Shown here one piece after another: positions 1 to 64,000 of a stretch of DNA of 64,000 nt; the stretch's first letter is position 1; each line of letters starts with the position of its first letter. The stretch comes from Moritella marina ATCC 15381 (GTDB taxonomy: Bacteria > Pseudomonadota > Gammaproteobacteria > Enterobacterales > Moritellaceae). The stretch is taken from assembly GCF_008931805.1 (NCBI RefSeq), contig NZ_CP044399.1, positions 2,728,001 through 2,792,000 on the forward strand, in the 5' to 3' direction. The notes beneath the pieces were generated by a model. The model was not told where the DNA came from. It ran no database searches and was given only the letters and a program-made list of their open reading frames with translations. The translations under genes were made by a program, and so were the position numbers.

Positions 1-31
1 CAAATTTCTTATCAAAATTAGAAGCTTTCAT
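1..31 (-). CDS. brnA: BrnA antitoxin, 5' fragment running off the window
   Basis: An ATG at 29-31 on the minus strand opens a frame reading MKASNFDKKF before the window edge. It overlaps the last codons of brnT, which stops at 18. The BrnA family typically begins with a K-A-S-x-F-D-K-K-F peptide and is encoded directly after BrnT, so ten residues plus position make a good case. BrnA is the DNA-binding antitoxin that neutralises BrnT and represses the operon. Only ten codons are visible, so integrity of the gene cannot be judged. Confidence 0.7.
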   Translation of the reverse strand, partial: MKASNFDKKF

Positions 32-284
32 AAAATGTCACCTCATTTTTTCTTGAACGTCTAACTGAAATTATACGAATATTATTATTTCTATACGTTA
101 TTACAGCTGACCAGTGTTTGCCATTATGGAATGCAATAATTACAAAGCGAGCTTCATCACTTGTGTTTGCTGGGATCTCTATTAAATTAGGATCATTCCA
201 TAGCGATTTTGCATCGTCAAAATCGATACCATGTTTATCGAAATTGGCTTGGCTTTTATTTGGATCATATTCAAAATTATTCAT
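18..284 (-). CDS. brnT: BrnT-family ribonuclease toxin
   Basis: This 88-residue protein has the BrnT/DUF497 layout: an N-terminal F-x-x-D-P-x-K-x-x-x-N-x-x-K-H-G-I-x-F segment, a central E-x-R-x-x-x-I segment (E44, R46), an I-T-Y-R-N strand and the R-x-I-S-x-R-R-x-x-x-x-E helix near the end. BrnT toxins are small RelE-fold ribonucleases that block translation until bound by BrnA. The downstream antitoxin start overlaps the toxin's 3' end, the usual toxin-first order of brnTA operons. No Shine-Dalgarno is evident. A 17-bp inverted repeat sits directly against the start codon. It is the gene following the RHS toxin gene, separated by a terminator-like hairpin, so it is probably transcribed independently. 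Confidence 0.85.
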   Translation of the reverse strand: MNNFEYDPNKSQANFDKHGIDFDDAKSLWNDPNLIEIPANTSDEARFVIIAFHNGKHWSAVITYRNNNIRIISVRRSRKNEVTFYESF

Positions 285-301
285 GGTATAAAAAATATAC
301 C
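285..301. promoter_or_regulatory. Inverted repeat abutting brnT start (candidate BrnA operator)
   Basis: GGTATA and TATACC form a perfect 6-bp inverted repeat around five A residues, ending one base before the brnT start codon. BrnA antitoxins autoregulate their operons, so an operator here is plausible. This role is inferred from position only. Confidence 0.4.
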
Positions 302-355
302 TTTTTTGCGTTTATTGCAAGTGTTGGGGTATTTATTCTGTTGTCACAGAATAAA

Positions 356-380
356 CATAGGCCGCCGCAGGCGGCCTATG
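356..380 (-). terminator. GC-rich hairpin after the RHS toxin gene
   Basis: CATAGGCCGCC and GGCGGCCTATG pair perfectly around a 3-base loop. On the minus strand the hairpin is followed by a short T-rich tract (TTTATTCT). It lies 20 bases past the stop of the RHS core gene and before brnT, fitting an intrinsic terminator that separates the two. Confidence 0.65.
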
Positions 381-399
381 TTCTAAGGAGGTATAATTA

Positions 400-1644
400 T
401 TATCGCCAATTAGGATGTCTATGATAATAATATTCACGACTATCATTTACAGCTATACGGTTAAGTAAAGAAGTAATTCTTTGTCTTGGCCGCGACTGTG
501 GGGTAAATACGCTTGAGCGCGGGCTATGAAGATCTCGGAAGACTGACATATTTACCTCGCCTTTAAACCCTTTTACTATTTTTCCCGTACGATTTGACAG
601 TTCCTGCCCTATAGACCATAAAGTTCCACCATCTGCACTATGACACACTTCTAGATTAATACGCGGATAATGATCATATCCATTTTTAGAAATAACATCT
701 GAAAGTTCTCGCCCAGAAAGAAGCCCTTCCTTTAAACCAACAATACCTGTATCACCATGCGCACGAATGGTAACACTTCCGGCGTTGCTAAGAAAATAAC
801 TTTCATTGGCCAAACTTGCAAACGACTTTGAGCGAGCTATTAGAGTGCCTTTTGCCCTATTAGCACTCTTCATCGCATTGTTTATAGTACGCTGACCTAG
901 AACTTTGCCTACTCCCTTACCCACCCCAAATGTAGCAAGCCCAATCACCGCCCCGATACCGGCGTTTATCGCTGCGTCTTTAGGGCTTGCGCCTGCTGCA
1001 ACATTAATTCCAAAGTCCGCCGCCCCCGACACCACTGCATCCGCTACAGCAAGGCCAACTTGCACGCCGGTTTTTGCTCCGACCGCAGCCGCACCAAAGC
1101 CACCACTGAGAAAGCCTAGAGCTGCCCCTATCCCGACTTGTTTCCAGTCGAAGCTGGTTCCAGTGGTGGCAGCTCGAATACCTTCCACGGCTGCTGAAAC
1201 GCTAGCGCCAATGACGGCGCCAATGACGGCGCCGATTATCAGGCTCATTATCGCAAAGTGACCGCTTGGGTCCCTTAAATTTACCGGGTCTCCCAGGCAG
1301 TAGGCGTAGGAGTTGATGCCCCCTTTACCAAACGGGCTCATCGAATCCATGGCATGAAAGCGCATCAGTCTGGGGTTATAGACACGGTAACCGTTGCCCA
1401 GGTGATACAAGCCGGTCACCGGGTCCTTGCGCTCCCCGTTAAAGCCCATGGAATTTTCAGCCAGTCGGCTTGACGCAGCATTTGGTTGTGCTGCCTGACT
1501 CGCTGCCGCCATGACTGGTGTTAAGCTCGCCAGTGGGTAAGCCGCCACTAATGCCGATGAACGTTTGATAAACTGTCGCCGTGACGCATTGACGTGTTGA
1601 TGGAATGGTGCTTTTGGTCGATATAGTTTTCTGTTGTCTTTCAC
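400..1644 (-). CDS. RHS core and C-terminal toxin tip with Tat signal
   Basis: This 414-residue protein starts at a GTG five bases after the stop of the large RHS gene, preceded by AAGGG at good spacing, so translation is likely coupled. Residues 1-50 form a twin-arginine leader: S-R-R-Q-F-I-K at 21-27, then a hydrophobic stretch and an A-rich cleavage region. Residues 66-129 are the RHS-associated core, including GLYHLGNGYRVYNP, RF, SPFGKGG and AYCLGDPVN, ending at the DPSGH hinge after which polymorphic tips vary. Residues 130-250 are Gly/Ala-rich and hydrophobic. The last 120 residues contain R-A-H-G (H296) and L-E-V-C-H (C334), each after a hydrophobic strand, reminiscent of clan CD caspase-like peptidases. 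The tip is not a family I recognise with certainty. Normal RHS proteins carry repeats, core and tip in one chain, so this split is unusual. No immunity gene is seen between it and brnT. Confidence 0.8.
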   Translation of the reverse strand: MKDNRKLYRPKAPFHQHVNASRRQFIKRSSALVAAYPLASLTPVMAAASQAAQPNAASSRLAENSMGFNGERKDPVTGLYHLGNGYRVYNPRLMRFHAMDSMSPFGKGGINSYAYCLGDPVNLRDPSGHFAIMSLIIGAVIGAVIGASVSAAVEGIRAATTGTSFDWKQVGIGAALGFLSGGFGAAAVGAKTGVQVGLAVADAVVSGAADFGINVAAGASPKDAAINAGIGAVIGLATFGVGKGVGKVLGQRTINNAMKSANRAKGTLIARSKSFASLANESYFLSNAGSVTIRAHGDTGIVGLKEGLLSGRELSDVISKNGYDHYPRINLEVCHSADGGTLWSIGQELSNRTGKIVKGFKGEVNMSVFRDLHSPRSSVFTPQSRPRQRITSLLNRIAVNDSREYYYHRHPNWR

Positions 1645-1649
1645 GTTAA

Positions 1650-4600
1650 TTACCCTTCTCCGTATGGCGTGTATTGGCGATTAGCCTGCACTCGTTCGTC
1701 AGTGGTTTCAGATGTACTCAGGGTGGACAGAATACTGCCCTGGCTATTGGGAATGAGAAACTGGTGTTGATTCGAGTTCCCTGACTGAACCGTACGACTT
1801 CCTGCCGCCCCGCCTACTCGCTGGTAGCTGGTGTGTACACCTTCCGATAATTCATTCGCCAATTTCTCCCCCTGGTAATATAGGTAAATAAGGTGGTCTT
1901 CATGGGTTTGTGATACCACCTGACCCATTGCGTCATAATGATAACGCGACAATTCCTGCCCATCCTCTGTAACGCTTTCCATCTGCTCCAGTACGTTATA
2001 ATGGTAGGTCCTACCTTGCTCGTCGGCGAGTAAATTCCCAGCTGCGTCGTAATTAAAGGAGCTCCTACTTGGGTAGCTGGAATGGGTATTGCTCATGTCC
2101 TGTAACTGAACAGGGTTATCGCTGGCATAGGTGAAAGTGGCAATATTGGTTGTGCCGTCGGTAAAGTTACTTTCTGCCTGGGTGACATTGCTATACACGT
2201 CATAATTAAAGCGTTGGGCTTTGATGATATTGCCGTATTCATCTTTTGGCGCATTCGGACCAGTGCAAACATAAGTTACTAATCGATGAAGGTCATCATA
2301 GGTCATGGTTTCAGTTGTTACGTTACCCCCCTCCCGGTACACCTTCTCACTGATTTGTAAATCACTGTTAAAAGCTTGCGTTAAGGTAAACTCTTCAACG
2401 TCATTTATCGTGACGGTTCGACTGGTCTCCAGCCCTGTTGTATTAAACGCCAGATTAATCGACACCACATCGTCACCATTGCGGGTGTCATAGCTCACCG
2501 GGCGACTATAAGCGTCATAAGTTAAAGTGGTGGTCGTAGTCTGACTACCTTCTGTTGAAGTCACGGTCTGTAATCGGGCATGTTCATCATAGTGATAGGT
2601 TGTGTTATTACCAAAGAAGTCTGCCTTTGAGAGCAACTTTCCCTGCAATGAATAGCTGTACGTGGCACTACGCTTGGTACCATCATTTAACTGCACCGAC
2701 TCTGATAGCAGCTGGCCAAGTTGATTATAACTGAAGTCCTGCTGACCACTTAGGTTCTGCGCGCGCGTTATATCACCGGTGACGGCATCATAATCAAACA
2801 CTTTGGCTAAGTCTAATTGCCCTGCGATATCGACTGAGAGAGGGGACTGGTGATATTTATTGTTATTGAATCGTAGCGTATCACCGTGTGGCGTGGTTTG
2901 CGCTGATGGCATCATTGAGGAGCCGGTGTAGCTGGCACTTCTATTTACCCCTGCGACCTCACCTTCCGTCATGCGTGACAAACCATCGTATTGACACTGG
3001 CCCAGGTTGATATCATCGACCGCAATGTTAGTAGGTAATGCGTCGGTGGTAAAACTGGCATACTCAACTGACTGCGCCACGGTTTTACCATTAATTGTCT
3101 TGTTGGTCGCTACTACCCGGTCACTGTTGTCGTAGCTTTGCGTAGTTACATGTTGATTGGTGTCGGTGGTGCTAATCAGGTTGGAATAGCCATCGTAATT
3201 GTATTGGGTGTAGGCCAGACGATTACTTGCCGCATCTAATGTTTCTTTAGACACCTCCAACCCGGCATTATTATAAACCGTAATTTCTTTCGATAGCCCT
3301 GGGAGTTCATTAACAATTGTCAGTGTCGCCAAATTCTGGGTAATTAACTCTATTCTGCCATCAGGATGAGTGACTCTATTAACCTGCCCATTGGTATCGT
3401 ATTCATACGTTGTGGTTAAACTCAGCTGCTTCCCCTCAAGCCAGTCACTGTCAATTTGGGTTACCAGCAGGCCGAAGTTATTATAAAAAAGCTGACGAAT
3501 AGTTTTTAGTGAGCCGCTAGCATCACTTTGCTGCACTTTAATTTCCTTACCAGCGTTGTTAAAGTGCTGAACCAGCTTATTTCCTTTTGCGTCCGTTGTG
3601 GTTAGCGCATTGATTCCGCTGCCAAGCTCATAACTAAAGCGAACCGTTGCCGCATAAGCGGTACCGGGAGCCACCGTATCAGTCATTTTTCGACCGATAG
3701 CGTCATAGGTAGACGTCATTGCAATGCCTTCAGCATTGACACTTTCAGTACCTTGCCCGTCCAAGTAGGTCATGGTACTTGACGTGTTGGCAGTAAGCCC
3801 GTCATGGGTTCTAAGCTGTAGGGTTGTCTTCACTGCGTCAGTACTGAAGTCATAACCATAGGTGACCGTGCTTACCTTTCCGTTAACCGTAACTTTTTGT
3901 GTTGCCAGACGGCCATATTCATAGTGGTTACTCTTGTTGGTGCAATAAGCCATCTGCACGCTGTGGTCATGATAGGTTTGCCTCTTAATCAGCACAAAGT
4001 ACTCGTTACTGCTATTGAGCTTGGGAAGTGACAGATAGGTCATATCTGTATGACGAGGAACTTCGCCATGAGCGCTACTGGCCGGAATAAAAGATTCTCG
4101 TTTGAGCAACGACACCATACCGTTAGGCTCGGCTGGACAATGGCTACCTTCCCCTGAAGCAGGGTAGAAGGTGCGGGTTATTTTACTCCTGCCTACCTGC
4201 TTAATGTAGGTCTGGTTACCATAGTCATCGTAATTGTACGTTATGCTGAACGTTTTCTGCTTCCCACCCTGGTAATAGGTGGTTCGTTGCTCGTTGACAA
4301 AACTGTACGTCGCTGGCTGGTATTCAATACCAATATCTAGGTTGGCAAAATAGTCATTCTCTTCTTTTTTATACATCGTACCATTTTGTCGATATTCAGC
4401 GTGCGCGAGCAAATGATACTTGTTGTAAACGCGCACCACCGACTGACTGCCATTGATGGTTTCGGTGCTGCTGTATTGGTACTCCCTGCGCGCCCGAAAC
4501 AAGGTGTCTTCACCCGATATCCAGGCTTGGTCACTGGCAAACCCCAGGTAGTTTTTATCTGAATACGAGTACGTTATAACCTGCTCAGGCTGATTTTTAC

Positions 4601-5432
4601 CGGGCGCGTTACGATACTCGGTAATATAAGGGACTTTGGAAAGGGGGGCACCGTTGGGTAAGGAGTGACCATTATCAAGGTAGGTCATTTCCTCAATCAT
4701 ACCTGATGCATGAGTCACTTTTTCTATCACATCGTAACCACTGCTCTTCACAAAGCGGTATTCTATCTCGATGGGTGAAGGTTGCTCTGGCATCGTAATG
4801 GAAGACAGATGAATGTCTCTTCCCCCCCCCAACTTATCGAATATCATCTGCTGATAAACAGTAGCATTTACACTGTGCCTCACTACCGCCTGCCACTTGT
4901 TTGTCCACCAATCAATAGTTAACTCACGTCCGGCACTGTCGTATATACGCCACAGCACAGACTCATTCTTAAACTGACCGTACTCAAATTGAATAACAAG
5001 GCCTTGTGGTGAGACCAACCGACTAAGCGTTCCCTCTTGATAACTGATAAAATCCTGCCGGCCATCTTTATAGACCACTTTTATTTCTTTGCTGGCATTC
5101 AGATAAAATACCCTCATATCCTTTAGCTTTCGGTAAGGAATATCATATTCATTTTCGCTGGCGTTCCATTCAATCTTAAAACTTTGCCCAGTGGATAACG
5201 ATAATGTATTGCTCGACTTACTGAATCTACTTAATGAAATCCCCCACCCCCGACCAAACCCCATATCCAGTGAACTTGCAGCGTTATAGCTCAGCAATAA
5301 GGAAAAAGGAGGTCCTGATGTTTTATGGGATAGGAATTCACCTAGGTTAACAGAAAAAGAATAGCTTCCCGTCCGTGGGTCAACGCCGGTATTAATGTGT
5401 TCAGAAAAATTAGATGCATTACTTTCAATCAT
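1650..5432 (-). CDS. RHS/YD-repeat shell protein lacking the core and tip
   Basis: A 1260-residue protein. The N-terminal 100 residues (H-I-N-T-G-V-D-P-R-T-G-S-Y-S-F, then G-F-G-R-G-W) match the start of RHS/insecticidal-toxin-like YD-repeat proteins. The rest is dominated by YD-type repeats such as Y-D-x-x-G-N, Y-D-A-I-G-R, Y-D-E-H-A-R-L and Y-D-A-M-G-Q. In RHS proteins these form a beta cocoon that encapsulates a toxic C-terminus. The protein ends at Q-Y-T-P-Y-G-E-G, just where the RHS core would begin; the core continues in the next gene five bases downstream. No signal peptide is apparent, so if both products are exported they would need different routes or a type VI-like carrier. No VgrG, PAAR or Hcp gene is nearby. 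The 211 bases upstream hold no gene. Confidence 0.9.
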   Translation of the reverse strand: MIESNASNFSEHINTGVDPRTGSYSFSVNLGEFLSHKTSGPPFSLLLSYNAASSLDMGFGRGWGISLSRFSKSSNTLSLSTGQSFKIEWNASENEYDIPYRKLKDMRVFYLNASKEIKVVYKDGRQDFISYQEGTLSRLVSPQGLVIQFEYGQFKNESVLWRIYDSAGRELTIDWWTNKWQAVVRHSVNATVYQQMIFDKLGGGRDIHLSSITMPEQPSPIEIEYRFVKSSGYDVIEKVTHASGMIEEMTYLDNGHSLPNGAPLSKVPYITEYRNAPGKNQPEQVITYSYSDKNYLGFASDQAWISGEDTLFRARREYQYSSTETINGSQSVVRVYNKYHLLAHAEYRQNGTMYKKEENDYFANLDIGIEYQPATYSFVNEQRTTYYQGGKQKTFSITYNYDDYGNQTYIKQVGRSKITRTFYPASGEGSHCPAEPNGMVSLLKRESFIPASSAHGEVPRHTDMTYLSLPKLNSSNEYFVLIKRQTYHDHSVQMAYCTNKSNHYEYGRLATQKVTVNGKVSTVTYGYDFSTDAVKTTLQLRTHDGLTANTSSTMTYLDGQGTESVNAEGIAMTSTYDAIGRKMTDTVAPGTAYAATVRFSYELGSGINALTTTDAKGNKLVQHFNNAGKEIKVQQSDASGSLKTIRQLFYNNFGLLVTQIDSDWLEGKQLSLTTTYEYDTNGQVNRVTHPDGRIELITQNLATLTIVNELPGLSKEITVYNNAGLEVSKETLDAASNRLAYTQYNYDGYSNLISTTDTNQHVTTQSYDNSDRVVATNKTINGKTVAQSVEYASFTTDALPTNIAVDDINLGQCQYDGLSRMTEGEVAGVNRSASYTGSSMMPSAQTTPHGDTLRFNNNKYHQSPLSVDIAGQLDLAKVFDYDAVTGDITRAQNLSGQQDFSYNQLGQLLSESVQLNDGTKRSATYSYSLQGKLLSKADFFGNNTTYHYDEHARLQTVTSTEGSQTTTTTLTYDAYSRPVSYDTRNGDDVVSINLAFNTTGLETSRTVTINDVEEFTLTQAFNSDLQISEKVYREGGNVTTETMTYDDLHRLVTYVCTGPNAPKDEYGNIIKAQRFNYDVYSNVTQAESNFTDGTTNIATFTYASDNPVQLQDMSNTHSSYPSRSSFNYDAAGNLLADEQGRTYHYNVLEQMESVTEDGQELSRYHYDAMGQVVSQTHEDHLIYLYYQGEKLANELSEGVHTSYQRVGGAAGSRTVQSGNSNQHQFLIPNSQGSILSTLSTSETTDERVQANRQYTPYGEG

Positions 5433-5643
5433 GATTACTATCTTCGTTAAGATTTAATTAAAGAGAAGAAAGGAGTCAATAAAACCCCTTCCGATTATAG
5501 TTGAATTCTGGAAGTTGTTGAGATGTAACCACCTATCAATAACTATCGGTACAATGAAAGTGACGATGAAAGTTATCTCTTTCCTCAATCATCACGTCAT
5601 GGTAGGTAGTATTTGAATTCAATAGATACATCATACTTACAGC

Positions 5644-6699
5644 CTAAAAGATGGAATAGTCACCATATCGATAGCCCCAACTTGTCTTCCTAGCGATACT
5701 AATCTCGCCTTTATTTCCATATGAGTCATAGAAATAAATGTCCTTATTTAGATGATCGGGTTTTAACTGGCGATATAAAAAAACTCCATCATGCATACGT
5801 TCCTTCCCATCTCCATCAATATAACTATTACCTCTTCCGACTAACAAGGAGAATACTAATGAATTAGTCGTGTTAATATTATAGATTTCACTTCTGCCTT
5901 CACTCCAGCTAGTTGGAGTTTGGTGATGATTGTAGAGAGGAAAAGAATCTGTAATTCCGCCTTGATTAGGAGCGTAAAGGTAAAACGCACTGTTAATGGC
6001 ATCATTTCCAAGTGTGCCCTTCGCAAGAGAACTTGAACCTATAAGGTACTTCTTATTACTTCCAGGCTGACGGTGCGCGCCGTTATAATCAACGCTGTGT
6101 AAATTGAAGCCTTGCGCTGTGTATCGCTTCGAGATATTGAAAGTTGAGTTCACCCAACCTGAATCTTTTTTGGTCACTACAAAGTCGTCCATCAATGTGT
6201 AAGTCTTTTTAACATGGACATTCAAATAAACCGAACCATAGCTCGTATCACCTTCGCAAGTGGAGAATTTGGAGGTTGAGCCATCCTTACTTGCGGTAAG
6301 TTCAACGCAAATTGACGCATCATGATTTGATTTTGTCGATAAATACAACGTCTTGTATGAGGCAGAAGAGGGGGAAGCGGCGGAGCGGGGACTGCGAACG
6401 GCGTTTATGTCATGTAAGAAGTCATTTCCTTTTTCAGTTACAGCCCAATTATCCAGCGCCGCTCCTGTATATAGATGCTTTAGCTCCACTTCGCCTAGCG
6501 TATACCCATCGGCAAGTTCGTATACGACATTAATTGCGGCCTGCATAAGACCGTTGTTATAGATTGCGGAGCTACTTATACCAGAATGGGTATATACTTT
6601 CACTGACTTAATCCCAGAATCAGGAGGGCCACCATTGGCCAACACGCTGCTCACAGGGGCTAACAACCCAATCATTATTAGTGCAATTATTTTTATCAC
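5644..6699 (-). CDS. Unknown secreted protein upstream of the RHS genes
   Basis: This 351-residue protein has a clear Sec signal peptide (MIKIIALIMIGLLAPVSSVLA, cleavage after the ALA-like site near residue 21). The GTG start has AGGAG nine bases upstream. The mature part is rich in Ser, Tyr, Asn and Gly, has alternating hydrophobic patterns suggesting beta structure, and has only two or three Cys. I do not recognise a family. It is co-oriented with the RHS genes and about 210 bases upstream, so it may be an accessory or surface partner, but this is inferred from position. Codon use and base composition look similar to the RHS genes. Confidence 0.6.
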   Translation of the reverse strand: MIKIIALIMIGLLAPVSSVLANGGPPDSGIKSVKVYTHSGISSSAIYNNGLMQAAINVVYELADGYTLGEVELKHLYTGAALDNWAVTEKGNDFLHDINAVRSPRSAASPSSASYKTLYLSTKSNHDASICVELTASKDGSTSKFSTCEGDTSYGSVYLNVHVKKTYTLMDDFVVTKKDSGWVNSTFNISKRYTAQGFNLHSVDYNGAHRQPGSNKKYLIGSSSLAKGTLGNDAINSAFYLYAPNQGGITDSFPLYNHHQTPTSWSEGRSEIYNINTTNSLVFSLLVGRGNSYIDGDGKERMHDGVFLYRQLKPDHLNKDIYFYDSYGNKGEISIARKTSWGYRYGDYSIF

Positions 6700-7207
6700 T
6701 TAATCAAACTCCTAAATTTAAGATATTGTTATATTTAGTATTTTATCTGAAATTACCGTAATATTTTACTTAATATCCGCCAACAGTTTCTTTCCTATTT
6801 TTACAAAATTCAGCGGAATTCTACGACCATAGTCATTGAGTTTTAGCGAACATGGTTTTCCAAAAAGGTTCCTTTTTTTGTGACTAAGAGACAGGTTTGA
6901 TACCATTAATCGTTCAGGTCAATTAAAACCCATAGAACAAATAGATATATCAACCCATATATAGATACCTAGTCATGGGTGATTTTTCACCAATGTTATC
7001 AACCTAATTTACTCCGTACAATTAAGCTTACGTAAGCGTGTTTAAGTGAATGTAAGATATTGATATTTTTAATTACTGCCAATCAAGGCTTAAGTGGACT
7101 TTCTTTTTGTGCTTTTATTCTTTGTTCTGGCTTGGGTGCTTAAGGAAGGTTGAAGTCATGCAAGGTAGTGCGCACTAAATGAATTCTTATTCGTATGTAC
7201 GTATTTG
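6700..7207. other. Intergenic region between the secreted-protein gene and the IS6 element
   Basis: About 500 AT-rich bases with no convincing open frame or RNA gene. The promoter of the secreted-protein gene should lie in the left part. The right end is interrupted by the IS6-family element at 7208. Confidence 0.5.
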
Positions 7208-8036
7208 GGTTCTGTCGCAAAGTTGACGAAGTGAAGCGATATATTGATAATGCAACGTCACGATAACCGAGTATTATTAACATGAAACTTAACTTTTAAG
7301 GATGCCATTTCCCGCAAGAGATCATCATGCAAGCACTTCGTTATTACTTAGCGTACAAATTAAGTTACCGTGAAATAGAAGAGATTTTTGCTGAGCGTAA
7401 CATTCATTTTGACCACTCAACATTAAATCGTTGGGTGATAAAATATGCGCCATTACTTGAAGCCAATTTCAGAAAAAGAAAACGTAAAATAGTTGATTCA
7501 TGGCGCATGGATGAGACCTATATTAAGGTCAAAGGTAATTGGGTCTACTACTATAGAGCCGTCGATAAGTATGGCGCTATTATTGATTTCTATTTGAGTG
7601 AGACGCCTAATGAACAGGATGCACGGGCCTTCTTTGATAAAGCGATAGGCAGTAGTGGATTGCCAAGTAAAGTTGTTATCGATAAAAGTGGCGCGAATGC
7701 AGCAGCGTTAGATACCATCAATATTAGCCTTTGGTTAGGTGGATACATGTTGCGTATGATCGAAGTATTGGCAGTTAAATACCTCAACAATATTGTTGAA
7801 CAAAGTCATCGAAAAGTGAAAGGTAAAATGCATCAATGTTTAGGATGGAAGTCTTGGATTGGTGCAGAATCAACCTTGGCAGGTGTTGAAGTCTGCTCCA
7901 TGATTAAGCAAGGACAGATGATTAACTCAGAAGGAATGACGTCCTGGGAGCAGTTTTATTCTTTATCTGCATAATTGTATCTGAGGAAAAGTGCCTCTTT
8001 AATTTAGAACCCACAATCTGAGTTTGCGACAGAACC
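7208..8036. mobile_element. IS6-family insertion sequence
   Basis: Perfect 14-bp terminal inverted repeats (GGTTCTGTCGCAAA at 7208-7221 and its complement at 8023-8036) bound an 829-bp element with one transposase frame. The end sequence and DDE transposase place it in the IS6/IS26 group. The 8-bp flanks (CGTATTTG left, TAAAAAAA right) do not match, so the usual 8-bp target duplication is absent. This fits a copy left by cointegrate formation, deletion or recombination between copies. The right end directly touches the A-tract of the ybiT terminator. Confidence 0.88.
7282..7974 (+). pseudogene. IS6-family transposase with a stop at codon 6
   Basis: The reading frame appears to begin at ATG 7282 (MKLNF), meets TAA at 7297, then continues open as GCHFPQEII and through MQALRYYLAYKLSYREIEEIF to 7974. 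IS6 transposases commonly begin with such a leader, so a lysine codon (AAA/AAG) seems to have become TAA. Reinitiation at ATG 7327 would give 215 residues lacking only the first 15. The DDE catalytic set looks intact: D in WRMDETYIK, D in VVIDKSG, and E in NIVEQSHR. Whether the shortened protein works is unknown. Confidence 0.7.
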
Positions 8037-8085
8037 TAAAAAAAAGGCCGTCACTGAAGTGACCCCATTAAGTTGGACATTTTAG

Positions 8086-8871
8086 TTAAGCGGCTTGTAA
8101 GGCCTGGTTTCGATATTCTATCGGAGTCAGGCCTTTTAATTTGACCTTAATCCGTTTCGTGTTGTAATACTCGATGTATTCATCAAGCTTTTCTATCAAT
8201 TCATCGGCATCTTTGAATTTCTGCCTATGATACATTTCTGTTTTTAATAAGCCAAAAAAATTTTCTGCCACTGCGTTATCTAAGCAGTTCCCTTTTCTCG
8301 ACATGCTTTGTGTCAGTCCATGCGCAGCTAGTTGTTTTTGATATCCCCTATGGCGATATTGCCATCCCTGATCGCTATGTACTATTGGCTTTGAATGCTC
8401 ATCTAAATTATTGATAGCATCTCTTAACATATCAGTAACCAGTGGCAAACGGGCATCTTTAGCTATCTTATAAGCGACAATCTCTTTAGTAAATAGATCT
8501 ATAACTGGTGATAAATAAACTCTCTGATCCCTCACCTTAAATTCAGTGACATCGGTTGCCCACTTTTCATTTGGCTTAGTAGCATTAAAGTTTCGTTCAA
8601 GTACATTAGGTGCCGTTTTTCCAGCTCCGCCCTTATAAGAACTGTATTTTTTAGGTCTTACTGTCGATTTTAGATTTAATTGAGCCATCAGTCTTTGCAC
8701 CGTTTTATGGTTTAGCATAAAGCCTTGCCTTTTCAGTGTTAAGTGAATTCTGCGATAGCCGTAGCGACCTTTATGTTCATGATAAATTTCTTTGATAAGC
8801 GCTAACTCACGCTCATAAACATTCGGTTTTTCACTTACTTTTACTTGATAATAGAACACACTTTTAGCCAA
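8086..8871 (-). CDS. IS3-family transposase OrfB (DDE integrase core)
   Basis: This 261-residue frame holds the HTH_21 segment (H-x-G-R-Y-G-Y-R-R-I) followed by an rve integrase core. The DDE acids are D in W-A-T-D-V-T-E-F, D in H-S-D-Q-G-W-Q-Y and E in A-V-A-E-N-F-F. It ends with the typical K-G-L-T-P-I-E-Y-R tail. It lies in the -1 frame relative to OrfA, and the frame stays open upstream to the A6 slip site, so the active enzyme is most likely an OrfAB fusion made by programmed frameshifting. No early stop or truncation is seen. Confidence 0.93.
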   Translation of the reverse strand: MAKSVFYYQVKVSEKPNVYERELALIKEIYHEHKGRYGYRRIHLTLKRQGFMLNHKTVQRLMAQLNLKSTVRPKKYSSYKGGAGKTAPNVLERNFNATKPNEKWATDVTEFKVRDQRVYLSPVIDLFTKEIVAYKIAKDARLPLVTDMLRDAINNLDEHSKPIVHSDQGWQYRHRGYQKQLAAHGLTQSMSRKGNCLDNAVAENFFGLLKTEMYHRQKFKDADELIEKLDEYIEYYNTKRIKVKLKGLTPIEYRNQALQAA

Positions 8872-8927
8872 CTGAATGGCTTGAAGAAGGTGCTTTAGAG
8901 CATGTTTATTTTTGAGAGCTAAAACCG

Positions 8928-9431
8928 TTACCGTTTTTTCTTTGTTTGCCGGCGCTTTGCCTGCTCTAGCTCTTCCAACTTTTTTAACACAGCATTCTCT
9001 GCTCGTAGATAAGCAAGCTCTTCTTTCAGCTCTTCTGTTGTCATTTCACTATCTGGTTTTGTGGTCGTATTAGATTGCTTCATTGTAAGCCTACTTATTG
9101 AGGAGCGTTCAAGTCCTCTTAAGCCAAACTCGTTATATTTTTTTAACCATACAGAGAGCGTACCGGGAGAAGACTGATTTAATATGGCACTAGTGTGATT
9201 GAGAGACCATTCATTTGTCCACATTAATTTTAATGCTTGTAGCTTTGTTTTTGCATTACTGGCATGCAAATTTGGCAGGAATGCATTTGTGCCATGAATT
9301 GCAAAGACTTGAGTCCAATATCGAATTAACTGAGAGGGTATTGATAGTTCATTCGCTAATATTCTAGATGACTTACCATCTAGACACTGTTGTGCAGTGA
9401 TAAGTTTAAACTCACGGCTATATTTTGACAT
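8928..9431 (-). CDS. IS3-family transposase OrfA (helix-turn-helix and leucine zipper)
   Basis: This 167-residue protein starts MSKYSREFKLITAQQCLDG and contains two helix-turn-helix segments (about residues 1-55 and 60-115), as in IS150-type OrfA. These bind the terminal repeats. A charged coiled coil follows (E-E-L-K-E-E-L-A-Y-L-R-A-E-N-A-V-L-K-K-L). It ends K-K-K-R at a stop just past a run of six A. The ATG is only about 50 bases inside the right terminal repeat. It is on the same strand as ybiT, whose split terminator may allow read-through into it. Confidence 0.92.
   Translation of the reverse strand: MSKYSREFKLITAQQCLDGKSSRILANELSIPSQLIRYWTQVFAIHGTNAFLPNLHASNAKTKLQALKLMWTNEWSLNHTSAILNQSSPGTLSVWLKKYNEFGLRGLERSSISRLTMKQSNTTTKPDSEMTTEELKEELAYLRAENAVLKKLEELEQAKRRQTKKKR
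8934..8939 (-). other. Programmed -1 frameshift site (A6) in the IS3 element
   Basis: On the minus strand the end of OrfA reads AAG AAA AAA CGG TAA. Slipping back one base on the A run joins OrfA to the open upstream extension of OrfB (about 20 codons before its first ATG). The offset between the two frames is -1. This is the standard mechanism in IS3 elements. Confidence 0.75.
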
Positions 9432-9480
9432 AAAAAAAGACCCCTAATAATTGGTTGTCCAACTATTGGGGGTCAGTTCA

Positions 9481-9504
9481 CACTTCAATGTGATGGCCTT
9501 TTTT
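9481..9504 (-). terminator. Proximal half of the ybiT terminator, split by the IS3 element
   Basis: Reading leftward from ybiT, the stem arm GGCCATCAC (9498-9490) is followed by a loop that is now occupied by the 1.4-kb element. The matching arm GTGACGGCC plus a run of eight T lies at 8054-8038. The two halves would have made a 9-bp stem with one G-T pair. With the element in place the terminator cannot fold locally. Confidence 0.8.
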
Positions 9505-9553
9505 ACAAGCAATAAACATTAAACCAAGTAACGAGTTACTCGGTTAATGGCTA

Positions 9554-11137
9554 TTATTTACTTGCAAGGTATTCTTCATAAGTACCGTCAAAATCAACGA
9601 TGCCGTTTGGTGTAATATCCCAGATACGTGTAGCAACTGTAGATACAAACTCACGGTCATGAGAGATGAACAGTAATGTACCTTCATACTTCTCAAGAGA
9701 CATGTTCAATGCTTCGATTGATTCCATATCCATGTGGTTTGTTGGTTCATCCATTAATAATACATTAGGACGTTGCATCATCAATTTACCGTAAAGCATA
9801 CGACCTTTTTCACCACCAGACAGTACACTTACTTTCTTGCTAATGTCATCATTAGAGAATAGTAAACGACCTAGGAAACCACGAACAGTTTGATCGTCAT
9901 CGCCTTTTTCTTTCCATTGGTTCATCCACTCCATTAGCGTTAGATCTTCTTCGAAGTATGATTCGTGATCCTGTGCATAATAAGCGATGTTTACGTTTTC
10001 AGACCATTTGTACTCACCCGCATCAGGCGTAAGTTCGTCTGCTAACATACGCATTAATGTTGTTTTACCAACACCATTGGTACCGATAATTGCGATACGT
10101 TCGCCAACTTCAACCATGCTCTTGAAATTAGAGAATAACGGACCTTCATCAAAGCCTTTTGTAAGACCTTGAACTTCTAGTGCATTTCGGTAAAGCTGTT
10201 TTTCTTGCTCGAAACGAATGAATGGCGTTTGACGGCTAGACACTTTAACTTCATCAAGCTCAATTTTATCAAGACGTTTAGCACGTGATGATGCTTGTTT
10301 TGCTTTTGATGCGTTTGCAGAGAAACGCGCAACGAATGCTTTAAGCTCGGTGATTTGCGCTTCTTTTTTCGAGTTACTTGTTAGTAGTTGTTCACGTGCT
10401 AGTGCAGCAGCAAACATGTAGTCATCATAGTTACCTGGGTAAACGCGCAGTTCACCAAAATCTAGATCAGCCATGTGAGTACAAACACTGTTTAAGAAAT
10501 GACGATCATGCGAGATGATTACCATTGTGCTTTGACGTGCGTTTAGTGTTTCTTCTAACCAGTCAATCGTTGCGATATCCAAGTTATTCGTTGGTTCGTC
10601 AAGTAGTAAGATATCTGGATCAGAGAATAGTGCTTGTGCTAGTAGTACACGCAGTTTCCAACCAGGAGCAACTTCACTCATTAGGCCGTAATGTAGTTCT
10701 ACTGGGATACCAACACCGATGAGTAGTTCACCTGCACGAGATTCAGCTGTGTAGCCGTCCATCTCTGCAAATTCACTTTCTAGATCGCCAACACGCATAC
10801 CATCTGCTTCAGACATATCTGGGTTAGCATAAATTGCGTCACGCTCTTCCTTCACAGTCCACATTTCTGCGTGGCCCATGATCACAGTATCAATTACCGT
10901 GTTAGTTTCGAATGCGAATTGATCCTGACGTAATTTACCAAGGCGTTCGTTTTCATCAAGTTTCACGTTACCAGAGCTTTGATCTAAATCGCCACCTAGG
11001 ATTTTCATGAATGTTGATTTACCACAACCGTTAGCACCGATTAAACCGTAACGGTTACCGCCACCAAATTTTACTGAGATATTTTCAAAAAGTGGCTTGG
11101 CACCGAACTGCATTGTAATATTTGCTGTGCTAATGAT
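9554..11137 (-). CDS. ybiT: ABC-F ATPase YbiT
   Basis: A soluble twin-ATPase ABC-F protein. It has two Walker A motifs (G-A-N-G-C-G-K-S near residue 34 and G-T-N-G-V-G-K-T near 352), two Walker B/DEPTN motifs and LSGGE in the second domain. Closeness to E. coli YbiT is strong throughout ([29 protein letters not shown]). ABC-F factors act at the ribosomal E site and tune translation. The first ATG is at 11113, but the family has about eight further residues. AGGAG at 11146-11150 sits eight bases before an ATC codon (11135-11137) in frame, giving (M)[11 protein letters not shown], which aligns with the family N-terminus. I therefore place the start at the rare ATC, with ATT next to it or ATG 11113 as alternatives. 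Its terminator is disrupted by an insertion sequence. Confidence 0.9.
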
Positions 11138-11390
11138 AGGGAACGCTCCTGTCCAGAAAATGGACTAAAATATAGATTACTGAATTTTAAGTTGGCGGAG
11201 TATATCACCTAATGTGACGTAAATCACGTAGTCTGATTAGTAAAAAGAAGTGAATAACTGAAAATATTACTTTGGAGCTTATTTGGTGAATGAACTGACT
11301 GCATCCTTGCAATCCAGCTAGGCTTTTAAGCGGTGTTTTAAGCTGTTTTTAGCGAGTGGCTATTTATACAAGGAAACAGATATGATGAAA

Positions 11391-12035
11391 CTAACCAACC
11401 GCAGCTGGTACTTGCGAGAATAATAACCAAGCGCCAAGTAATACAAACACCGAACCCATGATCTTATGTTGATAAATGTGGAAGCGTTCGTTAGTTAGCA
11501 GTGATTTACCTAATGTACCGACAGTAACGACTAGCAATAAGTTAAACAACAAACCTAATACATTCAGCAATAAACCTAGCGCTAACATTTGCTCGCCAGA
11601 CGAAGTTGCAATGTTTGATGACACAAATTGCGGTAAAAACAACACAAAGAACAATAATGCTTTTGGGTTTAATAGATTGCTGAATACCGCTTTACGATAC
11701 AACGAACGCGCCATTTTACTGGTTTGATTCACTTCAGGTGCCACTACCGAACTCGTGCGTAAACAATCCCAACCCATTTTCAATAAATACAAACCACCCA
11801 AGAAATGCAGCGCTTTAAGGGCTATCGGACTCATCGCGATCATCGCAGAAACACCCATCGCCGCTAATAACGTCAAGATAATACCTGATGTTGCGTTACC
11901 TAAGCTGGCAAATAATCCTACCTTGCGGCCATAACTTAAGCTTGAGCTGGCAATCAACAACATGTCAGGACCTGGAATAAGTAATAACGCTACAACAGCA
12001 GTTAAATAGACGGGTAAAATAGAGAAATCAATCAT
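11391..12035 (-). CDS. LysE/RhtB-family amino-acid exporter
   Basis: This 214-residue membrane protein has about six hydrophobic segments and the family N-terminus: a helix followed by L-L-I-P-G-P-D-M-L-L-I, the conserved G-P-[ND] motif, and G-x-x-x-G-L-x-A-S-L-G-N. The second half has F-S-N-L-L-N-P-K-A-L-L-F-F, the other family motif. LysE/RhtB proteins export amino acids or related small molecules across the inner membrane. The substrate cannot be told from sequence. It stands alone on its strand, with no gene between it and ybiT or the LysR gene upstream, and no obvious regulatory site. Confidence 0.88.
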   Translation of the reverse strand: MIDFSILPVYLTAVVALLLIPGPDMLLIASSSLSYGRKVGLFASLGNATSGIILTLLAAMGVSAMIAMSPIALKALHFLGGLYLLKMGWDCLRTSSVVAPEVNQTSKMARSLYRKAVFSNLLNPKALLFFVLFLPQFVSSNIATSSGEQMLALGLLLNVLGLLFNLLLVVTVGTLGKSLLTNERFHIYQHKIMGSVFVLLGAWLLFSQVPAAVG

Positions 12036-12135
12036 GAAGAGTTCGCATTACAAAAAAAGGAACTGGATTGTAATACAATTAGCGATATTTTCACCTACTT
12101 TTTAAGCTGTAGGTGAAATCAATAACCAAAAAATT

Positions 12136-13038
12136 CTAAAAATTCTCTTTCATGTCCAGATAACAAGCACGGATATGCTCAATCAATAGCTGTACTTTTT
12201 TCGCTGGTTTACGGGTATACGGATATACGGCATAAATACCGATCACCTTGGCCGTTTGCTGTGATAATACTTCCACCAGCTTGCCACTATCGAGTTCGTT
12301 ATAAACCAAACATTTTGGTAGGTAGGCTAAGCCCTTCCCTGCCAATGCGGCTTGCTTTAACGCCACGGCATTGTTAGAACTAAAGTTACCCGATACTTTA
12401 ACATTGTAAGGCGCGTCATCATGGGTGAATAACCAATTGAATGCACCGCTAGTTTGGCAGGTATAACCCAAACAATTATACGGCGCTAGTTGTTCGGGGA
12501 ATTGCGGTTCACCTTGCAGGGCTAAGTATTCAGGGCTAGCGCAAATCATCCAACGTGAATTAAAGATATGACGAGCAATCAAACTGGAATCTTCTAAATG
12601 GCCGGTACGGATCACCAAGTCATAACCATCGGCAACCAAATCGACAAAATCATTGTTCATCGACATATCCACGGTTAGTCCCGGATGTTTTTCACAAAAT
12701 TCAGACACAGCTCGAGCTAATAACAACTCCCCCGAGATAGTCGGTACTGACATTTTAATATGACCCGCTAAGGTTTCACTGTAACTGGTCACGGTATCAA
12801 AGGCATTCTTCGCCGTTTGGGCGATACCTTTAGCACGATAAAACAACATTTCACCGGCTTCAGTTAACGTCAGCTTACGGGTAGTACGAAAGATGAGTTG
12901 CACGCCCAAGTCTTCTTCTAAACGGCTGATACGTTTACTCACCACAGACTTAGTGACCTTGTTCGCTTCAGCTACTTTGCTAAATGAACCAAGTTCTATC
13001 ACTTGGGTAAATAACACTAAATCATCAATTTGCGGCAT
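12136..13038 (-). CDS. LysR-family regulator, paralogue 1 bordering the lactate block
   Basis: A 300-residue LysR-type regulator. It has a winged helix-turn-helix at residues 4-63 (G-S-F-S-K-V-A-E, T-K-S-V-V-S-K-R-I-S-R-L-E, L-I-F-R-T-T-R-K-L-T-L-T-E-A-G) and a periplasmic-binding-like effector domain from about residue 90. It is strikingly similar along its whole length to the LysR protein at 24840-25745, including the endings G-I-Y-A-[VI]-Y-P-Y-T and L-[IF]-I-E-H-I. It is co-directional with and just downstream of lutCBA, with a large inverted repeat between them. Control of lactate genes is a reasonable inference but not shown. Confidence 0.88.
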   Translation of the reverse strand: MPQIDDLVLFTQVIELGSFSKVAEANKVTKSVVSKRISRLEEDLGVQLIFRTTRKLTLTEAGEMLFYRAKGIAQTAKNAFDTVTSYSETLAGHIKMSVPTISGELLLARAVSEFCEKHPGLTVDMSMNNDFVDLVADGYDLVIRTGHLEDSSLIARHIFNSRWMICASPEYLALQGEPQFPEQLAPYNCLGYTCQTSGAFNWLFTHDDAPYNVKVSGNFSSNNAVALKQAALAGKGLAYLPKCLVYNELDSGKLVEVLSQQTAKVIGIYAVYPYTRKPAKKVQLLIEHIRACYLDMKENF

Positions 13039-13094
13039 GCAATTCTCGGTTTACTAAAAAGAAGGAAGTGGATAACAGTAATTATACACGTAAA

Positions 13095-13156
13095 CCACTG
13101 AAGATAACGAGATCCAGTAACACGCGAGGGTGATAGATCTCATCTCTGTTCAGTGG
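13095..13156 (-). terminator. Imperfect inverted repeat after lutC
   Basis: CCACTGAA (13095-13102) pairs with TTCAGTGG (13149-13156), and GAGATC (13109-13114) with GATCTC (13136-13141), making a long interrupted stem between lutC and the LysR gene. There is no T-run next to it. It may be a processing or attenuation hairpin rather than a classical terminator. Confidence 0.4.
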
Positions 13157-13165
13157 GTATGCGCG

Positions 13166-13879
13166 TTACATATCGGCAATCACAACATACGCGGCATGAA
13201 TGGGGCCATGCACACCTACAACCTTGATTAACTCGATATCAGCCGTTGAGCTAGGGCCTGAGATAAAGTTAACGCAAGACGGTAAACGTTCGCCCGCTTG
13301 CGCTTTATCATGCAGCACTTTCGCAGCTTGAGTTATACGCGGCACAATTTGGCTTTGTGGGATCAAAAATACCGACGTTTCAGGCAATAGACTGACCGAA
13401 CGGCCATGCGATGCCGCGCTGTGCAATACCATGGTCCCCGACTCTGCTAATGCTTGATCCGCAAATACAATGCCCACTTTAGCTTGCTCTGCTTGTTTGA
13501 TGTTAACCACATTATGTTGATCAACATCCCAAATATAGACATCATCAAACTGCAATTTTAAGCTATTAGCAACGCCGAGTTCAGCTAAGCGGTTATCACC
13601 TGACACGACGATTTTGCCGGCGCGAAAACCAGTACAAATACTGATTAAGGTTTCATGTAATTCAGCTTTAGTGCAGCTCACGCCTAACGAGTTTAAATTA
13701 GTCTTAGTAAACTCTAAAAGTGCATCAGTAAGTTGTTGCTGGCTAAAGCCTGCCATCACATCATGATGCGGGTTATGCGGCAATGGCGGACGAACAACGC
13801 CTTGGGTATTAAGTTCACGGCCCAGTTTAGCGGCCAATGAACCCAAAAAACTATCGCGATTATGTATCTTAGCTTGCAT
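13166..13879 (-). CDS. lutC: Lactate utilization protein LutC/LldG (LUD domain)
   Basis: This 237-residue protein is the LUD-domain subunit of the LutABC (LldEFG) L-lactate oxidation complex, which turns L-lactate into pyruvate with electrons passing through Fe-S centres. The C-terminal half shows the LUD pattern V-G-I-V-F-A-D-Q-A-L-A-E-S-G-T-M-V, then L-L-P-E-T-S-V-F-L-I and S-G-P-S-S-T-A-D-I-E. The gene follows lutB after two bases, so the three are one operon in the order lutA-lutB-lutC. Length fits the family. Confidence 0.93.
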   Translation of the reverse strand: MQAKIHNRDSFLGSLAAKLGRELNTQGVVRPPLPHNPHHDVMAGFSQQQLTDALLEFTKTNLNSLGVSCTKAELHETLISICTGFRAGKIVVSGDNRLAELGVANSLKLQFDDVYIWDVDQHNVVNIKQAEQAKVGIVFADQALAESGTMVLHSAASHGRSVSLLPETSVFLIPQSQIVPRITQAAKVLHDKAQAGERLPSCVNFISGPSSTADIELIKVVGVHGPIHAAYVVIADM

Positions 13880-13881
13880 GA

Positions 13882-15381
13882 TTATTTCTCAACCTTGTCA
13901 GTGTTAGTGTAAAGGTTAGGTTTAGGATTAACGATACCTGTCACAGCTGCCAACTCTTTACCTGCATCAGCAGCATCACGATTAGCAAACCAACTGCGGA
14001 ATGACTCGCCATCTGGCTGTGGTAGGTCGCGGGCTTCTGTCCATTCAGCAACAGCGCCAACGTTAATCGGTAACTTGCCATCTTTAATCACTTTCGGCGC
14101 AACTTTACCGCTTACCTTCATTGCCATGTTCCACAACTTAGGACTGGCATTAAGGTAGTTAAATGCCGATACCGTCATGCGTTCCGTCAATGGTGTGATC
14201 TTTTTAATCACCATTTTTTCACGGTGCTTTAATAACAAATCTGATAATGGGATCTTAACCGGACAGACGTCATTACACGCTTGGCATAACGAACAGGCAT
14301 ACGGTAAATCTTGGAAATCATCATAACCACCCAGCAATGGTGACAATACCGCGCCAATCGGTCCAGAGTAGATAGAACCATAAGATTGACCACCAATGTG
14401 GCGATAAGCAGGACACGTATTTACACAGGCAGCGCAACGGATACAACGTAAAATGTCTTTAAACTCTGAGGCTAGAATGTCTGAACGACCGTTATCTAAG
14501 ATCACTAAATGGAACTCTTCAGCGCCGTCCATATCATTGGATTCTCGTGGACCAGTAATCGCGGTGACATAACCCGTTAACGGCAGGCCAACCGCACTAC
14601 GACATAACAAGCTAACCATGATATCCAGCTCTTCAAAGGTTGGAACAATACGCTCCATACCCATCACCGCGATATGTACTTTTGGTAATGAAGTGGCTAA
14701 TCGGGCATTACCTTCGTTGGTTACTAAGCTAATTGAGCCGGACTCGGCAACTGCAAAGTTACAGCCAGTAATGCCAATATCCGCTTCGATAAAGTCATGG
14801 CGAATGTGTTCACGCACAAAACGTGTCATTTCTTCCGGATCAGAACTGCCTTTATAGCCAATTTTGTCTTCAAATACATCACGGATCTGTTCACGGTTTT
14901 TATGCAGCGCTGGTACTACGATATGTGACGGTGGATCGCAATCATCAACTTGTAAAATGTATTCACCTAAATCGGTTTCAATCACTTCGCAGTTGTTACG
15001 TTGAATTACTGCGTTCAAACCAATTTCTTCAGTCACCATGGATTTAGATTTGACGACTTTTTTAGCGTCTTTTTCTTTGATTATGTTTTCAATGTAGTCT
15101 GTGGCTTGCTGTGATGTTTCAGCAAAAAACACATGGCCACCGGCTTTCTGCACGTTTTCACTTAATTGATGTAAGTAGTAGTCAAGGTTGTCTAATACAT
15201 GCTCACGGATCTGCTTACCGTTTTCGCGCCACTCATCCCAGTTACCGAGTTTGTCCGCGGCTAATTGACGATTAGTGAACATACGCTCTTGGGCATTGGC
15301 CACCGATTTACGCATAAAGCTATCTTGCATTTGATCTTTAATACGCTGTTTAAAGATCACATCACTGGTTTTCATCGACAT
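13882..15381 (-). CDS. lutB: Lactate utilization iron-sulfur protein LutB/LldF
   Basis: A 499-residue protein with an N-terminal LUD domain ([25 protein letters not shown]). Two 4Fe-4S ferredoxin clusters follow: [12 protein letters not shown] near residue 312 and [12 protein letters not shown] near residue 365. It should carry electrons in the LutABC lactate-oxidising complex at the membrane face. A longer frame extends 10 codons upstream, but GGAGG nine bases before ATG 15379-15381 favours the start [12 protein letters not shown], right after the lutA stop. Tight spacing shows operon translation coupling. Confidence 0.94.
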
Positions 15382-15382
15382 G

Positions 15383-16165
15383 TTAGTTAACCTCCACGGT
15401 AAGGCTATCATTATTGGTAATCGTTGACTGGCTCAGATCATCAACAATGTTGCTCATTAGCACATCCACAATATGTAACACTTTGACTGTTTTACCTTCA
15501 CGCGATAAACGTCCGGCGATGTTCATTAGACAACTCACATCTGCACCAATTAAATAATCAGGGGTGACAGCAGTAATATTAGCGGCTTTCTCTTTGACCA
15601 TTTCGCCAGATATCTCGGCCATTTTGATTGAGAAGGTACCGCCAAAACCACAACAGGTTTCTTGATTCTTAATACCGACTAATTCTAGCCCTTCGACATT
15701 ACCCAGTAATTTAAGCGGTTCTTCACGCACACCTAATTTACGAATAAGACTACAAGAAGGATGATAAACGCCGCGCCCAGGTAGCTTAGCGCCGACGTTT
15801 TCTACCTTCAGTTCGTTAACAATAAACTGAGTTAATTCGAACAAGCGATCCGATATCGCTTGCGCACGCACCGCCCACTCAGGCTCATCGGCTAAGTACT
15901 CAGGGTATTTCTTTACCGCTGCTGCACATGAACCCGCTGGCGTCACGATTGGGTAATCATTGCCTTCAAAAGCACGGATTAGTGATTTCATCGCTGGCTT
16001 GCTTGATTCAATATACCCGCTATTCAATGACGGTTGACCGCAACAGCCTTGCTCTTTAGGGAATAATACCTCGCAGCCTAACTGTTCCAGTAATAGCACT
16101 GTTTTTTTAGCTACGTTCGACTTAACGACGTCACATAGACAGGTTACAAAAAAATTAACTTTCAT
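15383..16165 (-). CDS. lutA: Lactate utilization protein LutA/LldE
   Basis: A 260-residue two-CCG-domain protein (G-C-C-G-Q-P near residue 44 and T-C-C-G-F-G-G near residue 171). These cysteine-rich domains bind unusual iron-sulfur or heterodisulfide-like centres. LutA is the first subunit of the L-lactate oxidising complex. The start [14 protein letters not shown] is chosen because AAGGTGAG lies just upstream. A longer frame exists but its extra 26 residues do not look like the family. First gene of lutABC, read away from the lactate permease gene with about 1 kb of regulatory DNA between. Confidence 0.93.
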
Positions 16166-16470
16166 CATCTCACCTTGCTCACCGAGCTTATTTTTTGGGG
16201 CATGATATAAGTAAGCATGGCAAAAAACGAACGTGATTAGCACCCATAAATATGTAAATTAACGGTGCTATGTGATCTTAACTTTTGGTTAAAAATAATA
16301 ACTCAATTTAAAACAATGAGTTAAATTATTGCGTGACTATAAAGTGAAGCACCATTAGATCAAATATGGAAACAATGAAGTTCGACATTAATGGTAATGC
16401 CGCTATTTTTAGTTTAGTGCAATTAGTCAGCAGTTACTCGCGCTTGGTAATCGGTTAACGATAGGCATAG

Positions 16471-16494
16471 TTATAGACTTAGCTATAGACTTAG
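16471..16494. repeat. Tandem pair of 12-bp YTATAGACTTAG repeats
   Basis: TTATAGACTTAG and CTATAGACTTAG lie head to tail, followed by a third partial copy (TTATAGCAATTC). A second diverged pair occurs 187 bases away at 16658. Repeats of a helical-turn length in a divergent promoter region suggest regulator binding; the regulator is unknown. Confidence 0.6.
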
Positions 16495-16657
16495 TTATAG
16501 CAATTCCTAGAAATAACTGTACAGAAAAATGCTATAACTATCGCAAACTTATCGCAAATAGACATGGCCATGGATGGCCTTGTCTAAGCGAACAGGGATG
16601 TCTTGAGCGGTTTGCAGGAGTAATATCATTTTGATCACTTAGTTTTCGGAATTAGTA

Positions 16658-16681
16658 CTATAGGTTTAGTTATAGGCTTCG
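16658..16681. repeat. Second tandem pair of the 12-bp motif
   Basis: CTATAGGTTTAG and TTATAGGCTTCG form a diverged tandem copy of the pair at 16471-16494, same strand and same 12-bp period. Confidence 0.55.
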
Positions 16682-17215
16682 TAATAGATAGAACAAGGAA
16701 TTTAAGGAGTGCATGATGTGGTAATAAAATAACGTATTAATGCTTATTTAATAATAAACCCTATTTTTTGTAGTTGAATTTCATCAAAGTTTTTTACCTA
16801 ATTGCAATAAATCCATGAATCGCTTAATTTATCGATAATACCGCGCCGTTTTATTACCGTGTATTATGACAATCACTGTTTCTAATACAGCTACAATCAT
16901 TTATTCATCATTATTGTAACCAAGATAAGTCATTGATTATATATAACTTGATGATTTACAGTTTTTTACACTTCATTGTTTATGTCACATTTGTCGCCTA
17001 TACACCTAATTACATACCCAATAAGAGGGGTGGAGTTTACCGCTCAAGCTCTTACAATCCATCCCCCACAAGACACGGGTATTCGATAAACACAGGATTT
17101 TAGTTAACTGTACTTTATCAACAATACATTCAAACAATATTATAAATAGACTCATGCATAACTATCTGCGTAAACCCGATAGACTATAGCCTGAGCACAC
17201 ATGGAGTGGGTAGCA

Positions 17216-18808
17216 ATGACATCCCTAATCTTGGCAATGATGCCAATCCTCGTCCTTATATGGATGATGACGAAAAAGAATGGTGTACCTTCGTACATTG
17301 CACTACCAGTGACAGCATTGTTTGTAGCAGCACTACAGATGTTTTACTTCCAAACCGACCTAACACTTATCTGGGCAAACGTGATTGCCGGAAGTTTGTC
17401 AGCTATTACCCCAATATCGATTATTGCCGGGGCAATTTTGATGAACCGCATGATGTGCTTATCAGGGGCTGAAAATACCATCAGTCGCTGGTTAGAAGGC
17501 ATTAGTCGTAATAAAGTTGCTCAGTTAATGATCATTGGTTGGGCGTTTGCCTTCATGATCGAAGGTGCGTCAGGCTTTGGTACACCCGCTGCAATTGCCG
17601 CGCCTATCTTGGTCGGCTTAGGCTTCCCACCATTACAAGTGGCGATGTTAGCGCTAGTAATGAACTCGGTACCCGTATCCTTTGGTGCAGTGGGTACGCC
17701 GACTTGGTTTGGTTTATCAAACTTAGGTTTAACGGATTCAGCATTACTTGAAATTGGTCAGCAAACGGCGTTGATCCATTTTGTAGCTGCCTTTGTCATC
17801 CCTGTATTAGCCCTGCGTTTTGTCGCGTCTTGGACTGATATTCGTCGTAACTACTTCTTCATTCTATTAAGTACTTTATCTTGTACTGTGCCTTATTTCT
17901 TGTTCGCACAATGGAACTATGAATTCCCAGCATTAGTTGGCGGCGCGATTGGCCTGACTATCTCAATTGGCTTAGCAAAATTAAATGTCGGTCTGGCTAA
18001 AGTAGCCGCCACTGATAACGATAAAACAGTATCGTTATCAACCATTAGCCGTGGCGAGATCTTCAAAGCCATGACCCCGACTATTCTGTTAATTACTATC
18101 TTAATCGTGACGCGTATTAAACAGCTGGGTATTAAATCAATGCTGACGGATGCAACTGAAGCATTCTCGGTATCATTTGGTAGCTTTGGTGACTTTAGTA
18201 TTAGCCAAGCGTTAATCTTCAAGTTAAGTAACATCCTTGGTACTAACGTAGCGTGGGCTTATAAAGCGCTTTACGTTCCAGCATTGGTGCCCTTCTTATT
18301 AGTGGTACTGATTTCTATCCCACTGTTTAAGCTTAAAGGCAGCATGGTTAAGCAAGTATTTAGCGAGACTGGTAGCCGTATTAAAATGCCATTCATTACC
18401 TTAATTGGCGCGTTAATTATGGTTAAACTGATGATGGCTGGCGGTGAAAACTCGCCTATCCTGATCATCGGTATGGCGTTCTCTGATTTGATGGGTACTA
18501 ACTGGCAGTTTGCTGCCGCTTACCTTGGCGCGTTGGGTGCATTCTTCTCGGGCTCGGCGACGGTATCAAATCTGACATTTGGTGGTATTCAGCAAACGAT
18601 TGCAACCACTGTTGGTTTACCAGAAACGACTATCTTGGCACTGCAATCTGTTGGCGCCGCGATGGGTAACATGGTGTGTATTAACAATATTATCGCGGTA
18701 TCGACTATCTTGGGTATTTCGAATAAAGAAGGTTACATCATTAAACGTACGGTTATTCCGATGATTATCTACGGCCTAATTGCAGCGATAATGAGTACGC
18801 TAATCTAA
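17216..18808 (+). CDS. lldP: Lactate permease (LctP/LldP family)
   Basis: A 530-residue inner-membrane permease with about 12-14 hydrophobic segments. It carries the family signature I-E-G-A-S-G-F-G-T-P-A-A-I-A-A-P-I-L-V-G-L-G-F near residue 115, followed by N-S-V-P-V-S-F-G-A-V-G-T-P. LldP imports L- and D-lactate (and glycolate) with protons. The ATG at 17201 has no ribosome-binding site. GGAG (17203-17206) lies nine bases before the second ATG at 17216, so I use that. It is divergent from lutABC, which oxidises L-lactate. A strong terminator at 18890 ends the transcript. Confidence 0.93.
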   Translation: MTSLILAMMPILVLIWMMTKKNGVPSYIALPVTALFVAALQMFYFQTDLTLIWANVIAGSLSAITPISIIAGAILMNRMMCLSGAENTISRWLEGISRNKVAQLMIIGWAFAFMIEGASGFGTPAAIAAPILVGLGFPPLQVAMLALVMNSVPVSFGAVGTPTWFGLSNLGLTDSALLEIGQQTALIHFVAAFVIPVLALRFVASWTDIRRNYFFILLSTLSCTVPYFLFAQWNYEFPALVGGAIGLTISIGLAKLNVGLAKVAATDNDKTVSLSTISRGEIFKAMTPTILLITILIVTRIKQLGIKSMLTDATEAFSVSFGSFGDFSISQALIFKLSNILGTNVAWAYKALYVPALVPFLLVVLISIPLFKLKGSMVKQVFSETGSRIKMPFITLIGALIMVKLMMAGGENSPILIIGMAFSDLMGTNWQFAAAYLGALGAFFSGSATVSNLTFGGIQQTIATTVGLPETTILALQSVGAAMGNMVCINNIIAVSTILGISNKEGYIIKRTVIPMIIYGLIAAIMSTLI

Positions 18809-18889
18809 CGGCTGATTGTGGAATCGCTTGTGGAGTGATTAGTGGGGTAATTAGTGGGGTGCATTACCCTGCTTGATTATTGTTTGAAA

Positions 18890-18923
18890 TGACAAACCAA
18901 CAGTGAAAGCTGTTGGTTTTTTT
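18890..18923 (+). terminator. lldP intrinsic terminator (copy 1 of a 34-bp repeat)
   Basis: AACCAACAG pairs with CTGTTGGTT around TGAAAG, followed by a run of T. The whole 34 bases recur exactly at 20133-20166. Confidence 0.88.
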
Positions 18924-18956
18924 ATGTCTCTATTCAGGTGGTAATCAGAACGTTAT

Positions 18957-19964
18957 TTAAGGTGTAGTTAATGTATATTTGACCATATCCACCACACTCA
19001 TTAAATGTATGTCATTAGCAGGCGCAGCATCAATCGTGTAGAAGTAAAACTCAGGGCCTTTTTCATCACCTAGCATTTCCCTAAAGTAAGTCAATTGTGC
19101 GCCATGGGCTTTATCATCCTTACTTAATTGACCAGCATCTTTGCCATCATCGGTGCAACACCAAGAATGAACACCAATTTTACCGCCAACTTCATAAATA
19201 CGCTGCGTACCTGCCGCAAATAAATCAACACCACCAGAATATGCTTCGCCATCTTTCGGCATAATAGTCGTAAGATGTGCATTTCGAATTAATCGACCTG
19301 TATGCATATTTATACCATCATTTTCTGAACCGGGTACATTACTCAAGATTAATGTATCCGCGCTCGTAGTGTGGATCATGTCTTGTATTTGAATGTACGT
19401 AGATGTACCTAACGTCCCAGATAATGTCGCCTTATTACCGTTCACAACAAGTTTAGTATCACCTGCACCTTTTAATGATTGGTTAATGTATAGCTCTACT
19501 GGGTATACATTTCCGGTCACTACATCCTGAACAGAACCACTATAAAGCATAGTTTCCTCATCGACTTCCTTGATTTCAATATCAACGCCAACTAAAGTAC
19601 GCGTTGGATTAAAATCATATATATCGGAAGTATCTCCATCATGTAAGGTTAGAGAAGCTAGTGGCTCGTCATTGTCAAAATCATATCCAACCTCAGCTAG
19701 ACCCTTACCATAATTCAATACCCATGTATTTGTAGGTTTCACATTATAGGCATGACTTATCTTCGACTCTACACCATCAAAAACCAACTTTAGACGTAAC
19801 TGCTGCGATTTAAACTCTGCAATATAATCAGTAATCTCACTTGGCTGGATCTGATGTACAGCCGGTATTGTTGACTTAACACCTTTCTTTGATTCATTAC
19901 TTGAATTATTGCAGCCTTGCAATCCTAATATCGCTGTTAACATCAATAAAGTGATTTTTTTCAT
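18957..19964 (-). CDS. Predicted lipoprotein with a ClpP/SppA-like fold
   Basis: This 335-residue protein starts at ATG 19962-19964 (AGGAAG six bases upstream) with a lipoprotein signal, MKKITLLMLTAILGLQGC. C18 would be lipidated, and the following N-N-S-S gives no clear sorting cue. The last 130 residues resemble periplasmic ClpP/crotonase-fold proteins of the COG3904 type: I-L-S-N-V-P-G-S, then G-R-L-I-R-N-A-H-L-T-T, S-G-G-V-D-L-F-A-A-G, and G-G-K-I-G-V-H-S-W. In that fold S in the S-G-G segment would be the nucleophile, which is an inference. The middle is beta-rich and unrecognised. The gene is read against its neighbours and is flanked by two identical terminators, suggesting an inserted cargo gene. 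Confidence 0.72.
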   Translation of the reverse strand: MKKITLLMLTAILGLQGCNNSSNESKKGVKSTIPAVHQIQPSEITDYIAEFKSQQLRLKLVFDGVESKISHAYNVKPTNTWVLNYGKGLAEVGYDFDNDEPLASLTLHDGDTSDIYDFNPTRTLVGVDIEIKEVDEETMLYSGSVQDVVTGNVYPVELYINQSLKGAGDTKLVVNGNKATLSGTLGTSTYIQIQDMIHTTSADTLILSNVPGSENDGINMHTGRLIRNAHLTTIMPKDGEAYSGGVDLFAAGTQRIYEVGGKIGVHSWCCTDDGKDAGQLSKDDKAHGAQLTYFREMLGDEKGPEFYFYTIDAAPANDIHLMSVVDMVKYTLTTP

Positions 19965-20132
19965 AATTAACTTCCTATTTAATAGTGAATGGTTTGATGA
20001 CACTATTATCCTGAAAAATAAGTTATTTAGGGTAAGCATAGGTATGAGTTTGTCAGGGCTTTGTCGTGAACTTGTCATTGTTTGTCATCGACATTTCCTG
20101 CGGCACCATTTAAATACGTTAAACTAACCATC

Positions 20133-20166
20133 TGACAAACCAACAGTGAAAGCTGTTGGTTTTTTT
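20133..20166 (+). terminator. Duplicate terminator (copy 2 of the 34-bp repeat)
   Basis: Identical over 34 bases to 18890-18923, same orientation, but with no plus-strand gene ending before it. The flanks beyond the repeat differ. It therefore looks like a duplicated remnant bordering the lipoprotein gene. Confidence 0.85.
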
Positions 20167-20326
20167 GTACTCCCATTTAGGGAACAACACTAAAGGTGAC
20201 GCATTTAACTATTTGAAAATATTATATAACTCAAAACGTCTAGATACTTTAAATCAACTGTAATATCCGTTAACGTCTGACAATAAAGTTGAATATTGAA
20301 ACTTACATATTAAAAGGACGTTCGGA

Positions 20327-20839
20327 ATGGACAATAATTTGATGGAAAACTTTTTGACCACGCTACATTCACATTCAAAAGATATAGGGATCACTAAGAT
20401 TTACAGTCAAGTATTAAAAATGAATGGAACTAAAGTTTCAGCAGGTACATTCAGTAATAAATTCACCCCCACGTCTAAAGAACATAAATTAACGCTGACA
20501 GAGTTTATGTCTGTAATGAAGGTTTTAGAATTAGACGACAGCGGCCGACATGTCAGTGTATTTACAGAAATGTTAGACGTTTTTAGCTTGAAATGTGATA
20601 AACACTACGTAGAGCCTAATGTCGATATAACGTATAAATCAATCTCAAATGCATTGGTAGGAACAAGTAAAGAGCATGGTGATGTATCAAATGAAATACA
20701 TGAAGCTTTAAAAAACAATAAAATCAGCCCTACTGAAATAATAAAAATTAAGAAAGAAATAGATGATGAAATTGATGCTCTAGTCAAATTAAAAGCCATA
20801 TTAATCAAAGCAAGCAGTACCAATGAACTCATAAAGTAA
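20327..20839 (+). CDS. Small predicted regulator, possibly phage CII-like
   Basis: A 170-residue protein preceded by AAAGGACG. Residues 15-70 (S-A-G-T-F-S-N-K-F-T-P-T-S-K-E-H-K-L-T-L) resemble the phage regulatory CII/CP76 type helix-turn-helix, where a DNA-binding helix is followed by N-K-x-x-P and H-K-L-T. The C-terminal 50 residues are a charged helix rich in K, E and I. Its neighbours are two other small unknown genes. No phage structural genes are present, so this is a lone accessory regulator. Function is not established. Confidence 0.5.
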   Translation: MDNNLMENFLTTLHSHSKDIGITKIYSQVLKMNGTKVSAGTFSNKFTPTSKEHKLTLTEFMSVMKVLELDDSGRHVSVFTEMLDVFSLKCDKHYVEPNVDITYKSISNALVGTSKEHGDVSNEIHEALKNNKISPTEIIKIKKEIDDEIDALVKLKAILIKASSTNELIK

Positions 20840-21074
20840 TGTTGTTTTTGTCCTATTTTAAAATGCATGGGTTAGAGTCGCCCATTCATTAATCAAGCTA
20901 TTACATCCCTCTGTATTCTTCAACCTATCTCATGAAACTCGAATGTGAAAACCGCCAGATGATTCACGTGTTCCGTCGTCAACTACCACGTTATGATTAT
21001 CCCATTAGAACTAGTGGGGCGCTACATAAGGTGCCTCACCCATAAAGTTAACAGCATAAATACAGGGATGGGAT

Positions 21075-21245
21075 ATGAATAATATATTAACAAAAGAAGA
21101 GCTTAACGCTTTACTGCTGGAATTCAATTCTTTCGAACTTGGCGATACAGTCGAATTACCGCAGGAAATAATCAATGTATTGAAGAGCCACAATATTCAC
21201 TCAGTCATAATGGATAATGGCGAAGTGTTTGGCATTGAAGACTGA
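21075..21245 (+). CDS. Small acidic protein of 56 residues, unknown
   Basis: The frame MNNILTKEELNALLLEFNSF runs to a TGA at 21243. A purine-rich GGGATGGG stretch precedes the ATG. The product is acidic with a leucine-rich N-terminal helix and a short beta-rich end. No family recognised. It sits between two other small unknown genes on the same strand. Confidence 0.5.
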   Translation: MNNILTKEELNALLLEFNSFELGDTVELPQEIINVLKSHNIHSVIMDNGEVFGIED

Positions 21246-21311
21246 CCTCACCAATAAATTTTGTCAGAACTCGATTAAGCATTAATTATACAAACTAAAA
21301 GTGAGGTTACT

Positions 21312-21575
21312 ATGACTAGGTCATTAATAGATTTATTCAATTCAAATGCCGAAAATAAAACAAAAGAAATCATGAGAATGCGTGAATATCGCCGAGAAGA
21401 AGAATTACGCTTAGAAATACATAAAACAAATATGATGGCACAGCAGTTAAAACAAGCGACCTTACAATTGGAAGCTGTAGAGTTAATGTCTCAATATCAA
21501 AATTTGAGTGTAAGTCAAAAAACCAGAAATATGTTTCAGTTGGCAACACAAACAACAATAGACATCGTAATTTAA
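21312..21575 (+). CDS. Small coiled-coil protein, unknown
   Basis: This 87-residue protein begins at an ATG preceded by GTGAGGT. It is almost entirely predicted helix, with a charged coiled-coil core (R-E-Y-R-R-E-E-E-L-R-L-E-I, then M-A-Q-Q-L-K-Q-A-T-L-Q-L-E). No family recognised and no membrane segment. It follows the 56-residue gene by 66 bases and may be in the same transcript. The next gene, a diguanylate cyclase, is 180 bases further. Confidence 0.5.
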   Translation: MTRSLIDLFNSNAENKTKEIMRMREYRREEELRLEIHKTNMMAQQLKQATLQLEAVELMSQYQNLSVSQKTRNMFQLATQTTIDIVI

Positions 21576-21754
21576 GTATCATTACATAACGATATCGGTA
21601 TTACCTTCATAATAACCTAGAAATATAATTGTAACTAACTGACATTAGTCAATTTAGTTACGTTCGCCGACTGGTAAAGTGGCTTTGTGATAGATAACAA
21701 TTCTACCATAGCGCAACAATGGGCAAACGATATTATGTTGAAAAGGAATAACTG

Positions 21755-23395
21755 ATGGGATTATCAGGTAAAGGATTAACGATACAAAGTCAGCCGATAT
21801 GTTTTACTTGGCGCTTTGAAGCTGAATGGCCAGTTTTATCTGTCACTAAAAACATTGACCAGTTTGGCTATACCGCAGCATCATTCCAGTCAAAATTACA
21901 TTTATTTACCGACATTATCCATCCTGATGATAGAGAACGCATTGCTGCCGAGAGCAGAGCCTTCTTAACTGCCAATACAGAATCATTTCAACAAGATTAT
22001 AGCATTATCACCCATAGTGGCGAAATCCGAGATGTATGCGTTTATTCCGGTGTTCTTAAACCTGGAGACCACACTGTATTGTATTCTATCGTCCATGATA
22101 AAACCCTACAGCGCCAAGCCGAGGTAACCTTAGTCAAAAGTGAACAGCAATTTAGAACCGCGATTGAAACGACATCGGAAGGTTTTTTGATTGTCGACAA
22201 CAATTTCAATATTACCTTTGCCAATCATGCTCTGTGCCAGCTAACTGGATATGAACTTCGTGAATTAAAAGCTCACTCTGTTCTTGATTATATCAATTCT
22301 GAATTCAAACATATTTTTACACCAGCATTAAACCGTCAAGGTGTTCAGCAATACTGGCGTGAAGATTTGATTATTAGGCATAAAAATGGCCTGTCGCTAA
22401 ATGTGCGGTTGACTGCAACCGCCATGAATGACGGCACAGGTTTCTTTGCTTTCATTAGCAATATTACCGACCATAAAAAGACTGAAGTACAACTGCAAAA
22501 ACTCTCAAGAGCTGTCGAACACAGCGCCAGTTCGATTATGATCACAGATAAACACGGCATAATTGAATACATTAATCCTCGGTTCTGCGAAGTAACTGGC
22601 TACAGTGAGTCTGAGGCTATAGGTCAAACCCCGAGTATTATTAGTACCAAAGAAACGCCACCAGCATGTCATGAAGAATTATGGAGCACCATACTTGCAG
22701 GTAAAAACTGGCATGGTGAAACCTTTAATAGGACGAAACACGGCGCGTATTATTGGTCTCTGATGTCTATCTCTCCGGTGATGGATGATCGAGGTGAGAT
22801 AAGCCACTTTATTAGTGTCAGCGAAGACATAACCACACAAAAAGATCAACAAATTAAAATAGAGAAAATAGCCCTTTACGACCCACTAACTGGCTTAGCG
22901 AATCGACGCTTGTTATATGATCGCTTGAATCAATCGACAGAGATCTTACACCGCCAAAAAGACGCTGGTATCGGGGTTATCATGCTTGATTTAGATCACT
23001 TTAAAACCATTAACGATACCTATGGTCATGACATCGGTGATGAGTTATTAAAAGAAGTTTCGCATAGGCTCATTAATTGTGTGCGTTCAGAGGATACCGT
23101 TTCTCGCCTTGGTGGGGACGAATTCACGATCTTACTCCAGGATGTATCTGCGCCAGCGGCTGTTCAACTTATTGCACAAAAGATCCTGAAATCTCTTCGT
23201 CGTGGTATCAACATTGAACAATATAACTTTCACATCACCTGTAGCATCGGGATTAGTATCGCTCCCTTACATGCGTATGAATCGAAAGTATTACTGAAAT
23301 ATGCCGACCTTGCCCTCTATAAAGCCAAAAATTGTGGCCGTAATAATTTCCAATTCTTTGACACCAGCTTGGATGTAACATTAAGTGATACGTAA
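21755..23395 (+). CDS. PAS-domain diguanylate cyclase
   Basis: A 546-residue signalling protein without membrane segments. It has three PAS/PAC units (about residues 15-125, 130-245 and 250-370) and a C-terminal GGDEF domain (375-540). The active-site motif R-L-G-G-D-E-F is intact, so it should make cyclic-di-GMP from GTP. R-S-E-D five residues before GGDEF fits the inhibitory I-site. No EAL domain follows. PAS sensing ligand (heme, flavin or small molecule) cannot be judged. It stands alone. AAAAGGAATAACTG gives a good ribosome-binding site. Confidence 0.93.
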   Translation: MGLSGKGLTIQSQPICFTWRFEAEWPVLSVTKNIDQFGYTAASFQSKLHLFTDIIHPDDRERIAAESRAFLTANTESFQQDYSIITHSGEIRDVCVYSGVLKPGDHTVLYSIVHDKTLQRQAEVTLVKSEQQFRTAIETTSEGFLIVDNNFNITFANHALCQLTGYELRELKAHSVLDYINSEFKHIFTPALNRQGVQQYWREDLIIRHKNGLSLNVRLTATAMNDGTGFFAFISNITDHKKTEVQLQKLSRAVEHSASSIMITDKHGIIEYINPRFCEVTGYSESEAIGQTPSIISTKETPPACHEELWSTILAGKNWHGETFNRTKHGAYYWSLMSISPVMDDRGEISHFISVSEDITTQKDQQIKIEKIALYDPLTGLANRRLLYDRLNQSTEILHRQKDAGIGVIMLDLDHFKTINDTYGHDIGDELLKEVSHRLINCVRSEDTVSRLGGDEFTILLQDVSAPAAVQLIAQKILKSLRRGINIEQYNFHITCSIGISIAPLHAYESKVLLKYADLALYKAKNCGRNNFQFFDTSLDVTLSDT

Positions 23396-23858
23396 TATCC
23401 GTAAGATTGAAGGGCGATTATTACCTTTTAGGGTTCTCAAGCATTGCATACTCAAGTTTTTCAGCTAAATCTATCGGCTTTGATTTTTTAAAGAAGTTCA
23501 ATAAAAATGTTTTCATAATACTGTGATCCATTCAGCTATATTAATGCATTCCAGCTAGTATATGGATAAATGTCGAGCAACATAACTGGTAGAAATACGA
23601 GAAAATGAAAAATTAAGAAATGGGGACTTTTAATTACATGATCAAAAAAATCCCACTTACTGCAAATAAGTGGGATCTCACACAAAAGATAATGAATTTC
23701 TTTTATGATTTAGACTTTCGTCTGCTTGGCAGGTGTATCTTGCTAATACGTCGCCATTATATTAGCTAAGCTAATAGCGCGTAACTCGTAAAAATACCTG
23801 ATAGCACCGTGTTGACTGACAAATACCATCAAAAAAAAACAACGGCTAATTATTTTAC
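23396..23858. other. Intergenic region between the cyclase and nudC
   Basis: It contains the nudC terminator at 23650-23676. A 31-codon minus-strand frame at 23421-23516 (MKTFLLNFFKKSKPIDLAE) has no ribosome-binding site. I see nothing else convincing. Confidence 0.45.
23650..23676 (-). terminator. Intrinsic terminator downstream of nudC
   Basis: ATCCCACTTA and TAAGTGGGAT form a perfect 10-bp stem with a 7-base loop. On the minus strand it is followed by a T-run. It lies about 180 bases past the nudC stop, the only minus-strand gene upstream. Confidence 0.7.
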
Positions 23859-24788
23859 TTAGTCGCCCAAACTAACCCAGTGATCAATTAAGTAACGGGA
23901 AACGGAATCAACTCTTGGCACTTTGAAACCCGGCCCATCATCCCCCCAGTCTCCAAACGCAAGAATCTCAGCCCGCGAGAACCAACGAGCATCATCAATT
24001 TCTTGTTTATCAACTTGGATATCATTACTGCTCGCATCGGCAATAAAACCCAGCATGATAGAAGATGGGAACGGCCAAGGTTGCGACGCTAAATACTGCA
24101 CATTAGTAACGCTAATCCCCGACTCTTCCATCACTTCACGCGCGACAGCTGTTTCTAATGTTTCACCGGGATCAACAAAGCCCGCCAAGGTCGAATACAC
24201 GCCTTCAGGCCATTCGACTTGGCGACCTAATAAGCAACGCTCGATACCATCTGCAAACAACTTGCGCACCACCATTATCACGGCAGGATCGGTACGCGGA
24301 AAAGTTTGATGCTGACAATCAGGATTGGTACATAACCGCGCATGTCCTGCCGACACCGATTGATTCACCGTGCCACAGCGACCACAAAAACAATGCGAAC
24401 GATGCCAGAAAGCTAAACCTCGAGCCAATGCCATTAATGACGCTGATGGATTATCTAACATCACGGTCATTTTACGCAGATCGCGAAACTCACCTTCAAG
24501 TAAAAATGCACCGGCTAACGCTTCATCCACATGCGTTAAGTCCAACGCAAAGTAAGGCGTATTAGCATTATTCTCATCCAGACCTAAAAATACTGCGTCA
24601 GCTAAATCAAGGTGTTGCACTGCAGCAAGCGTTAAAAATAATGCTGAACTATCAGCTTGGCTAAAATAGTTTTGGTCTGTATGAGTTAATACCCAACGGC
24701 TATCATTATTCTTTTGGGTTGCTAGCCACTCAGGACTTTTACGTTGATTCGATGCACGGTCGAGTAACATCTCAGTATATTTAAGCAT
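23859..24788 (-). CDS. nudC: NADH pyrophosphatase NudC
   Basis: A 309-residue Nudix hydrolase. A four-cysteine zinc site (C-F-C-G-R-C-G and C-T-N-P-D-C) is followed by the Q-T-F-P-R-T-D-P linker and the Nudix box G-F-V-D-P-G-E-T-L-E then R-E-V-M-E-E-S-G-I. This is the NudC arrangement. The enzyme splits NAD(H) into NMN(H) and AMP and removes NAD caps from RNA 5' ends. N-terminal 120 residues are the variable NudC-like domain. Length is somewhat above the E. coli protein (257) but usual for marine relatives. It is read away from the LysR gene upstream only by 50 bases and may share its transcript. Confidence 0.93.
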   Translation of the reverse strand: MLKYTEMLLDRASNQRKSPEWLATQKNNDSRWVLTHTDQNYFSQADSSALFLTLAAVQHLDLADAVFLGLDENNANTPYFALDLTHVDEALAGAFLLEGEFRDLRKMTVMLDNPSASLMALARGLAFWHRSHCFCGRCGTVNQSVSAGHARLCTNPDCQHQTFPRTDPAVIMVVRKLFADGIERCLLGRQVEWPEGVYSTLAGFVDPGETLETAVAREVMEESGISVTNVQYLASQPWPFPSSIMLGFIADASSNDIQVDKQEIDDARWFSRAEILAFGDWGDDGPGFKVPRVDSVSRYLIDHWVSLGD

Positions 24789-24839
24789 TATTCTCTTCCT
24801 TGCTTGTCTTTTTTTGTTTTATTGTCCATGAACCGCAAC

Positions 24840-25745
24840 TTAACTAAAGTTACCTGCTTGGCGTTGGTAAAACTGATAGATATGTTCGATGAACAGTTTC
24901 ACTTTTAATGGCTGCAACTTGGTATACGGATAAATAGCATAAATACCCAATGACTTAGCCACTTGCTGCGGTAGCACTTCAACTAAAGTACCCGCTTGTA
25001 AATCATCCGCCACCAGCACTTTCGGAACATAAATCAGGCCTAAATTAAACAGCGCCGCTTTACGTAATGCCGCCGAGTTATTAGCACTAAAATTACCGGA
25101 GATCTTAACACTGTAATCTGCTTCGCGGCCTTTAAATAACCATTCATTAGCACCGCTTTCCTGCTGGCTGTAAGCGAGGCAATTGTATTTATCTAAATCT
25201 TGAGGACGTTTTGGTGTGCCGTTTTTAGCTAAATAGGTTGGTGATGCGCAGATCACCCATTGCGCTTGCACTAGACGTCGCGCAATATAACTCGAATCTT
25301 GCAGCGCACCAGTGCGGATCGCCAAGTCAAAGTTGTTATCAATCAAATCAACAAAGCTATTATCAAGATCCATGTGGATATGAATATCGGGATAGCTGGC
25401 ACTAAAATCAGCAATCGCTTCCGCTAAAATAATTTCACCAGAGACGGTTGGCACGGTTAAGCGGATTGAACCTGATAAGCTATCCCCTAACCCATTCATG
25501 GCATCAACTGCGCCTTGCACCGACTGATAAATGGTTCTGGCATGTTCAAAAAATACTTTGCCCGCTTCCGTTAGCGTTAACTTACGCGTGGTACGGAAGA
25601 TCAACTGTACACCCATCTCTTTTTCTAAACGGGTAATGTGTTTACTCACCACTGACTTAGTTAAACCAACAATATCAGCTGCTTTACTAAAAGAACCTTG
25701 TTCAATTAGGTGATAAAAAATTAAAAAATCATCGGTACTTCGCAT
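24840..25745 (-). CDS. LysR-family regulator, paralogue 2, divergent from the lactate dehydrogenase
   Basis: A 301-residue LysR regulator with winged helix-turn-helix (G-S-F-S-K-A-A-D, T-K-S-V-V-S-K-H-I-T-R-L-E) and effector domain. It resembles the regulator at 12136-13038 along the whole length. It is divergent from the D-lactate dehydrogenase gene across 250 bases that hold three tandem 17-bp repeats. LysR proteins often control the divergent neighbour, so regulation of the dehydrogenase is the natural inference. nudC follows it downstream on the same strand. Confidence 0.88.
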   Translation of the reverse strand: MRSTDDFLIFYHLIEQGSFSKAADIVGLTKSVVSKHITRLEKEMGVQLIFRTTRKLTLTEAGKVFFEHARTIYQSVQGAVDAMNGLGDSLSGSIRLTVPTVSGEIILAEAIADFSASYPDIHIHMDLDNSFVDLIDNNFDLAIRTGALQDSSYIARRLVQAQWVICASPTYLAKNGTPKRPQDLDKYNCLAYSQQESGANEWLFKGREADYSVKISGNFSANNSAALRKAALFNLGLIYVPKVLVADDLQAGTLVEVLPQQVAKSLGIYAIYPYTKLQPLKVKLFIEHIYQFYQRQAGNFS

Positions 25746-25803
25746 TATTGGTCCACTTTATGAAACAGTCATGTGTAATCGAGCTAGTATATCAAACAGT
25801 GCT

Positions 25804-25854
25804 AGATCGGTACTATATATAGATCACTACTATATATAGATCGCTACTATACAT
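25804..25854. repeat. Three tandem 17-bp repeats in the LysR/dehydrogenase promoter region
   Basis: AGATCGGTACTATATAT, AGATCACTACTATATAT and AGATCGCTACTATACAT follow without gap. They lie between the divergent LysR gene and the lactate dehydrogenase gene. A partial fourth copy may follow. Candidate operator array or promoter-spacing repeat. Confidence 0.75.
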
Positions 25855-25996
25855 AACTACGGTACATAGCTAGCCCTGTATATAGCCCGTATAAATACTA
25901 CGTCTGAAACCGCATCATTACAAAATTTAAATAAACATAATGTGGCACATTAACGACAAAATAAAAATAATATAGCCACATGGCTAGGAGCCTACA

Positions 25997-28846
25997 ATGT
26001 CTGACCCGTATCACGTTCTGATTAGCAAATTACGCCAGTCCATCGATGACAAACGTATTATCACCGACCCTACGCTTACTTTAGCTTATGGAACTGACGC
26101 CAGCTTCTATCGTTTAATACCCAAGCTGATCTTACAACTGGCTAATTTAGACGAAGTGGTACTGGTCATCAAGGCTTGTTATGAACTTGCTATTCCAGTG
26201 ACATTCCGTGCCGCAGGCACCAGCTTATCAGGTCAAGCATTGTCAGATTCCGTGCTTATCATGCTCACTTCAGATTGGCGCCAGCATAAAGTACTCAACA
26301 ACGGCGAACAGATCTGGTTACAACCGGGTATTATCGGTGCTGAAGCGAATAAGATTTTAGCTCCTTATCAACGTAAGATCGGTCCGGATCCAGCATCAAT
26401 CAATACCTGTAAAATCGGTGGGATCGCGGCAAATAATTCATCAGGGATGTGTTGCGGTACAGCGCAGAACAGTTATCAAACCTTAGCTGGCATGACCGTG
26501 GTACTGGCTGACGGCACTGTATTAAATACTTTAGACAGCTATAGCGTAGCGCAATTTAAAATCAGTCATAAAGACATGCTGAAAGATCTGACCAAACTTG
26601 CCCAAGCCTGTAAAGACAATACTGCCTTAGCCGATAAGATCCGCCATAAATACCGCCTTAAAAACACCACAGGTTATAGCCTTAATTCATTAACTGATTA
26701 CAGCGATCCGATTGAGGTATTACAGCATTTATTCATTGGTTCGGAAGGCACTTTAGGCTTCATTGCCGACGTTACTTACAATACAGTGATCGACCATAGC
26801 TTCAAAGCCACGGGTCTGTATTTATTCGCAGATATTGAACAAACCTGTTTAGCAGTGAGTGAACTCGCTAATACCAGTGTTGCCGCTGTGGAATTAATGG
26901 ATAACCGCGCTTTAAGCTCAGTCGCCAATAAACCAGGCATGCCAGATTTCATCACTCAGCTTACAGCAGAAAATAATACTGAAGCCGCTGCATTACTTGT
27001 TGAGATCCACGCCGAGAGTGAAGCAGATTTAAATCAACAAGTGATCCAAATAAATACCCTGATCGATGAACTGAACCCTACAGAAGCAGTCGAGTTCAGT
27101 ACTGATACCAAGGTCTACAATCAGCTATGGGCGATCCGTAAGGAGCTATTCCCTGCCGTTGGTGCCGTGCGAGAAGTGGGGACAACAGTGATCATCGAAG
27201 ATGTGGCCTTCCCTATCGAGCAACTCGCGCCTGCAGTACGTGACTTAGAAGTTTTATTTAAGAAATACCATTACGATGAAGCGATCATTTTCGGCCATGC
27301 TCTTGCGGGTAACTTACACTTTGTTTTCACCCAGGCGTTTGAAACAGAAGAAGAGATCAATCGTTATAGTGGTTTCATGGATGATGTAGCGCAATTAGTC
27401 GCAGTTGATTATCAAGGTTCGTTAAAAGCCGAGCACGGTACTGGTCGTAATATGGCGCCCTACGTTGAACTGGAATGGGGCAGCGAAGGTTACGCCTTGA
27501 TGCAAGACATCAAACGCATCTTTGATAAAACCGGTATTTTAAATCCCGGCGTGATCTTAAATGATAACAAAGACAGCCACATTACTGATTTAAAAGTCAT
27601 GCCTGCAGCAGATGAACTTATTGATAAATGTATCGAGTGTGGTTTTTGTGAACCGGTTTGTCCATCACGAGAATTATCACTAACACCACGCCAACGTAAT
27701 ACTGTTTATCGTGAAATCAGTCGTTTGCAACGCAGCCAAGAAGAGCCTGCGCGCCTTGCCGAGTTAGAAAAATCATTTAAATACCTCGGCATTGATACCT
27801 GCGCCGCAACCGGGTTATGCGCAGAGCGTTGCCCAGTTGATATTAATACTGGCGATTTGATCCGTAAATTACGCCAACAGCATTCTCCTATCGCTAACGT
27901 GATAGCGCGTTGGAGTAGTGATCATTTCGCCGGACTAACAAGCGCCACCCAAGCTGGTTTAACTGTCGCTAACGGTGTTCATAGTGTCTTAGGCACCAAA
28001 GCCATGCGTACTGTAACCAAAGCAACCCACAAGCTTAGTGGTGGTGCGGTGCCATTATGGACGCCAAGCATGCCGAAAGCGGCGGGTAAGGTGAAGCGAT
28101 TAGCGAGTCCAAGTGATGGTTTAAGCCTGGCACATAAAAAAGTAGTTTATTTCCCAAGTTGCGCCGCGCGTAATATGGGTACAGCCAAAAATGCCATGGA
28201 TAACCGTCCACTGGCAGACGTGACTCAAGCTGTGCTACAAAAGGCGGGAATTGAAGTCATTATGCCAGGCAAGTTATCAGAAAAATGCTGTGGTATGCCG
28301 TATAAGAGTAAAGGTTTTGTCGATACAGCACTGAGTAAATCACAACAGTTAGAAGCAGCACTTTGGGAAGCATCAGAACAAGGTAAATTACCCGTATTAA
28401 TGGATACCAGTCCGTGTGCGAGCACCAGTATTGAGTTGATGACCAAAGACATCGCCATCTATGAACCGTTTCGTTTTGTCGCAGAGTTCGTGATGGACCA
28501 TGTGAATATTACTCCACAAGCAGAGCCTATCATGTTGCACGTGACTTGTACTTCACGTAAGCAAGGTTTAGCCGGAGTAATGGAGAAAGTCAGTCGCGCC
28601 TGTGCAACCGAGGTTATTATTCCAGACGACATTCAATGCTGTGGTTTTGCTGGTGACAAAGGCTTTACGACACCCGAGTTAAATGCCTCGGCATTATCGC
28701 CGTTAGCACGCCAAGTACCGAGTAATTGCAGTGAAGGTTATTCCAATAGCCGAACTTGCGAGATAGGTTTGTCCGAGCACAGTGGTATTGAATATCGTTC
28801 GATCTTGTACCTAGTAGATAAGGTCAGTGAAAAACGAGATGCTTAG
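25997..28846 (+). CDS. dld: FAD/Fe-S D-lactate dehydrogenase (Dld-II type)
   Basis: This 949-residue fused enzyme starts with a FAD-binding PCMH domain (about residues 35-260, with R-A-A-G-T-S-L-S-G-Q-A and I-G-G-I-A-A-N-N-S-S-G-M). FAD-oxidase C-terminal domain follows. Next come two 4Fe-4S motifs (C-I-E-C-G-F-C-E-P-V-C-P near 545 and C-A-A-T-G-L-C-A-E-R-C-P near 601) and CCG domains (C-C-G-M-P near 764, C-C-G-F-A-G near 881). The layout is that of the Dld-II D-lactate:quinone oxidoreductase of Shewanella and relatives. AGGAG precedes the ATG by seven bases. With LldP and LutABC it gives growth on both lactate enantiomers. Confidence 0.92.
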   Translation: MSDPYHVLISKLRQSIDDKRIITDPTLTLAYGTDASFYRLIPKLILQLANLDEVVLVIKACYELAIPVTFRAAGTSLSGQALSDSVLIMLTSDWRQHKVLNNGEQIWLQPGIIGAEANKILAPYQRKIGPDPASINTCKIGGIAANNSSGMCCGTAQNSYQTLAGMTVVLADGTVLNTLDSYSVAQFKISHKDMLKDLTKLAQACKDNTALADKIRHKYRLKNTTGYSLNSLTDYSDPIEVLQHLFIGSEGTLGFIADVTYNTVIDHSFKATGLYLFADIEQTCLAVSELANTSVAAVELMDNRALSSVANKPGMPDFITQLTAENNTEAAALLVEIHAESEADLNQQVIQINTLIDELNPTEAVEFSTDTKVYNQLWAIRKELFPAVGAVREVGTTVIIEDVAFPIEQLAPAVRDLEVLFKKYHYDEAIIFGHALAGNLHFVFTQAFETEEEINRYSGFMDDVAQLVAVDYQGSLKAEHGTGRNMAPYVELEWGSEGYALMQDIKRIFDKTGILNPGVILNDNKDSHITDLKVMPAADELIDKCIECGFCEPVCPSRELSLTPRQRNTVYREISRLQRSQEEPARLAELEKSFKYLGIDTCAATGLCAERCPVDINTGDLIRKLRQQHSPIANVIARWSSDHFAGLTSATQAGLTVANGVHSVLGTKAMRTVTKATHKLSGGAVPLWTPSMPKAAGKVKRLASPSDGLSLAHKKVVYFPSCAARNMGTAKNAMDNRPLADVTQAVLQKAGIEVIMPGKLSEKCCGMPYKSKGFVDTALSKSQQLEAALWEASEQGKLPVLMDTSPCASTSIELMTKDIAIYEPFRFVAEFVMDHVNITPQAEPIMLHVTCTSRKQGLAGVMEKVSRACATEVIIPDDIQCCGFAGDKGFTTPELNASALSPLARQVPSNCSEGYSNSRTCEIGLSEHSGIEYRSILYLVDKVSEKRDA

Positions 28847-28860
28847 TACTTCGTGAAGCT

Positions 28861-28883
28861 AAGGTAGGTCGATGGCCTACCTT
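28861..28883 (+). terminator. Terminator after the lactate dehydrogenase gene
   Basis: AAGGTAGG and CCTACCTT form an 8-bp stem followed by AATCCTTTTT. It overlaps the stop of the convergent acetyltransferase gene by two bases. Confidence 0.7.
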
Positions 28884-29301
28884 AATCCTTTTTCAGTACT
28901 AAGTAATCACCCACTTCAGCCGTGCCTTTACCCACTTCAACAAAGCCTTTTCGCAGATAAAACTGCAGCGCCTTTTCATTCTTAACCATGCATTTCAATA
29001 TTTGCGGTCTGTCGTTTAATTCACTCAACATAGTTAACAATCTAGAGCCAACACCCATACCTTGTGAATCTTCAGCTGTAAATAAATGATGAATGAAATT
29101 ATCCGGCTCATAAACCGCGATAAAACCAAGCAACTTACCATCTGCAACGGCTAAATAAACCGTGTCATCGGTAATATGTTCATCAAAATCTTTTATCTGA
29201 TAGCCACTGCTATCTAGCCAAGTAAACGTTGACGTTCTTGTTACCATATACAGCGCACGTAAGTCCGGTAGATATTCAGGTGAATATGCGATCACTTCCA
29301 T
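28882..29301 (-). CDS. GNAT-family N-acetyltransferase
   Basis: A 139-residue single-domain GNAT protein. The acetyl-CoA motif is visible as D-S-Q-G-M-G-V-G-S-R-L-L near residue 78, followed by V-K-N-E-K-A-L-Q-F-Y-L-R-K-G-F, the typical last helix and strand. Members transfer acetyl groups to amines of small molecules or proteins. The substrate is not predictable here. It is followed by the dehydrogenase terminator and preceded by a second GNAT gene on the same strand, 44 bases away. Confidence 0.88.
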   Translation of the reverse strand: MEVIAYSPEYLPDLRALYMVTRTSTFTWLDSSGYQIKDFDEHITDDTVYLAVADGKLLGFIAVYEPDNFIHHLFTAEDSQGMGVGSRLLTMLSELNDRPQILKCMVKNEKALQFYLRKGFVEVGKGTAEVGDYLVLKKD

Positions 29302-29345
29302 GTATATTTATCCCTATAACAGTGCTGATATAGCAGTGCCTAATT

Positions 29346-29885
29346 TTAACGTAAATCCGTTCTGTGTATGCCATAAACCGCGTGATCGATTATTTCGCCA
29401 TTGACGTTTTCCCGATTGCTGATAATACCTTCTAGCGTCATATTCAAACGCTCACACACCCGACGGCTTGAGCTATTATCAACGGCTGCACATATCTCTA
29501 CTTTCTTCATATTCAACTCAGAAAAAGCGTATTCGATTAAAAAGCTCACAGCCTTAGTAACGATACCTGAACCTTGATATTTTTCACTTAACCAATAGCC
29601 CACTTCAACTTTTTTTAATTCCTGAACGATACTGTTAAAACTGACGTTACCCACTACTGTATGCTGATAAATAATCGCACACGTCATTGATTTACCTTCT
29701 GCATACCCAAGCAATGATTTACGGATAAATTCAAGAAAGAAAGCTTCATCATTCGCCTCTGCCGCCCAAGGTAGCCATTTTGATAAATAGGCACGCTCAA
29801 CTGTCACTATCTCTAAATAGCAGTTCGCGAATGACGGCTGCACAATAGCTAATTGTAAATCTGGTCCGATATTGAGTGTAAACAT
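29346..29885 (-). CDS. RimJ/RimL-like GNAT acetyltransferase
   Basis: A 179-residue protein of the RimL/YdaF type. Features are L-P-W-A after the first helix, G-Y-W-L-S-E-K-Y-Q-G-S-G-I-V-T-K-A (acetyl-CoA loop) and N-S-S-S-R-R-V-C-E-R-L-N-M, where the paralogues of RimL keep N-x-x-S. They acetylate N-termini of ribosomal proteins or detoxify small molecules. A longer frame to 29942 exists, but M-F-T-L-N-I-G at 29885 matches usual family starts, so I prefer it. No strong ribosome-binding site discriminates. Confidence 0.8.
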   Translation of the reverse strand: MFTLNIGPDLQLAIVQPSFANCYLEIVTVERAYLSKWLPWAAEANDEAFFLEFIRKSLLGYAEGKSMTCAIIYQHTVVGNVSFNSIVQELKKVEVGYWLSEKYQGSGIVTKAVSFLIEYAFSELNMKKVEICAAVDNSSSRRVCERLNMTLEGIISNRENVNGEIIDHAVYGIHRTDLR

Positions 29886-30017
29886 AGGCTTTCCCATAGA
29901 ATATCCATATTTGATACTAGATCTTATCACTACCTCAAACAAGGTAACTGATCACAGATGTAGAATAAAATAATCAACACCATCACCTCTACAGATTCAA
30001 AACCAAGCAGATTAGAC

Positions 30018-30584
30018 CTAGGTATAACTAATGATATTGTGAATAGTCACAGACTTATCCGTCACATTACGATAGCCATGTGCTTGGTTAGCATCAAATT
30101 TAACGCTCTCACCTTGCTTTAAAGTATGCCACTGCTGTGTAATACCATCAGCGGTTAGTGCCAAAAAGTATTCCATCGAACCATCAACAGCAATAATGTG
30201 CTCTATGACGCCCGCATTGTGTGGCGCCGAGATATGCTGACGTTGTGGATCTAATGTTATTTGGAACACTTCCATTTTAGTCACTGCATCATAAGGAAAT
30301 AGCGTCACAACCTTAATATCATGTTCGTTATTTTCTAATGTATTTATAAAAACAGAGCTTTGCGTTTTAGCTAGTTCCAAGTCAGTTAAAAAATAAGACA
30401 GTGGCAACTCAAAACCATTGGCTATATTCCATAATCGCACCACCGTAGGACTCGATTCACCCCGTTCGATTTGTCCAAGCATCGCTTTAGATACCCCAGT
30501 ATGCTGACTGGTTTTATCTAAACTCCAACCTTTATGACTGCGTGCTGCTTTAAGACGAGAACCGATCGATGTATGAATATTAAT
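30018..30584 (-). CDS. sutR: XRE-cupin regulator SutR/YdcN-like, possible ATT start
   Basis: A helix-turn-helix (G-V-S-K-A-M-L-G-Q-I-E-R-G-E-S-S-P-T) followed by a cupin domain, the arrangement of E. coli SutR (YdcN). The divergent neighbour is a YdcO-like transporter, as in E. coli. The first ATG (30482) would cut the helix-turn-helix in half. The frame is open upstream through G-S-R-L-K-A-A-R-S-H-K-G-W-S-L and contains no ATG, GTG or TTG before the stop behind it. AAGAGG lies seven bases before ATT at 30582-30584, giving (M)NIHTSIGSRLKAAR, 188 residues. I take ATT as the likely start; a sequencing error is the alternative. Confidence 0.82.
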   Translation of the reverse strand: MNIHTSIGSRLKAARSHKGWSLDKTSQHTGVSKAMLGQIERGESSPTVVRLWNIANGFELPLSYFLTDLELAKTQSSVFINTLENNEHDIKVVTLFPYDAVTKMEVFQITLDPQRQHISAPHNAGVIEHIIAVDGSMEYFLALTADGITQQWHTLKQGESVKFDANQAHGYRNVTDKSVTIHNIISYT

Positions 30585-30630
30585 AATAATGCCTCTTGTA
30601 AGCGAAATAGCGATAATGATAATAGCGCTT

Positions 30631-30686
30631 GTGCGTTATAACATACAGTGTTATTTTAAAGATACACCCCGTGCGTTATAGCGCAC
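30631..30686. promoter_or_regulatory. Two GTGCGTTATA repeats 40 bp apart in the sutR/ydcO promoter region
   Basis: GTGCGTTATA occurs at 30631-30640 and 30671-30680. The second copy is part of a near-perfect palindrome, GTGCGTTATAGCGCAC. Spacing of exactly 40 bp (about four helix turns) between divergent genes suggests a looped or cooperative operator, most simply for SutR. Confidence 0.55.
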
Positions 30687-30739
30687 GACAAATGACCAAT
30701 CCAAACACGACAGGGATTGCATTACAAGGAATAGAACGA

Positions 30740-31909
30740 ATGGATAGTGTCATTTTAAACCGTGTAAATATGGGGTTTATTGCAGCCTTGGTCGGTTTTA
30801 CCAGTTCAATTGCCCTGATATACCAAGCCGCCAGCAATCTCGGTGCTGACTTAGTCATGGTTTCAAGTTGGGTGTTTGCGCTAGGACTGGGGATGGGTAT
30901 CACGTCTATTGGTTTATCTATATATTATCGCACGCCGTTATTAATCGCTTGGTCAACACCGGGAGCGGCATTGCTCATCACCAGTACCCAAGGTTTTAGT
31001 ATTAACGAAGCCGTGGCCGCTTTTATCTTCTCGGCTTGCCTCATTACCCTATCAGGTGTTTCAGGGCTATTTGAAAAATTAATGAACCGTGTGCCACTAC
31101 AAATCGCCAGCGCCATGTTAGCAGGGATCTTACTGTCTTTTGGTATTGAAGTATTCAATGTCATGAACCAGTCTCCGCTGTTGGTTGGACTGATGTTTGT
31201 CAGCTTTTTAATCAGTAAAGCACTCGCGCCTCGTTTTGCTATGCTGACTATTTTAATTGCCGGGATCGCCTCGGCATGGTTACAAGGATTGTTTGTCGTG
31301 CCTGAATTGACGTGGACCTTAGGGCAATTGGTCTATGTCGAACCAGAGTGGAAAATAACTGCACTCATCAACATCGGTTTACCGCTATTTTTAGTCACCA
31401 TGGCAACGCAAAATATGCCCGGTATCGCCATTTTAAAAGCTCACGGTTATCATGCTCCGGTATCCAAATTAATGACGGTAACAGGCATAACGAATATACT
31501 CATCGCGCCTTTTGGTGGTTTTGGTATTAATTTAGCCGCGATCACAGCCGCAATATGTATGTCAGAAGATGCCGATAAAGATCCCCAAAAACGTTATTGG
31601 GCAGCAGTCAGCGCAGGGGGTTTTTATCTATTAATGGGCTTATGCGCGTTAAGCCTAATGACCTTGTTTCAGGCTATGCCTACGGCCTTAATCATGGCGC
31701 TGGCCGGTATTGCGCTCTTTTCCACCATTGGTGGTAGTTTGCAGCATGCCTTTATTGAATCACCTTATAAAGAAGCCGCATTGATGACCTTTTTAGTCAC
31801 CGCCTCTGACTTTACTTTATGGAATATAGGCTCTGCATTATGGGGAGTTGTGGCGGGATTAATCACTATCTCAGTAACAACATTGATTACAACAAAAAAG
31901 GGGCCGTAA
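30740..31909 (+). CDS. ydcO: Benzoate/YdcO-family membrane transporter
   Basis: A 389-residue inner-membrane protein of about 12 segments matching E. coli YdcO and BenE. It has W-S-T-P-G-A-A-L-L, M-L-A-G-I-L-L-S-F-G, F-L-V-T-M-A-[ST]-Q-N-M-P-G-I-A and I-T-A-A-I-C. BenE-type carriers move aromatic acids with protons; YdcO's substrate is unproven. AAGGAA eight bases before ATG 30740 supports M-D-S-V-I-L as start over an earlier ATG at 30692. Divergent from the SutR-like regulator, the same pair as in E. coli. Confidence 0.9.
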   Translation: MDSVILNRVNMGFIAALVGFTSSIALIYQAASNLGADLVMVSSWVFALGLGMGITSIGLSIYYRTPLLIAWSTPGAALLITSTQGFSINEAVAAFIFSACLITLSGVSGLFEKLMNRVPLQIASAMLAGILLSFGIEVFNVMNQSPLLVGLMFVSFLISKALAPRFAMLTILIAGIASAWLQGLFVVPELTWTLGQLVYVEPEWKITALINIGLPLFLVTMATQNMPGIAILKAHGYHAPVSKLMTVTGITNILIAPFGGFGINLAAITAAICMSEDADKDPQKRYWAAVSAGGFYLLMGLCALSLMTLFQAMPTALIMALAGIALFSTIGGSLQHAFIESPYKEAALMTFLVTASDFTLWNIGSALWGVVAGLITISVTTLITTKKGP

Positions 31910-31970
31910 TTGCGATTACAATTACTTCCCCCTTTCTTGTTTATTAATTTAATTATACATTCGAGTATGA

Positions 31971-32681
31971 TTAAGCTTGTTGTTCTTGCTCATCAGACTC
32001 AAACCAGCGGTAAACAAGACCTGCTAATATCGCACCGACAATTGGCGCAATCCAGAATAACCACAGTTGCGACAACGCCCAATCACCTTGGAAAATCGCT
32101 ACACCAGTACTACGTGCAGGGTTAACCGACGTATTGGTCACTGGGATACTAATTAAATGGATCAAGGTTAAACCAAGACCAATGGCTATCGGTGCAAAAC
32201 CAGCTGGAGCACGTTTGTCCGTTGCGCCTAAGATAATAATCAAGAACATAAACGTCATGACGATTTCAGTTACTAATGCCGCAACTAAGCTATAACCACC
32301 AGGAGAGTGTTCGCCATAACCATTCGAAGCAAAACCAGCGCTAGCATCAAATCCAGCTTGACCACTAGCAATCACATATAAGGTTGCAGCACCGGCAATA
32401 CCACCGAGTACCTGAGCTAAAATATAAGGTCCAAGTTCAGCTGCTGAAAAACGACCACCAGACCAAAGTCCAATTGAAACGGCTGGATTTAAATGACAAC
32501 CTGAAATGTGGCCAATCGCGAATGCCATCGTTAATACCGTCAAACCAAAAGCCAGTGACACACCTAATAAGCCAATGCCGACATCAGGAAATGCAGCCGC
32601 TAATACCGCACTACCACAACCCCCAAGAACCAACCAAAATGTACCAATAAACTCAGCACCGAGCTTTTTTGTTAATGTCAT
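31971..32681 (-). CDS. aqpZ: Aquaporin Z
   Basis: A 236-residue six-helix channel with both NPA loops (H-L-N-P-A-V-S near residue 63 and S-V-N-P-A-R-S near 186) and the E-F-I-G-T-F-W-L-V first helix of AqpZ. Residues around the second NPA (R in N-P-A-R-S, F and H in the filter region) fit a water-selective rather than glycerol pore. AqpZ lets water cross the inner membrane during osmotic change. Convergent with ydcO. About 200 bases upstream separate it from the barrel gene. Confidence 0.94.
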
Positions 32682-32877
32682 TATTTATTCCCTTATATAT
32701 TTTCATAACCACTTATCATCGTTGAAAGTCGTTTCATTCGAAACTAGCATTTCAGCGTGTAATTGGTCAAGTGAGTGTTCACATCTATTTGAAATACATA
32801 AATAAACTTAGGCTAAATATAAAATAACCAATGCTTACCAAACGTTTAAATATTAACTTAGCATAGTTTAAAATAGC

Positions 32878-33510
32878 TCAAAACGTCAGTTTGGCGCCCA
32901 CGCTAACTTGTCCTTGCCACATTAAATCCGCATCAACTAGCCACTTACAGTTGCCGCTATTACAAAATAACGACTGCGAACTACTAATAAACGTGGCATA
33001 CCCACGCACATCCGCAAACAACGCAAAATTGGTAGTGAATTGATACTCAGCGCCGCCGCCAATACTCATCGAAAAATTAGTTTCATTAGAGAAACCATTA
33101 TCTGGGCGCATCTGCGTTAAGCCAGCACTGGTGGTAATATAAGGTCTAAATTTACCTTGAGGGAAGTACAATGCGCCGCCTAAATGTAAGTAGTCAATGT
33201 CTAACTTGGTTATCTCAGGTTGATTTAGGTTATCGCCAATACTAAATTCTGTCGATTGATGACTATAAAGTAAATAAATACTGCCTGGGTCTGGCGTTGT
33301 AATTCCAGCCATCACACCCCAATGCTCGGACTCAGCAATCTTAACCGAGCTTTCAGCTTGGCTAGTGCTGTCTACGGTGGAAAAATCACTGGTTCCAAAA
33401 GCGTAACCACCAAACGGCGCGACAAATGATTCTGCGGCCACGTTCCCTGTGTGCATCAACACACTCATCGCCAACATGCTAACGCCAAGTCTTTGCTTAT
33501 ACTTCATCAT
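32878..33510 (-). CDS. Outer-membrane beta-barrel protein, unknown
   Basis: A 210-residue protein with a Sec signal (residues 1-26, ending V-A-A-E-S) and alternating hydrophobic and polar residues through eight or so predicted strands. It ends in K-L-T-F, with a terminal Phe as in BAM-inserted barrels. Two Cys near residue 180 (S-L-F-C-N-S-G-N-C) may form a disulfide. Overall it resembles small OmpA/OmpW-type barrels, though no specific family is recognised. It is read convergently toward nothing and shares an upstream region with the divergent RecQ-like gene. Confidence 0.72.
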   Translation of the reverse strand: MMKYKQRLGVSMLAMSVLMHTGNVAAESFVAPFGGYAFGTSDFSTVDSTSQAESSVKIAESEHWGVMAGITTPDPGSIYLLYSHQSTEFSIGDNLNQPEITKLDIDYLHLGGALYFPQGKFRPYITTSAGLTQMRPDNGFSNETNFSMSIGGGAEYQFTTNFALFADVRGYATFISSSQSLFCNSGNCKWLVDADLMWQGQVSVGAKLTF

Positions 33511-33649
33511 ACATCCTGTAATAACGTGATTGACTGTTAAAAATATAGCACTACTACAAGTTTAACGGCATAAACGGGATCACTTTTTAACAAAAAACGA
33601 TATACTCCCCTGCTTAATCACCCTTGGTTTCATCATTCGAGAGACAGAT

Positions 33650-35563
33650 ATGCTGCATCAGACGTTACAACACTACTTTGGTTATGATCAATTCAGAGAA
33701 GGCCAAGAAGCTGTCATTAACAATATCGTCAGAGGCGATTCAAGTGCAGCCATCTTTCCAACGGGATCAGGAAAGTCGTTATGTTATCAAGTATCGGCAT
33801 TACACCTGCCTAATTTGACCTTAGTTATTTCCCCCCTATTAGCCTTGATCCAAGATCAGCTATTATTTTTAAAAAAGCATAATATCGCCGCCGCTAAAAT
33901 TGATTCGAGCATGTCTGTCGATGAAGTACGCGATACCATGTCAAAAGTACGCGAAGGCGAAGTGAAGATCTTAATGATTTCGGTCGAACGTTTAAAGAAC
34001 GAACGCTTCCGAAAATTCATCAAACAAGTACCAATCTCGTTATTAGTGGTGGATGAAGCCCATTGTATTTCAGAATGGGGACATAACTTTCGTCCCGATT
34101 ACCTGAAACTACCGCAATATCAAAAAGAACTGAACATTAAGCAAGCCTTGTTATTAACCGCAACAGCAACCCCATCGGTTATCAAAGACATGGAAACCAA
34201 GTTTAATATCGCCCCTGATAATATTATTAAAACCGGTTTCTATCGCGCTAACCTTAGCTTGTTAATGCACCCAATTGCTCAAGAGAAAAAACTCCACGCA
34301 CTCACCCGCTGGCTAGGTAAGAAATCGGGACAAGCCTCTATTGTCTATGTCACTCTGCAAAGAACCGCAGAAGAACTGGCGGCAGCCTTACAAGAGTTTG
34401 GGATTGAAGCGGTCGCTTATCATGCCGGTATGTCCACAGATATACGTGAAGAAGTACAACAAAAATTTATGCACAATGGCATAGATTGCATTGTTGCCAC
34501 TATCGCTTTTGGCATGGGCATTGATAAAAGTAATATCCGTAACGTCGTGCATTTTGATTTACCAAAATCCATTGAAAACTACAGCCAAGAAATTGGTCGT
34601 GCCGGCCGTGATGGCAACGACTCACAATGTCTGGTATTAGCTAATTTAGACAACCAAAGCATCCTCGAAAACTTTGTTTATGGTGATACTCCTGAACTAA
34701 ATGGGATTGAAGCGGTACTGAGCGAAATCCAATCTGCGGGCACTGAGTGGGAACATACTTTATACGGATTATCCATGAGTAGTAACCTGCGCCAAGCACC
34801 GTTAAAAACTTTACTGGTGTATTTAGAAATGCAGGGCATTATCAAACCTCTGTATTCTTATTTTGCGGAATATCGCTTTAAGTTCTTAAAAGATCCAGCG
34901 CAAATACTGAACCAATTTACCGATGAAAAACGTGTCTTTATTGAAGAAATATTTAACGCATCGCCAGCGAAACGCACTTGGGCAACGGTTAACTTTGAAC
35001 GCATGAGCGAAGGCTATCAAGAACAACGCAGTCGCGTGATCACCGCGCTAGAGTTTTTGCATGAACGTAATAGCATCGTGCTAGAAAGTAAATTGATGAC
35101 CGATGTATATCAAATATTAAATTCGCGTTTTGATAGCCAGCAATTAGCCACTAACCTGCATAAGCAATTTGCCCACAAAGAACAAAGTGAAATTAAGCGT
35201 GTGCATGCAGTTGGTCACTACATTCAAAGTACACAATGTTTGAGTAAAGGCTTATCAACTTACTTTGGTGATGATAAAGCACCGGTGCAATGTGGCACAT
35301 GCTCTGTCTGTCAGGGCCGTATTGCACAACTACCACAACCAGCAAGTATGCCAGCGTTATCAGCTGAACAAGTGGCAGAGCTAAGCCAAGCGTTTATCAG
35401 TGCTTGTGATAAACGCCCTACGCCTGTATTAACCACACGTTTCTTATGTGGCATCAGCACACCTTTATTCATGAAGATGAAAGCCAAAAAAATCAGTAAC
35501 TTTGCAGCCTTGCAAGCTTACCCTTATCAACAAATATTAACGCTACTCACTAACCAGCAATAA
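33650..35563 (+). CDS. RecQ-family DNA helicase
   Basis: A 637-residue superfamily-2 helicase. Motifs: F-R-E-G-Q-E-A-V, Walker A F-P-T-G-S-G-K-S-L-C-Y-Q, D-E-A-H box (V-V-D-E-A-H-C-I-S-E-W-G-H), L-T-A-T-A-T-P and Q-E-I-G-R-A-G-R-D-G. A Zn-binding C-x-[x16]-C-x-x-C-x-x-C pattern (C-L-S-K-G through C-G-T-C-S-V-C) follows the RecQ fold. The C-terminal 90 residues do not look like an HRDC domain. It is probably a RecQ paralogue rather than RecQ itself. RecQ enzymes unwind recombination intermediates 3' to 5'. Convergent with tpx. Confidence 0.9.
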   Translation: MLHQTLQHYFGYDQFREGQEAVINNIVRGDSSAAIFPTGSGKSLCYQVSALHLPNLTLVISPLLALIQDQLLFLKKHNIAAAKIDSSMSVDEVRDTMSKVREGEVKILMISVERLKNERFRKFIKQVPISLLVVDEAHCISEWGHNFRPDYLKLPQYQKELNIKQALLLTATATPSVIKDMETKFNIAPDNIIKTGFYRANLSLLMHPIAQEKKLHALTRWLGKKSGQASIVYVTLQRTAEELAAALQEFGIEAVAYHAGMSTDIREEVQQKFMHNGIDCIVATIAFGMGIDKSNIRNVVHFDLPKSIENYSQEIGRAGRDGNDSQCLVLANLDNQSILENFVYGDTPELNGIEAVLSEIQSAGTEWEHTLYGLSMSSNLRQAPLKTLLVYLEMQGIIKPLYSYFAEYRFKFLKDPAQILNQFTDEKRVFIEEIFNASPAKRTWATVNFERMSEGYQEQRSRVITALEFLHERNSIVLESKLMTDVYQILNSRFDSQQLATNLHKQFAHKEQSEIKRVHAVGHYIQSTQCLSKGLSTYFGDDKAPVQCGTCSVCQGRIAQLPQPASMPALSAEQVAELSQAFISACDKRPTPVLTTRFLCGISTPLFMKMKAKKISNFAALQAYPYQQILTLLTNQQ

Positions 35564-35582
35564 CGTTACTTCCGCACAAAAA

Positions 35583-35612
35583 AATAGCGCTGCAGATGCT
35601 GCAGCGCTATTT
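35583..35612. terminator. Bidirectional terminator between the helicase gene and tpx
   Basis: A near-perfect GC-rich stem (AATAGCGCTGCA with TGCAGCGCTATT) with A- and T-tracts on both sides serves the two convergent genes. Confidence 0.8.
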
Positions 35613-35672
35613 TCAGTTCATCATTCCAAACTAAGCTTGAAACGGCTCACACGATTTATTCGTAACAACTAA

Positions 35673-36170
35673 TTATAGTGCTTGAAGCGCTAATTCATAG
35701 TTAGCTTCATCAGTGATTTCAGCTACTAATTCGCTATGTGTAACAACACCTTCAGCATTGATACATACAACAGCACGCGTTGTTAAACCACGTAATGCGC
35801 CATCAGGGATTGCAACGCCGTAAGCTTGTGCAAACTCAGAGCTACGGAATGTTGATGCGTGCTGCACGTTTGCAATGCCTTCAACTTCACAAAAACGACC
35901 TGTCGCAAATGGTAGATCTGCAGAGACACATACTACTACAGTATTTTCTAGCGTTGCAGCAGCTTCATTGAAAGCGCGCACACCAGCAGCACATACTGGC
36001 GTATCGATACTTGGGAAAATATTTAGTACAACTTTCTTACCTTGTAAGCTAACAAGTGTTAAATCAGACAAGTCGCCAGCTGTTAATGAAAATGCCGGTG
36101 CTAATGAACCAACTGCTGGGATTGTGCCTGAAATGTTTACTGCGTCGCCTTGAAAAGTAACTTGAGTCAT
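35673..36170 (-). CDS. tpx: Thiol peroxidase Tpx
   Basis: A 165-residue atypical 2-Cys peroxiredoxin. The peroxidatic cysteine is in S-I-D-T-P-V-C-A-A-G-V-R (about residue 60) and the resolving cysteine in G-R-F-C-E-V (about 93), as in E. coli Tpx. It reduces alkyl and lipid peroxides with thioredoxin as donor, in the periplasm or cytoplasm. An exact FNR consensus box lies 50 bases upstream, in keeping with Tpx control by FNR/ArcA in E. coli. Confidence 0.95.
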   Translation of the reverse strand: MTQVTFQGDAVNISGTIPAVGSLAPAFSLTAGDLSDLTLVSLQGKKVVLNIFPSIDTPVCAAGVRAFNEAAATLENTVVVCVSADLPFATGRFCEVEGIANVQHASTFRSSEFAQAYGVAIPDGALRGLTTRAVVCINAEGVVTHSELVAEITDEANYELALQAL

Positions 36171-36219
36171 ATTTTTATCCTTTTTATTAACTGAATACGA
36201 TTAATACAAACCGCTTAAA

Positions 36220-36233
36220 TTGATCTAGATCAA
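36220..36233. promoter_or_regulatory. Consensus FNR box upstream of tpx
   Basis: TTGATCTAGATCAA matches the FNR consensus TTGAT-N4-ATCAA at all ten specified positions. It is a perfect palindrome 50 bases before the tpx start codon. Confidence 0.78.
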
Positions 36234-36344
36234 CAAATTGAGATGAAATATATATGCTTGTGCAAGCCATGTATACGCCTAATATGTAAGAAATTGTCAG
36301 GTCATACCTGTTAATCATTCGAGCTTAAATTAAAATGGTTATAA

Positions 36345-36379
36345 AAAAAGGGCGATGCATTAACTGCATCGCCCTTTTT
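36345..36379 (-). terminator. Terminator downstream of nagE
   Basis: AAAAAGGGCGATGCA pairs perfectly with TGCATCGCCCTTTTT. On the minus strand it follows the nagE stop by about 47 bases and ends in a T-run. Confidence 0.85.
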
Positions 36380-36425
36380 GTACCTCGCGGTTAACTACTC
36401 AGTAGCTAACTTCAGGGTAAAGATA

Positions 36426-37880
36426 TTACACCAGTTTTTTAAGTGCGTTAGCAACGAATTCAACTTGTGGACCAATCACGACTTGAACAGCAGTTTTACT
36501 TGGCTTGATTACACCAGGTACGTGGCGCTTAAGTTCAGCGTCATTTACTAAAGATGAATCTTTAACATCAAGACGTAGACGTGTTGCACAGTTATCAACG
36601 TGTACTAAGTTGTCTTTACCACCAACAAGTTCGAAAACTTTAGCAGCAACGTCAACGTGTGATGCTTTACCTGCTTTAGCCGGAGCTGTAGCTTCTTCAC
36701 CAGCATCTTCACGACCAGGTGTTTTAAGGTCAAACTTAACGATGATAGCGCGGAATGCAACGTAGTAGATTACGAAGAATGCAGCACCTTGAACAAGCAA
36801 CATGTACCACTGTGTAGCAAGTGGGTTACGTGAAGACAATACTAAATCAACTAGACCTGCACTGAAACCGAAACCTGCAATCCACTGCATTGATGCAGCG
36901 ATGAATACAGATACACCCGTTAAAAATGCATGTAGTACGAATAGCACTGGTGCAACGAACATGAATGAGAATTCTAGTGGCTCTGTAACACCAGTGAAGA
37001 ATGTTGCGAAACCAGCAGCCATCATGATAGATGTTACTTTGGCTTTGTTTTCAGGTTTAGCAGTATGGATGAACGCTAACGCTGCACCTAATAGACCAAA
37101 CATCATGATTGGGAAGAAACCAGCTTGGTACATACCAGTAACACCAACAGTTGCGTTGCCGTTTTCTAGTGATTGTGCGCCACCAAGGAAGTTAGGAATA
37201 TCATTAATACCAGCAACGTCAAACCAGAATACTGAGTTAAGTGCATGGTGAAGACCAACAGGGATAAGCATACGGTTAAAGAATGCGTAGATACCAGCGC
37301 CTGTAGGACCCATATCTTTAATGCTAGTACCGAAAGATACTAGACCATCAAAAATCATTGGCCAGATGTACATAAGTACAAACGATACGCCCATCATAAC
37401 GAAAGACGTTACGATTGGAACAAGACGACGACCACTGAAGAATGTAAGTGCTTTAGGCAGCTCAACTTCACTGAAGCGGTTGTAAAGTTCAGCAGAGATA
37501 ACACCAACTAGGATACCAACGAATTGGTTGTTGATTTTACCAAATGCAGCCGATACTTGGTCAGCGCCAACACCTTGGATAGCAGCAACTGCACCCGGTG
37601 AAAGTAGCGTTGTCACAACGAGGAAGCCAACAAGACCAGCAAGCGCGGCTGAACCGTCTTTGTCTTTTGACATACCATAAGCAACACCAACAGCAAATAG
37701 CAGAGACATGTTATCAATGATTGCAGCACCAGATTTGATGAAGAATGCAGCAAGCATGCTTTCGCCGCCCCATGCAACCGGATCAATCCAATAACCAATA
37801 CCCATTAATACAGCAGCAGCAGGTAGAACTGCTACTGGAACCATCAGTGCACGACCAATTTTTTGTAAATAGCTAAACAT
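36426..37880 (-). CDS. nagE: PTS N-acetylglucosamine transporter NagE (EIICB)
   Basis: A 484-residue membrane permease with an EIIC domain (residues 1-370, G-L-H-H-A-L-N-S-V-F-W at the sugar site, G-V-T-E-P-L-E-F-S-F) and a C-terminal EIIB domain (about 410-484) with phospho-cysteine in D-N-C-A-T-R-L-R-L-D. No EIIA domain is attached, unlike E. coli NagE, so it must use a separate EIIA (often Crr). It phosphorylates GlcNAc during import. Start M-F-S-Y-L-Q-K is placed at 37880; AAGGATG lies 15 bases earlier. Divergent from nagBA. Confidence 0.92.
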   Translation of the reverse strand: MFSYLQKIGRALMVPVAVLPAAAVLMGIGYWIDPVAWGGESMLAAFFIKSGAAIIDNMSLLFAVGVAYGMSKDKDGSAALAGLVGFLVVTTLLSPGAVAAIQGVGADQVSAAFGKINNQFVGILVGVISAELYNRFSEVELPKALTFFSGRRLVPIVTSFVMMGVSFVLMYIWPMIFDGLVSFGTSIKDMGPTGAGIYAFFNRMLIPVGLHHALNSVFWFDVAGINDIPNFLGGAQSLENGNATVGVTGMYQAGFFPIMMFGLLGAALAFIHTAKPENKAKVTSIMMAAGFATFFTGVTEPLEFSFMFVAPVLFVLHAFLTGVSVFIAASMQWIAGFGFSAGLVDLVLSSRNPLATQWYMLLVQGAAFFVIYYVAFRAIIVKFDLKTPGREDAGEEATAPAKAGKASHVDVAAKVFELVGGKDNLVHVDNCATRLRLDVKDSSLVNDAELKRHVPGVIKPSKTAVQVVIGPQVEFVANALKKLV

Positions 37881-37988
37881 AACAGCCATCATCCTTATCT
37901 TAAGTTTAAAATCCAATTAAATGTTTTGTTCTTGTTATGAAACTGTAGCAGTTCCATTACAAGAACAGACTTTGTACTTACTTCACAA

Positions 37989-38011
37989 CTTATTTCGTAA
38001 TGTAAAGTAAG
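37989..38011. promoter_or_regulatory. Candidate NagC operator between nagE and nagB
   Basis: CTTATTTCGTAATGTAAAG followed by TAAG is a 23-bp near-palindrome, with CTTATTT against AAAGTAAG as arms. Its length and T-rich/A-rich arms resemble NagC sites. The repressor gene is itself broken here. Confidence 0.45.
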
Positions 38012-38054
38012 AACGCGTTAATGACAAACCAAATTCACCTTTAATTCCCTGCAC

Positions 38055-38070
38055 TGTGATCTATTTCAAC
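38055..38070. promoter_or_regulatory. Candidate CRP site upstream of nagB
   Basis: TGTGATCTATTTCAAC matches the CRP consensus TGTGA-N6-TCACA in the left half completely and in three of five bases on the right. CRP control of nag genes is known in E. coli. Confidence 0.45.
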
Positions 38071-38173
38071 CATTTGAGCAGAAAAAGACAAGTTTTGATG
38101 GCTGGATCTGAAAACTTAATTTACAATTAAAAAAAAGTATCAATTATCCTTTAAAAACTATAGAGAGTATCGC

Positions 38174-38983
38174 ATGAGATTAATCCCTTTAACTACCCCT
38201 GCTCAAGTCGGTCGCTGGAGCGCTGCACATATCGTTAATAAAATTAACGCGTTTAATCCAACTGCAGATAAACCATTCGTTTTAGGTTTACCAACTGGCG
38301 GTACTCCACTTACTACATATAAAGAACTAATCAAATTATACCAAGCTGGTGACGTTAGTTTTAAACACGTAGTTACTTTCAATATGGATGAATATGTTGG
38401 TATTGATAAGCACCACGCAGAAAGCTATTACACATTTATGCACAGCAACTTTTTCGATCACGTAGATATTCAAGCAGACAACATTAATCTACTAAACGGC
38501 CAAGCTGAAAATTTAGAAGCTGAATGTCAACGCTACGAAGACAAAATCAAAAGCTACGGTAAAATCAACCTATTCATGGGTGGCGTAGGTGTTGATGGTC
38601 ATATCGCATTTAACGAACCAGCATCATCACTGGCTTCACGTACACGTGTTAAAACACTGACTGAAGATACACGCATTGTTAACTCACGTTTCTTCGACAA
38701 TGACATTAACCAAGTACCTAAATTAGCATTAACTGTTGGTGTGGGTACATTACTAGACGCTGAAGAAGTACTTATCCTAATTACAGGTCATAACAAAGCG
38801 CAAGCACTACAAGCTGCTGTTGAAGGTTCTGTTAACCACCTTTGGACTGTCACTGCACTGCAATTACACGCAAAATCAATCATTGCTTGTGATGAACCTG
38901 CAACGATGGAATTAAAAGTTAAAACAGTACGTTACTTTACTCAGCTAGAAGCACAAAACATTCAAAGCTTTATTGCGGAGTAA
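38174..38983 (+). CDS. nagB: Glucosamine-6-phosphate deaminase NagB
   Basis: A 269-residue hexosamine-phosphate isomerase/deaminase. It contains [16 protein letters not shown], and [14 protein letters not shown] with the catalytic Asp and His. It converts glucosamine-6-phosphate to fructose-6-phosphate and ammonia. It forms an operon with nagA (four bases apart) and nagC, the same order as E. coli nagBAC. Divergent from nagE. Length matches the E. coli enzyme. Confidence 0.96.
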
Positions 38984-38987
38984 GTCT

Positions 38988-40124
38988 ATGTATGCACTCA
39001 CTAATTGTACTATCTACACAAACGACAGTGTGTTAACTGAGCACTGTGTAATTGTCGATGGTGAATACATTCATGATCTTGTTACGCTTGCTAATTGCCC
39101 TGCTGATATTAAAAAGATTGACCTTGCTGGCGCCAGCTTAACCGCTGGTTTCATTGACCTGCAGCTTAATGGCTGTGGTGGTGTCCTATTTAACACGGAT
39201 ATCAGTGTTAAAACGCTTGAGATCATGCAAGAAACCAATGAACGCTTTGGTTGTACCAGTTACTTGCCTACGCTAATCACGGCTACCGATGATGCAATGA
39301 AATCTGCAATCGATACCATGACAGCTTATTTAGCTAAGCACAGTAACCAAGCGCTGGGTTTGCATTTAGAAGGGCCTTACCTTTCTGTTGCGAAAAAAGG
39401 TATTCATAGCAGTGACCTTATTCGCCGTAGTGAACAAGCAATGATCGACCACATCAGCAGTAACAGTGCCGTGATTAGCAAAGTAACCTTAGCACCAGAA
39501 AATACTGACGCGGCACATATTAGCCAATTAACCGCAGCAGATGTTTTAGTATCCGTTGGCCACACCAATGCTACGTATACCGAATGTATGCAAGGCTTTG
39601 ATGCGGGTGCTCGTTTTGCTACTCACCTGTTTAACGCGATGACGTCTATTACTGGTCGTGATCCGGGGGTGGTTGGGGCGATTTACGATCATCAAGACGT
39701 TTACGCCGGTATTATCGTTGATGGCCACCATGTCGATTACGCCAATGTGCGTATGAGTCATAAGCTAATGGGTGAAAAATTAGTCTTAGTGACTGATGCA
39801 GTTGCCCCTGCCGGTGCTAACATCGAATCTTTTGACTTCGTTGGCACAGAAGTGTTCTATCGTGATGGTAAATGCGTTGGTGCCGATGGTACACTAGGCG
39901 GCTCAGCATTAACTATGATCGAAGCGGTTGAAAACACAGTGAAACACGTAGGCATACCGCTAGATGAAACACTGCGCATGGCAAATCTATACCCAGCAAA
40001 AGCAATCGGTGTAGAGGATAAGCTTGGTAGCATTGCTAAAGGCAAAGTAGCCAATTTAACCGCCTTTGATGCAGACTTCACTGTAATCAAAACGATCGTC
40101 AACGGACAAGTGAAAAGCTTCTAA
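38988..40124 (+). CDS. nagA: N-acetylglucosamine-6-phosphate deacetylase NagA
   Basis: A 378-residue amidohydrolase. Metal and substrate motifs are [22 protein letters not shown] and V-T-D-A-V-A-P with the catalytic Asp. It removes acetate from GlcNAc-6-phosphate made by NagE and hands glucosamine-6-phosphate to NagB. A longer frame starts 15 bases earlier inside nagB, but GGAGTAAGTCT before ATG 38988 decides the start. The frame and family length are intact. Confidence 0.95.
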
Positions 40125-40126
40125 TT

Positions 40127-41349
40127 ATGAAACATAGCCCAGTCGCAAATATTGAATTTATAAAACAAGTGAATACCGCCTCTGTTTATCGCCTTATCGA
40201 TGAACAAAAGCAAATTTCACGTGTTGATTTAGCAAAACTTAGTGAGCTCGCGCCTGCTAGTATTACTAAAATGACACGCCAATTAATGGCGTCTGGGTTA
40301 ATTAAAGAAGTCGCACAACAAGCCTCTACAGGTGGTCGACCTGCTATCTCACTCACTTGCGAGATAGATCCATTTGTCTTTCTGAGTTGTAAGCTTGGTC
40401 GTAATAATTTAACGATCGCCTTGCATGATATTGCAGGGATTAAGCTCAGCAGCTATCGTGTTGCGTTAAGCACTGCGCCAAACAACGATGTGATCCCGTT
40501 TTTATTAACACACATAGCTGATTTTATTAGCGCCAATATCGATTCAGCGAAACAAACGCTAATCGCCATTGCGGTGACATCTCCAGGTTTAATCGACCGT
40601 GAGTCTGGCACCATAGTGTACTTACCGAAACATAACTTAAAAGATATCCCACTTGGGAAAATGATCACTAAAGCATTTAATGTACCCGCTTTTATTGCCA
40701 ATCATACCCAGTCGTTATCTTTGGCTGAACTATATTTTGGTGCAGCGCAAGATTGTGAAGACAGCGTCTTACTGTCGGTACATGATGGTGTTGGCTCTGG
40801 TATTATCAATAACGGTAAAATCTTTACTAATTACAATAACCAAGTCGGTGAAATCGGACATATCCGCATTGACCCTCTTGGTTTGCCTTGTCACTGTGGT
40901 AGCCATGGCTGCTTAGAAACATCGCCTCTAATGAAGCAATTCTAAAACAGGTCACAGGCTTAATTAAGCAAGGTCATGAGACTGCATTAACACTTGAAAA
41001 TCTAAGCATTGAAACTATTTGCAGCGCAGCAAACAACGGTGATGAATTAGCAGTGCAAGTATTGCAACGTGTCAGTAAATTGCTCGGCCAAGCCATCGCG
41101 ATTATAGTCAATTTATTTAACCCACAGAAGGTGTTAATTAAAGGCGAGATCGTCGCAGCAAAAGCACTTATCTTCCCGATTATTGAACACAGCGTACAAC
41201 AACATGCTTTAGGCAGTTTCGTACCGAACCTCGTAATAAGTGAAGCAGAGTTTCAAAATGAACCATCAATGGCTGGAGTAGCGCTAGTACGCAAATCACT
41301 ATTAGAAGGGGCATTACTAAGCCATATCATCAATGAGCAAGACGCCTAG
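40127..41349 (+). pseudogene. nagC: ROK-family repressor NagC, frameshifted
   Basis: The first frame (40127-40945) carries the winged helix-turn-helix, the sugar-kinase-like ROK domain and the Zn motif C-H-C-G-S-H-G-C-L-E-T, then ends in five odd residues. From 40921 another frame continues as I-A-S-N-E-A-I-L-K-Q-V-T-G-L-I-K through to 41349 with normal NagC sequence. Adding one base after 40920 restores a single 407-codon gene, the family length (about 406). This looks like a one-base deletion in GAAAC-ATC, real or a sequencing error. If real, the second half of the ROK domain is lost and repression of the nag genes should fail. Confidence 0.85.
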
Positions 41350-41390
41350 TCTAGTCCAGTTCTGTATCGCTCATAACGCGTAAATACCAC

Positions 41391-41419
41391 AACCCAAATG
41401 ACATCCGTTCGTTTGGGTT
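41391..41419 (+). terminator. Hairpin after nagC
   Basis: AACCCAAA and TTTGGGTT form an 8-bp stem 40 bases past the nagC stop. The downstream T-tract is weak (ATCCCTTCTT). Confidence 0.5.
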
Positions 41420-41510
41420 ATCCCTTCTTCCATTGCTTATCATTATTACTTTTATTTGTTATAATCCACTTTATTCAGCACTGCTGGAACATTCCCTTTA
41501 TTGACTGTTA

Positions 41511-41852
41511 ATGAGTATCAATATGCATTTTGATGACAATATCCGCATGGTTTTCTCGACTGAAACTGGCCGTATTAAAGAAGAAAAACAAGTTGAAGTG
41601 GCACCTGAAGGTGACGGTATCGTGCGTATTCGCCGTGAAACAAAAGGTCGTAAAGGCAAAGGCGCGACGACAATTAGTGGCATCGATTTACCTGAAAAAG
41701 ATTTAAAAGCACTGGCGAAAGAATTGAAAAAGAAGAGTGGCGTAGGCGGCAGCGTTAAGGACTTCATCATCGAAATACAAGGTGATCAACGTGACATGGC
41801 TAAAGCATTCTTAGAAAAAAAAGGCTACACAGTAAAACTTGCAGGTGGCTAA
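41511..41852 (+). CDS. yciH: SUI1-domain translation factor YciH
   Basis: A 113-residue protein with the eIF1/SUI1 fold (R-R-E-T-K-G-R-K-G-K-G-A-T-T-I-S-G-I-D-L, then G-V-G-G-S-V-K-D-F-I-I-E-I-Q-G-D and K-V... K-L-A-G-G at the end). It resembles E. coli YciH closely in its last 80 residues (K-L-A-G-G end). YciH affects start-site fidelity at the 30S subunit under stress. The N-terminal start M-S-I-N-M-H-F-D-D is family-like. No strong terminator follows. Confidence 0.92.
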   Translation: MSINMHFDDNIRMVFSTETGRIKEEKQVEVAPEGDGIVRIRRETKGRKGKGATTISGIDLPEKDLKALAKELKKKSGVGGSVKDFIIEIQGDQRDMAKAFLEKKGYTVKLAGG

Positions 41853-41920
41853 GCTTACTATCGTTATCAATGCGCGAGTGTAAATGGAAGCGCATTGATA
41901 ATGCTCGTACGTACTTATCT

Positions 41921-42208
41921 CTAATCATGAAGCTGAATATCAGAGTTATCATTGTAGCTATAGTTCAACGCAGTATGACTATCTCTAGATACCTCTATAT
42001 TATCAGTCCATTCTATATAGGTATTCGTATTGCCTAATGGCTGAGGATATAAAAATGGCATTGCATTATTATCTATCCTGCCATCAAAATAATGCCCCCC
42101 GCCCCTGTTATTATCAGGCCAGTCAGAATGATCCGGTTCCTCACCAGTATTACTGCAACCAGCCAAAAATCCAAACATCACAATGGTTATCATAATAAGT
42201 TTCATCAT
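41921..42208 (-). CDS. Small lipoprotein, unknown
   Basis: A 95-residue protein with a lipobox (M-M-K-L-I-M-I-T-I-V-M-F-G-F-L-A-G-C). The mature part after C18 is polar, rich in Asn, Asp, Gly and Tyr, with no predicted membrane segment. No family recognised. Stands alone between yciH and the FMN riboswitch, read convergently with yciH. Confidence 0.6.
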   Translation of the reverse strand: MMKLIMITIVMFGFLAGCSNTGEEPDHSDWPDNNRGGGHYFDGRIDNNAMPFLYPQPLGNTNTYIEWTDNIEVSRDSHTALNYSYNDNSDIQLHD

Positions 42209-42389
42209 TCACTCCTCATTTTATTGCGAATACAACTAACGATGAATCAATTATAAATTAACTATAGCCCCAACAACGATAGCCGTCACCTTAACAGCCC
42301 CTTCTATACACCTTTAAACACTTGTCATTTTTATCAAATCAAGGCACCATGACCTTGTCGGTAGTGATCGGATGATCCACTGTACGACA

Positions 42390-42626
42390 TAATTCTCAGG
42401 GCGGGGTGTAATTCCCCACCGGCGGTAATAATCAGGTATACGATCCTGTCGTAGCCTATTTCAGCCCGCGAGCGCCTAAGTGGCTTCTTATTTATAGTAT
42501 CTGTTGATGTATAAATTTCCATTTAGGGTCAGCAGATCTGGTGAACGCTATGCCATATAGCCTAGTCCAGAGCCGACGGTAATGAACATATTCATCGAAT
42601 GTGTCTAAGTCCGGATGAGAGAGAAT
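42390..42626 (+). promoter_or_regulatory. FMN riboswitch (RFN element) upstream of ribB
   Basis: The conserved parts are all visible in order: TCTCAGGGCGGGGTG, TTCCCCACCGGCGGTA, then CAGCCCGCGAGCG, GTCAGCAGATCTGGTGA, CCAGAGCCGACGGT and finally TCCGGATGAGAGAGAAT. It binds FMN and cuts ribB expression when flavin is plentiful. An apparent 62-codon frame on the opposite strand within it is an artefact. Confidence 0.95.
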
Positions 42627-42628
42627 AT

Positions 42629-42673
42629 AAGATACGTTAACGTCTGCCTTGGTAGATGGCTAATAACGTATCT
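42629..42673 (+). promoter_or_regulatory. Expression-platform hairpin of the FMN riboswitch
   Basis: AGATACGTTA pairs with TAACGTATCT across a 25-base loop directly after the aptamer. No T-run follows; the sequence continues to a C/T-rich stretch and the ribB ribosome-binding site. It likely works by sequestering or freeing the translation start. Confidence 0.6.
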
Positions 42674-42738
42674 CTAATTCTGCACGCCCTGATTCTGGAA
42701 CCCCATATTTTTATAGTTGTATATTAAGGATTAAAACC

Positions 42739-43392
42739 ATGAATCAGTCTTTACTTTCCCCTTTTGGCGACGCAATCACACGTGTTGAAACCGCACTAAC
42801 TGCATTACGTTTAGGCAAAGGGGTTTTAGTTGTTGATGATGAAGACCGCGAAAATGAAGGCGATATGGTCTATGCGGCAGAGTCGCTAACCAATGAACAG
42901 ATGGCATTACTGATCCGTGAAGGCAGTGGTATTGTGTGTGTTTGCTTACCAGATGAACGTGTTAAACATTTAGAGTTAGCGCCGATGGTGGAGAATAACT
43001 CGAGCCAATACGGCACTGCGTTTACAGTTAGTATTGAGGCGGCTGTCGGTGTGACAACAGGTGTATCTGCTGCAGATCGTGTTACCACGATTAAAGCAGC
43101 TATTGCTGATAACGCAATGCCAAGCGATCTTGCTCGCCCAGGACATGTTTATCCACTACGCGCACAACCCGGTGGTGTATTAACACGTCGCGGTCATACC
43201 GAAGGTACTATCGATTTAATGAAACTAGCAGGGTTAAAACCAGCAGGCGTATTATGTGAAGTCACGAACCCTGATGGTACGATGGCGCGTTTACCTGAAA
43301 TCATTACCTTTGGTGAAACGCATGACTTACCGGTATTAACGATTGAAGATATCGTCACTTATCGTAATGCACTGTTAGAACAAGTAAGCTAA
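42739..43392 (+). CDS. ribB: 3,4-dihydroxy-2-butanone 4-phosphate synthase RibB
   Basis: A 217-residue single-domain DHBP synthase. It has the acidic metal motif [10 protein letters not shown], then [17 protein letters not shown] and [11 protein letters not shown]. It makes the four-carbon unit of riboflavin from ribulose-5-phosphate. No GTP cyclohydrolase II domain is fused. It is the only gene under the FMN riboswitch and ends at a good terminator, so it is monocistronic as in E. coli. The leader from riboswitch to ATG is about 110 bases. Confidence 0.96.
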
Positions 43393-43398
43393 TACATA

Positions 43399-43432
43399 AA
43401 AAGGCACTGTCGGTTAACCAGCAGTGCCTTTT
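43399..43432 (+). terminator. ribB terminator
   Basis: AAAAGGCACTG and CAGTGCCTTTT form an 11-bp stem with a 12-base loop, directly after the ribB stop. Confidence 0.85.
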
Positions 43433-43479
43433 GAATCGTTATTCTAGGTATTAACTCAAACAATAAGCTAAACATTTAA

Positions 43480-43953
43480 TTAGCTAGTTGCGCTCGGTAT
43501 CTTACTATCAGCTTTAGCCTCGATTTTAGTCTTAGTATCGACATTAATTTTAGTTTCAGCATTGCCCGTTTTATGCATCGCAACTTTAATAAAGAACACC
43601 ATAAACACTAAATCGTTTAAACCATAAATAGTATAGAAAATACCAGCAAGTAAATCTATTTCGTACAGGGTGAATAAGTTATTTGTTGCTAACCAGTATA
43701 CCCACGCGCATACATACACCAACTTTTCGACAGCAAAAGCTGATACTAATAAGCGAATACTGCCTTTCGTCATCGCTGCCGCAAAATAAGCGAGCCCCCA
43801 TACCATAATCATCACTAAACCAAAATTAGACATAACAATCGGGTCTGCTTCATTAATGGCGGTATTACTGAATAATTGCGAGAATGTCAGTACACCAGCA
43901 ATATTAACCAAAGCTGCTAATATAAGGCCGAATTTGATTACCTTGCTATTCAT
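43480..43953 (-). CDS. Four-helix membrane protein, unknown
   Basis: A 157-residue protein with four predicted membrane helices (about 7-28, 42-64, 68-88 and 98-125) and a charged, Lys/Thr-rich cytoplasmic tail (K-I-N-V-D-T-K-T-K-I-E-A-K-A-D). No family recognised with confidence. The gene is preceded by GGAG at good distance (rev of CTCC at 43970). It is convergent with ribB. Nothing in the neighbours suggests a role. Confidence 0.65.
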   Translation of the reverse strand: MNSKVIKFGLILAALVNIAGVLTFSQLFSNTAINEADPIVMSNFGLVMIMVWGLAYFAAAMTKGSIRLLVSAFAVEKLVYVCAWVYWLATNNLFTLYEIDLLAGIFYTIYGLNDLVFMVFFIKVAMHKTGNAETKINVDTKTKIEAKADSKIPSATS

Positions 43954-44248
43954 TATGATCTCCTTAGTAAATTTGATATAAACTCTTGGTTTACGACAAC
44001 AATATAAGCCATAAAATCCAATCTTATTTATAACTCTCTTTAAAATTTAGTCACGATCACAACAATAATCTCATCAAAAACCACATATTAATCTGCGCGG
44101 GCCCCTTATTGACAGATAGCTTTATAAAATACCACTGAATTGGCGGAAATAGAGACGTTTGAAATATACATTTTTGGACGAGTTTAAATGTAGTATATGG
44201 CGTTAAACCGAGCTAAGTATGGGGGGGATATAAATAGCAATAACGATA
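43954..44248. other. Intergenic region, nothing recognised
   Basis: About 295 AT-rich bases with no open frame of note. A run of seven G at about 44221 is conspicuous but has no assigned meaning. Confidence 0.4.
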
Positions 44249-44410
44249 CTATTTTTTTATAATGCTATTTTTGACAATATTCGTTTTAACTAGCTTAGTT
44301 TTGACCAGTTTCGTTGAATGACGGCTATAGCTAACAATACTGCTAACAAAAAACCAGCACGGCAAAATCATTATAAAAACAACCAATAACGCATAATAAT
44401 AGAAAGCCAT
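44249..44410 (-). CDS. Small single-pass membrane protein, unknown
   Basis: A 53-residue protein starting M-A-F-Y-Y-Y-A-L-L-V-V with one hydrophobic helix (residues 3-28) and a basic tail holding the repeat T-K-L-V-K-T-K-L-V-K-T-N-I-V-K. A strong ribosome-binding site (GAGGA) lies four bases before this ATG, while the longer frame to 44458 has none. The positive-outside or inside sense is probably N-out, C-in. No family recognised. Confidence 0.5.
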   Translation of the reverse strand: MAFYYYALLVVFIMILPCWFFVSSIVSYSRHSTKLVKTKLVKTNIVKNSIIKK

Positions 44411-44565
44411 ACAGTCCTCTTTTAGCTCGCATAGAAATAATGTTGAATCCTTCAACAATAAACAAGACTACCAACAATTGGTTAGTTTAATAGGCGTTAT
44501 GCAAGAATAGCGGTTATTTAATTTTGTTTTGCGGCAAGGATCATATTTCATCACATTCAGTAATG

Positions 44566-44599
44566 AAGCAGCGCTATGATAAAGCTCATAGCGCTGCTT
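44566..44599 (-). terminator. Perfect 14-bp hairpin after ybbP
   Basis: AAGCAGCGCTATGA pairs with TCATAGCGCTGCTT around a 6-base loop, 11 bases after the ybbP stop on the minus strand. There is a T-run only on the plus-strand side. It could be a terminator or a stabilising 3' hairpin. Confidence 0.55.
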
Positions 44600-44610
44600 T
44601 TCAGGATAAG

Positions 44611-47127
44611 TTACATCGTCCGCCTGATTAGCGTCACACTCGACATATTCAATAAGCGCCAACAGCTTAGCAAACCTATCAGTCCGACAAAACTCGCACC
44701 AGCACCTATCCCTAGCAACCAATATTGAAAGTGAAATGCACCGGGCATATCAAAAATACGGCTTTGTAAAATATACACGCCCAGCTCCATAGCAATACTG
44801 GCCATCAGTCCCGCCAGCGCGCCCAAAGCCACAAATTCAAACAACACACTATTTCGCAGTAAGCGTCCACTTGCACCTAGCGTGCGTAAAATAGCCAGTT
44901 CACGCTCACGTTCTTCCATACTCGCTTGTACTTGAGCGACTAATACTAAGCTACCCGCGAGCACCACCAGCAATAAAATGAACTCAATAGCGATAGACAC
45001 TTGCCCTATCACACTGCGCAGTTGAGTGATAATGGCATCAACATCAATTAAGGTAATAGTAGGGTACTGCGTTAAGAAATCCTGTAATGCATCTGTTGCA
45101 TCATCTGGCACGTATAATGATGCAATATACGTCGCAGGGAAATCAGCCAGTACATGTTGGTTAAAGATCATGTAAAAGTTAGGTTGCAACGTTTGCCAGT
45201 TCACCTTACGAATATTACTGACCATCACCAAAACTTCTTCACTGCCGAGCTGGAACGTTAAGTTATCACCAATCTCAACATCGAGCTTTTCAGCTAAGGT
45301 AGATTCAATCGATACCAATGCGCGGGTATCTTCAGGTTGCCACCAACTACCCGCCATTAAGCTGTTTTCATAAGGCAAGGCATCACGCCAAGTCATGTTT
45401 AGCTCACGGCCAACACCACGGCGGCCATTATCCGCTGATTTAGTCTCTTCTTTGCTAACACGTTTGGTTACTTGATCATCATTAATTCTGGTTAAACGAC
45501 CACGTACCACAGGAAATAACCCACTAGACTCAATGCCCAACGAATCAACAAAGTTATTCACCGGTTCAACTTGAGCGGCAGTAATATTGACTAAAAAGCG
45601 GTTAGCGCTGTTATCGGGTAATTGCTGCTGCCAATCATCAATCAAACCATTCTTCATCACCACGATAATAAGCAGTAATTGAATGGCAATCGTGAAACTA
45701 ATCAACTGCACCGCATTTTCATTAGCACGACGTTTTAAATTCGCTAACGCTAAATGCCAAGATTTACCCGCTTTGCTACCCGCCGAACGCCCGACAAGCA
45801 TAAATAAACGTCCAATAACCAGCAGCACTAGCGCGACCAGTATTCCACCAATTAATAACGCCGCACTGAGTACGGCATCTTGGCTAAATAAATACAATAA
45901 AGTAAAAATAGCAACGATTGATGGCAGCTGACTCATTAGTTTACTCAACAAACTGTTTTCAGCATGACTACCACGGCCACGTAAAAGCGTCATAGGCGAA
46001 GTCTGTACTAACTCCCTTAATGGTGTAATAGCAAACGCAAAGGCGCAGATAATGCCCGTGATAATCGCGACAACGAAAGGATACGCCACATCACCTGTGG
46101 TCGAGGTATCAAGGTAATCACGCATGGCATACAAACCAAGGTTTAAAATCAGATAACCAACCACCAAACCTAAACTAATACTGAGAACACTTAATAACGA
46201 CCAATGTAGGCAATACAGTTTCGACACGTAACGCTTAGAAGCGCCCATGGCTTTAAACACGGCAACAACGGATTGATGACGTTGACTATAACGACGACTT
46301 GCTACAGCGACCGCAACAGAGGCTAAAACAATGCCCAACATACTGGCGAGTGATAAGTATTTATCCGCTTTACTTAGGGCTCTGGCTAACGGTGAGTTCT
46401 GTGATTTAATGTCATACCAACGTTGGTTATCACTTAACTGTGGTTTGAACCATTGCTCAAAAGCAGCGATATTGTCGGCTTCTCCTGCGAACAGGTATTT
46501 ATAACTTAATCGGCTACCCGGTTGGATTAATTCAGTTTTCTGTATATCCTCGTTGTTAATAAACACCACAGGACCAGAACTAAATACACTAAACGACGCA
46601 TCCGGTATTTGGGTGATAACCCCGGTGATTTTAAAACGCATGACGCCAACTTCAATACTGTCACCCAGCGTGAGTTCTAATTGCCTTAACCCTTTCGCTT
46701 CTAACCAAGCTTCACCTGATTTGGGGGCATTCGACGGGACGGCTTGCGTGGCATCTAATGATGGGCTTACCAATAACTCACCACGTAATGGATAAGTATC
46801 CGATACCGCAGACAACGCCGATAACGCCATTTTTTCATCCGTGAAAACCATGGATGACATTTGGATTTGCTGGGCTTGAATAAGTTCTAAACTGCTGGCT
46901 TTGGCTAATACGGCAGGATCGATGACGCTGCCCGTATCTAACACCCTATCGGCAGCAATAAAGGTACTGCTCTCGGCGGTTAATGCTTGTTTAACCCGAC
47001 TCGAAAAGCCCGACAAGGCGAATACCGCAGAGACAGCCAATACGATAGCCAACAAGATAATCGTCAGCTCACCGCGCTTTAACTCATGCTTCAATAAACG
47101 TAGAGAATGTTTATGCCAATAACTCAT
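44611..47127 (-). CDS. ybbP: FtsX-like ABC permease YbbP
   Basis: An 838-residue MacB/FtsX-type permease with about ten membrane segments. Large periplasmic domain follows the first helix (residues 40-250), then helices near 265-370 and 410-460, a second soluble region, and a final group of helices (about 720-820). Motifs such as R-R-Y-S-Q-R-H-Q-S-V-V-A-V-F-K-A-M-G-A-S and E-R-E-R-E-L-A-I-L-R-T-L-G-A-S mark the two FtsX domains. It pairs with the ATPase YbbA, two bases upstream of its ATG. Such systems export lipids or regulate envelope processes. Paired with tesA as in E. coli. Confidence 0.9.
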   Translation of the reverse strand: MSYWHKHSLRLLKHELKRGELTIILLAIVLAVSAVFALSGFSSRVKQALTAESSTFIAADRVLDTGSVIDPAVLAKASSLELIQAQQIQMSSMVFTDEKMALSALSAVSDTYPLRGELLVSPSLDATQAVPSNAPKSGEAWLEAKGLRQLELTLGDSIEVGVMRFKITGVITQIPDASFSVFSSGPVVFINNEDIQKTELIQPGSRLSYKYLFAGEADNIAAFEQWFKPQLSDNQRWYDIKSQNSPLARALSKADKYLSLASMLGIVLASVAVAVASRRYSQRHQSVVAVFKAMGASKRYVSKLYCLHWSLLSVLSISLGLVVGYLILNLGLYAMRDYLDTSTTGDVAYPFVVAIITGIICAFAFAITPLRELVQTSPMTLLRGRGSHAENSLLSKLMSQLPSIVAIFTLLYLFSQDAVLSAALLIGGILVALVLLVIGRLFMLVGRSAGSKAGKSWHLALANLKRRANENAVQLISFTIAIQLLLIIVVMKNGLIDDWQQQLPDNSANRFLVNITAAQVEPVNNFVDSLGIESSGLFPVVRGRLTRINDDQVTKRVSKEETKSADNGRRGVGRELNMTWRDALPYENSLMAGSWWQPEDTRALVSIESTLAEKLDVEIGDNLTFQLGSEEVLVMVSNIRKVNWQTLQPNFYMIFNQHVLADFPATYIASLYVPDDATDALQDFLTQYPTITLIDVDAIITQLRSVIGQVSIAIEFILLLVVLAGSLVLVAQVQASMEERERELAILRTLGASGRLLRNSVLFEFVALGALAGLMASIAMELGVYILQSRIFDMPGAFHFQYWLLGIGAGASFVGLIGLLSCWRLLNMSSVTLIRRTM

Positions 47128-47129
47128 TG

Positions 47130-47912
47130 CTATTCACTCACCTGTTTTACTATAGATTGCTCGGCTGTAGATGACTTTGCTATAATTTTCTCTGCTATAA
47201 CGTCCGTGACAATAGATTCAGCAATCGCACTGGTTTCTGTTAACTGACCACTTTCCATTGTCACTTGACGCTGACAACGCGCGGCTAATTTCGGGTCGTG
47301 CGTTACCAATATCAAGGTAGTGCCTTGCTGTTTATTAATTTCAAACAACAGATCTGCAATGTGTGAACCCGTTTTAGTGTCTAAGTTACCAGTTGGTTCA
47401 TCAGCAAATAAAATCGCAGGTTTAGAAATGAAAGCACGGGCAATAGCCACACGCTGCTGCTCGCCACCCGAGAGTTGTGAAGGGAAATGTTCAGATCTAT
47501 CAGCTAAATCAACCTTGGCTAACAATTCACGTGCTAATTGCTCTGGATTATCCATACCCGCTAACTCAGCCGGTAACATGATATTTTCCAATGCAGTTAA
47601 ACTGTTGATCAATAAGAATTGTTGAAAGATAAAACCAACATGTTGAGCACGAACGGCACTGCGCTGCTCTTCATTAAATTGGTGCAATGGTTGGTTTTTA
47701 AGAAAAACTTCACCGCTCGAAGGTAAATCTAATCCCGCTATAATAGACAATAGGGTAGACTTACCTGAGCCAGACGCGCCAACAATCGCCAATGAGTCAC
47801 CAGCGGTTACTGCTAAGTCCATCGGATGTAAAATATCCAAGGTCTTAGCCTCTGTTTTGACTGATTTAGTTAAGGCACTTACTTTTAATATAACGTCGGA
47901 ATGTAGCTTCAT
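47130..47912 (-). CDS. ybbA: ABC transporter ATPase YbbA
   Basis: A 260-residue LolD/MacB-type ATPase. Walker A is G-A-S-G-S-G-K-S-T-L, signature L-S-G-G-E-Q-Q-R-V-A-I-A-R-A, Walker B I-L-F-A-D-E-P-T-G-N-L-D. The last 40 residues are an extra tail rich in Ile, Thr and Ser. It powers YbbP, encoded two bases downstream. The start codon overlaps the start codon of the divergent tesA (positions 47910-47913 read CATG), the closest possible divergent arrangement. Confidence 0.92.
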   Translation of the reverse strand: MKLHSDVILKVSALTKSVKTEAKTLDILHPMDLAVTAGDSLAIVGASGSGKSTLLSIIAGLDLPSSGEVFLKNQPLHQFNEEQRSAVRAQHVGFIFQQFLLINSLTALENIMLPAELAGMDNPEQLARELLAKVDLADRSEHFPSQLSGGEQQRVAIARAFISKPAILFADEPTGNLDTKTGSHIADLLFEINKQQGTTLILVTHDPKLAARCQRQVTMESGQLTETSAIAESIVTDVIAEKIIAKSSTAEQSIVKQVSE

Positions 47913-48537
47913 GTTTAAAAATGCCTTTAAAGTATTATTATTGATGGTTATCTTGTTACCTGCAGCACATGCTACAGCTAACCATAAAATTTTGTTATTG
48001 GGTGACAGCCTCAGCGCGAGTTACGGTATGACACAAAGTGAAGGCTGGGTAACCCTGCTTAATCAACAGTTATCCGAGCAAAATGCACCATACAACATCA
48101 TCAATGCCAGTATCAGTGGCGAGACTACCGCAGGCGGTCTATCGCGCTTACCAGGCATTTTAGCTAAGCAATCTATTGACACACTCATCATCGAACTCGG
48201 TGGTAATGACGGTTTACGTGGCTTTCCACCGAAATTAATCAAAAGCAATTTAGCAAAAATGGTTGATTTAGCCCACGCCAAAAATATTCCAGTCTACGTC
48301 ATGAATATTCGTATTCCACCTAATTATGGCCCACGCTACAGTAAAATGTTCACCGATGTATTTGCTCAAGTAGGCAATGAAAAAGACATTACCGTACTGC
48401 CATTTTTCATGGAGCAGATAGCCGTTGATCCAAGCTTAATGCAAAACGATGGTATCCACCCAAACCGGTTCGCCCAGCCTAAAATAGCTGACATCATGTC
48501 AAAGCAATTAGCGACTATGTATAACGCGCCAAACTAA
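47911..48537 (+). CDS. tesA: TesA-like multifunctional esterase (SGNH/GDSL)
   Basis: A 208-residue periplasmic hydrolase with a signal peptide (M-F-K-N-A-F-K-V-L-L-L-M-V-I-L-L-P-A-A-H-A). Block I is L-L-L-G-D-S-L-S-A-S-Y-G (Ser nucleophile), block III G-G-N-D-G-L-R-G, block V D-G-I-H-P-N. This is thioesterase I/lysophospholipase L1/arylesterase. It acts in the periplasm on acyl-CoA, lysophospholipids and esters. The start at 47911 was chosen because the 18 residues before it look like YbbA-overlapping read-through. Same genomic partner genes as E. coli (ybbA-ybbP). Confidence 0.93.
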   Translation: MFKNAFKVLLLMVILLPAAHATANHKILLLGDSLSASYGMTQSEGWVTLLNQQLSEQNAPYNIINASISGETTAGGLSRLPGILAKQSIDTLIIELGGNDGLRGFPPKLIKSNLAKMVDLAHAKNIPVYVMNIRIPPNYGPRYSKMFTDVFAQVGNEKDITVLPFFMEQIAVDPSLMQNDGIHPNRFAQPKIADIMSKQLATMYNAPN

Positions 48538-48668
48538 CTGGCTGTTATGAGCGATGATAAGCGATAAATGTGTAACTGATTAAGATAAACCACTTTGCTT
48601 GGCGTTGTCAGGATTGGTTTCACAAATGCAGGTAAAGAATTGTCAGGAGGATTGTTTTAGCGCGATAA

Positions 48669-51149
48669 TTAAAACAATCCCATTTGTTGATCGGTTATCA
48701 AATCAAAACTCAAGCCAATAAATGGCAAGATACCATCAGCAATTGGTTTTAATTGTTTTTCAATATAGTGCTCGAAATCCAAGACAGAATATTGATGTTC
48801 AACCGCTTCAGGACCACTCAAGGTGAGTACATAACTGATCCACGCTTTATGCTGATAACGCAAAGGTTGGCCTAATTGACGGTTTTTTTCATCCGCTGCA
48901 CGTGCTGCTTTTACATGGGGTGGTACATTCTTCACATATAAAGCCAATTCTTGGCGCAAGCGTTTACGATAAACGAGCTTATCATTGAATTCACCGGCCA
49001 AGGTCTTCTCGACAATTTCTAACACATAATCTTTAACAGCCAAACCATGGAACACTCTATGGTATAACTCCATTTGGAACATTTTCGCCAGATCAGTCCA
49101 ATCGGTGCGCACAGTTTCTAGTCCTTTAAAGATCAGCTTTTCACCCTCTTTGGTATTAACTAAACCGGCATAACGTTTTTTACTGCCTTTATCTAAACCA
49201 CGAATGGTTGGCATTAAAAACTTGTGATAATGCACTTCATATTCAATATCTAAAAAGCAATCAATGTCGTAATCTTCACGTAAGTGGCGTTGCCATTGTT
49301 GGTTAATGTATTCCGACAGTTCAGCGCCCATACGATCAGCTTGTAAACCGCGTTCAGCAGGCGAACCATCACCATCAGTAAATTTAGCGGCATCAAGTAA
49401 TACAAAGGTAGAATCAGTATCACCATAAATAACCTTATAGCCTTTGGCTTCAATCCAGGTCGCCGTTGTCTGCATGATCTCTTGACCACGCATAGTGATT
49501 GATGAAGCTAAACGGGTATCATAAAAACGACAACCACCAGAGCCTAGCACCCCATAAAACGAATTCATTAAAATCTTAATGGCTTGCGAACGCGCGGCAT
49601 CTTTCTCAAGCTTGGCTTGATCACGCTGCGACCACAGTTCGGTAATAATATCGGGCAAATAATGCTTATCACGATCAAACAAACCACCACGAAAACCAGG
49701 GATTGCCTCTGTCGGGTTTTGTACCCCTTCTAACAACCCAACCGGATCAATTTTGAAGGTGCGAATAATCGACGGGTACAGACTCTTAAAATCCAACACG
49801 ATCACGTGATCATATAACCCCGGGAATGAATCCATGACATAACCGCCGGGACTGGCCATTACCCCACTCTCACGCAGGTTTGGCGCAATATAACCAGCAC
49901 GATGTAACTTCGGCAGGTATACATTCGTAAACGCCAGCACAGAGCCACCGTTACGATCTAATTCTAACCCCGTTAACTGCGAGCGTAATAATAAGAAATC
50001 CAACAAGCGCGTTTTAACGAAGATATCCCACACTAAGACGCAGTCTTGCAGGTTGTACTTGGCTAACTTAGGTTTGTTGAAATGAAAGTCATGGGTGATC
50101 TGCTCTAAACGGTTATCAACATCTTCGGTATCTTTACCAACGCCGAGTATTTCTTGCGCGATGTTTTCGAGACTAAAACTTGGGAAGCTATAAGTCGCAG
50201 TTTTAAGACTATCAATACCATCAACCACCACACGACCATGCAAGGTTAAAAAGCCTTGCTGTTGCGGCGTGCGACCATCGCGCCAATGCAGGTTTTGGCC
50301 ACCACGACCCAATGCTAATTTAAGATTATGGAATGTGGCGCGCACCGCCAATAATCGAAAATCAAAATTAATGACATTCCAACCAATAAAGATGTCCGGA
50401 TCATAGCTGATCACGAATGCTTGCAGTGCCAATAATAGGCTTTTCTCGTCAGCAACCCAGTGGATCAATGGCTCATCGTCAGGATCTTGCGCTAAATTGT
50501 TATCCGCTTGTATTTGTGCCTGCGCTAAACCTTTATCAAGTTGCTCGCCTATCATGTAAACCCGTTTAAAAGGCTTACCGTTAGGGCAATAGGCTGGGCT
50601 TAATGAATACAAACCAATAGAGTAAAGTTCGCCATGTTCTGAACACTCGATATCCAGCGAGATCTGTTTAATTTTGTCGACTAAGTTATCTGGTAATTCA
50701 GCTGGTTTAAGCTGTGCTTGTTGAAATTCAACATAGCCTTTACGTTGTACTGGTATGCCAGTGAATTCGACAGCACCTTTCACAAAACGCTCCATGAGAT
50801 AACGCTCTGCCGGACGAATATCCGCTTCTAATACCGTAACCAGCTTACGTCTTAATAATTCTTGTGCGCGATGATAGTCATGGGACGTCTGGAAATAAAA
50901 CGCGCTCATCAGTTCTAAATCAAAACTACGTAGCTGTAAATTTTTATAATTAAAGCGTGGATTAAGCTCACTTAAACACGCTAATGCCGTGGTCAGTTGA
51001 TCTTGAGGAATGAACATGACGAGCGGCTGAGTTGCCGGGATCAATTTAACCGCCCCCATTTCAGACGCTAACCAGTAACTTAATTCGTTGTTACCATTAC
51101 GATCACGGCTATGGCGCGATAATAAAAAACCCAGATATGTAGCAGACAA
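48669..51149 (-). CDS. polB: DNA polymerase II PolB
   Basis: An 826-residue family-B polymerase. It has an N-terminal exonuclease (D-I-E-C at ExoI, then F-I-G-W-N-V-I-N-F-D at ExoII) and polymerase motifs D-F-K-S-L-Y-P-S-I-I (A), K-I-L-M-N-S-F-Y-G (B) and Y-G-D-T-D-S-T-F-V (C). It ends M-G-L-F like E. coli PolB, which supports the identity. The start is TTG at 51147-51149, matching E. coli at M-A-Q-A-G-F; the first ATG is 30 codons later. It is an SOS polymerase for restart and translesion synthesis. A LexA box lies 27 bases upstream of the start. Confidence 0.94.
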   Translation of the reverse strand: MSATYLGFLLSRHSRDRNGNNELSYWLASEMGAVKLIPATQPLVMFIPQDQLTTALACLSELNPRFNYKNLQLRSFDLELMSAFYFQTSHDYHRAQELLRRKLVTVLEADIRPAERYLMERFVKGAVEFTGIPVQRKGYVEFQQAQLKPAELPDNLVDKIKQISLDIECSEHGELYSIGLYSLSPAYCPNGKPFKRVYMIGEQLDKGLAQAQIQADNNLAQDPDDEPLIHWVADEKSLLLALQAFVISYDPDIFIGWNVINFDFRLLAVRATFHNLKLALGRGGQNLHWRDGRTPQQQGFLTLHGRVVVDGIDSLKTATYSFPSFSLENIAQEILGVGKDTEDVDNRLEQITHDFHFNKPKLAKYNLQDCVLVWDIFVKTRLLDFLLLRSQLTGLELDRNGGSVLAFTNVYLPKLHRAGYIAPNLRESGVMASPGGYVMDSFPGLYDHVIVLDFKSLYPSIIRTFKIDPVGLLEGVQNPTEAIPGFRGGLFDRDKHYLPDIITELWSQRDQAKLEKDAARSQAIKILMNSFYGVLGSGGCRFYDTRLASSITMRGQEIMQTTATWIEAKGYKVIYGDTDSTFVLLDAAKFTDGDGSPAERGLQADRMGAELSEYINQQWQRHLREDYDIDCFLDIEYEVHYHKFLMPTIRGLDKGSKKRYAGLVNTKEGEKLIFKGLETVRTDWTDLAKMFQMELYHRVFHGLAVKDYVLEIVEKTLAGEFNDKLVYRKRLRQELALYVKNVPPHVKAARAADEKNRQLGQPLRYQHKAWISYVLTLSGPEAVEHQYSVLDFEHYIEKQLKPIADGILPFIGLSFDLITDQQMGLF

Positions 51150-51175
51150 AATTAACCAGAAAAAATAGTTTAAGA

Positions 51176-51191
51176 CTGGTTAAGTGTACAG
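51176..51191. promoter_or_regulatory. LexA (SOS) box upstream of polB
   Basis: CTGGTTAAGTGTACAG matches the CTG-N10-CAG pattern exactly and shares 11 of 16 positions with the E. coli consensus. It lies just before polB, a LexA-regulated gene in E. coli. Confidence 0.78.
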
Positions 51192-51562
51192 CATATTTAG
51201 AAATGTGAAAATGGCTGTGACAGCACGATAAAATACCGACGCTAACAAACATATTAAGCATGTTTAAAAAACGATGAATATATAACCCAAAGCACTGTAA
51301 ACAGACTATGGAGCAGACAACACTACCTACAAAAAGTTGCATAAAACAGGTTAAGTTCACACCTTTTTTTCTCACTGAAAATCTTAGTTTACTAAATTTT
51401 TCAATCTGGTATATTTTCTTTCGTTCCAGCTGTTTATATTCGCGTCCCATTTGGTTCGCTTGATTGATTGTGTGAGACACAAACAACGAGCTGCTTTAAT
51501 CTATACCAAATGTGCCAGTTGTCTTTGGGATCTAAAAATATGCATCTGTTATCAAATTAATC
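51192..51562. other. Intergenic region between polB and the ter cluster
   Basis: About 370 bases with no convincing gene. A minus-strand frame (51109-51486) crosses it but overlaps the polB start and has no family resemblance. Promoters for both divergent directions should be here. Confidence 0.5.
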
Positions 51563-51599
51563 AATGTAATAGTGATATGATTTTTGCCACTATTACATT
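51563..51599. promoter_or_regulatory. Perfect 12-bp inverted repeat before the ter cluster
   Basis: AATGTAATAGTG (51563-51574) and CACTATTACATT (51588-51599) are perfect arms with a 13-base loop. It ends 32 bases before the first TerD start. No T-run follows, so an operator or a 5' leader hairpin fits better than a terminator. Confidence 0.7.
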
Positions 51600-51631
51600 T
51601 TCACCTACAACATATTATTTAGGAATAGTTT

Positions 51632-52240
51632 ATGTCTATATCGCTCGAAAAAGGTCAACGAATTAGCTTAGAAAAAAATGGTCAACAGCTGAATAAAGTA
51701 TGTGTTGGTGTTAACTGGGGCGCGATTGAAAAGAAAGGCCTCTTTGGTGGCATTAAGAAAGTAGCTGTTGATTTAGATGCAAGTGTGTCCCTGTATTCAG
51801 CAAGTAAAGATTTGCAAGACCTGATCTATTTTGGACAACTAGTAAGTAAAGACGGTTCTATTGTTCACAGTGGTGATGATACAACCGGTGATCTTGATGG
51901 CGATGATGGTTTAGATAACGAAGTTATCACCGTGAATCTAGCGCAAGTACCAGCAAACGTAAACTTTGTGGCGATTATTTTAAATAGCTATAAAGGTCAA
52001 GACTTTGCAACAATCCCATTCGCAAGTGTTCGCTTGTACGAAGGTACCCCAACACGTGTTGATCAAGTAGTCGCGAATTATAACATCGCTAATGATGCTA
52101 AATTTAGTGGTGCAGTATCTATGGTTTTAGGTTCTTTTTATCGCCACAATGGCGCATGGAAGTTCAAAGCAATTGGTGAACCGACACAAGACAAAAAACT
52201 AGAGCAATTAGTAAAAACAGTGGCAACTAGTTACCTATAA
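51632..52240 (+). CDS. terD: TerD-family stress protein (TerD/TerZ-like)
   Basis: A 202-residue TerD-fold protein. It has V-G-V-N-W-G, V-D-L-D-A-S-V-S-L, the Ca2+-binding acidic stretch G-D-D-T-T-G-D-L-D-G-D-D, and [13 protein letters not shown]. TerD proteins bind Ca2+ and act in ter stress systems that give tellurite and phage resistance. AGGAA lies seven bases before the ATG. First gene of the cluster, followed closely by TerB. The extra D-N-E-V-I-T insert and G-L-F-G-G loop make it a TerZ/TerX-like variant. Confidence 0.93.
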   Translation: MSISLEKGQRISLEKNGQQLNKVCVGVNWGAIEKKGLFGGIKKVAVDLDASVSLYSASKDLQDLIYFGQLVSKDGSIVHSGDDTTGDLDGDDGLDNEVITVNLAQVPANVNFVAIILNSYKGQDFATIPFASVRLYEGTPTRVDQVVANYNIANDAKFSGAVSMVLGSFYRHNGAWKFKAIGEPTQDKKLEQLVKTVATSYL

Positions 52241-52279
52241 TTGAAATACTAATTAATAAAAATAGTAGAGGTTAATAAC

Positions 52280-52732
52280 ATGAGTTTTTCAAATTTTTTA
52301 TCTGGACTGAAAGAAAAGACCAATGAATTAAAAGATGAAGTTTTGAAATTTAAGAATAAAAACTTCTTACATGCTGCAACGGCAGGTTCTGCACTGATTG
52401 CAATGGCAGATGGTTCAATTGATTCAGCTGAAAAACAAAAAATGCTGAAACTAATTGAAAACAATGATGCCTTAAAAGTATTTAAAACATCTGATGTGAT
52501 CAGTTCTTTCACTGAGTTTTTAAACAACTTTGATTTTGATAAAGATGTTGGTGAATCTAAAGCCTGTGAAGCATTAAACCGTATCAAAGATAACAATGTC
52601 GAAGCAAGAACTGTGATGCGCTTAATTTTAGCCATTGCCGCTTCAGATGGTGTTTTTGACCAAGATGAAAAAATCGTAGCAATTAAAATTGCAAAAGAAT
52701 TAGGTTTAAACCCAGCAGACTTTGAACTTTAA
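52280..52732 (+). CDS. terB: TerB-family stress protein
   Basis: A 150-residue all-helical protein of the TerB fold. It has A-G-S-A-L-I-A-M-A-D-G-S-I-D-S-A-E-K and A-I-A-A-S-D-G-V-F-D-Q-D-E-K, the paired acidic motifs that bind metal in TerB. TerB interacts with TerD and TerC in membrane-associated ter complexes. AGAGG precedes the ATG. It sits between two TerD genes, in the classical order D-B-D-like. No TerC accompanies it in the window. Confidence 0.93.
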   Translation: MSFSNFLSGLKEKTNELKDEVLKFKNKNFLHAATAGSALIAMADGSIDSAEKQKMLKLIENNDALKVFKTSDVISSFTEFLNNFDFDKDVGESKACEALNRIKDNNVEARTVMRLILAIAASDGVFDQDEKIVAIKIAKELGLNPADFEL

Positions 52733-52827
52733 TTGTCATAATAAGCGAGAGCAATTACGGTCTATATATGATGTGTAATGCTTACCCGTTTAAATTAAAT
52801 ATTATCTTATATTATTAAGGAAGAAAT

Positions 52828-53406
52828 ATGTCAGTATCATTACAAAAAGGCGGCAACGTTTCGCTAGAGAAAGCAGCACCAGGAATGAGCAAATGCATTT
52901 TAGGACTTGGCTGGGATACACGCGCTACAGATGGCGTTGATTTTGATTTAGACGCATCAGTATTTTTAATTAATGCTGAAGGTAAAATCCGTCAAGACAC
53001 AGATTTTATCTTTTATAATAACCTTAAATCAGTTTGTGGCTCTGTTGAGCATACTGGTGATAACCAAACTGGTGAAGGTGACGGCGATGATGAAGCAATT
53101 AAAGTAAATTTATCATTAGTACCTGCAGATGTAGTTAAGATTGTTATTGGTGTTACGATCCATGATGCTGAAGCAAGAAACCAAAATTTTGGTCAAGTTT
53201 CAAATGCATTCATGCGTGTTGTAAACGAAGAAAGTAAAACAGAAGTGATCCGTTATGACCTTTCTGAAGATTATTCGACAGAAACTGCATTATTGTTTGG
53301 TGAGTTATACAAGCATAACGGTGCTTGGAAATTTAAAGCGATCGGACAAGGTTTTGCTGGCGGTTTAGCACCAATGGCGCGACAGTACGGCGTTAACTTA
53401 GGTTAA
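52828..53406 (+). CDS. terD: TerD-family stress protein
   Basis: A 192-residue TerD protein close to classical TerD/TerE ([49 protein letters not shown] and [17 protein letters not shown]). The acidic motifs bind Ca2+. AAGGAAG precedes it at good spacing. It is followed by a terminator hairpin, then the HAD gene 133 bases later, suggesting two transcription units within the cluster. Confidence 0.94.
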
Positions 53407-53436
53407 TTCTTAAAAATTGATTTAATCAGTAATTAT

Positions 53437-53470
53437 AAAATCCGATAATCGAATATGATATCGGATTTTT
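53437..53470 (+). terminator. Terminator between the ter genes and the HAD/PRTase genes
   Basis: AAAATCCGATA and TATCGGATTTTTT pair with T-run after. The HAD gene starts 70 bases further, so read-through or a second promoter must serve it. Confidence 0.75.
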
Positions 53471-53539
53471 TATATTTAAAATTAAAAATCTAAAATTAAA
53501 CATCATGCTGTTTTACTTCAGCGTTGAAGGTGATGACTT

Positions 53540-54298
53540 ATGACGACTAAATCACAACGAATTATTGTATTAACAGATCTTGATGATAGCTTATTCCAAA
53601 CATTAAAAAAAATCCCTGAAGGCGTATCATCACTGCCTGTAGCGACTGATAGAGATAATAACCCTTTATCATACATGACCAATCCACAACGCATATTTTT
53701 TGATATGTTGGTCAATTCAGGTGCCGAAATAATTCCGATTACCGGTCGTAATACCGATGCATTAGAAAGGGTCAGTTTACCTTTTGGTAAATATAGCTCA
53801 GTATCCCATGGTGCTATCGTACTTGATGACAATAACCAAGTTTGTGCCGAGTGGTTACAGTGGCTAAATATTGATACTGCCACATTTGCCAACTTGCTTG
53901 ATAATATCAATGATCGCGTGCAAACCATTATTCATACCCAGTCATTAGATGCCCGCAGTCGCGTGATTGTAGATCAGGGTATTCCCGCATACGTGTCGAT
54001 AAAAGGCATGGATTCCGACCTCAATGAGATTTACAAGGCATTACCAGAATACAATCAACATGAAACATTAAGATTTCATCGTAACGGCCGTAACATGGCC
54101 TATATTCCCGCGATATTCTGCAAGAAAAATGCGGCTGAATTTATTTTAAAACAGTTAAACGTACAACCAGATGATTTGGTTTTAACTGTCGGTGATAGCA
54201 TTAGTGATTTACCTATGATGCAGACAGGTACTTATGCTATTGCACCGTTAAGAAGCCAGCTTGCGACTGATATATTTAAAACTCAATTAAGTGAATAA
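53540..54298 (+). CDS. HAD-family phosphatase of the ter cluster
   Basis: A 252-residue HAD phosphatase, Cof/sucrose-phosphatase-like. Motif I is V-L-T-D-L-D-D-S-L (D at about 12), motif II I-T-G-R-N, then G-D-S-I-S-D-L-P-M with the C-terminal metal Asp pair. Such HAD enzymes accompany ter-linked PRTase and TRSP genes in other bacteria, where they are thought to process a nucleoside-like metabolite. It overlaps nothing but ends two codons from the following PRTase gene. AAGG precedes the ATG. Confidence 0.85.
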   Translation: MTTKSQRIIVLTDLDDSLFQTLKKIPEGVSSLPVATDRDNNPLSYMTNPQRIFFDMLVNSGAEIIPITGRNTDALERVSLPFGKYSSVSHGAIVLDDNNQVCAEWLQWLNIDTATFANLLDNINDRVQTIIHTQSLDARSRVIVDQGIPAYVSIKGMDSDLNEIYKALPEYNQHETLRFHRNGRNMAYIPAIFCKKNAAEFILKQLNVQPDDLVLTVGDSISDLPMMQTGTYAIAPLRSQLATDIFKTQLSE

Positions 54299-54301
54299 AC
54301 A

Positions 54302-55384
54302 ATGAATTACAATTTCGATACCCAAGCAGGGCTCATTTCTCTTAAAGTATTAAACACGAAAAAGCCGGTGGACGATTTATTAACATTCGCCTGTCGTCAA
54401 AACCCTAAACGTAGTTTTATGCTGGTAAGTAAAGTGCTTGGCCGATACACACCGACAAAACCGAACGTGATGAGAGAAGTTTATAACTATTTATCACAGG
54501 CGGTTGAAGGTGATAAATTAACTTACGTTGTTAGCTTGGCAGAAGCGGCAACCGGATTAGGCGCTGGTGTTGCAGATAGTCTAGCAAGAAAACAACAATC
54601 TAAGGTTTATTTTCAACATACGACACGCCATAGATTAGATGTTCCGCTGTGGTTTACAGTCGATGAAGCACATAGCCACGCCGTTAATCATATGTTTTAT
54701 GCACCGAAAGCAGAATTGCTTGATGGCATTCGTCAATCGAATCGCTTAGTGGTTATTGATGATGAGATCACGACGGGTCGTACAATTAAATTATTGATTA
54801 CCAGTCTATTAAAGAAATTAGACAATATTGATGAAATTAAAATTCTGTCTTTAGTTAACCTGTTAGATGAGGACTTGAGACTAAAGGAAGACGATTTCGG
54901 TATTAAAATTAATTACTTTTCATTAATGGATGCGCAAATATCTATCGACCCAAAAGACGATTTCAGACCTGAATTACCTCAAAATGTAGACGCAGGACTA
55001 TGTGAATCGCATTCATCAGCAGATTTGGGCCGATGCGGTATGCTAATGCCATATACGGGTGATTTACCAAACATAAAATCATCCAATAAAATGACTATAG
55101 TGGCGAATGGTGAGCATCAATACATCCCGTTTTTAGTTGCAGAGCAGCATGAAAACCAGGGTTGTCATGTATTGTACCAATCAATTAATCGATCACCGTT
55201 ATTAGTAGGCGAATCGATTGATAACAAATTAGCTTTCTCATTTAATGGCAGTGAACTTGAACACTATATCTATAACTTCTATCCAGAAAATAGGGATGTA
55301 TATGTGCTACTCGAGAGCGAAAGTGCCAGAGATAAGCATGATTTTGCAAGAGAGTATCCATTGCGCTGTGTTGAAGTGGCTTAG
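54302..55384 (+). CDS. PRTase-TRSP protein of the ter-associated metabolic module
   Basis: A 360-residue protein. Its first 230 residues are a phosphoribosyltransferase fold with PRPP-binding loop V-V-I-D-D-E-I-T-T-G-R-T. The C-terminal half holds the TRSP-type region (C-E-S-H-S-S-A-D-L-G-R-C-G-M). PRTase/TRSP pairs occur in ter neighbourhoods and are inferred to synthesise a nucleoside- or base-like product from PRPP. Substrate unknown. It starts three bases after the HAD stop, so translation is coupled. The next PRTase-PELOTA gene follows after about 70 bases. Confidence 0.85.
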   Translation: MNYNFDTQAGLISLKVLNTKKPVDDLLTFACRQNPKRSFMLVSKVLGRYTPTKPNVMREVYNYLSQAVEGDKLTYVVSLAEAATGLGAGVADSLARKQQSKVYFQHTTRHRLDVPLWFTVDEAHSHAVNHMFYAPKAELLDGIRQSNRLVVIDDEITTGRTIKLLITSLLKKLDNIDEIKILSLVNLLDEDLRLKEDDFGIKINYFSLMDAQISIDPKDDFRPELPQNVDAGLCESHSSADLGRCGMLMPYTGDLPNIKSSNKMTIVANGEHQYIPFLVAEQHENQGCHVLYQSINRSPLLVGESIDNKLAFSFNGSELEHYIYNFYPENRDVYVLLESESARDKHDFAREYPLRCVEVA

Positions 55385-55452
55385 ATGATCTTAACGCTAG
55401 ATGTAAGCAGGCTATTTTCCGATATTCAACTAAATGATAAAAGTTGCTGACT

Positions 55453-56562
55453 ATGATTGAAATGATAAACACAACTAAAGCCCCTTTACTAGGCAGCTAC
55501 CGTGCCGACGATTGTTTATTTTTATTAACAAAAGTTGAACCAGAATTTTATACGATTGAAGATAAAGAACGCCTCATTCAAACTGGGGCAATGCATTATT
55601 CAGAAATGGTGAATCAAGAATCAGCGCCATCACCCGAATATGCTGAATTATTTGTCAGTCTGACGGCACAATACAAGCAACGCCTTGCTGATGAAGTGTT
55701 ACAACTGAGCAAAATGATTATAGATAATCGCTTGAATGATGTTTGTATCGTGTCTTTAGTTCGCGCTGGTACGCCTATCGGCGTGTTATTGAACCGAGCG
55801 CTCAAAACATACAGCAATGTAAATACGTCACACTACTCTGTTAGTATCATACGTGACAAAGGCATTGACGAAAATGCCCTCGACTACCTCATCAAGCATG
55901 AAAAAATAAAGCCTGAGAGCATTGTTTTTGTTGATGGCTGGACAGCGAAAGGCGTTATTACCCAAGAACTGAAAGCAGCGATTGGTCAATATAATAGCAG
56001 TCGTAATGTAAATATTCCTGACCAGTTATTTGTTATTTCAGATATCGGCGGTACAGCTGACTACTCTGCGACATTTGATGACTATGTTATTCCCAGTGCA
56101 TTGATGAATTCGACCGTGAGCGGGCTAGTAAGTCGTTCTATTCTTAATCATCAGATTGGTGAAGATGATTTCCATGGTTGTATTTCTTATTCACATTTAG
56201 AAAGTCATGATCACTCAAATTGGTTTGTCGATCAGGTTTCAGCCTGTTTTACCGCAAACAGCTTTGATACGCCATTACCACAAGCAGCTATCCCAGCTGC
56301 ATTGCGCCAAAAAAACACCCATGATTTTTTACAAAAAATCATGCAGCAATTTAACGTGTCTAATTATAACCGCATCAAGCCAGGTATAGCTGAAGCGACG
56401 CGTGTTATGTTAAGAAGAGTACCTGATTTATTGATTGTTCAAAGCAAAGTAGATCCAAGTACAGTGCACTTACTCAAACTAGCAAGTGAAAAATCAATTG
56501 AGATAATCGAAATGCCTGAGATGCCATTTGGCGCTTGTGCTTTGATTAAAGACGTAAAATAA
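55453..56562 (+). CDS. PRTase with C-terminal PELOTA-like domain (StiP-type)
   Basis: A 369-residue protein with PRTase motif I-V-F-V-D-G-W-T-A-K-G-V (a diverged PRPP loop), preceded by S-L-V-R-A-G-T-P-I-G. The last 90 residues (P-D-L-L-I-V-Q-S-K-V-D through E-M-P-F-G-A-C-A-L-I) fit a PELOTA/L7Ae-type RNA-binding domain. The family is often labelled StiP. I use ATG 55453; a TTG at 55444 would add three residues. With the preceding PRTase-TRSP it forms the usual two-PRTase core of this module. Role inferred from neighbours. Confidence 0.82.
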   Translation: MIEMINTTKAPLLGSYRADDCLFLLTKVEPEFYTIEDKERLIQTGAMHYSEMVNQESAPSPEYAELFVSLTAQYKQRLADEVLQLSKMIIDNRLNDVCIVSLVRAGTPIGVLLNRALKTYSNVNTSHYSVSIIRDKGIDENALDYLIKHEKIKPESIVFVDGWTAKGVITQELKAAIGQYNSSRNVNIPDQLFVISDIGGTADYSATFDDYVIPSALMNSTVSGLVSRSILNHQIGEDDFHGCISYSHLESHDHSNWFVDQVSACFTANSFDTPLPQAAIPAALRQKNTHDFLQKIMQQFNVSNYNRIKPGIAEATRVMLRRVPDLLIVQSKVDPSTVHLLKLASEKSIEIIEMPEMPFGACALIKDVK

Positions 56563-56586
56563 TTTTTCGATCATAAGCAGGATAAA

Positions 56587-57198
56587 ATGAAAATAGCATT
56601 ATTTGATTTTGATGAAACATTAGTAGAAGAAAACTCATTAGGTTTTTTGTTTAAGCATTTTTTAGGGAAAACGCCATTACCACTGCAATTATTACCTTTA
56701 TTACTAAAACCGTCTACCTATAAACAGCCGGTTAAAACATCCATTAAGACGCATTTTTATAAGCAATCATTGAATGGTAAAACATCCGCAGAGGTTTTTG
56801 CCGCAGGCGAATCACTGTTTCAAAAAGTAACGCCAATTGATGAAGTCGTGAATATGATGACAGCGTTACATGATAGCGGCATGCAAGTGTGGATTGTGAC
56901 AGCATCACCAGAGCAATATATTGCAGGTATCGTCAAACAATTAGGATGGCCAATTGAACGTGTTATCGGCACGACTATTTTGGAAAAAAATGGCTGTTTT
57001 ACCGGTGATATTGACAGCGAATGCCAAGAGCAAGAAAAAGTACGCCGCTTAGATGCCATTTTTAATGACAGCAGTATTACCTTTCAGGTTGAACAAGCCT
57101 TTGGGAACTTACCTGTAGATATCCCAATGTTAAAAATGGCTAAGAAAAGATTTTATGTATTAGACAGTATCGTGAAGCCCTATGAAAAATCTGAATAA
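56587..57198 (+). CDS. HAD-IB phosphatase
   Basis: A 203-residue HAD-superfamily phosphatase of the PSP/SerB-like IB subfamily. Motif I is F-D-F-D-E-T-L-V, a helical cap follows, motif II V-T-A-S-P, then Q-E-Q-E-K-V-R-R-L and the G-N-L-P-V-D-I-P-M motif III. AGGA precedes the ATG. It is 24 bases after the PRTase-PELOTA gene and in the same direction, so it likely belongs to the same metabolic module as a second phosphatase. Substrate unknown. Confidence 0.88.
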   Translation: MKIALFDFDETLVEENSLGFLFKHFLGKTPLPLQLLPLLLKPSTYKQPVKTSIKTHFYKQSLNGKTSAEVFAAGESLFQKVTPIDEVVNMMTALHDSGMQVWIVTASPEQYIAGIVKQLGWPIERVIGTTILEKNGCFTGDIDSECQEQEKVRRLDAIFNDSSITFQVEQAFGNLPVDIPMLKMAKKRFYVLDSIVKPYEKSE

Positions 57199-57326
57199 GG
57201 TTTGCTCTTTTTAGCGCTTTAACGACACAAAATCTATTGTAGGCTATGTGCGTATTAGCATGTTACTGTAACCGTTAAAATCGACAGTTTTTAACACTAA
57301 TAAATTATAATACTGGAATGTAAAAA

Positions 57327-58412
57327 ATGAACTTGATTGATAATGTATGGCCCTTTTTATTAATTCTACTCTCATGTTATTTATTAAAATATGCATGTGA
57401 TACTTTTGAACAAGCTGCTTCTTACCTTGGCCGCAAATTTCCACCTGGTGTTAAAGGCGCCACCGTAAATGCTATCGGGTCAAGTATGCCTGAAATGTGT
57501 GTTGTGATTGCTTGTTTATTTTGGTTCGACGATCCATCATTAGTGATGGTTGCACTAGGTGTAACTGCAGGTTCTGCTATATTTAATGGTTGTGTGATCC
57601 CTGCACTTTCGATCATCATGGCGAAAGACGAAGACGGTAAAGCCGTGAATTCAATAAAACTCACAAAGCGTGTGTTAGTACGTGATGTTTTCTGGGTATT
57701 ATTCGCTGAAATCGCCTTGATTATCTTCCTAGGTTTCAACGCATTTACGCTTTGGATGGCCGTTGTATTGAACGTTATATACTTAGGTTACGCAATACAT
57801 TTGTATATTGATGCAAGAAGTCATCAAGAAGTTGAAGATGAGTATGAATATGAAGAAATTGAAGATCGTGGCAAATTCTTAAATTTAATGACATTCAACT
57901 TTAATACGCTGTTCTTTTCAAACAGGCCCTTCACCTTAGTATCTGCACTTGTTGTGTTAGTGCTGGCGATCGCGATTATTTCTGGTTCTTCACATTTATT
58001 AGTTGAAGGTGTATTAGGCAGCGCAAGCGTAATGGGTGTTCCTCAATTCTTTGCTGGTCTAATCTTCGGTTCTGCCGCTTCGTCAGTACCTGATCTGATG
58101 TTATCAGTGAAAGATGCTCAAAAAGGTGAGTATGAAGATGCTGTTGCGAACCCGTTAGCATCTAACACGTTCGACACGACTGTTGCATTTGCTTTACCAC
58201 TATTAGCTTGGTTCATGATCAACGGTGTCGAACAACTACCTTTAGTACAAGATGAAAGCCTTACGTTATTACGTTGGTCTATCGTGGGTATCACAGGTGC
58301 AGTAGCAGCAAGCTTGTTATTCAACTATAAGAATGTAACAAAAACTGTTGCTTACTTCTTGTTGTCTATGTTTGTCGTTTGGGCTGGCGCTATGTATGTA
58401 TTTATTGGTTAG
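57327..58412 (+). CDS. Ca2+/cation exchanger (CaCA family) ending the ter cluster
   Basis: A 361-residue inner-membrane antiporter with ten or so segments. The two alpha-repeats are visible: G-A-T-V-N-A-I-G-S-S-M-P-E in the first half (about 45-57) and F-G-S-A-A-S-S-V-P-D in the second (about 248-257). CaCA transporters exchange Ca2+ for Na+ or H+. An acidic central loop (Q-E-V-E-D-E-Y-E-Y-E-E-I-E-D) could bind Ca2+. It sits where TerC would be expected beside Ca2+-binding TerD proteins. A terminator follows at 58458. Confidence 0.9.
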   Translation: MNLIDNVWPFLLILLSCYLLKYACDTFEQAASYLGRKFPPGVKGATVNAIGSSMPEMCVVIACLFWFDDPSLVMVALGVTAGSAIFNGCVIPALSIIMAKDEDGKAVNSIKLTKRVLVRDVFWVLFAEIALIIFLGFNAFTLWMAVVLNVIYLGYAIHLYIDARSHQEVEDEYEYEEIEDRGKFLNLMTFNFNTLFFSNRPFTLVSALVVLVLAIAIISGSSHLLVEGVLGSASVMGVPQFFAGLIFGSAASSVPDLMLSVKDAQKGEYEDAVANPLASNTFDTTVAFALPLLAWFMINGVEQLPLVQDESLTLLRWSIVGITGAVAASLLFNYKNVTKTVAYFLLSMFVVWAGAMYVFIG

Positions 58413-58457
58413 TGTTCAATAATTAACCCGCTCAATCAATAAGTCTTTTTAAGTTAT

Positions 58458-58492
58458 AAAAAACGCCTCATGCACTGCATCGGGCGTTTTTT
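58458..58492 (+). terminator. Terminator of the ter cluster
   Basis: AAAAAACGCC pairs with GGCGTTTTTT around a 15-base loop, 45 bases past the exchanger stop. Confidence 0.85.
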
Positions 58493-58540
58493 ATTTCAGC
58501 ATATAACGAAATCCGATCAACGTTATATCTAAATCATACC

Positions 58541-58580
58541 TAACTATACCTAACTACGCCTAACTACGCCTAACTACACA
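58541..58580. repeat. Four tandem 10-bp TAACTAYRCC repeats
   Basis: TAACTATACC, TAACTACGCC, TAACTACGCC and TAACTACACA lie head to tail, about 100 bases before the MFS gene. One helical turn per copy places each on the same DNA face. Confidence 0.8.
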
Positions 58581-58682
58581 CAAACATGTAATCCGATGTC
58601 CTGATTTGTTTAAAATATGTTATAAAGTTTACATAAATAATGAATTAACAATTTTAGACTTAATAAAGAAGAGACCACGCTT

Positions 58683-60827
58683 GTGACCACGACTCTGAAA
58701 CCTTTTATATTGCTACTTGTCAGTGGCTTTTTACTCATGCTTGGCTACGGCTTGAGTAACATCCTCTTGCCTGTTCGCATGCAAAATGACGGTATCAGTG
58801 TCGATAACATAGGTATCATCTTATCTATGCTATCTGTCGGTTTCTTATTGGGTGCAATCTATAGCCGTACGCTATTACAGCGGGTTGGCCATATTCGTAT
58901 ATTTGCCATGTGCGGTAGCTTAACGTCAGTGGCTATCTTGCTTTCAGGCCTATACCCAGAGCCATTAATGTTAGCTGCAATGCGTATGCTGACAGGATTT
59001 TGTATGGCGTGTGCCAATGCCACACTCGATAGCTGGTTAAGTCATAGTGCTACAGAAGAAAGCCGTGGGCGCATATTATCGATTAACCAAATGGTGATCA
59101 TGTCTGCGCTGTTCTCTGGTCAATTTTTGTTAAACGTAGCCCCCGTCACCGACGTCACCTTGTTTGTTATCTCCGGGATTCTCTTTAGTCTTTCTATTAC
59201 ACCTATGGTGATCAGCAAACACCAAGGACCGCTGATTGAAGACAGTCAATCCATGTCCTTAATGACCATTATGAAGCTGTCACCACTCGGTGTTATCTGC
59301 TGTTTTTATGGTGGGTTTCTTTATGCTGGCTTAGTCAACATGCTCCCTATTTTTGCCAGTGATAATGGTATTCAAGGTTTTAGCTTGTCGATATTTATGG
59401 GAGCATCGATCTTTGGCGCCATCATTTTTCAATATCCAATAGCCTATTTATCCGACCGTTTCGACCGCCGTAAAACCATGATAGGCATGGTTCTCACGAT
59501 AGCCGCTTTATCTTTATTAGTACCGTTGCTGATCAATTCATCACAATTTAATATCACCTTGTTAACGATTGCCATCGTAATGGGCTTAACCGCTTGCCTC
59601 TATCCGATGAGCATGTCTGAAACCTTCGATAAAGTATTGCGGGAACAAATCCTCGCAGCGATGGGATCTTTACTCCTCATTTATGCATTAGGCAGTATTC
59701 TTGGCCCCAACCTCGCCTCTATCGTGATGAACATATTTGGCAGTGCCGCATTATTTTCATTCATGAGTATCACGGCGCTGACACTATTGGTATTTATCTT
59801 AGGGAATATGCTTAATCAGACAGCACTGCCACGTGATGAGCAAGAAAACTTCATTATGCAAACGCCTTCTGGTGTCGCATCGGAACTGGATCCTCGAACC
59901 CAATATGCACAACCTTCTTTTGAACAAACATCAGAAGTTGAAGTGGCGATTAGTTTAGCAGCGAACAACCCTGCCGCTGCCGTGAACATGGCCAAAACCT
60001 TAGCGATGCGCGATCCCAATGATGCCTCAAACTTAGCGGCGGCACTCAGTACCATTGACGAAATTGATATCAGCCGTTTGTACCGTGCCATCACAGCAGC
60101 AGCACCCGAAATGAGTATTCATATTGCCGAAGCGTTAACCAATGCCTCGCCAGAACAGGCTGAAGAATTAGTCGAGTGGATCACTACTGAGCGTCCCGAT
60201 CAATTTACTAATATAATTGTTGCCATCGCCAATTCAATGCCAGATAACGGGATTGATGTGATGGAAGTTGCCGCAGAGAATATGGTTGAAGATCACCAAG
60301 ATGAATTACTCGAAATGACCGACCAGTATATGACCAGTCTTTCCGATTCATTAGATGATATGCGTCCCGTCGATCGTACAGCTGCCGCATCAGAACAAAC
60401 AGCAACCGAGCTATATAACCGTTTAACCGACGTATCACCGACGCAATCAGCCGACTTCGCTCTCGCAGTATCTGAAGCATACCCAGAGTCATCAAATGTC
60501 GTTGCCGAAGCTTATGTAAGTAATCTGATTGAAAGCGAGCAAGCGACACCAGGCGATGCCACTGCGAACATTGAAAGTGCGGTAAATGATTACGTCACGC
60601 AAGTTGCTGAGACTATCCCTGAATACGCTGCCGATATCGCCAGCACTATGATTGATTCTGTGCCTGATATTGCCTCTGATATGGTTGAGATTTTACAAGA
60701 CTCAGATGTGTTTGATGACAGCGAACTAAGCACCTCAATTAAAGACAAACCTGAGCATGATGAACTTGAAGAACAGCTACAATATGCCGTACAAACGCAG
60801 GCTGATGAGATAGATAAGCATAGTTAA
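58683..60827 (+). CDS. MFS transporter with a long acidic helical C-terminal tail
   Basis: A 714-residue protein. Residues 1-390 are a 12-helix MFS transporter (G-Y-G-L-S-N-I-L-L-P, D-R-F-D-R-R-K-T-M between halves). Residues 395-714 are soluble, acidic, Ala-rich and helical, with repeating units such as N-N-P-A-A-A-V-N-M-A-K-T-L-A, D-P-N-D-A-S-N-L-A-A-A-L-S and A-P-E-M-S-I-H-I-A-E-A-L-T. Ordinary MFS carriers stop at about 400 residues. GTG start with AAGAAGAG upstream. Substrate unknown. The tail may be a cytoplasmic interaction module. Confidence 0.85.
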   Translation: MTTTLKPFILLLVSGFLLMLGYGLSNILLPVRMQNDGISVDNIGIILSMLSVGFLLGAIYSRTLLQRVGHIRIFAMCGSLTSVAILLSGLYPEPLMLAAMRMLTGFCMACANATLDSWLSHSATEESRGRILSINQMVIMSALFSGQFLLNVAPVTDVTLFVISGILFSLSITPMVISKHQGPLIEDSQSMSLMTIMKLSPLGVICCFYGGFLYAGLVNMLPIFASDNGIQGFSLSIFMGASIFGAIIFQYPIAYLSDRFDRRKTMIGMVLTIAALSLLVPLLINSSQFNITLLTIAIVMGLTACLYPMSMSETFDKVLREQILAAMGSLLLIYALGSILGPNLASIVMNIFGSAALFSFMSITALTLLVFILGNMLNQTALPRDEQENFIMQTPSGVASELDPRTQYAQPSFEQTSEVEVAISLAANNPAAAVNMAKTLAMRDPNDASNLAAALSTIDEIDISRLYRAITAAAPEMSIHIAEALTNASPEQAEELVEWITTERPDQFTNIIVAIANSMPDNGIDVMEVAAENMVEDHQDELLEMTDQYMTSLSDSLDDMRPVDRTAAASEQTATELYNRLTDVSPTQSADFALAVSEAYPESSNVVAEAYVSNLIESEQATPGDATANIESAVNDYVTQVAETIPEYAADIASTMIDSVPDIASDMVEILQDSDVFDDSELSTSIKDKPEHDELEEQLQYAVQTQADEIDKHS

Positions 60828-60836
60828 CAGATAAAA

Positions 60837-60873
60837 AAAGAACTAACCAGCAAGTTAATGTGATTAGTTCTTT
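60837..60873. terminator. Bidirectional terminator between the MFS gene and nhaD
   Basis: AAAGAACTAA and TTAGTTCTTT form a 10-bp stem with A- and T-tracts on each side, serving two convergent genes. Confidence 0.75.
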
Positions 60874-60931
60874 TATCGATAAAGGATTAGTCTGTTTGTT
60901 TATCACAGCTAATCCGTTTATTTTTTCACTA

Positions 60932-62368
60932 TTACATAATGGCTGAGTTCAGCCATAGATGACAAAGAATTGAAGCGATGTAACCCAGTGCAATTACAGG
61001 AGCCCAACGTAAGTGACCAGCAAACGTATACAGACCACGTGCCTGACCCATTAGCGCTACACCAGCGGCAGAGCCGATAGACAGTAAACTACCGCCCACG
61101 CCTGCTGTTAGCGTCACTAATAACCATTGGCCTAATGACATATCAGGTTGCATGCTCAATACCGCAAACATCACCGGAATATTATCAACAATCGCCGACA
61201 GTACACCTACCGCCACGTTCGCCATAGTAGTATCCCACGTGCCATACATGATGCCAGATGCCAAACTTAGGTAACCCATAAAGCCTAAACCACCCACACA
61301 CATAATAACGCCGTAAAAGAATAGCAAGGTATCCCATTCCGCTTTAGCCACTTTGTGGAATACGTCAAACGGCACTACGCCACCAAGCTGTTGTAAGGTT
61401 TTTTCATCCTGAGCAAGTTCCGCTTTCGCGCGTTTACGTTCTAACGAAATTGGTAATGTTTTACGTAAGAAATAACCGAAGAATTGTAGATAACCTAAAC
61501 CTGTCATCATACCCAGTACTGGCGGCATATGGAGTACACTGTGCGCAGCAACTGCGGATGCAACAGTCAGTAGGAATAGCAACACAATACGCTTAGCACC
61601 ACGTTTAGTGTGAACCGTTTCTTGTACGCCAGACAGCTTTTCACCCTTGGGAATGAATAATGTCATGATCGCCGCTGGAATAATGAAGTTCACCACAGAT
61701 GGTAAAAATAATGCCGCGAATTCATTAAATTCAACCATACCTTTTTGCCAAACCATTAGCGTTGTAATATCACCAAATGGACTGAACGCACCACCGGCAT
61801 TAGCTGCGACAACAATATTAATACAAGCAAGGTTAATAAATTTCTTATTTTCCCCAGCTACTTTTAATACTACAGCACACATCAGTAGCGCTGTTGTTAA
61901 GTTATCGGCAATCGGCGAGATGAAGAATGCCAGAATACCCGTTAACCAAAACAGTCCTCTTAAATCCAAGCCTTTACTTAACATCCAACTGCGCAATGCA
62001 TCAAACAATTGACGCTCTTCCATCGCGTTGATGTAAGTCATCGCTACCAGTAAGAACAGTAATAACTCTGCATACTCGAGCAGGTTATGCCTAAACGCAG
62101 CCTCTGCGACATCGGACATACCTAGGCTGGCATAGTGCCAACCGATCAGAGCCCAAATGACACCAGCCGCGACCAGTACAGGTTTTGATTTTCGTAAATG
62201 TAAATGCTCTTCCGCCATTACCAGCAAGTATGCGCAGGTAAAAATAATGATAGCAAAATAGCCTATTCTGGATGTGGTGAGATCAATAACGTCCCCACCA
62301 CCTGACGCAAATGCAAACGTTGCAGGCGCGAGTCCAAACAAAATAATTAAAATAAGCTTCATTGCCAT
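60932..62368 (-). CDS. nhaD: Na+/H+ antiporter NhaD
   Basis: A 478-residue inner-membrane antiporter. It has a cleavable-looking N-terminus (L-F-G-L-A-P-A-T-F-A-F-A) and the NhaD core S-P-I-A-D-N-L-T-T-A-L-L and N-A-G-G-A-F-S-P-F-G-D-I-T-T-L, with ion-binding Asp. It extrudes Na+ (and Li+) in exchange for protons, common in marine bacteria. AGAGGGAAGG eight bases before ATG 62366-62368 decides the start; a longer frame adds 40 residues without signal. Divergent from the ybdG-like gene. Confidence 0.94.
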   Translation of the reverse strand: MAMKLILIILFGLAPATFAFASGGGDVIDLTTSRIGYFAIIIFTCAYLLVMAEEHLHLRKSKPVLVAAGVIWALIGWHYASLGMSDVAEAAFRHNLLEYAELLLFLLVAMTYINAMEERQLFDALRSWMLSKGLDLRGLFWLTGILAFFISPIADNLTTALLMCAVVLKVAGENKKFINLACINIVVAANAGGAFSPFGDITTLMVWQKGMVEFNEFAALFLPSVVNFIIPAAIMTLFIPKGEKLSGVQETVHTKRGAKRIVLLFLLTVASAVAAHSVLHMPPVLGMMTGLGYLQFFGYFLRKTLPISLERKRAKAELAQDEKTLQQLGGVVPFDVFHKVAKAEWDTLLFFYGVIMCVGGLGFMGYLSLASGIMYGTWDTTMANVAVGVLSAIVDNIPVMFAVLSMQPDMSLGQWLLVTLTAGVGGSLLSIGSAAGVALMGQARGLYTFAGHLRWAPVIALGYIASILCHLWLNSAIM

Positions 62369-62679
62369 GTTATGTGCCTTCCCTCTCAAAATGATAAAAA
62401 CCTGTTTAATGTATGTTATAAAATTGTTTTCTGCCATTGGCAAAATCCTTTTTAGTGAGGTAATAGCTATTTTTATGTTTTTTATCAAAAAATCTTCATC
62501 AATCGGTCACGTTAAATACATCTCCAGGATATTTACCTGTGACTGCGATTAACAATAATAATAAGATAAGCGCTTGAACTTAGATTAACGATTACCTAAC
62601 ATCCCACAGTCATTAATATTAATGACTACTATTGATGACTCACATTTATTACCACTTTACATTCACAAGGATATCCACA
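62369..62679. promoter_or_regulatory. Divergent promoter region of nhaD and the YbdG gene
   Basis: About 310 bases without a gene. A perfect 20-bp palindrome lies at 62608-62627 (separate entry). No other site recognised. Confidence 0.5.
62608..62627. promoter_or_regulatory. Perfect 20-bp palindrome, candidate operator
   Basis: AGTCATTAATATTAATGACT is fully self-complementary. It lies about 50 bases before the ybdG-type start and about 240 bases before nhaD. It is typical in shape for a dimeric repressor site. No regulator gene is next to it. Confidence 0.55.
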
Positions 62680-63942
62680 TTGGATCAAGAATTAAGATTA
62701 ATGGTTTCCCAATGGCTCGCCGACAGCGATGTATTAAATAAAGTAGATTCAAACACTTATAATTTAATATTAATTGTACTTTGTTTGAGTTTGGCAGGCA
62801 TATCTTATTGGGTGGTCAAACGTGTAGTCGTTAGAGCCATGAAAATCATGTCAGTACGCTCTAAAGTGACTTGGGATGACACCTTTGTAGCGCACGGTGT
62901 ATTAGAGAAATTCGCTTTATTAGTACCGCTATTAGTCATAGACTTATTACTGCCATTATTTACGGTGCTTTCATCCTTTATCACCGAAGTATTTGGCCGT
63001 ATTCTCAGTGCCCTATTAGTGATCTTATTGATACGCGGTATCTATGCGGTGCTTAATGCCATAGCCCAAATTGCCGATGAACACACAGCTACCCACAGAT
63101 TGCCTATCACCAGTTTCAATCAGTTACTTAAATTGTTTTTATTCTGTGTAGCAGCCATCATCACCGTATCCATTTTATCTGACCGTTCGCCAATTTACTT
63201 CTTAAGCGGCTTAGGTGTGGCGACAGGTTTCATTATGCTGATCTTCAAGGATACTATTTTAGGTTTTGTCGCTGGTATCCAGCTAGCCACCAATCAAATG
63301 GTGACCAGAGGTGACTGGATCCAAATGGATAAATACGGCGCGGATGGCACTGTTGAAGAAGTATCTCTGACGACAGTAAAAGTACGTAACTTTGATAAAA
63401 CAATTACCATGATACCGGCTTATGCTTTGGTATCTGATGCTTTTAAAAACTGGCGAGGTATGACCGAATCTGGTGGTCGCCGGATCAAACGTAGTGTTTT
63501 TATCGATATACAAAGTATTGGTTTTTTAAGTGAAGAAGATGTCAGGCGCCTTAGTCATGTGCATTTACTCAAGAACCACCTTGCTGACAAAAACCTAGCT
63601 ATAAAGACCTTCAATTTGCCTTTTAATGATGATGAACGCGCTGTAAATAGCCGAGGCCTAACCAATATTGGCACCTTTAGAGCTTATTTATTAGCTTACC
63701 TGCAACAACATCCCCAAGTGCGTAAAGATATGATGTTATTGGTAAGGCAGTTAGCACCAACAACACAAGGCATGCCGATCGAAATCTATATCTTTACCGA
63801 TGAGATCCGCTGGGCTTTTTATGAAGACATTCAAGCCGACATCTTCGATCATATTTTATCGGTATTACCAACGTTTGGCTTACAGGCTTTTCAGCAGCCT
63901 AGCGGCAATAATTTACAAGCGCTTATGACGAAGGAAGCGTAG
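62680..63942 (+). CDS. ybdG: MscS-family mechanosensitive channel YbdG
   Basis: A 420-residue channel related to E. coli YbdG (415). It has five or so membrane helices, the pore-lining G-L-G-V-A-T-G-F-I-M-L-I-F-K-D-T-I-L-G-F region, then the beta domain G-D-W-I-Q-M-D-K-Y-G-A-D-G-T-V-E-E-V-S and T-T-V-K-V-R-N-F-D. Ends with the YbdG-specific C-terminal domain (F-R-A-Y-L-x-x-Y-L). It protects against osmotic downshock. AAGGAT lies eight bases before the TTG start at 62680. A longer frame upstream is not family-like. Confidence 0.93.
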   Translation: MDQELRLMVSQWLADSDVLNKVDSNTYNLILIVLCLSLAGISYWVVKRVVVRAMKIMSVRSKVTWDDTFVAHGVLEKFALLVPLLVIDLLLPLFTVLSSFITEVFGRILSALLVILLIRGIYAVLNAIAQIADEHTATHRLPITSFNQLLKLFLFCVAAIITVSILSDRSPIYFLSGLGVATGFIMLIFKDTILGFVAGIQLATNQMVTRGDWIQMDKYGADGTVEEVSLTTVKVRNFDKTITMIPAYALVSDAFKNWRGMTESGGRRIKRSVFIDIQSIGFLSEEDVRRLSHVHLLKNHLADKNLAIKTFNLPFNDDERAVNSRGLTNIGTFRAYLLAYLQQHPQVRKDMMLLVRQLAPTTQGMPIEIYIFTDEIRWAFYEDIQADIFDHILSVLPTFGLQAFQQPSGNNLQALMTKEA

Positions 63943-64000
63943 CATTAGCCCAATCGTGATCATAATTTAAAGGGTGTTTCTAATAATAAAAACGAAATAA

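Follow-up and report, generated by a model that had tools for sequence, protein, structure and literature searches.

A Ter/StiP gene cluster of Moritella marina with a CaCA-family cation exchanger in the place of TerC

The window analyzed here, a stretch of 64,000 nucleotides from Moritella marina ATCC 15381 (contig NZ_CP044399.1), carries a run of eight genes on the + strand between positions 51632 and 58412, in the order TerD, TerB, TerD, HAD-IIB, PRTase_2-TRSP, StiP-PELOTA, HAD-IB, and CaCA-family exchanger (Table 1). All eight frames are open, and the order is the one reported in an earlier note made from the sequence alone. Seven of the eight proteins match a Pfam family well above the cut-off, and the first HAD protein matches more weakly.

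Table 1 Features of the Ter/StiP cluster and its surroundings in the window.
Feature	Position	Strand	Basis
Inserted segment, whole cluster (approximate), polB to MFS gene	51216..58579		Flank alignment to empty site
TerD-family protein a, 202 aa	51632..52240	+	Pfam TerD 2.1e-41
TerB-family protein, 150 aa	52280..52732	+	Pfam TerB 3.4e-18
TerD protein b, 192 aa	52828..53406	+	Pfam TerD 5.9e-85
Hairpin then T run after TerD b, possible terminator	53434..53472	+	-12.6 kcal/mol, z -2.55, 4/200 shuffles at least as good
HAD-IIB (Cof-like) phosphatase, 252 aa	53540..54298	+	Hydrolase_3 1.9e-7, 31.6 bits, cut-off 20.9
PRTase_2 phosphoribosyltransferase, C-terminal TRSP domain, 360 aa	54302..55384	+	PRTase_2 1.2e-52, TRSP 1e-9
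StiP (PRTase-like), C-terminal PELOTA_1, 372 aa	55444..56562	+	StiP 2.6e-98, PELOTA_1 8.6e-29
HAD-IB phosphatase, 203 aa	56587..57198	+	Pfam HAD 1.1e-24
CaCA (Na+/Ca2+ exchanger family) membrane protein, 361 aa, instead of TerC	57327..58412	+	Na_Ca_ex 1.7e-26
Acidic loop EVEDEYEYEEIED between the two exchanger repeats	57828..57866	+	Alignment of relatives
Strong terminator-like hairpin after exchanger	58456..58494	+	-20.8 kcal/mol, z -6.37, 0/200 shuffles as good

The insertion site of the cluster in Moritella lies between polB on one side and an MFS gene on the other. The flanks of an empty site (locus L126) align to window positions 51090-51215 and 58580-58711, and, M. dasanensis apart, the cluster is missing from all nine further Moritella genomes that were searched. 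A promoter/terminator scan gave no excess over shuffled sequences (19 against 27.5 and 4 against 4.5) and listed neither of the two hairpins of Table 1; because it performed no better than the shuffles, the transcription units are guesses, the two hairpins excepted. A manganese riboswitch was also sought, and no Rfam match exceeded the gathering score between window positions 47000 and 62000.

The classical tellurite operon of Klebsiella and E. coli is terZABCDEF, and TerC is central to ter phenotypes. The cluster shares TerB and TerD homologues with this operon but lacks TerC and TerA, and has the exchanger and an enzyme module instead. TerD b is collinear with Klebsiella TerD (2kxt), to which it aligns without gaps, and it is identical at 10 of 10 Ca2+-site positions, where TerD a is identical at 8 of 10; the positions compared are those quoted in PMC8779313.

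No TerC, TerA, or ATP-grasp gene was found near the cluster, and the search for missing Ter parts was extended to all 4.76 Mb of the genome, which is 100% complete. For TerC, nothing passed the cut-off; the two best of three weaker matches are LysE-type proteins. TerA is absent genome-wide, as the genome has only two TerD-domain genes, and so is the C-C lyase. The one ATPgrasp_Ter match, a frame of 1,073 residues scoring 25.5 bits against a cut-off of 29.1, is by its length probably carbamoyl-phosphate synthase. The absence of all three Ter parts, which the earlier note had claimed for the cluster, holds for the genome: neither a TerC over the cut-off nor a convincing Ter ATP-grasp is encoded elsewhere. 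The missing ATP-grasp is nothing special, however, because 5 of 17 TerC-type loci are also without it.

Anantharaman, Iyer and Aravind reportedly described in 2012 a Ter stress system with a PRTase/HAD/StiP/C-C lyase module. Like modules of that type, the present cluster combines TerD and TerB compactly with PRTase_2-TRSP, HAD-IIB, and StiP-PELOTA; it differs in having a CaCA exchanger for TerC and a HAD-IB protein for the C-C lyase, and in lacking TerA and ATP-grasp. Among the 21 StiP loci that have no exchanger, 17 have TerC and 20 have C-C_Bond_Lyase, and ATPgrasp_Ter is found at 12 of the 17 TerC-type loci; the window's cluster has none of these. The cluster is best read as an exchanger-bearing variant of an already known Ter/StiP module.

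Among the enzymes, the PRTase_2-TRSP protein carries the motif VVIDDEITTGRT. The StiP protein has 372 residues when read from a TTG start, with an alternative ATG at 55453, and it gave no match in PDB at E-values up to 0.01. The HAD-IB protein has a conserved GNLPVDIPML motif, and its catalytic positions D7, D9, K151, and D178 are invariant in nine of nine sequences. The slot 3′ of StiP holds HAD-IB at 9 of 10 exchanger loci and the C-C lyase at most TerC loci, four TerC-type loci having weak HAD-IB-like genes. The variant is marked by the exchanger together with HAD-IB replacing the lyase, a second swap that the first reading of the sequence had missed. The tenth exchanger locus (L073) retains the C-C lyase and has no HAD-IB in the cluster, and its genome has no TerC over the cut-off; the swap of TerC and that of the lyase are therefore separable.

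The earlier note had proposed looking for the same set in other genomes. The whole set adjoins the exchanger at seven of eight loci in the genome collection and is shared by Moritella, Psychromonas, Colwellia, and Pseudoalteromonas, with protein identities of 31-100%; since it recurs in other genera, it is more than a chance assembly. This conservation bears on whether the cluster is a canonical Ter cluster in decay that has lost TerC, TerA, lyase, and ATP-grasp, the rest persisting without its old function. The lack of TerA, lyase, and ATP-grasp throughout the genome would fit such decay, as would the TerC-type loci without ATP-grasp and the third TerD of locus L030, which seems to be split over two frames. 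Eight open frames, a set maintained across four genera, and the invariant HAD-IB catalytic residues argue against it, making decay highly improbable.

The exchanger belongs to the CaCA superfamily, with two Na_Ca_ex stretches (93.4 bits against a cut-off of 24.9) and conserved acidic and amide ion-site residues in both repeats. All 12 of 12 members in the alignment have E56, N87, D256, and D283, which align with residues E, N, E, and D in NCX_Mj, the ion ligands of that protein. The two repeats and the matching acidic and amide positions are shared with NCX_Mj and human NCX1, from which the protein differs in being bacterial, in being encoded in a ter cluster, and in its short acidic loop; human NCX1 has a large regulatory insert. 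The acidic loop pointed out in the earlier note is real, and its YEYEEIED stretch is almost invariant among close relatives. Judged from its sequence, the protein is probably a Ca2+ exchanger. The link to Ca2+ drawn in the earlier note fits the Ca2+-site residues kept in the TerD proteins, and for transport itself it stands as a prediction. Dependence on K+ was considered because of a weak match to TIGR00927 (40.6 bits against 710), and was dropped because NCX1, too, has the SVPD motif seen in the second repeat. An AlphaFold model built with nine close relatives as input had a mean pLDDT of 38 and was discarded.

To relate the exchanger to TerC, we compared StiP loci. In a sample of 394 genomes of the order, StiP was found in 22 and the exchanger in 8. 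StiP lies no more than a few kb from any of the eight exchangers, and every one of the 22 StiP loci has exactly one of the two membrane proteins, the exchanger at 8 and TerC at 14, so that the co-occurrence on which the earlier proposal hinged is clear. Over a set of 31 StiP loci, partly gathered by way of the exchanger itself, 10 have the exchanger without TerC, 17 TerC without the exchanger, 4 neither, and none both (Fisher p 2.3e-5, kinship ignored). A Vibrio StiP locus likewise has neither. The exchanger takes TerC's place, as first noted for the window, at nine other loci as well. The 31 loci do not include G252, where StiP is cut off in a 1.8-kb stretch, sub-threshold matches, the TerC-type Neptunomonas locus L125, or the plasmid loci L136 and L137; one further locus with TerC and no exchanger would come from each of L125 and L137, and one with neither from L136. 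Where stretches end at contig ends (e.g., L031, L033, L041, and L042), absence refers to the available part, and in the ten genomes with exchanger clusters TerC was also sought genome-wide.

The exclusion applies to the StiP loci examined rather than to genomes. Neptunomonas antarctica has its TerC-type StiP cluster (L125) and, elsewhere, a lone exchanger (L032) that is 80% identical to the window's; exchanger and TerC can therefore coexist in one genome. Psychromonas SP041 (G630) likewise combines an exchanger-type cluster with TerC at a separate locus (L124). In two class-sample genomes, the stretches of 20 and 10 kb examined around distant exchangers (39% and 32%) contained no ter genes.

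A single origin of the exchanger loci was rejected in the StiP and PRTase trees (AU p 1.3e-16 and 4.0e-14), where the single-origin topology occurred in 0 of 200 bootstrap trees, and in the TerB tree (p 0.002); long branches were flagged in all three, and the clusters are mosaic. In the TerD tree, the proteins from exchanger loci group together, along with a single TerC-type row from a genome that has the exchanger too, and the TerD proteins of L073 sit with those of other exchanger loci and Neptunomonas. Such grouping is expected if TerD and the exchanger work together. The exchanger accompanies two separate lineages of enzyme genes. TerC may have been displaced on two occasions, or enzyme modules may have been exchanged around a core of exchanger and TerD; swapping accounts for the tree result as well as repeated displacement does. 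The TerD tree suggests that a single displacement of TerC may have been followed by exchange of enzyme modules around the core.

The exchanger might instead be a passenger, a Na+/Ca2+ homeostasis gene suited to cold seawater that travels in a mobile cluster without a role in Ter, TerC having been lost separately. The Neptunomonas exchanger lies apart from the ter cluster, and the window's exchanger is the final gene of the cluster, 128 bases beyond HAD-IB. Across the same nine loci, identity to the window is 71-97% for the exchanger, 42-96% for StiP, and 32-96% for the PRTase, and a separately spreading gene would likewise be more conserved than its neighbors. We nevertheless consider this unlikely, as all eight exchangers of the order sample adjoin StiP, TerC is found at 0 of 10 exchanger loci, and the exchanger is kept with two enzyme lineages and one TerD lineage.

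The earlier note had also raised the possibility of an anti-phage system, here one based on Ca2+ signaling. The patchy presence of the cluster at a site where other inserts are found as well would suit such a function, as would the StiP homologue in Acinetobacter phage ME3 and the effect of ter genes elsewhere on phage inhibition, described in PMC12054061. Searches gave this role no specific support and leave it rather improbable: a defence library yielded weak PRTase_III-A matches for one of the eight proteins (best 8.6e-5, 20.3 bits) and none for the other seven. By Pfam, the flanking polB, MFS, and CitMHS-family transporter genes are not defence genes. No exchanger relative was confirmed in viral contigs, and plasmids gave one distant haloarchaeal match; StiP relatives occur in 2,568 of 72,556 plasmid records, many of them probably near-copies.

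On balance, the cluster seems reasonably likely to be a Ter/StiP stress module of patchy distribution in which a cation exchanger of the CaCA family substitutes for TerC. Counting against this reading are the genomes that have both proteins, the distant exchangers without ter genes nearby, the StiP loci with neither protein, and the weak HAD-IB-like genes of four TerC-type loci. The exchanger would export Ca2+, or a comparable divalent cation, in exchange for entering Na+, and in the cytoplasm the two TerD proteins would bind that cation, either reporting or buffering it, with TerB linking them to the membrane protein. PRTase_2-TRSP, StiP-PELOTA, and the two HAD enzymes might produce a nucleoside-like small molecule acting as signal or effector of the response, HAD-IB taking over, or making needless, the C-C lyase step of other loci. 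More tentatively, Ter systems may exist in two interchangeable forms, one with TerC and one with the CaCA exchanger, that do the same job of exporting TerD-sensed Ca2+ or a like cation, the exchanger form having a shorter biosynthetic route in which HAD-IB supersedes the C-C lyase.

If the exchanger handles a divalent cation in TerC's stead, TerC would also serve in divalent cation handling at the membrane in Ter systems. The presumed functional counterparts MeeF and MeeY of Bacillus subtilis, TerC-family metal proteins according to PMC10550928, are likewise membrane proteins tied to divalent metal handling, though they are TerC/LysE-related and the exchanger is of the CaCA family. Counting against such a role, a heterologous test reported in PMC12054061 found that Klebsiella TerC is no Zn/Mn efflux protein.

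A member of a well-understood ion-exchanger family in TerC's place points to cation transport and hints that TerC handles metal ions. It allows direct swap experiments in non-pathogenic marine bacteria, and the few conserved enzymes, two of them PRTase-like and two of the HAD type, offer a place to hunt for the proposed metabolite.

The eight-gene order described in the earlier note was borne out, with the domains it named; on the plus strand, the genes are TerD a, TerB, TerD b, HAD-IIB, PRTase_2-TRSP, StiP-PELOTA, HAD-IB and a CaCA exchanger. Its claim that the cluster lacks TerC also held, as a search of the whole genome (complete, 4.76 Mb) gave no TerC above the family cut-off; the best two of three weak matches were LysE-type proteins. 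The genome search found only two TerD-domain genes and no C-C lyase, and the sole match to ATPgrasp_Ter was a 1,073-residue frame (25.5 bits), which from its length is probably carbamoyl-phosphate synthase.

The proposed association of the exchanger with ter genes recurred in other genomes. One exchanger scan of the genome contig collection gave eight distinct loci (76–97% identical), seven of which carried TerD genes, PRTase_2-TRSP, HAD-IIB, StiP, HAD-IB and TerB within ~10 kb (Psychromonas, four; Colwellia, Pseudoalteromonas and Moritella, one each). The eighth, from Neptunomonas antarctica, had none of the cluster genes nearby; this genome holds a TerC-type StiP cluster, and the close exchanger relative stands alone. 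Among 394 evenly drawn genomes of the order, the exchanger (E up to 1e-60) was found in eight and StiP (E up to 1e-10) in 22, with StiP lying within a few kb of all eight exchangers. The class sample (369 genomes) yielded, the window's genome aside, two distant exchangers (39% and 32%, E up to 1e-40), neither of which had ter genes in the surrounding stretch examined (20 and 10 kb); the genome of the former encodes a divergent StiP on a different contig. A search of the family centred on the Colwellia genome (360 genomes) recovered only the centre's own exchanger (E up to 1e-60). The close exchanger (71% identity or more) is thus rare, and StiP is present in all 11 genomes found with it.

We then annotated 31 StiP loci (the window, seven exchanger loci, eight from other searches and 15 from the order sample) using profiles built from the first clusters, those for lyase, ATP-grasp and TerC being built on Pfam-checked proteins. 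Ten loci had the exchanger without TerC, 17 had TerC without the exchanger, four had neither and none had both. Together with seven of the other loci, matched by coordinates, these 15 account for every order-sample genome with StiP (22 in all; exchanger, 8; TerC, 14). TerC exceeded the cut-off genome-wide in one of the ten exchanger-cluster genomes, Psychromonas sp. SP041, where it lies in a separate ter locus with TerB and three TerD genes.

Coordinates of the features discussed, by locus.
Locus	Feature	Coordinates
Window	Eight-gene cluster	51632-58412
Window	Insert borders	~51216-58579
Window	polB-MFS gap	51150-58680
L128	polB-MFS gap	3369-6009
L129	polB-MFS gap	3407-6251
Window	Repeat of polB start region	51132-51198 / 51302-51369
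Window	MFS transporter	58683-60827
L073	Exchanger cluster with lyase	7658-18481
L124 (SP041, G630)	Separate ter locus with TerC	7084-11036
L125 (N. antarctica)	TerC-type StiP cluster	8327-15554
L032 (N. antarctica)	Lone exchanger	9995-11086
L043	TerD-like/peptidase stretch	12507-13511

A second exchange concerns the gene next to StiP. HAD-IB lies directly 3′ of StiP in nine exchanger loci, all but L073, in which the lyase is retained; the lyase adjoins StiP directly in 19 of 21 lyase-bearing loci (exceptions L074 and L086). L073, whose exchanger is 71% identical and whose genome has no TerC above the cut-off, is an intermediate cluster with the exchanger and, in HAD-IB's stead, the C-C lyase. 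Residues D7, D9, K151 and D178 of HAD-IB are kept in 9/9 proteins, and N174 stands where the last motif usually has its first acid. Since weak HAD-IB-like genes occur in four TerC-type loci (L075, L077, L084 and L085), the exclusion between HAD-IB and lyase is less strict than that between exchanger and TerC. The TerC-bearing Neptunomonas cluster L125 showed neither lyase nor HAD-IB nearby. ATP-grasp is missing from all ten exchanger loci and from 5 of 17 TerC loci. Beside a Ter/StiP cluster at L043, a trypsin-like peptidase domain is joined to a stretch weakly resembling TerD (24.6 bits, slightly below cut-off).

In the StiP and PRTase_2-TRSP trees, nine exchanger loci form one group, adjoining the TerC-type loci L039, L040 and L125, while L073, from the same genus group as Psychromonas, sits among the TerC/lyase loci. 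Holding all ten exchanger loci together was rejected (AU p 1.3e-16 for StiP and 4.0e-14 for PRTase_2-TRSP); taken alone, these trees and L073 would imply two displacements of TerC. This reading is tempered by the TerD and TerB trees: the enzyme genes may instead have been exchanged around a core of TerD and exchanger. One L073 TerD belongs to a supported group made up of 12 rows from exchanger loci and one from Neptunomonas, a second joins Moritella and Neptunomonas TerD, and a third stands apart. The TerB tree rejects one origin of the exchanger loci (p 0.002) and joins Moritella, L073 and Neptunomonas; the window TerB is 71% identical to those of Neptunomonas and L073, against 35–43% for the seven other non-Moritella exchanger loci. 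The cluster is mosaic: for the window's exchanger, StiP, PRTase and HAD-IB, the nearest relatives after M. dasanensis are in loci L029 and L072. Gene order also varies: the exchanger is the last gene in Moritella and lies ahead of the PRTase in the other eight exchanger loci. Under either history, the exchanger accompanies two enzyme lineages, stays with one TerD lineage and excludes TerC from its locus.

Within Moritella, M. dasanensis carries the cluster at the identical site (proteins 95–100% identical, DNA 91% over 7,245 columns). Searches of nine other Moritella genomes found neither StiP nor the exchanger (E up to 1e-60), and their polB-MFS stretch holds no cluster gene. In seven of them the polB and MFS matches lie 169–248 bases apart; the remaining two have wider gaps (2.6 and 2.8 kb) that contain other genes, including a TonB-dependent receptor at L129. 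The gap thus accepts differing inserts, the ter cluster in two genomes and other genes in two. Because polB of cluster-less genomes is as close to that of the window (96%, 95% and 95%) as that of M. dasanensis (94%), or closer, the presence of the cluster is patchy. The empty site L126 brackets the insert borders. A degenerate direct repeat of the polB start region (~74% over 68 bases) has its second copy just within the left border, with a similar repeat in M. dasanensis, and may be a trace of the cluster's arrival. G+C is 36–39% in three 2-kb bins within the cluster versus 40–44% in bins 44001-52000 and 58001-64000, which proves little alone as other window bins are equally low (34.5% at 20001-22000). 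The flanking MFS transporter (714 residues) has a long acidic C-terminal tail of ~300 residues and full-length relatives in ten other Moritella genomes.

The ten Ca2+-site residues given for the two sites of Klebsiella TerD in PMC8779313 are all kept in TerD b, and eight in TerD a. The exchanger has two Na_Ca_ex repeats and aligns to NCX_Mj and NCX1; E56, N87, D256 and D283 are invariant in 12/12 members, and the loop YEYEEIED is almost invariant among close members. Mn and Ca transport has been linked to TerC and related proteins (PMC10550928), and TerC is associated with TerB and TerD, the Klebsiella protein reportedly not functioning as a Zn/Mn efflux protein (PMC12054061). In the general Ter scheme, as given in a jumbo-phage review, PRTases and HADs make a signal that TerB and TerD may sense, and TerC is the membrane part (PMC7824862). 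On the simplest joint reading, the exchanger and TerC would both deal with a divalent cation for which TerD is the sensor; we infer that this ion is Ca2+, that it is exported and that a metabolite is made. As the best explanation, we lean towards the CaCA exchanger standing in for TerC in the Ter/StiP module. More tentatively, there could be two interchangeable Ter forms, in which TerC or the exchanger does the same cation-export job, HAD-IB superseding the lyase in the exchanger form for a shorter route.

Our literature search, judged by the entries listed and with Anantharaman and colleagues (2012) outside its scope, found no description of an exchanger-for-TerC swap; a candidate precedent pairing TerD with an exchanger was set aside, the exchanger in PMC9111180 being a nucleotide exchange factor. 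The cluster is a real, conserved and patchily distributed Ter/StiP variant with an exchanger in TerC's stead, whose architecture is well supported and whose proposed biochemistry is testable.
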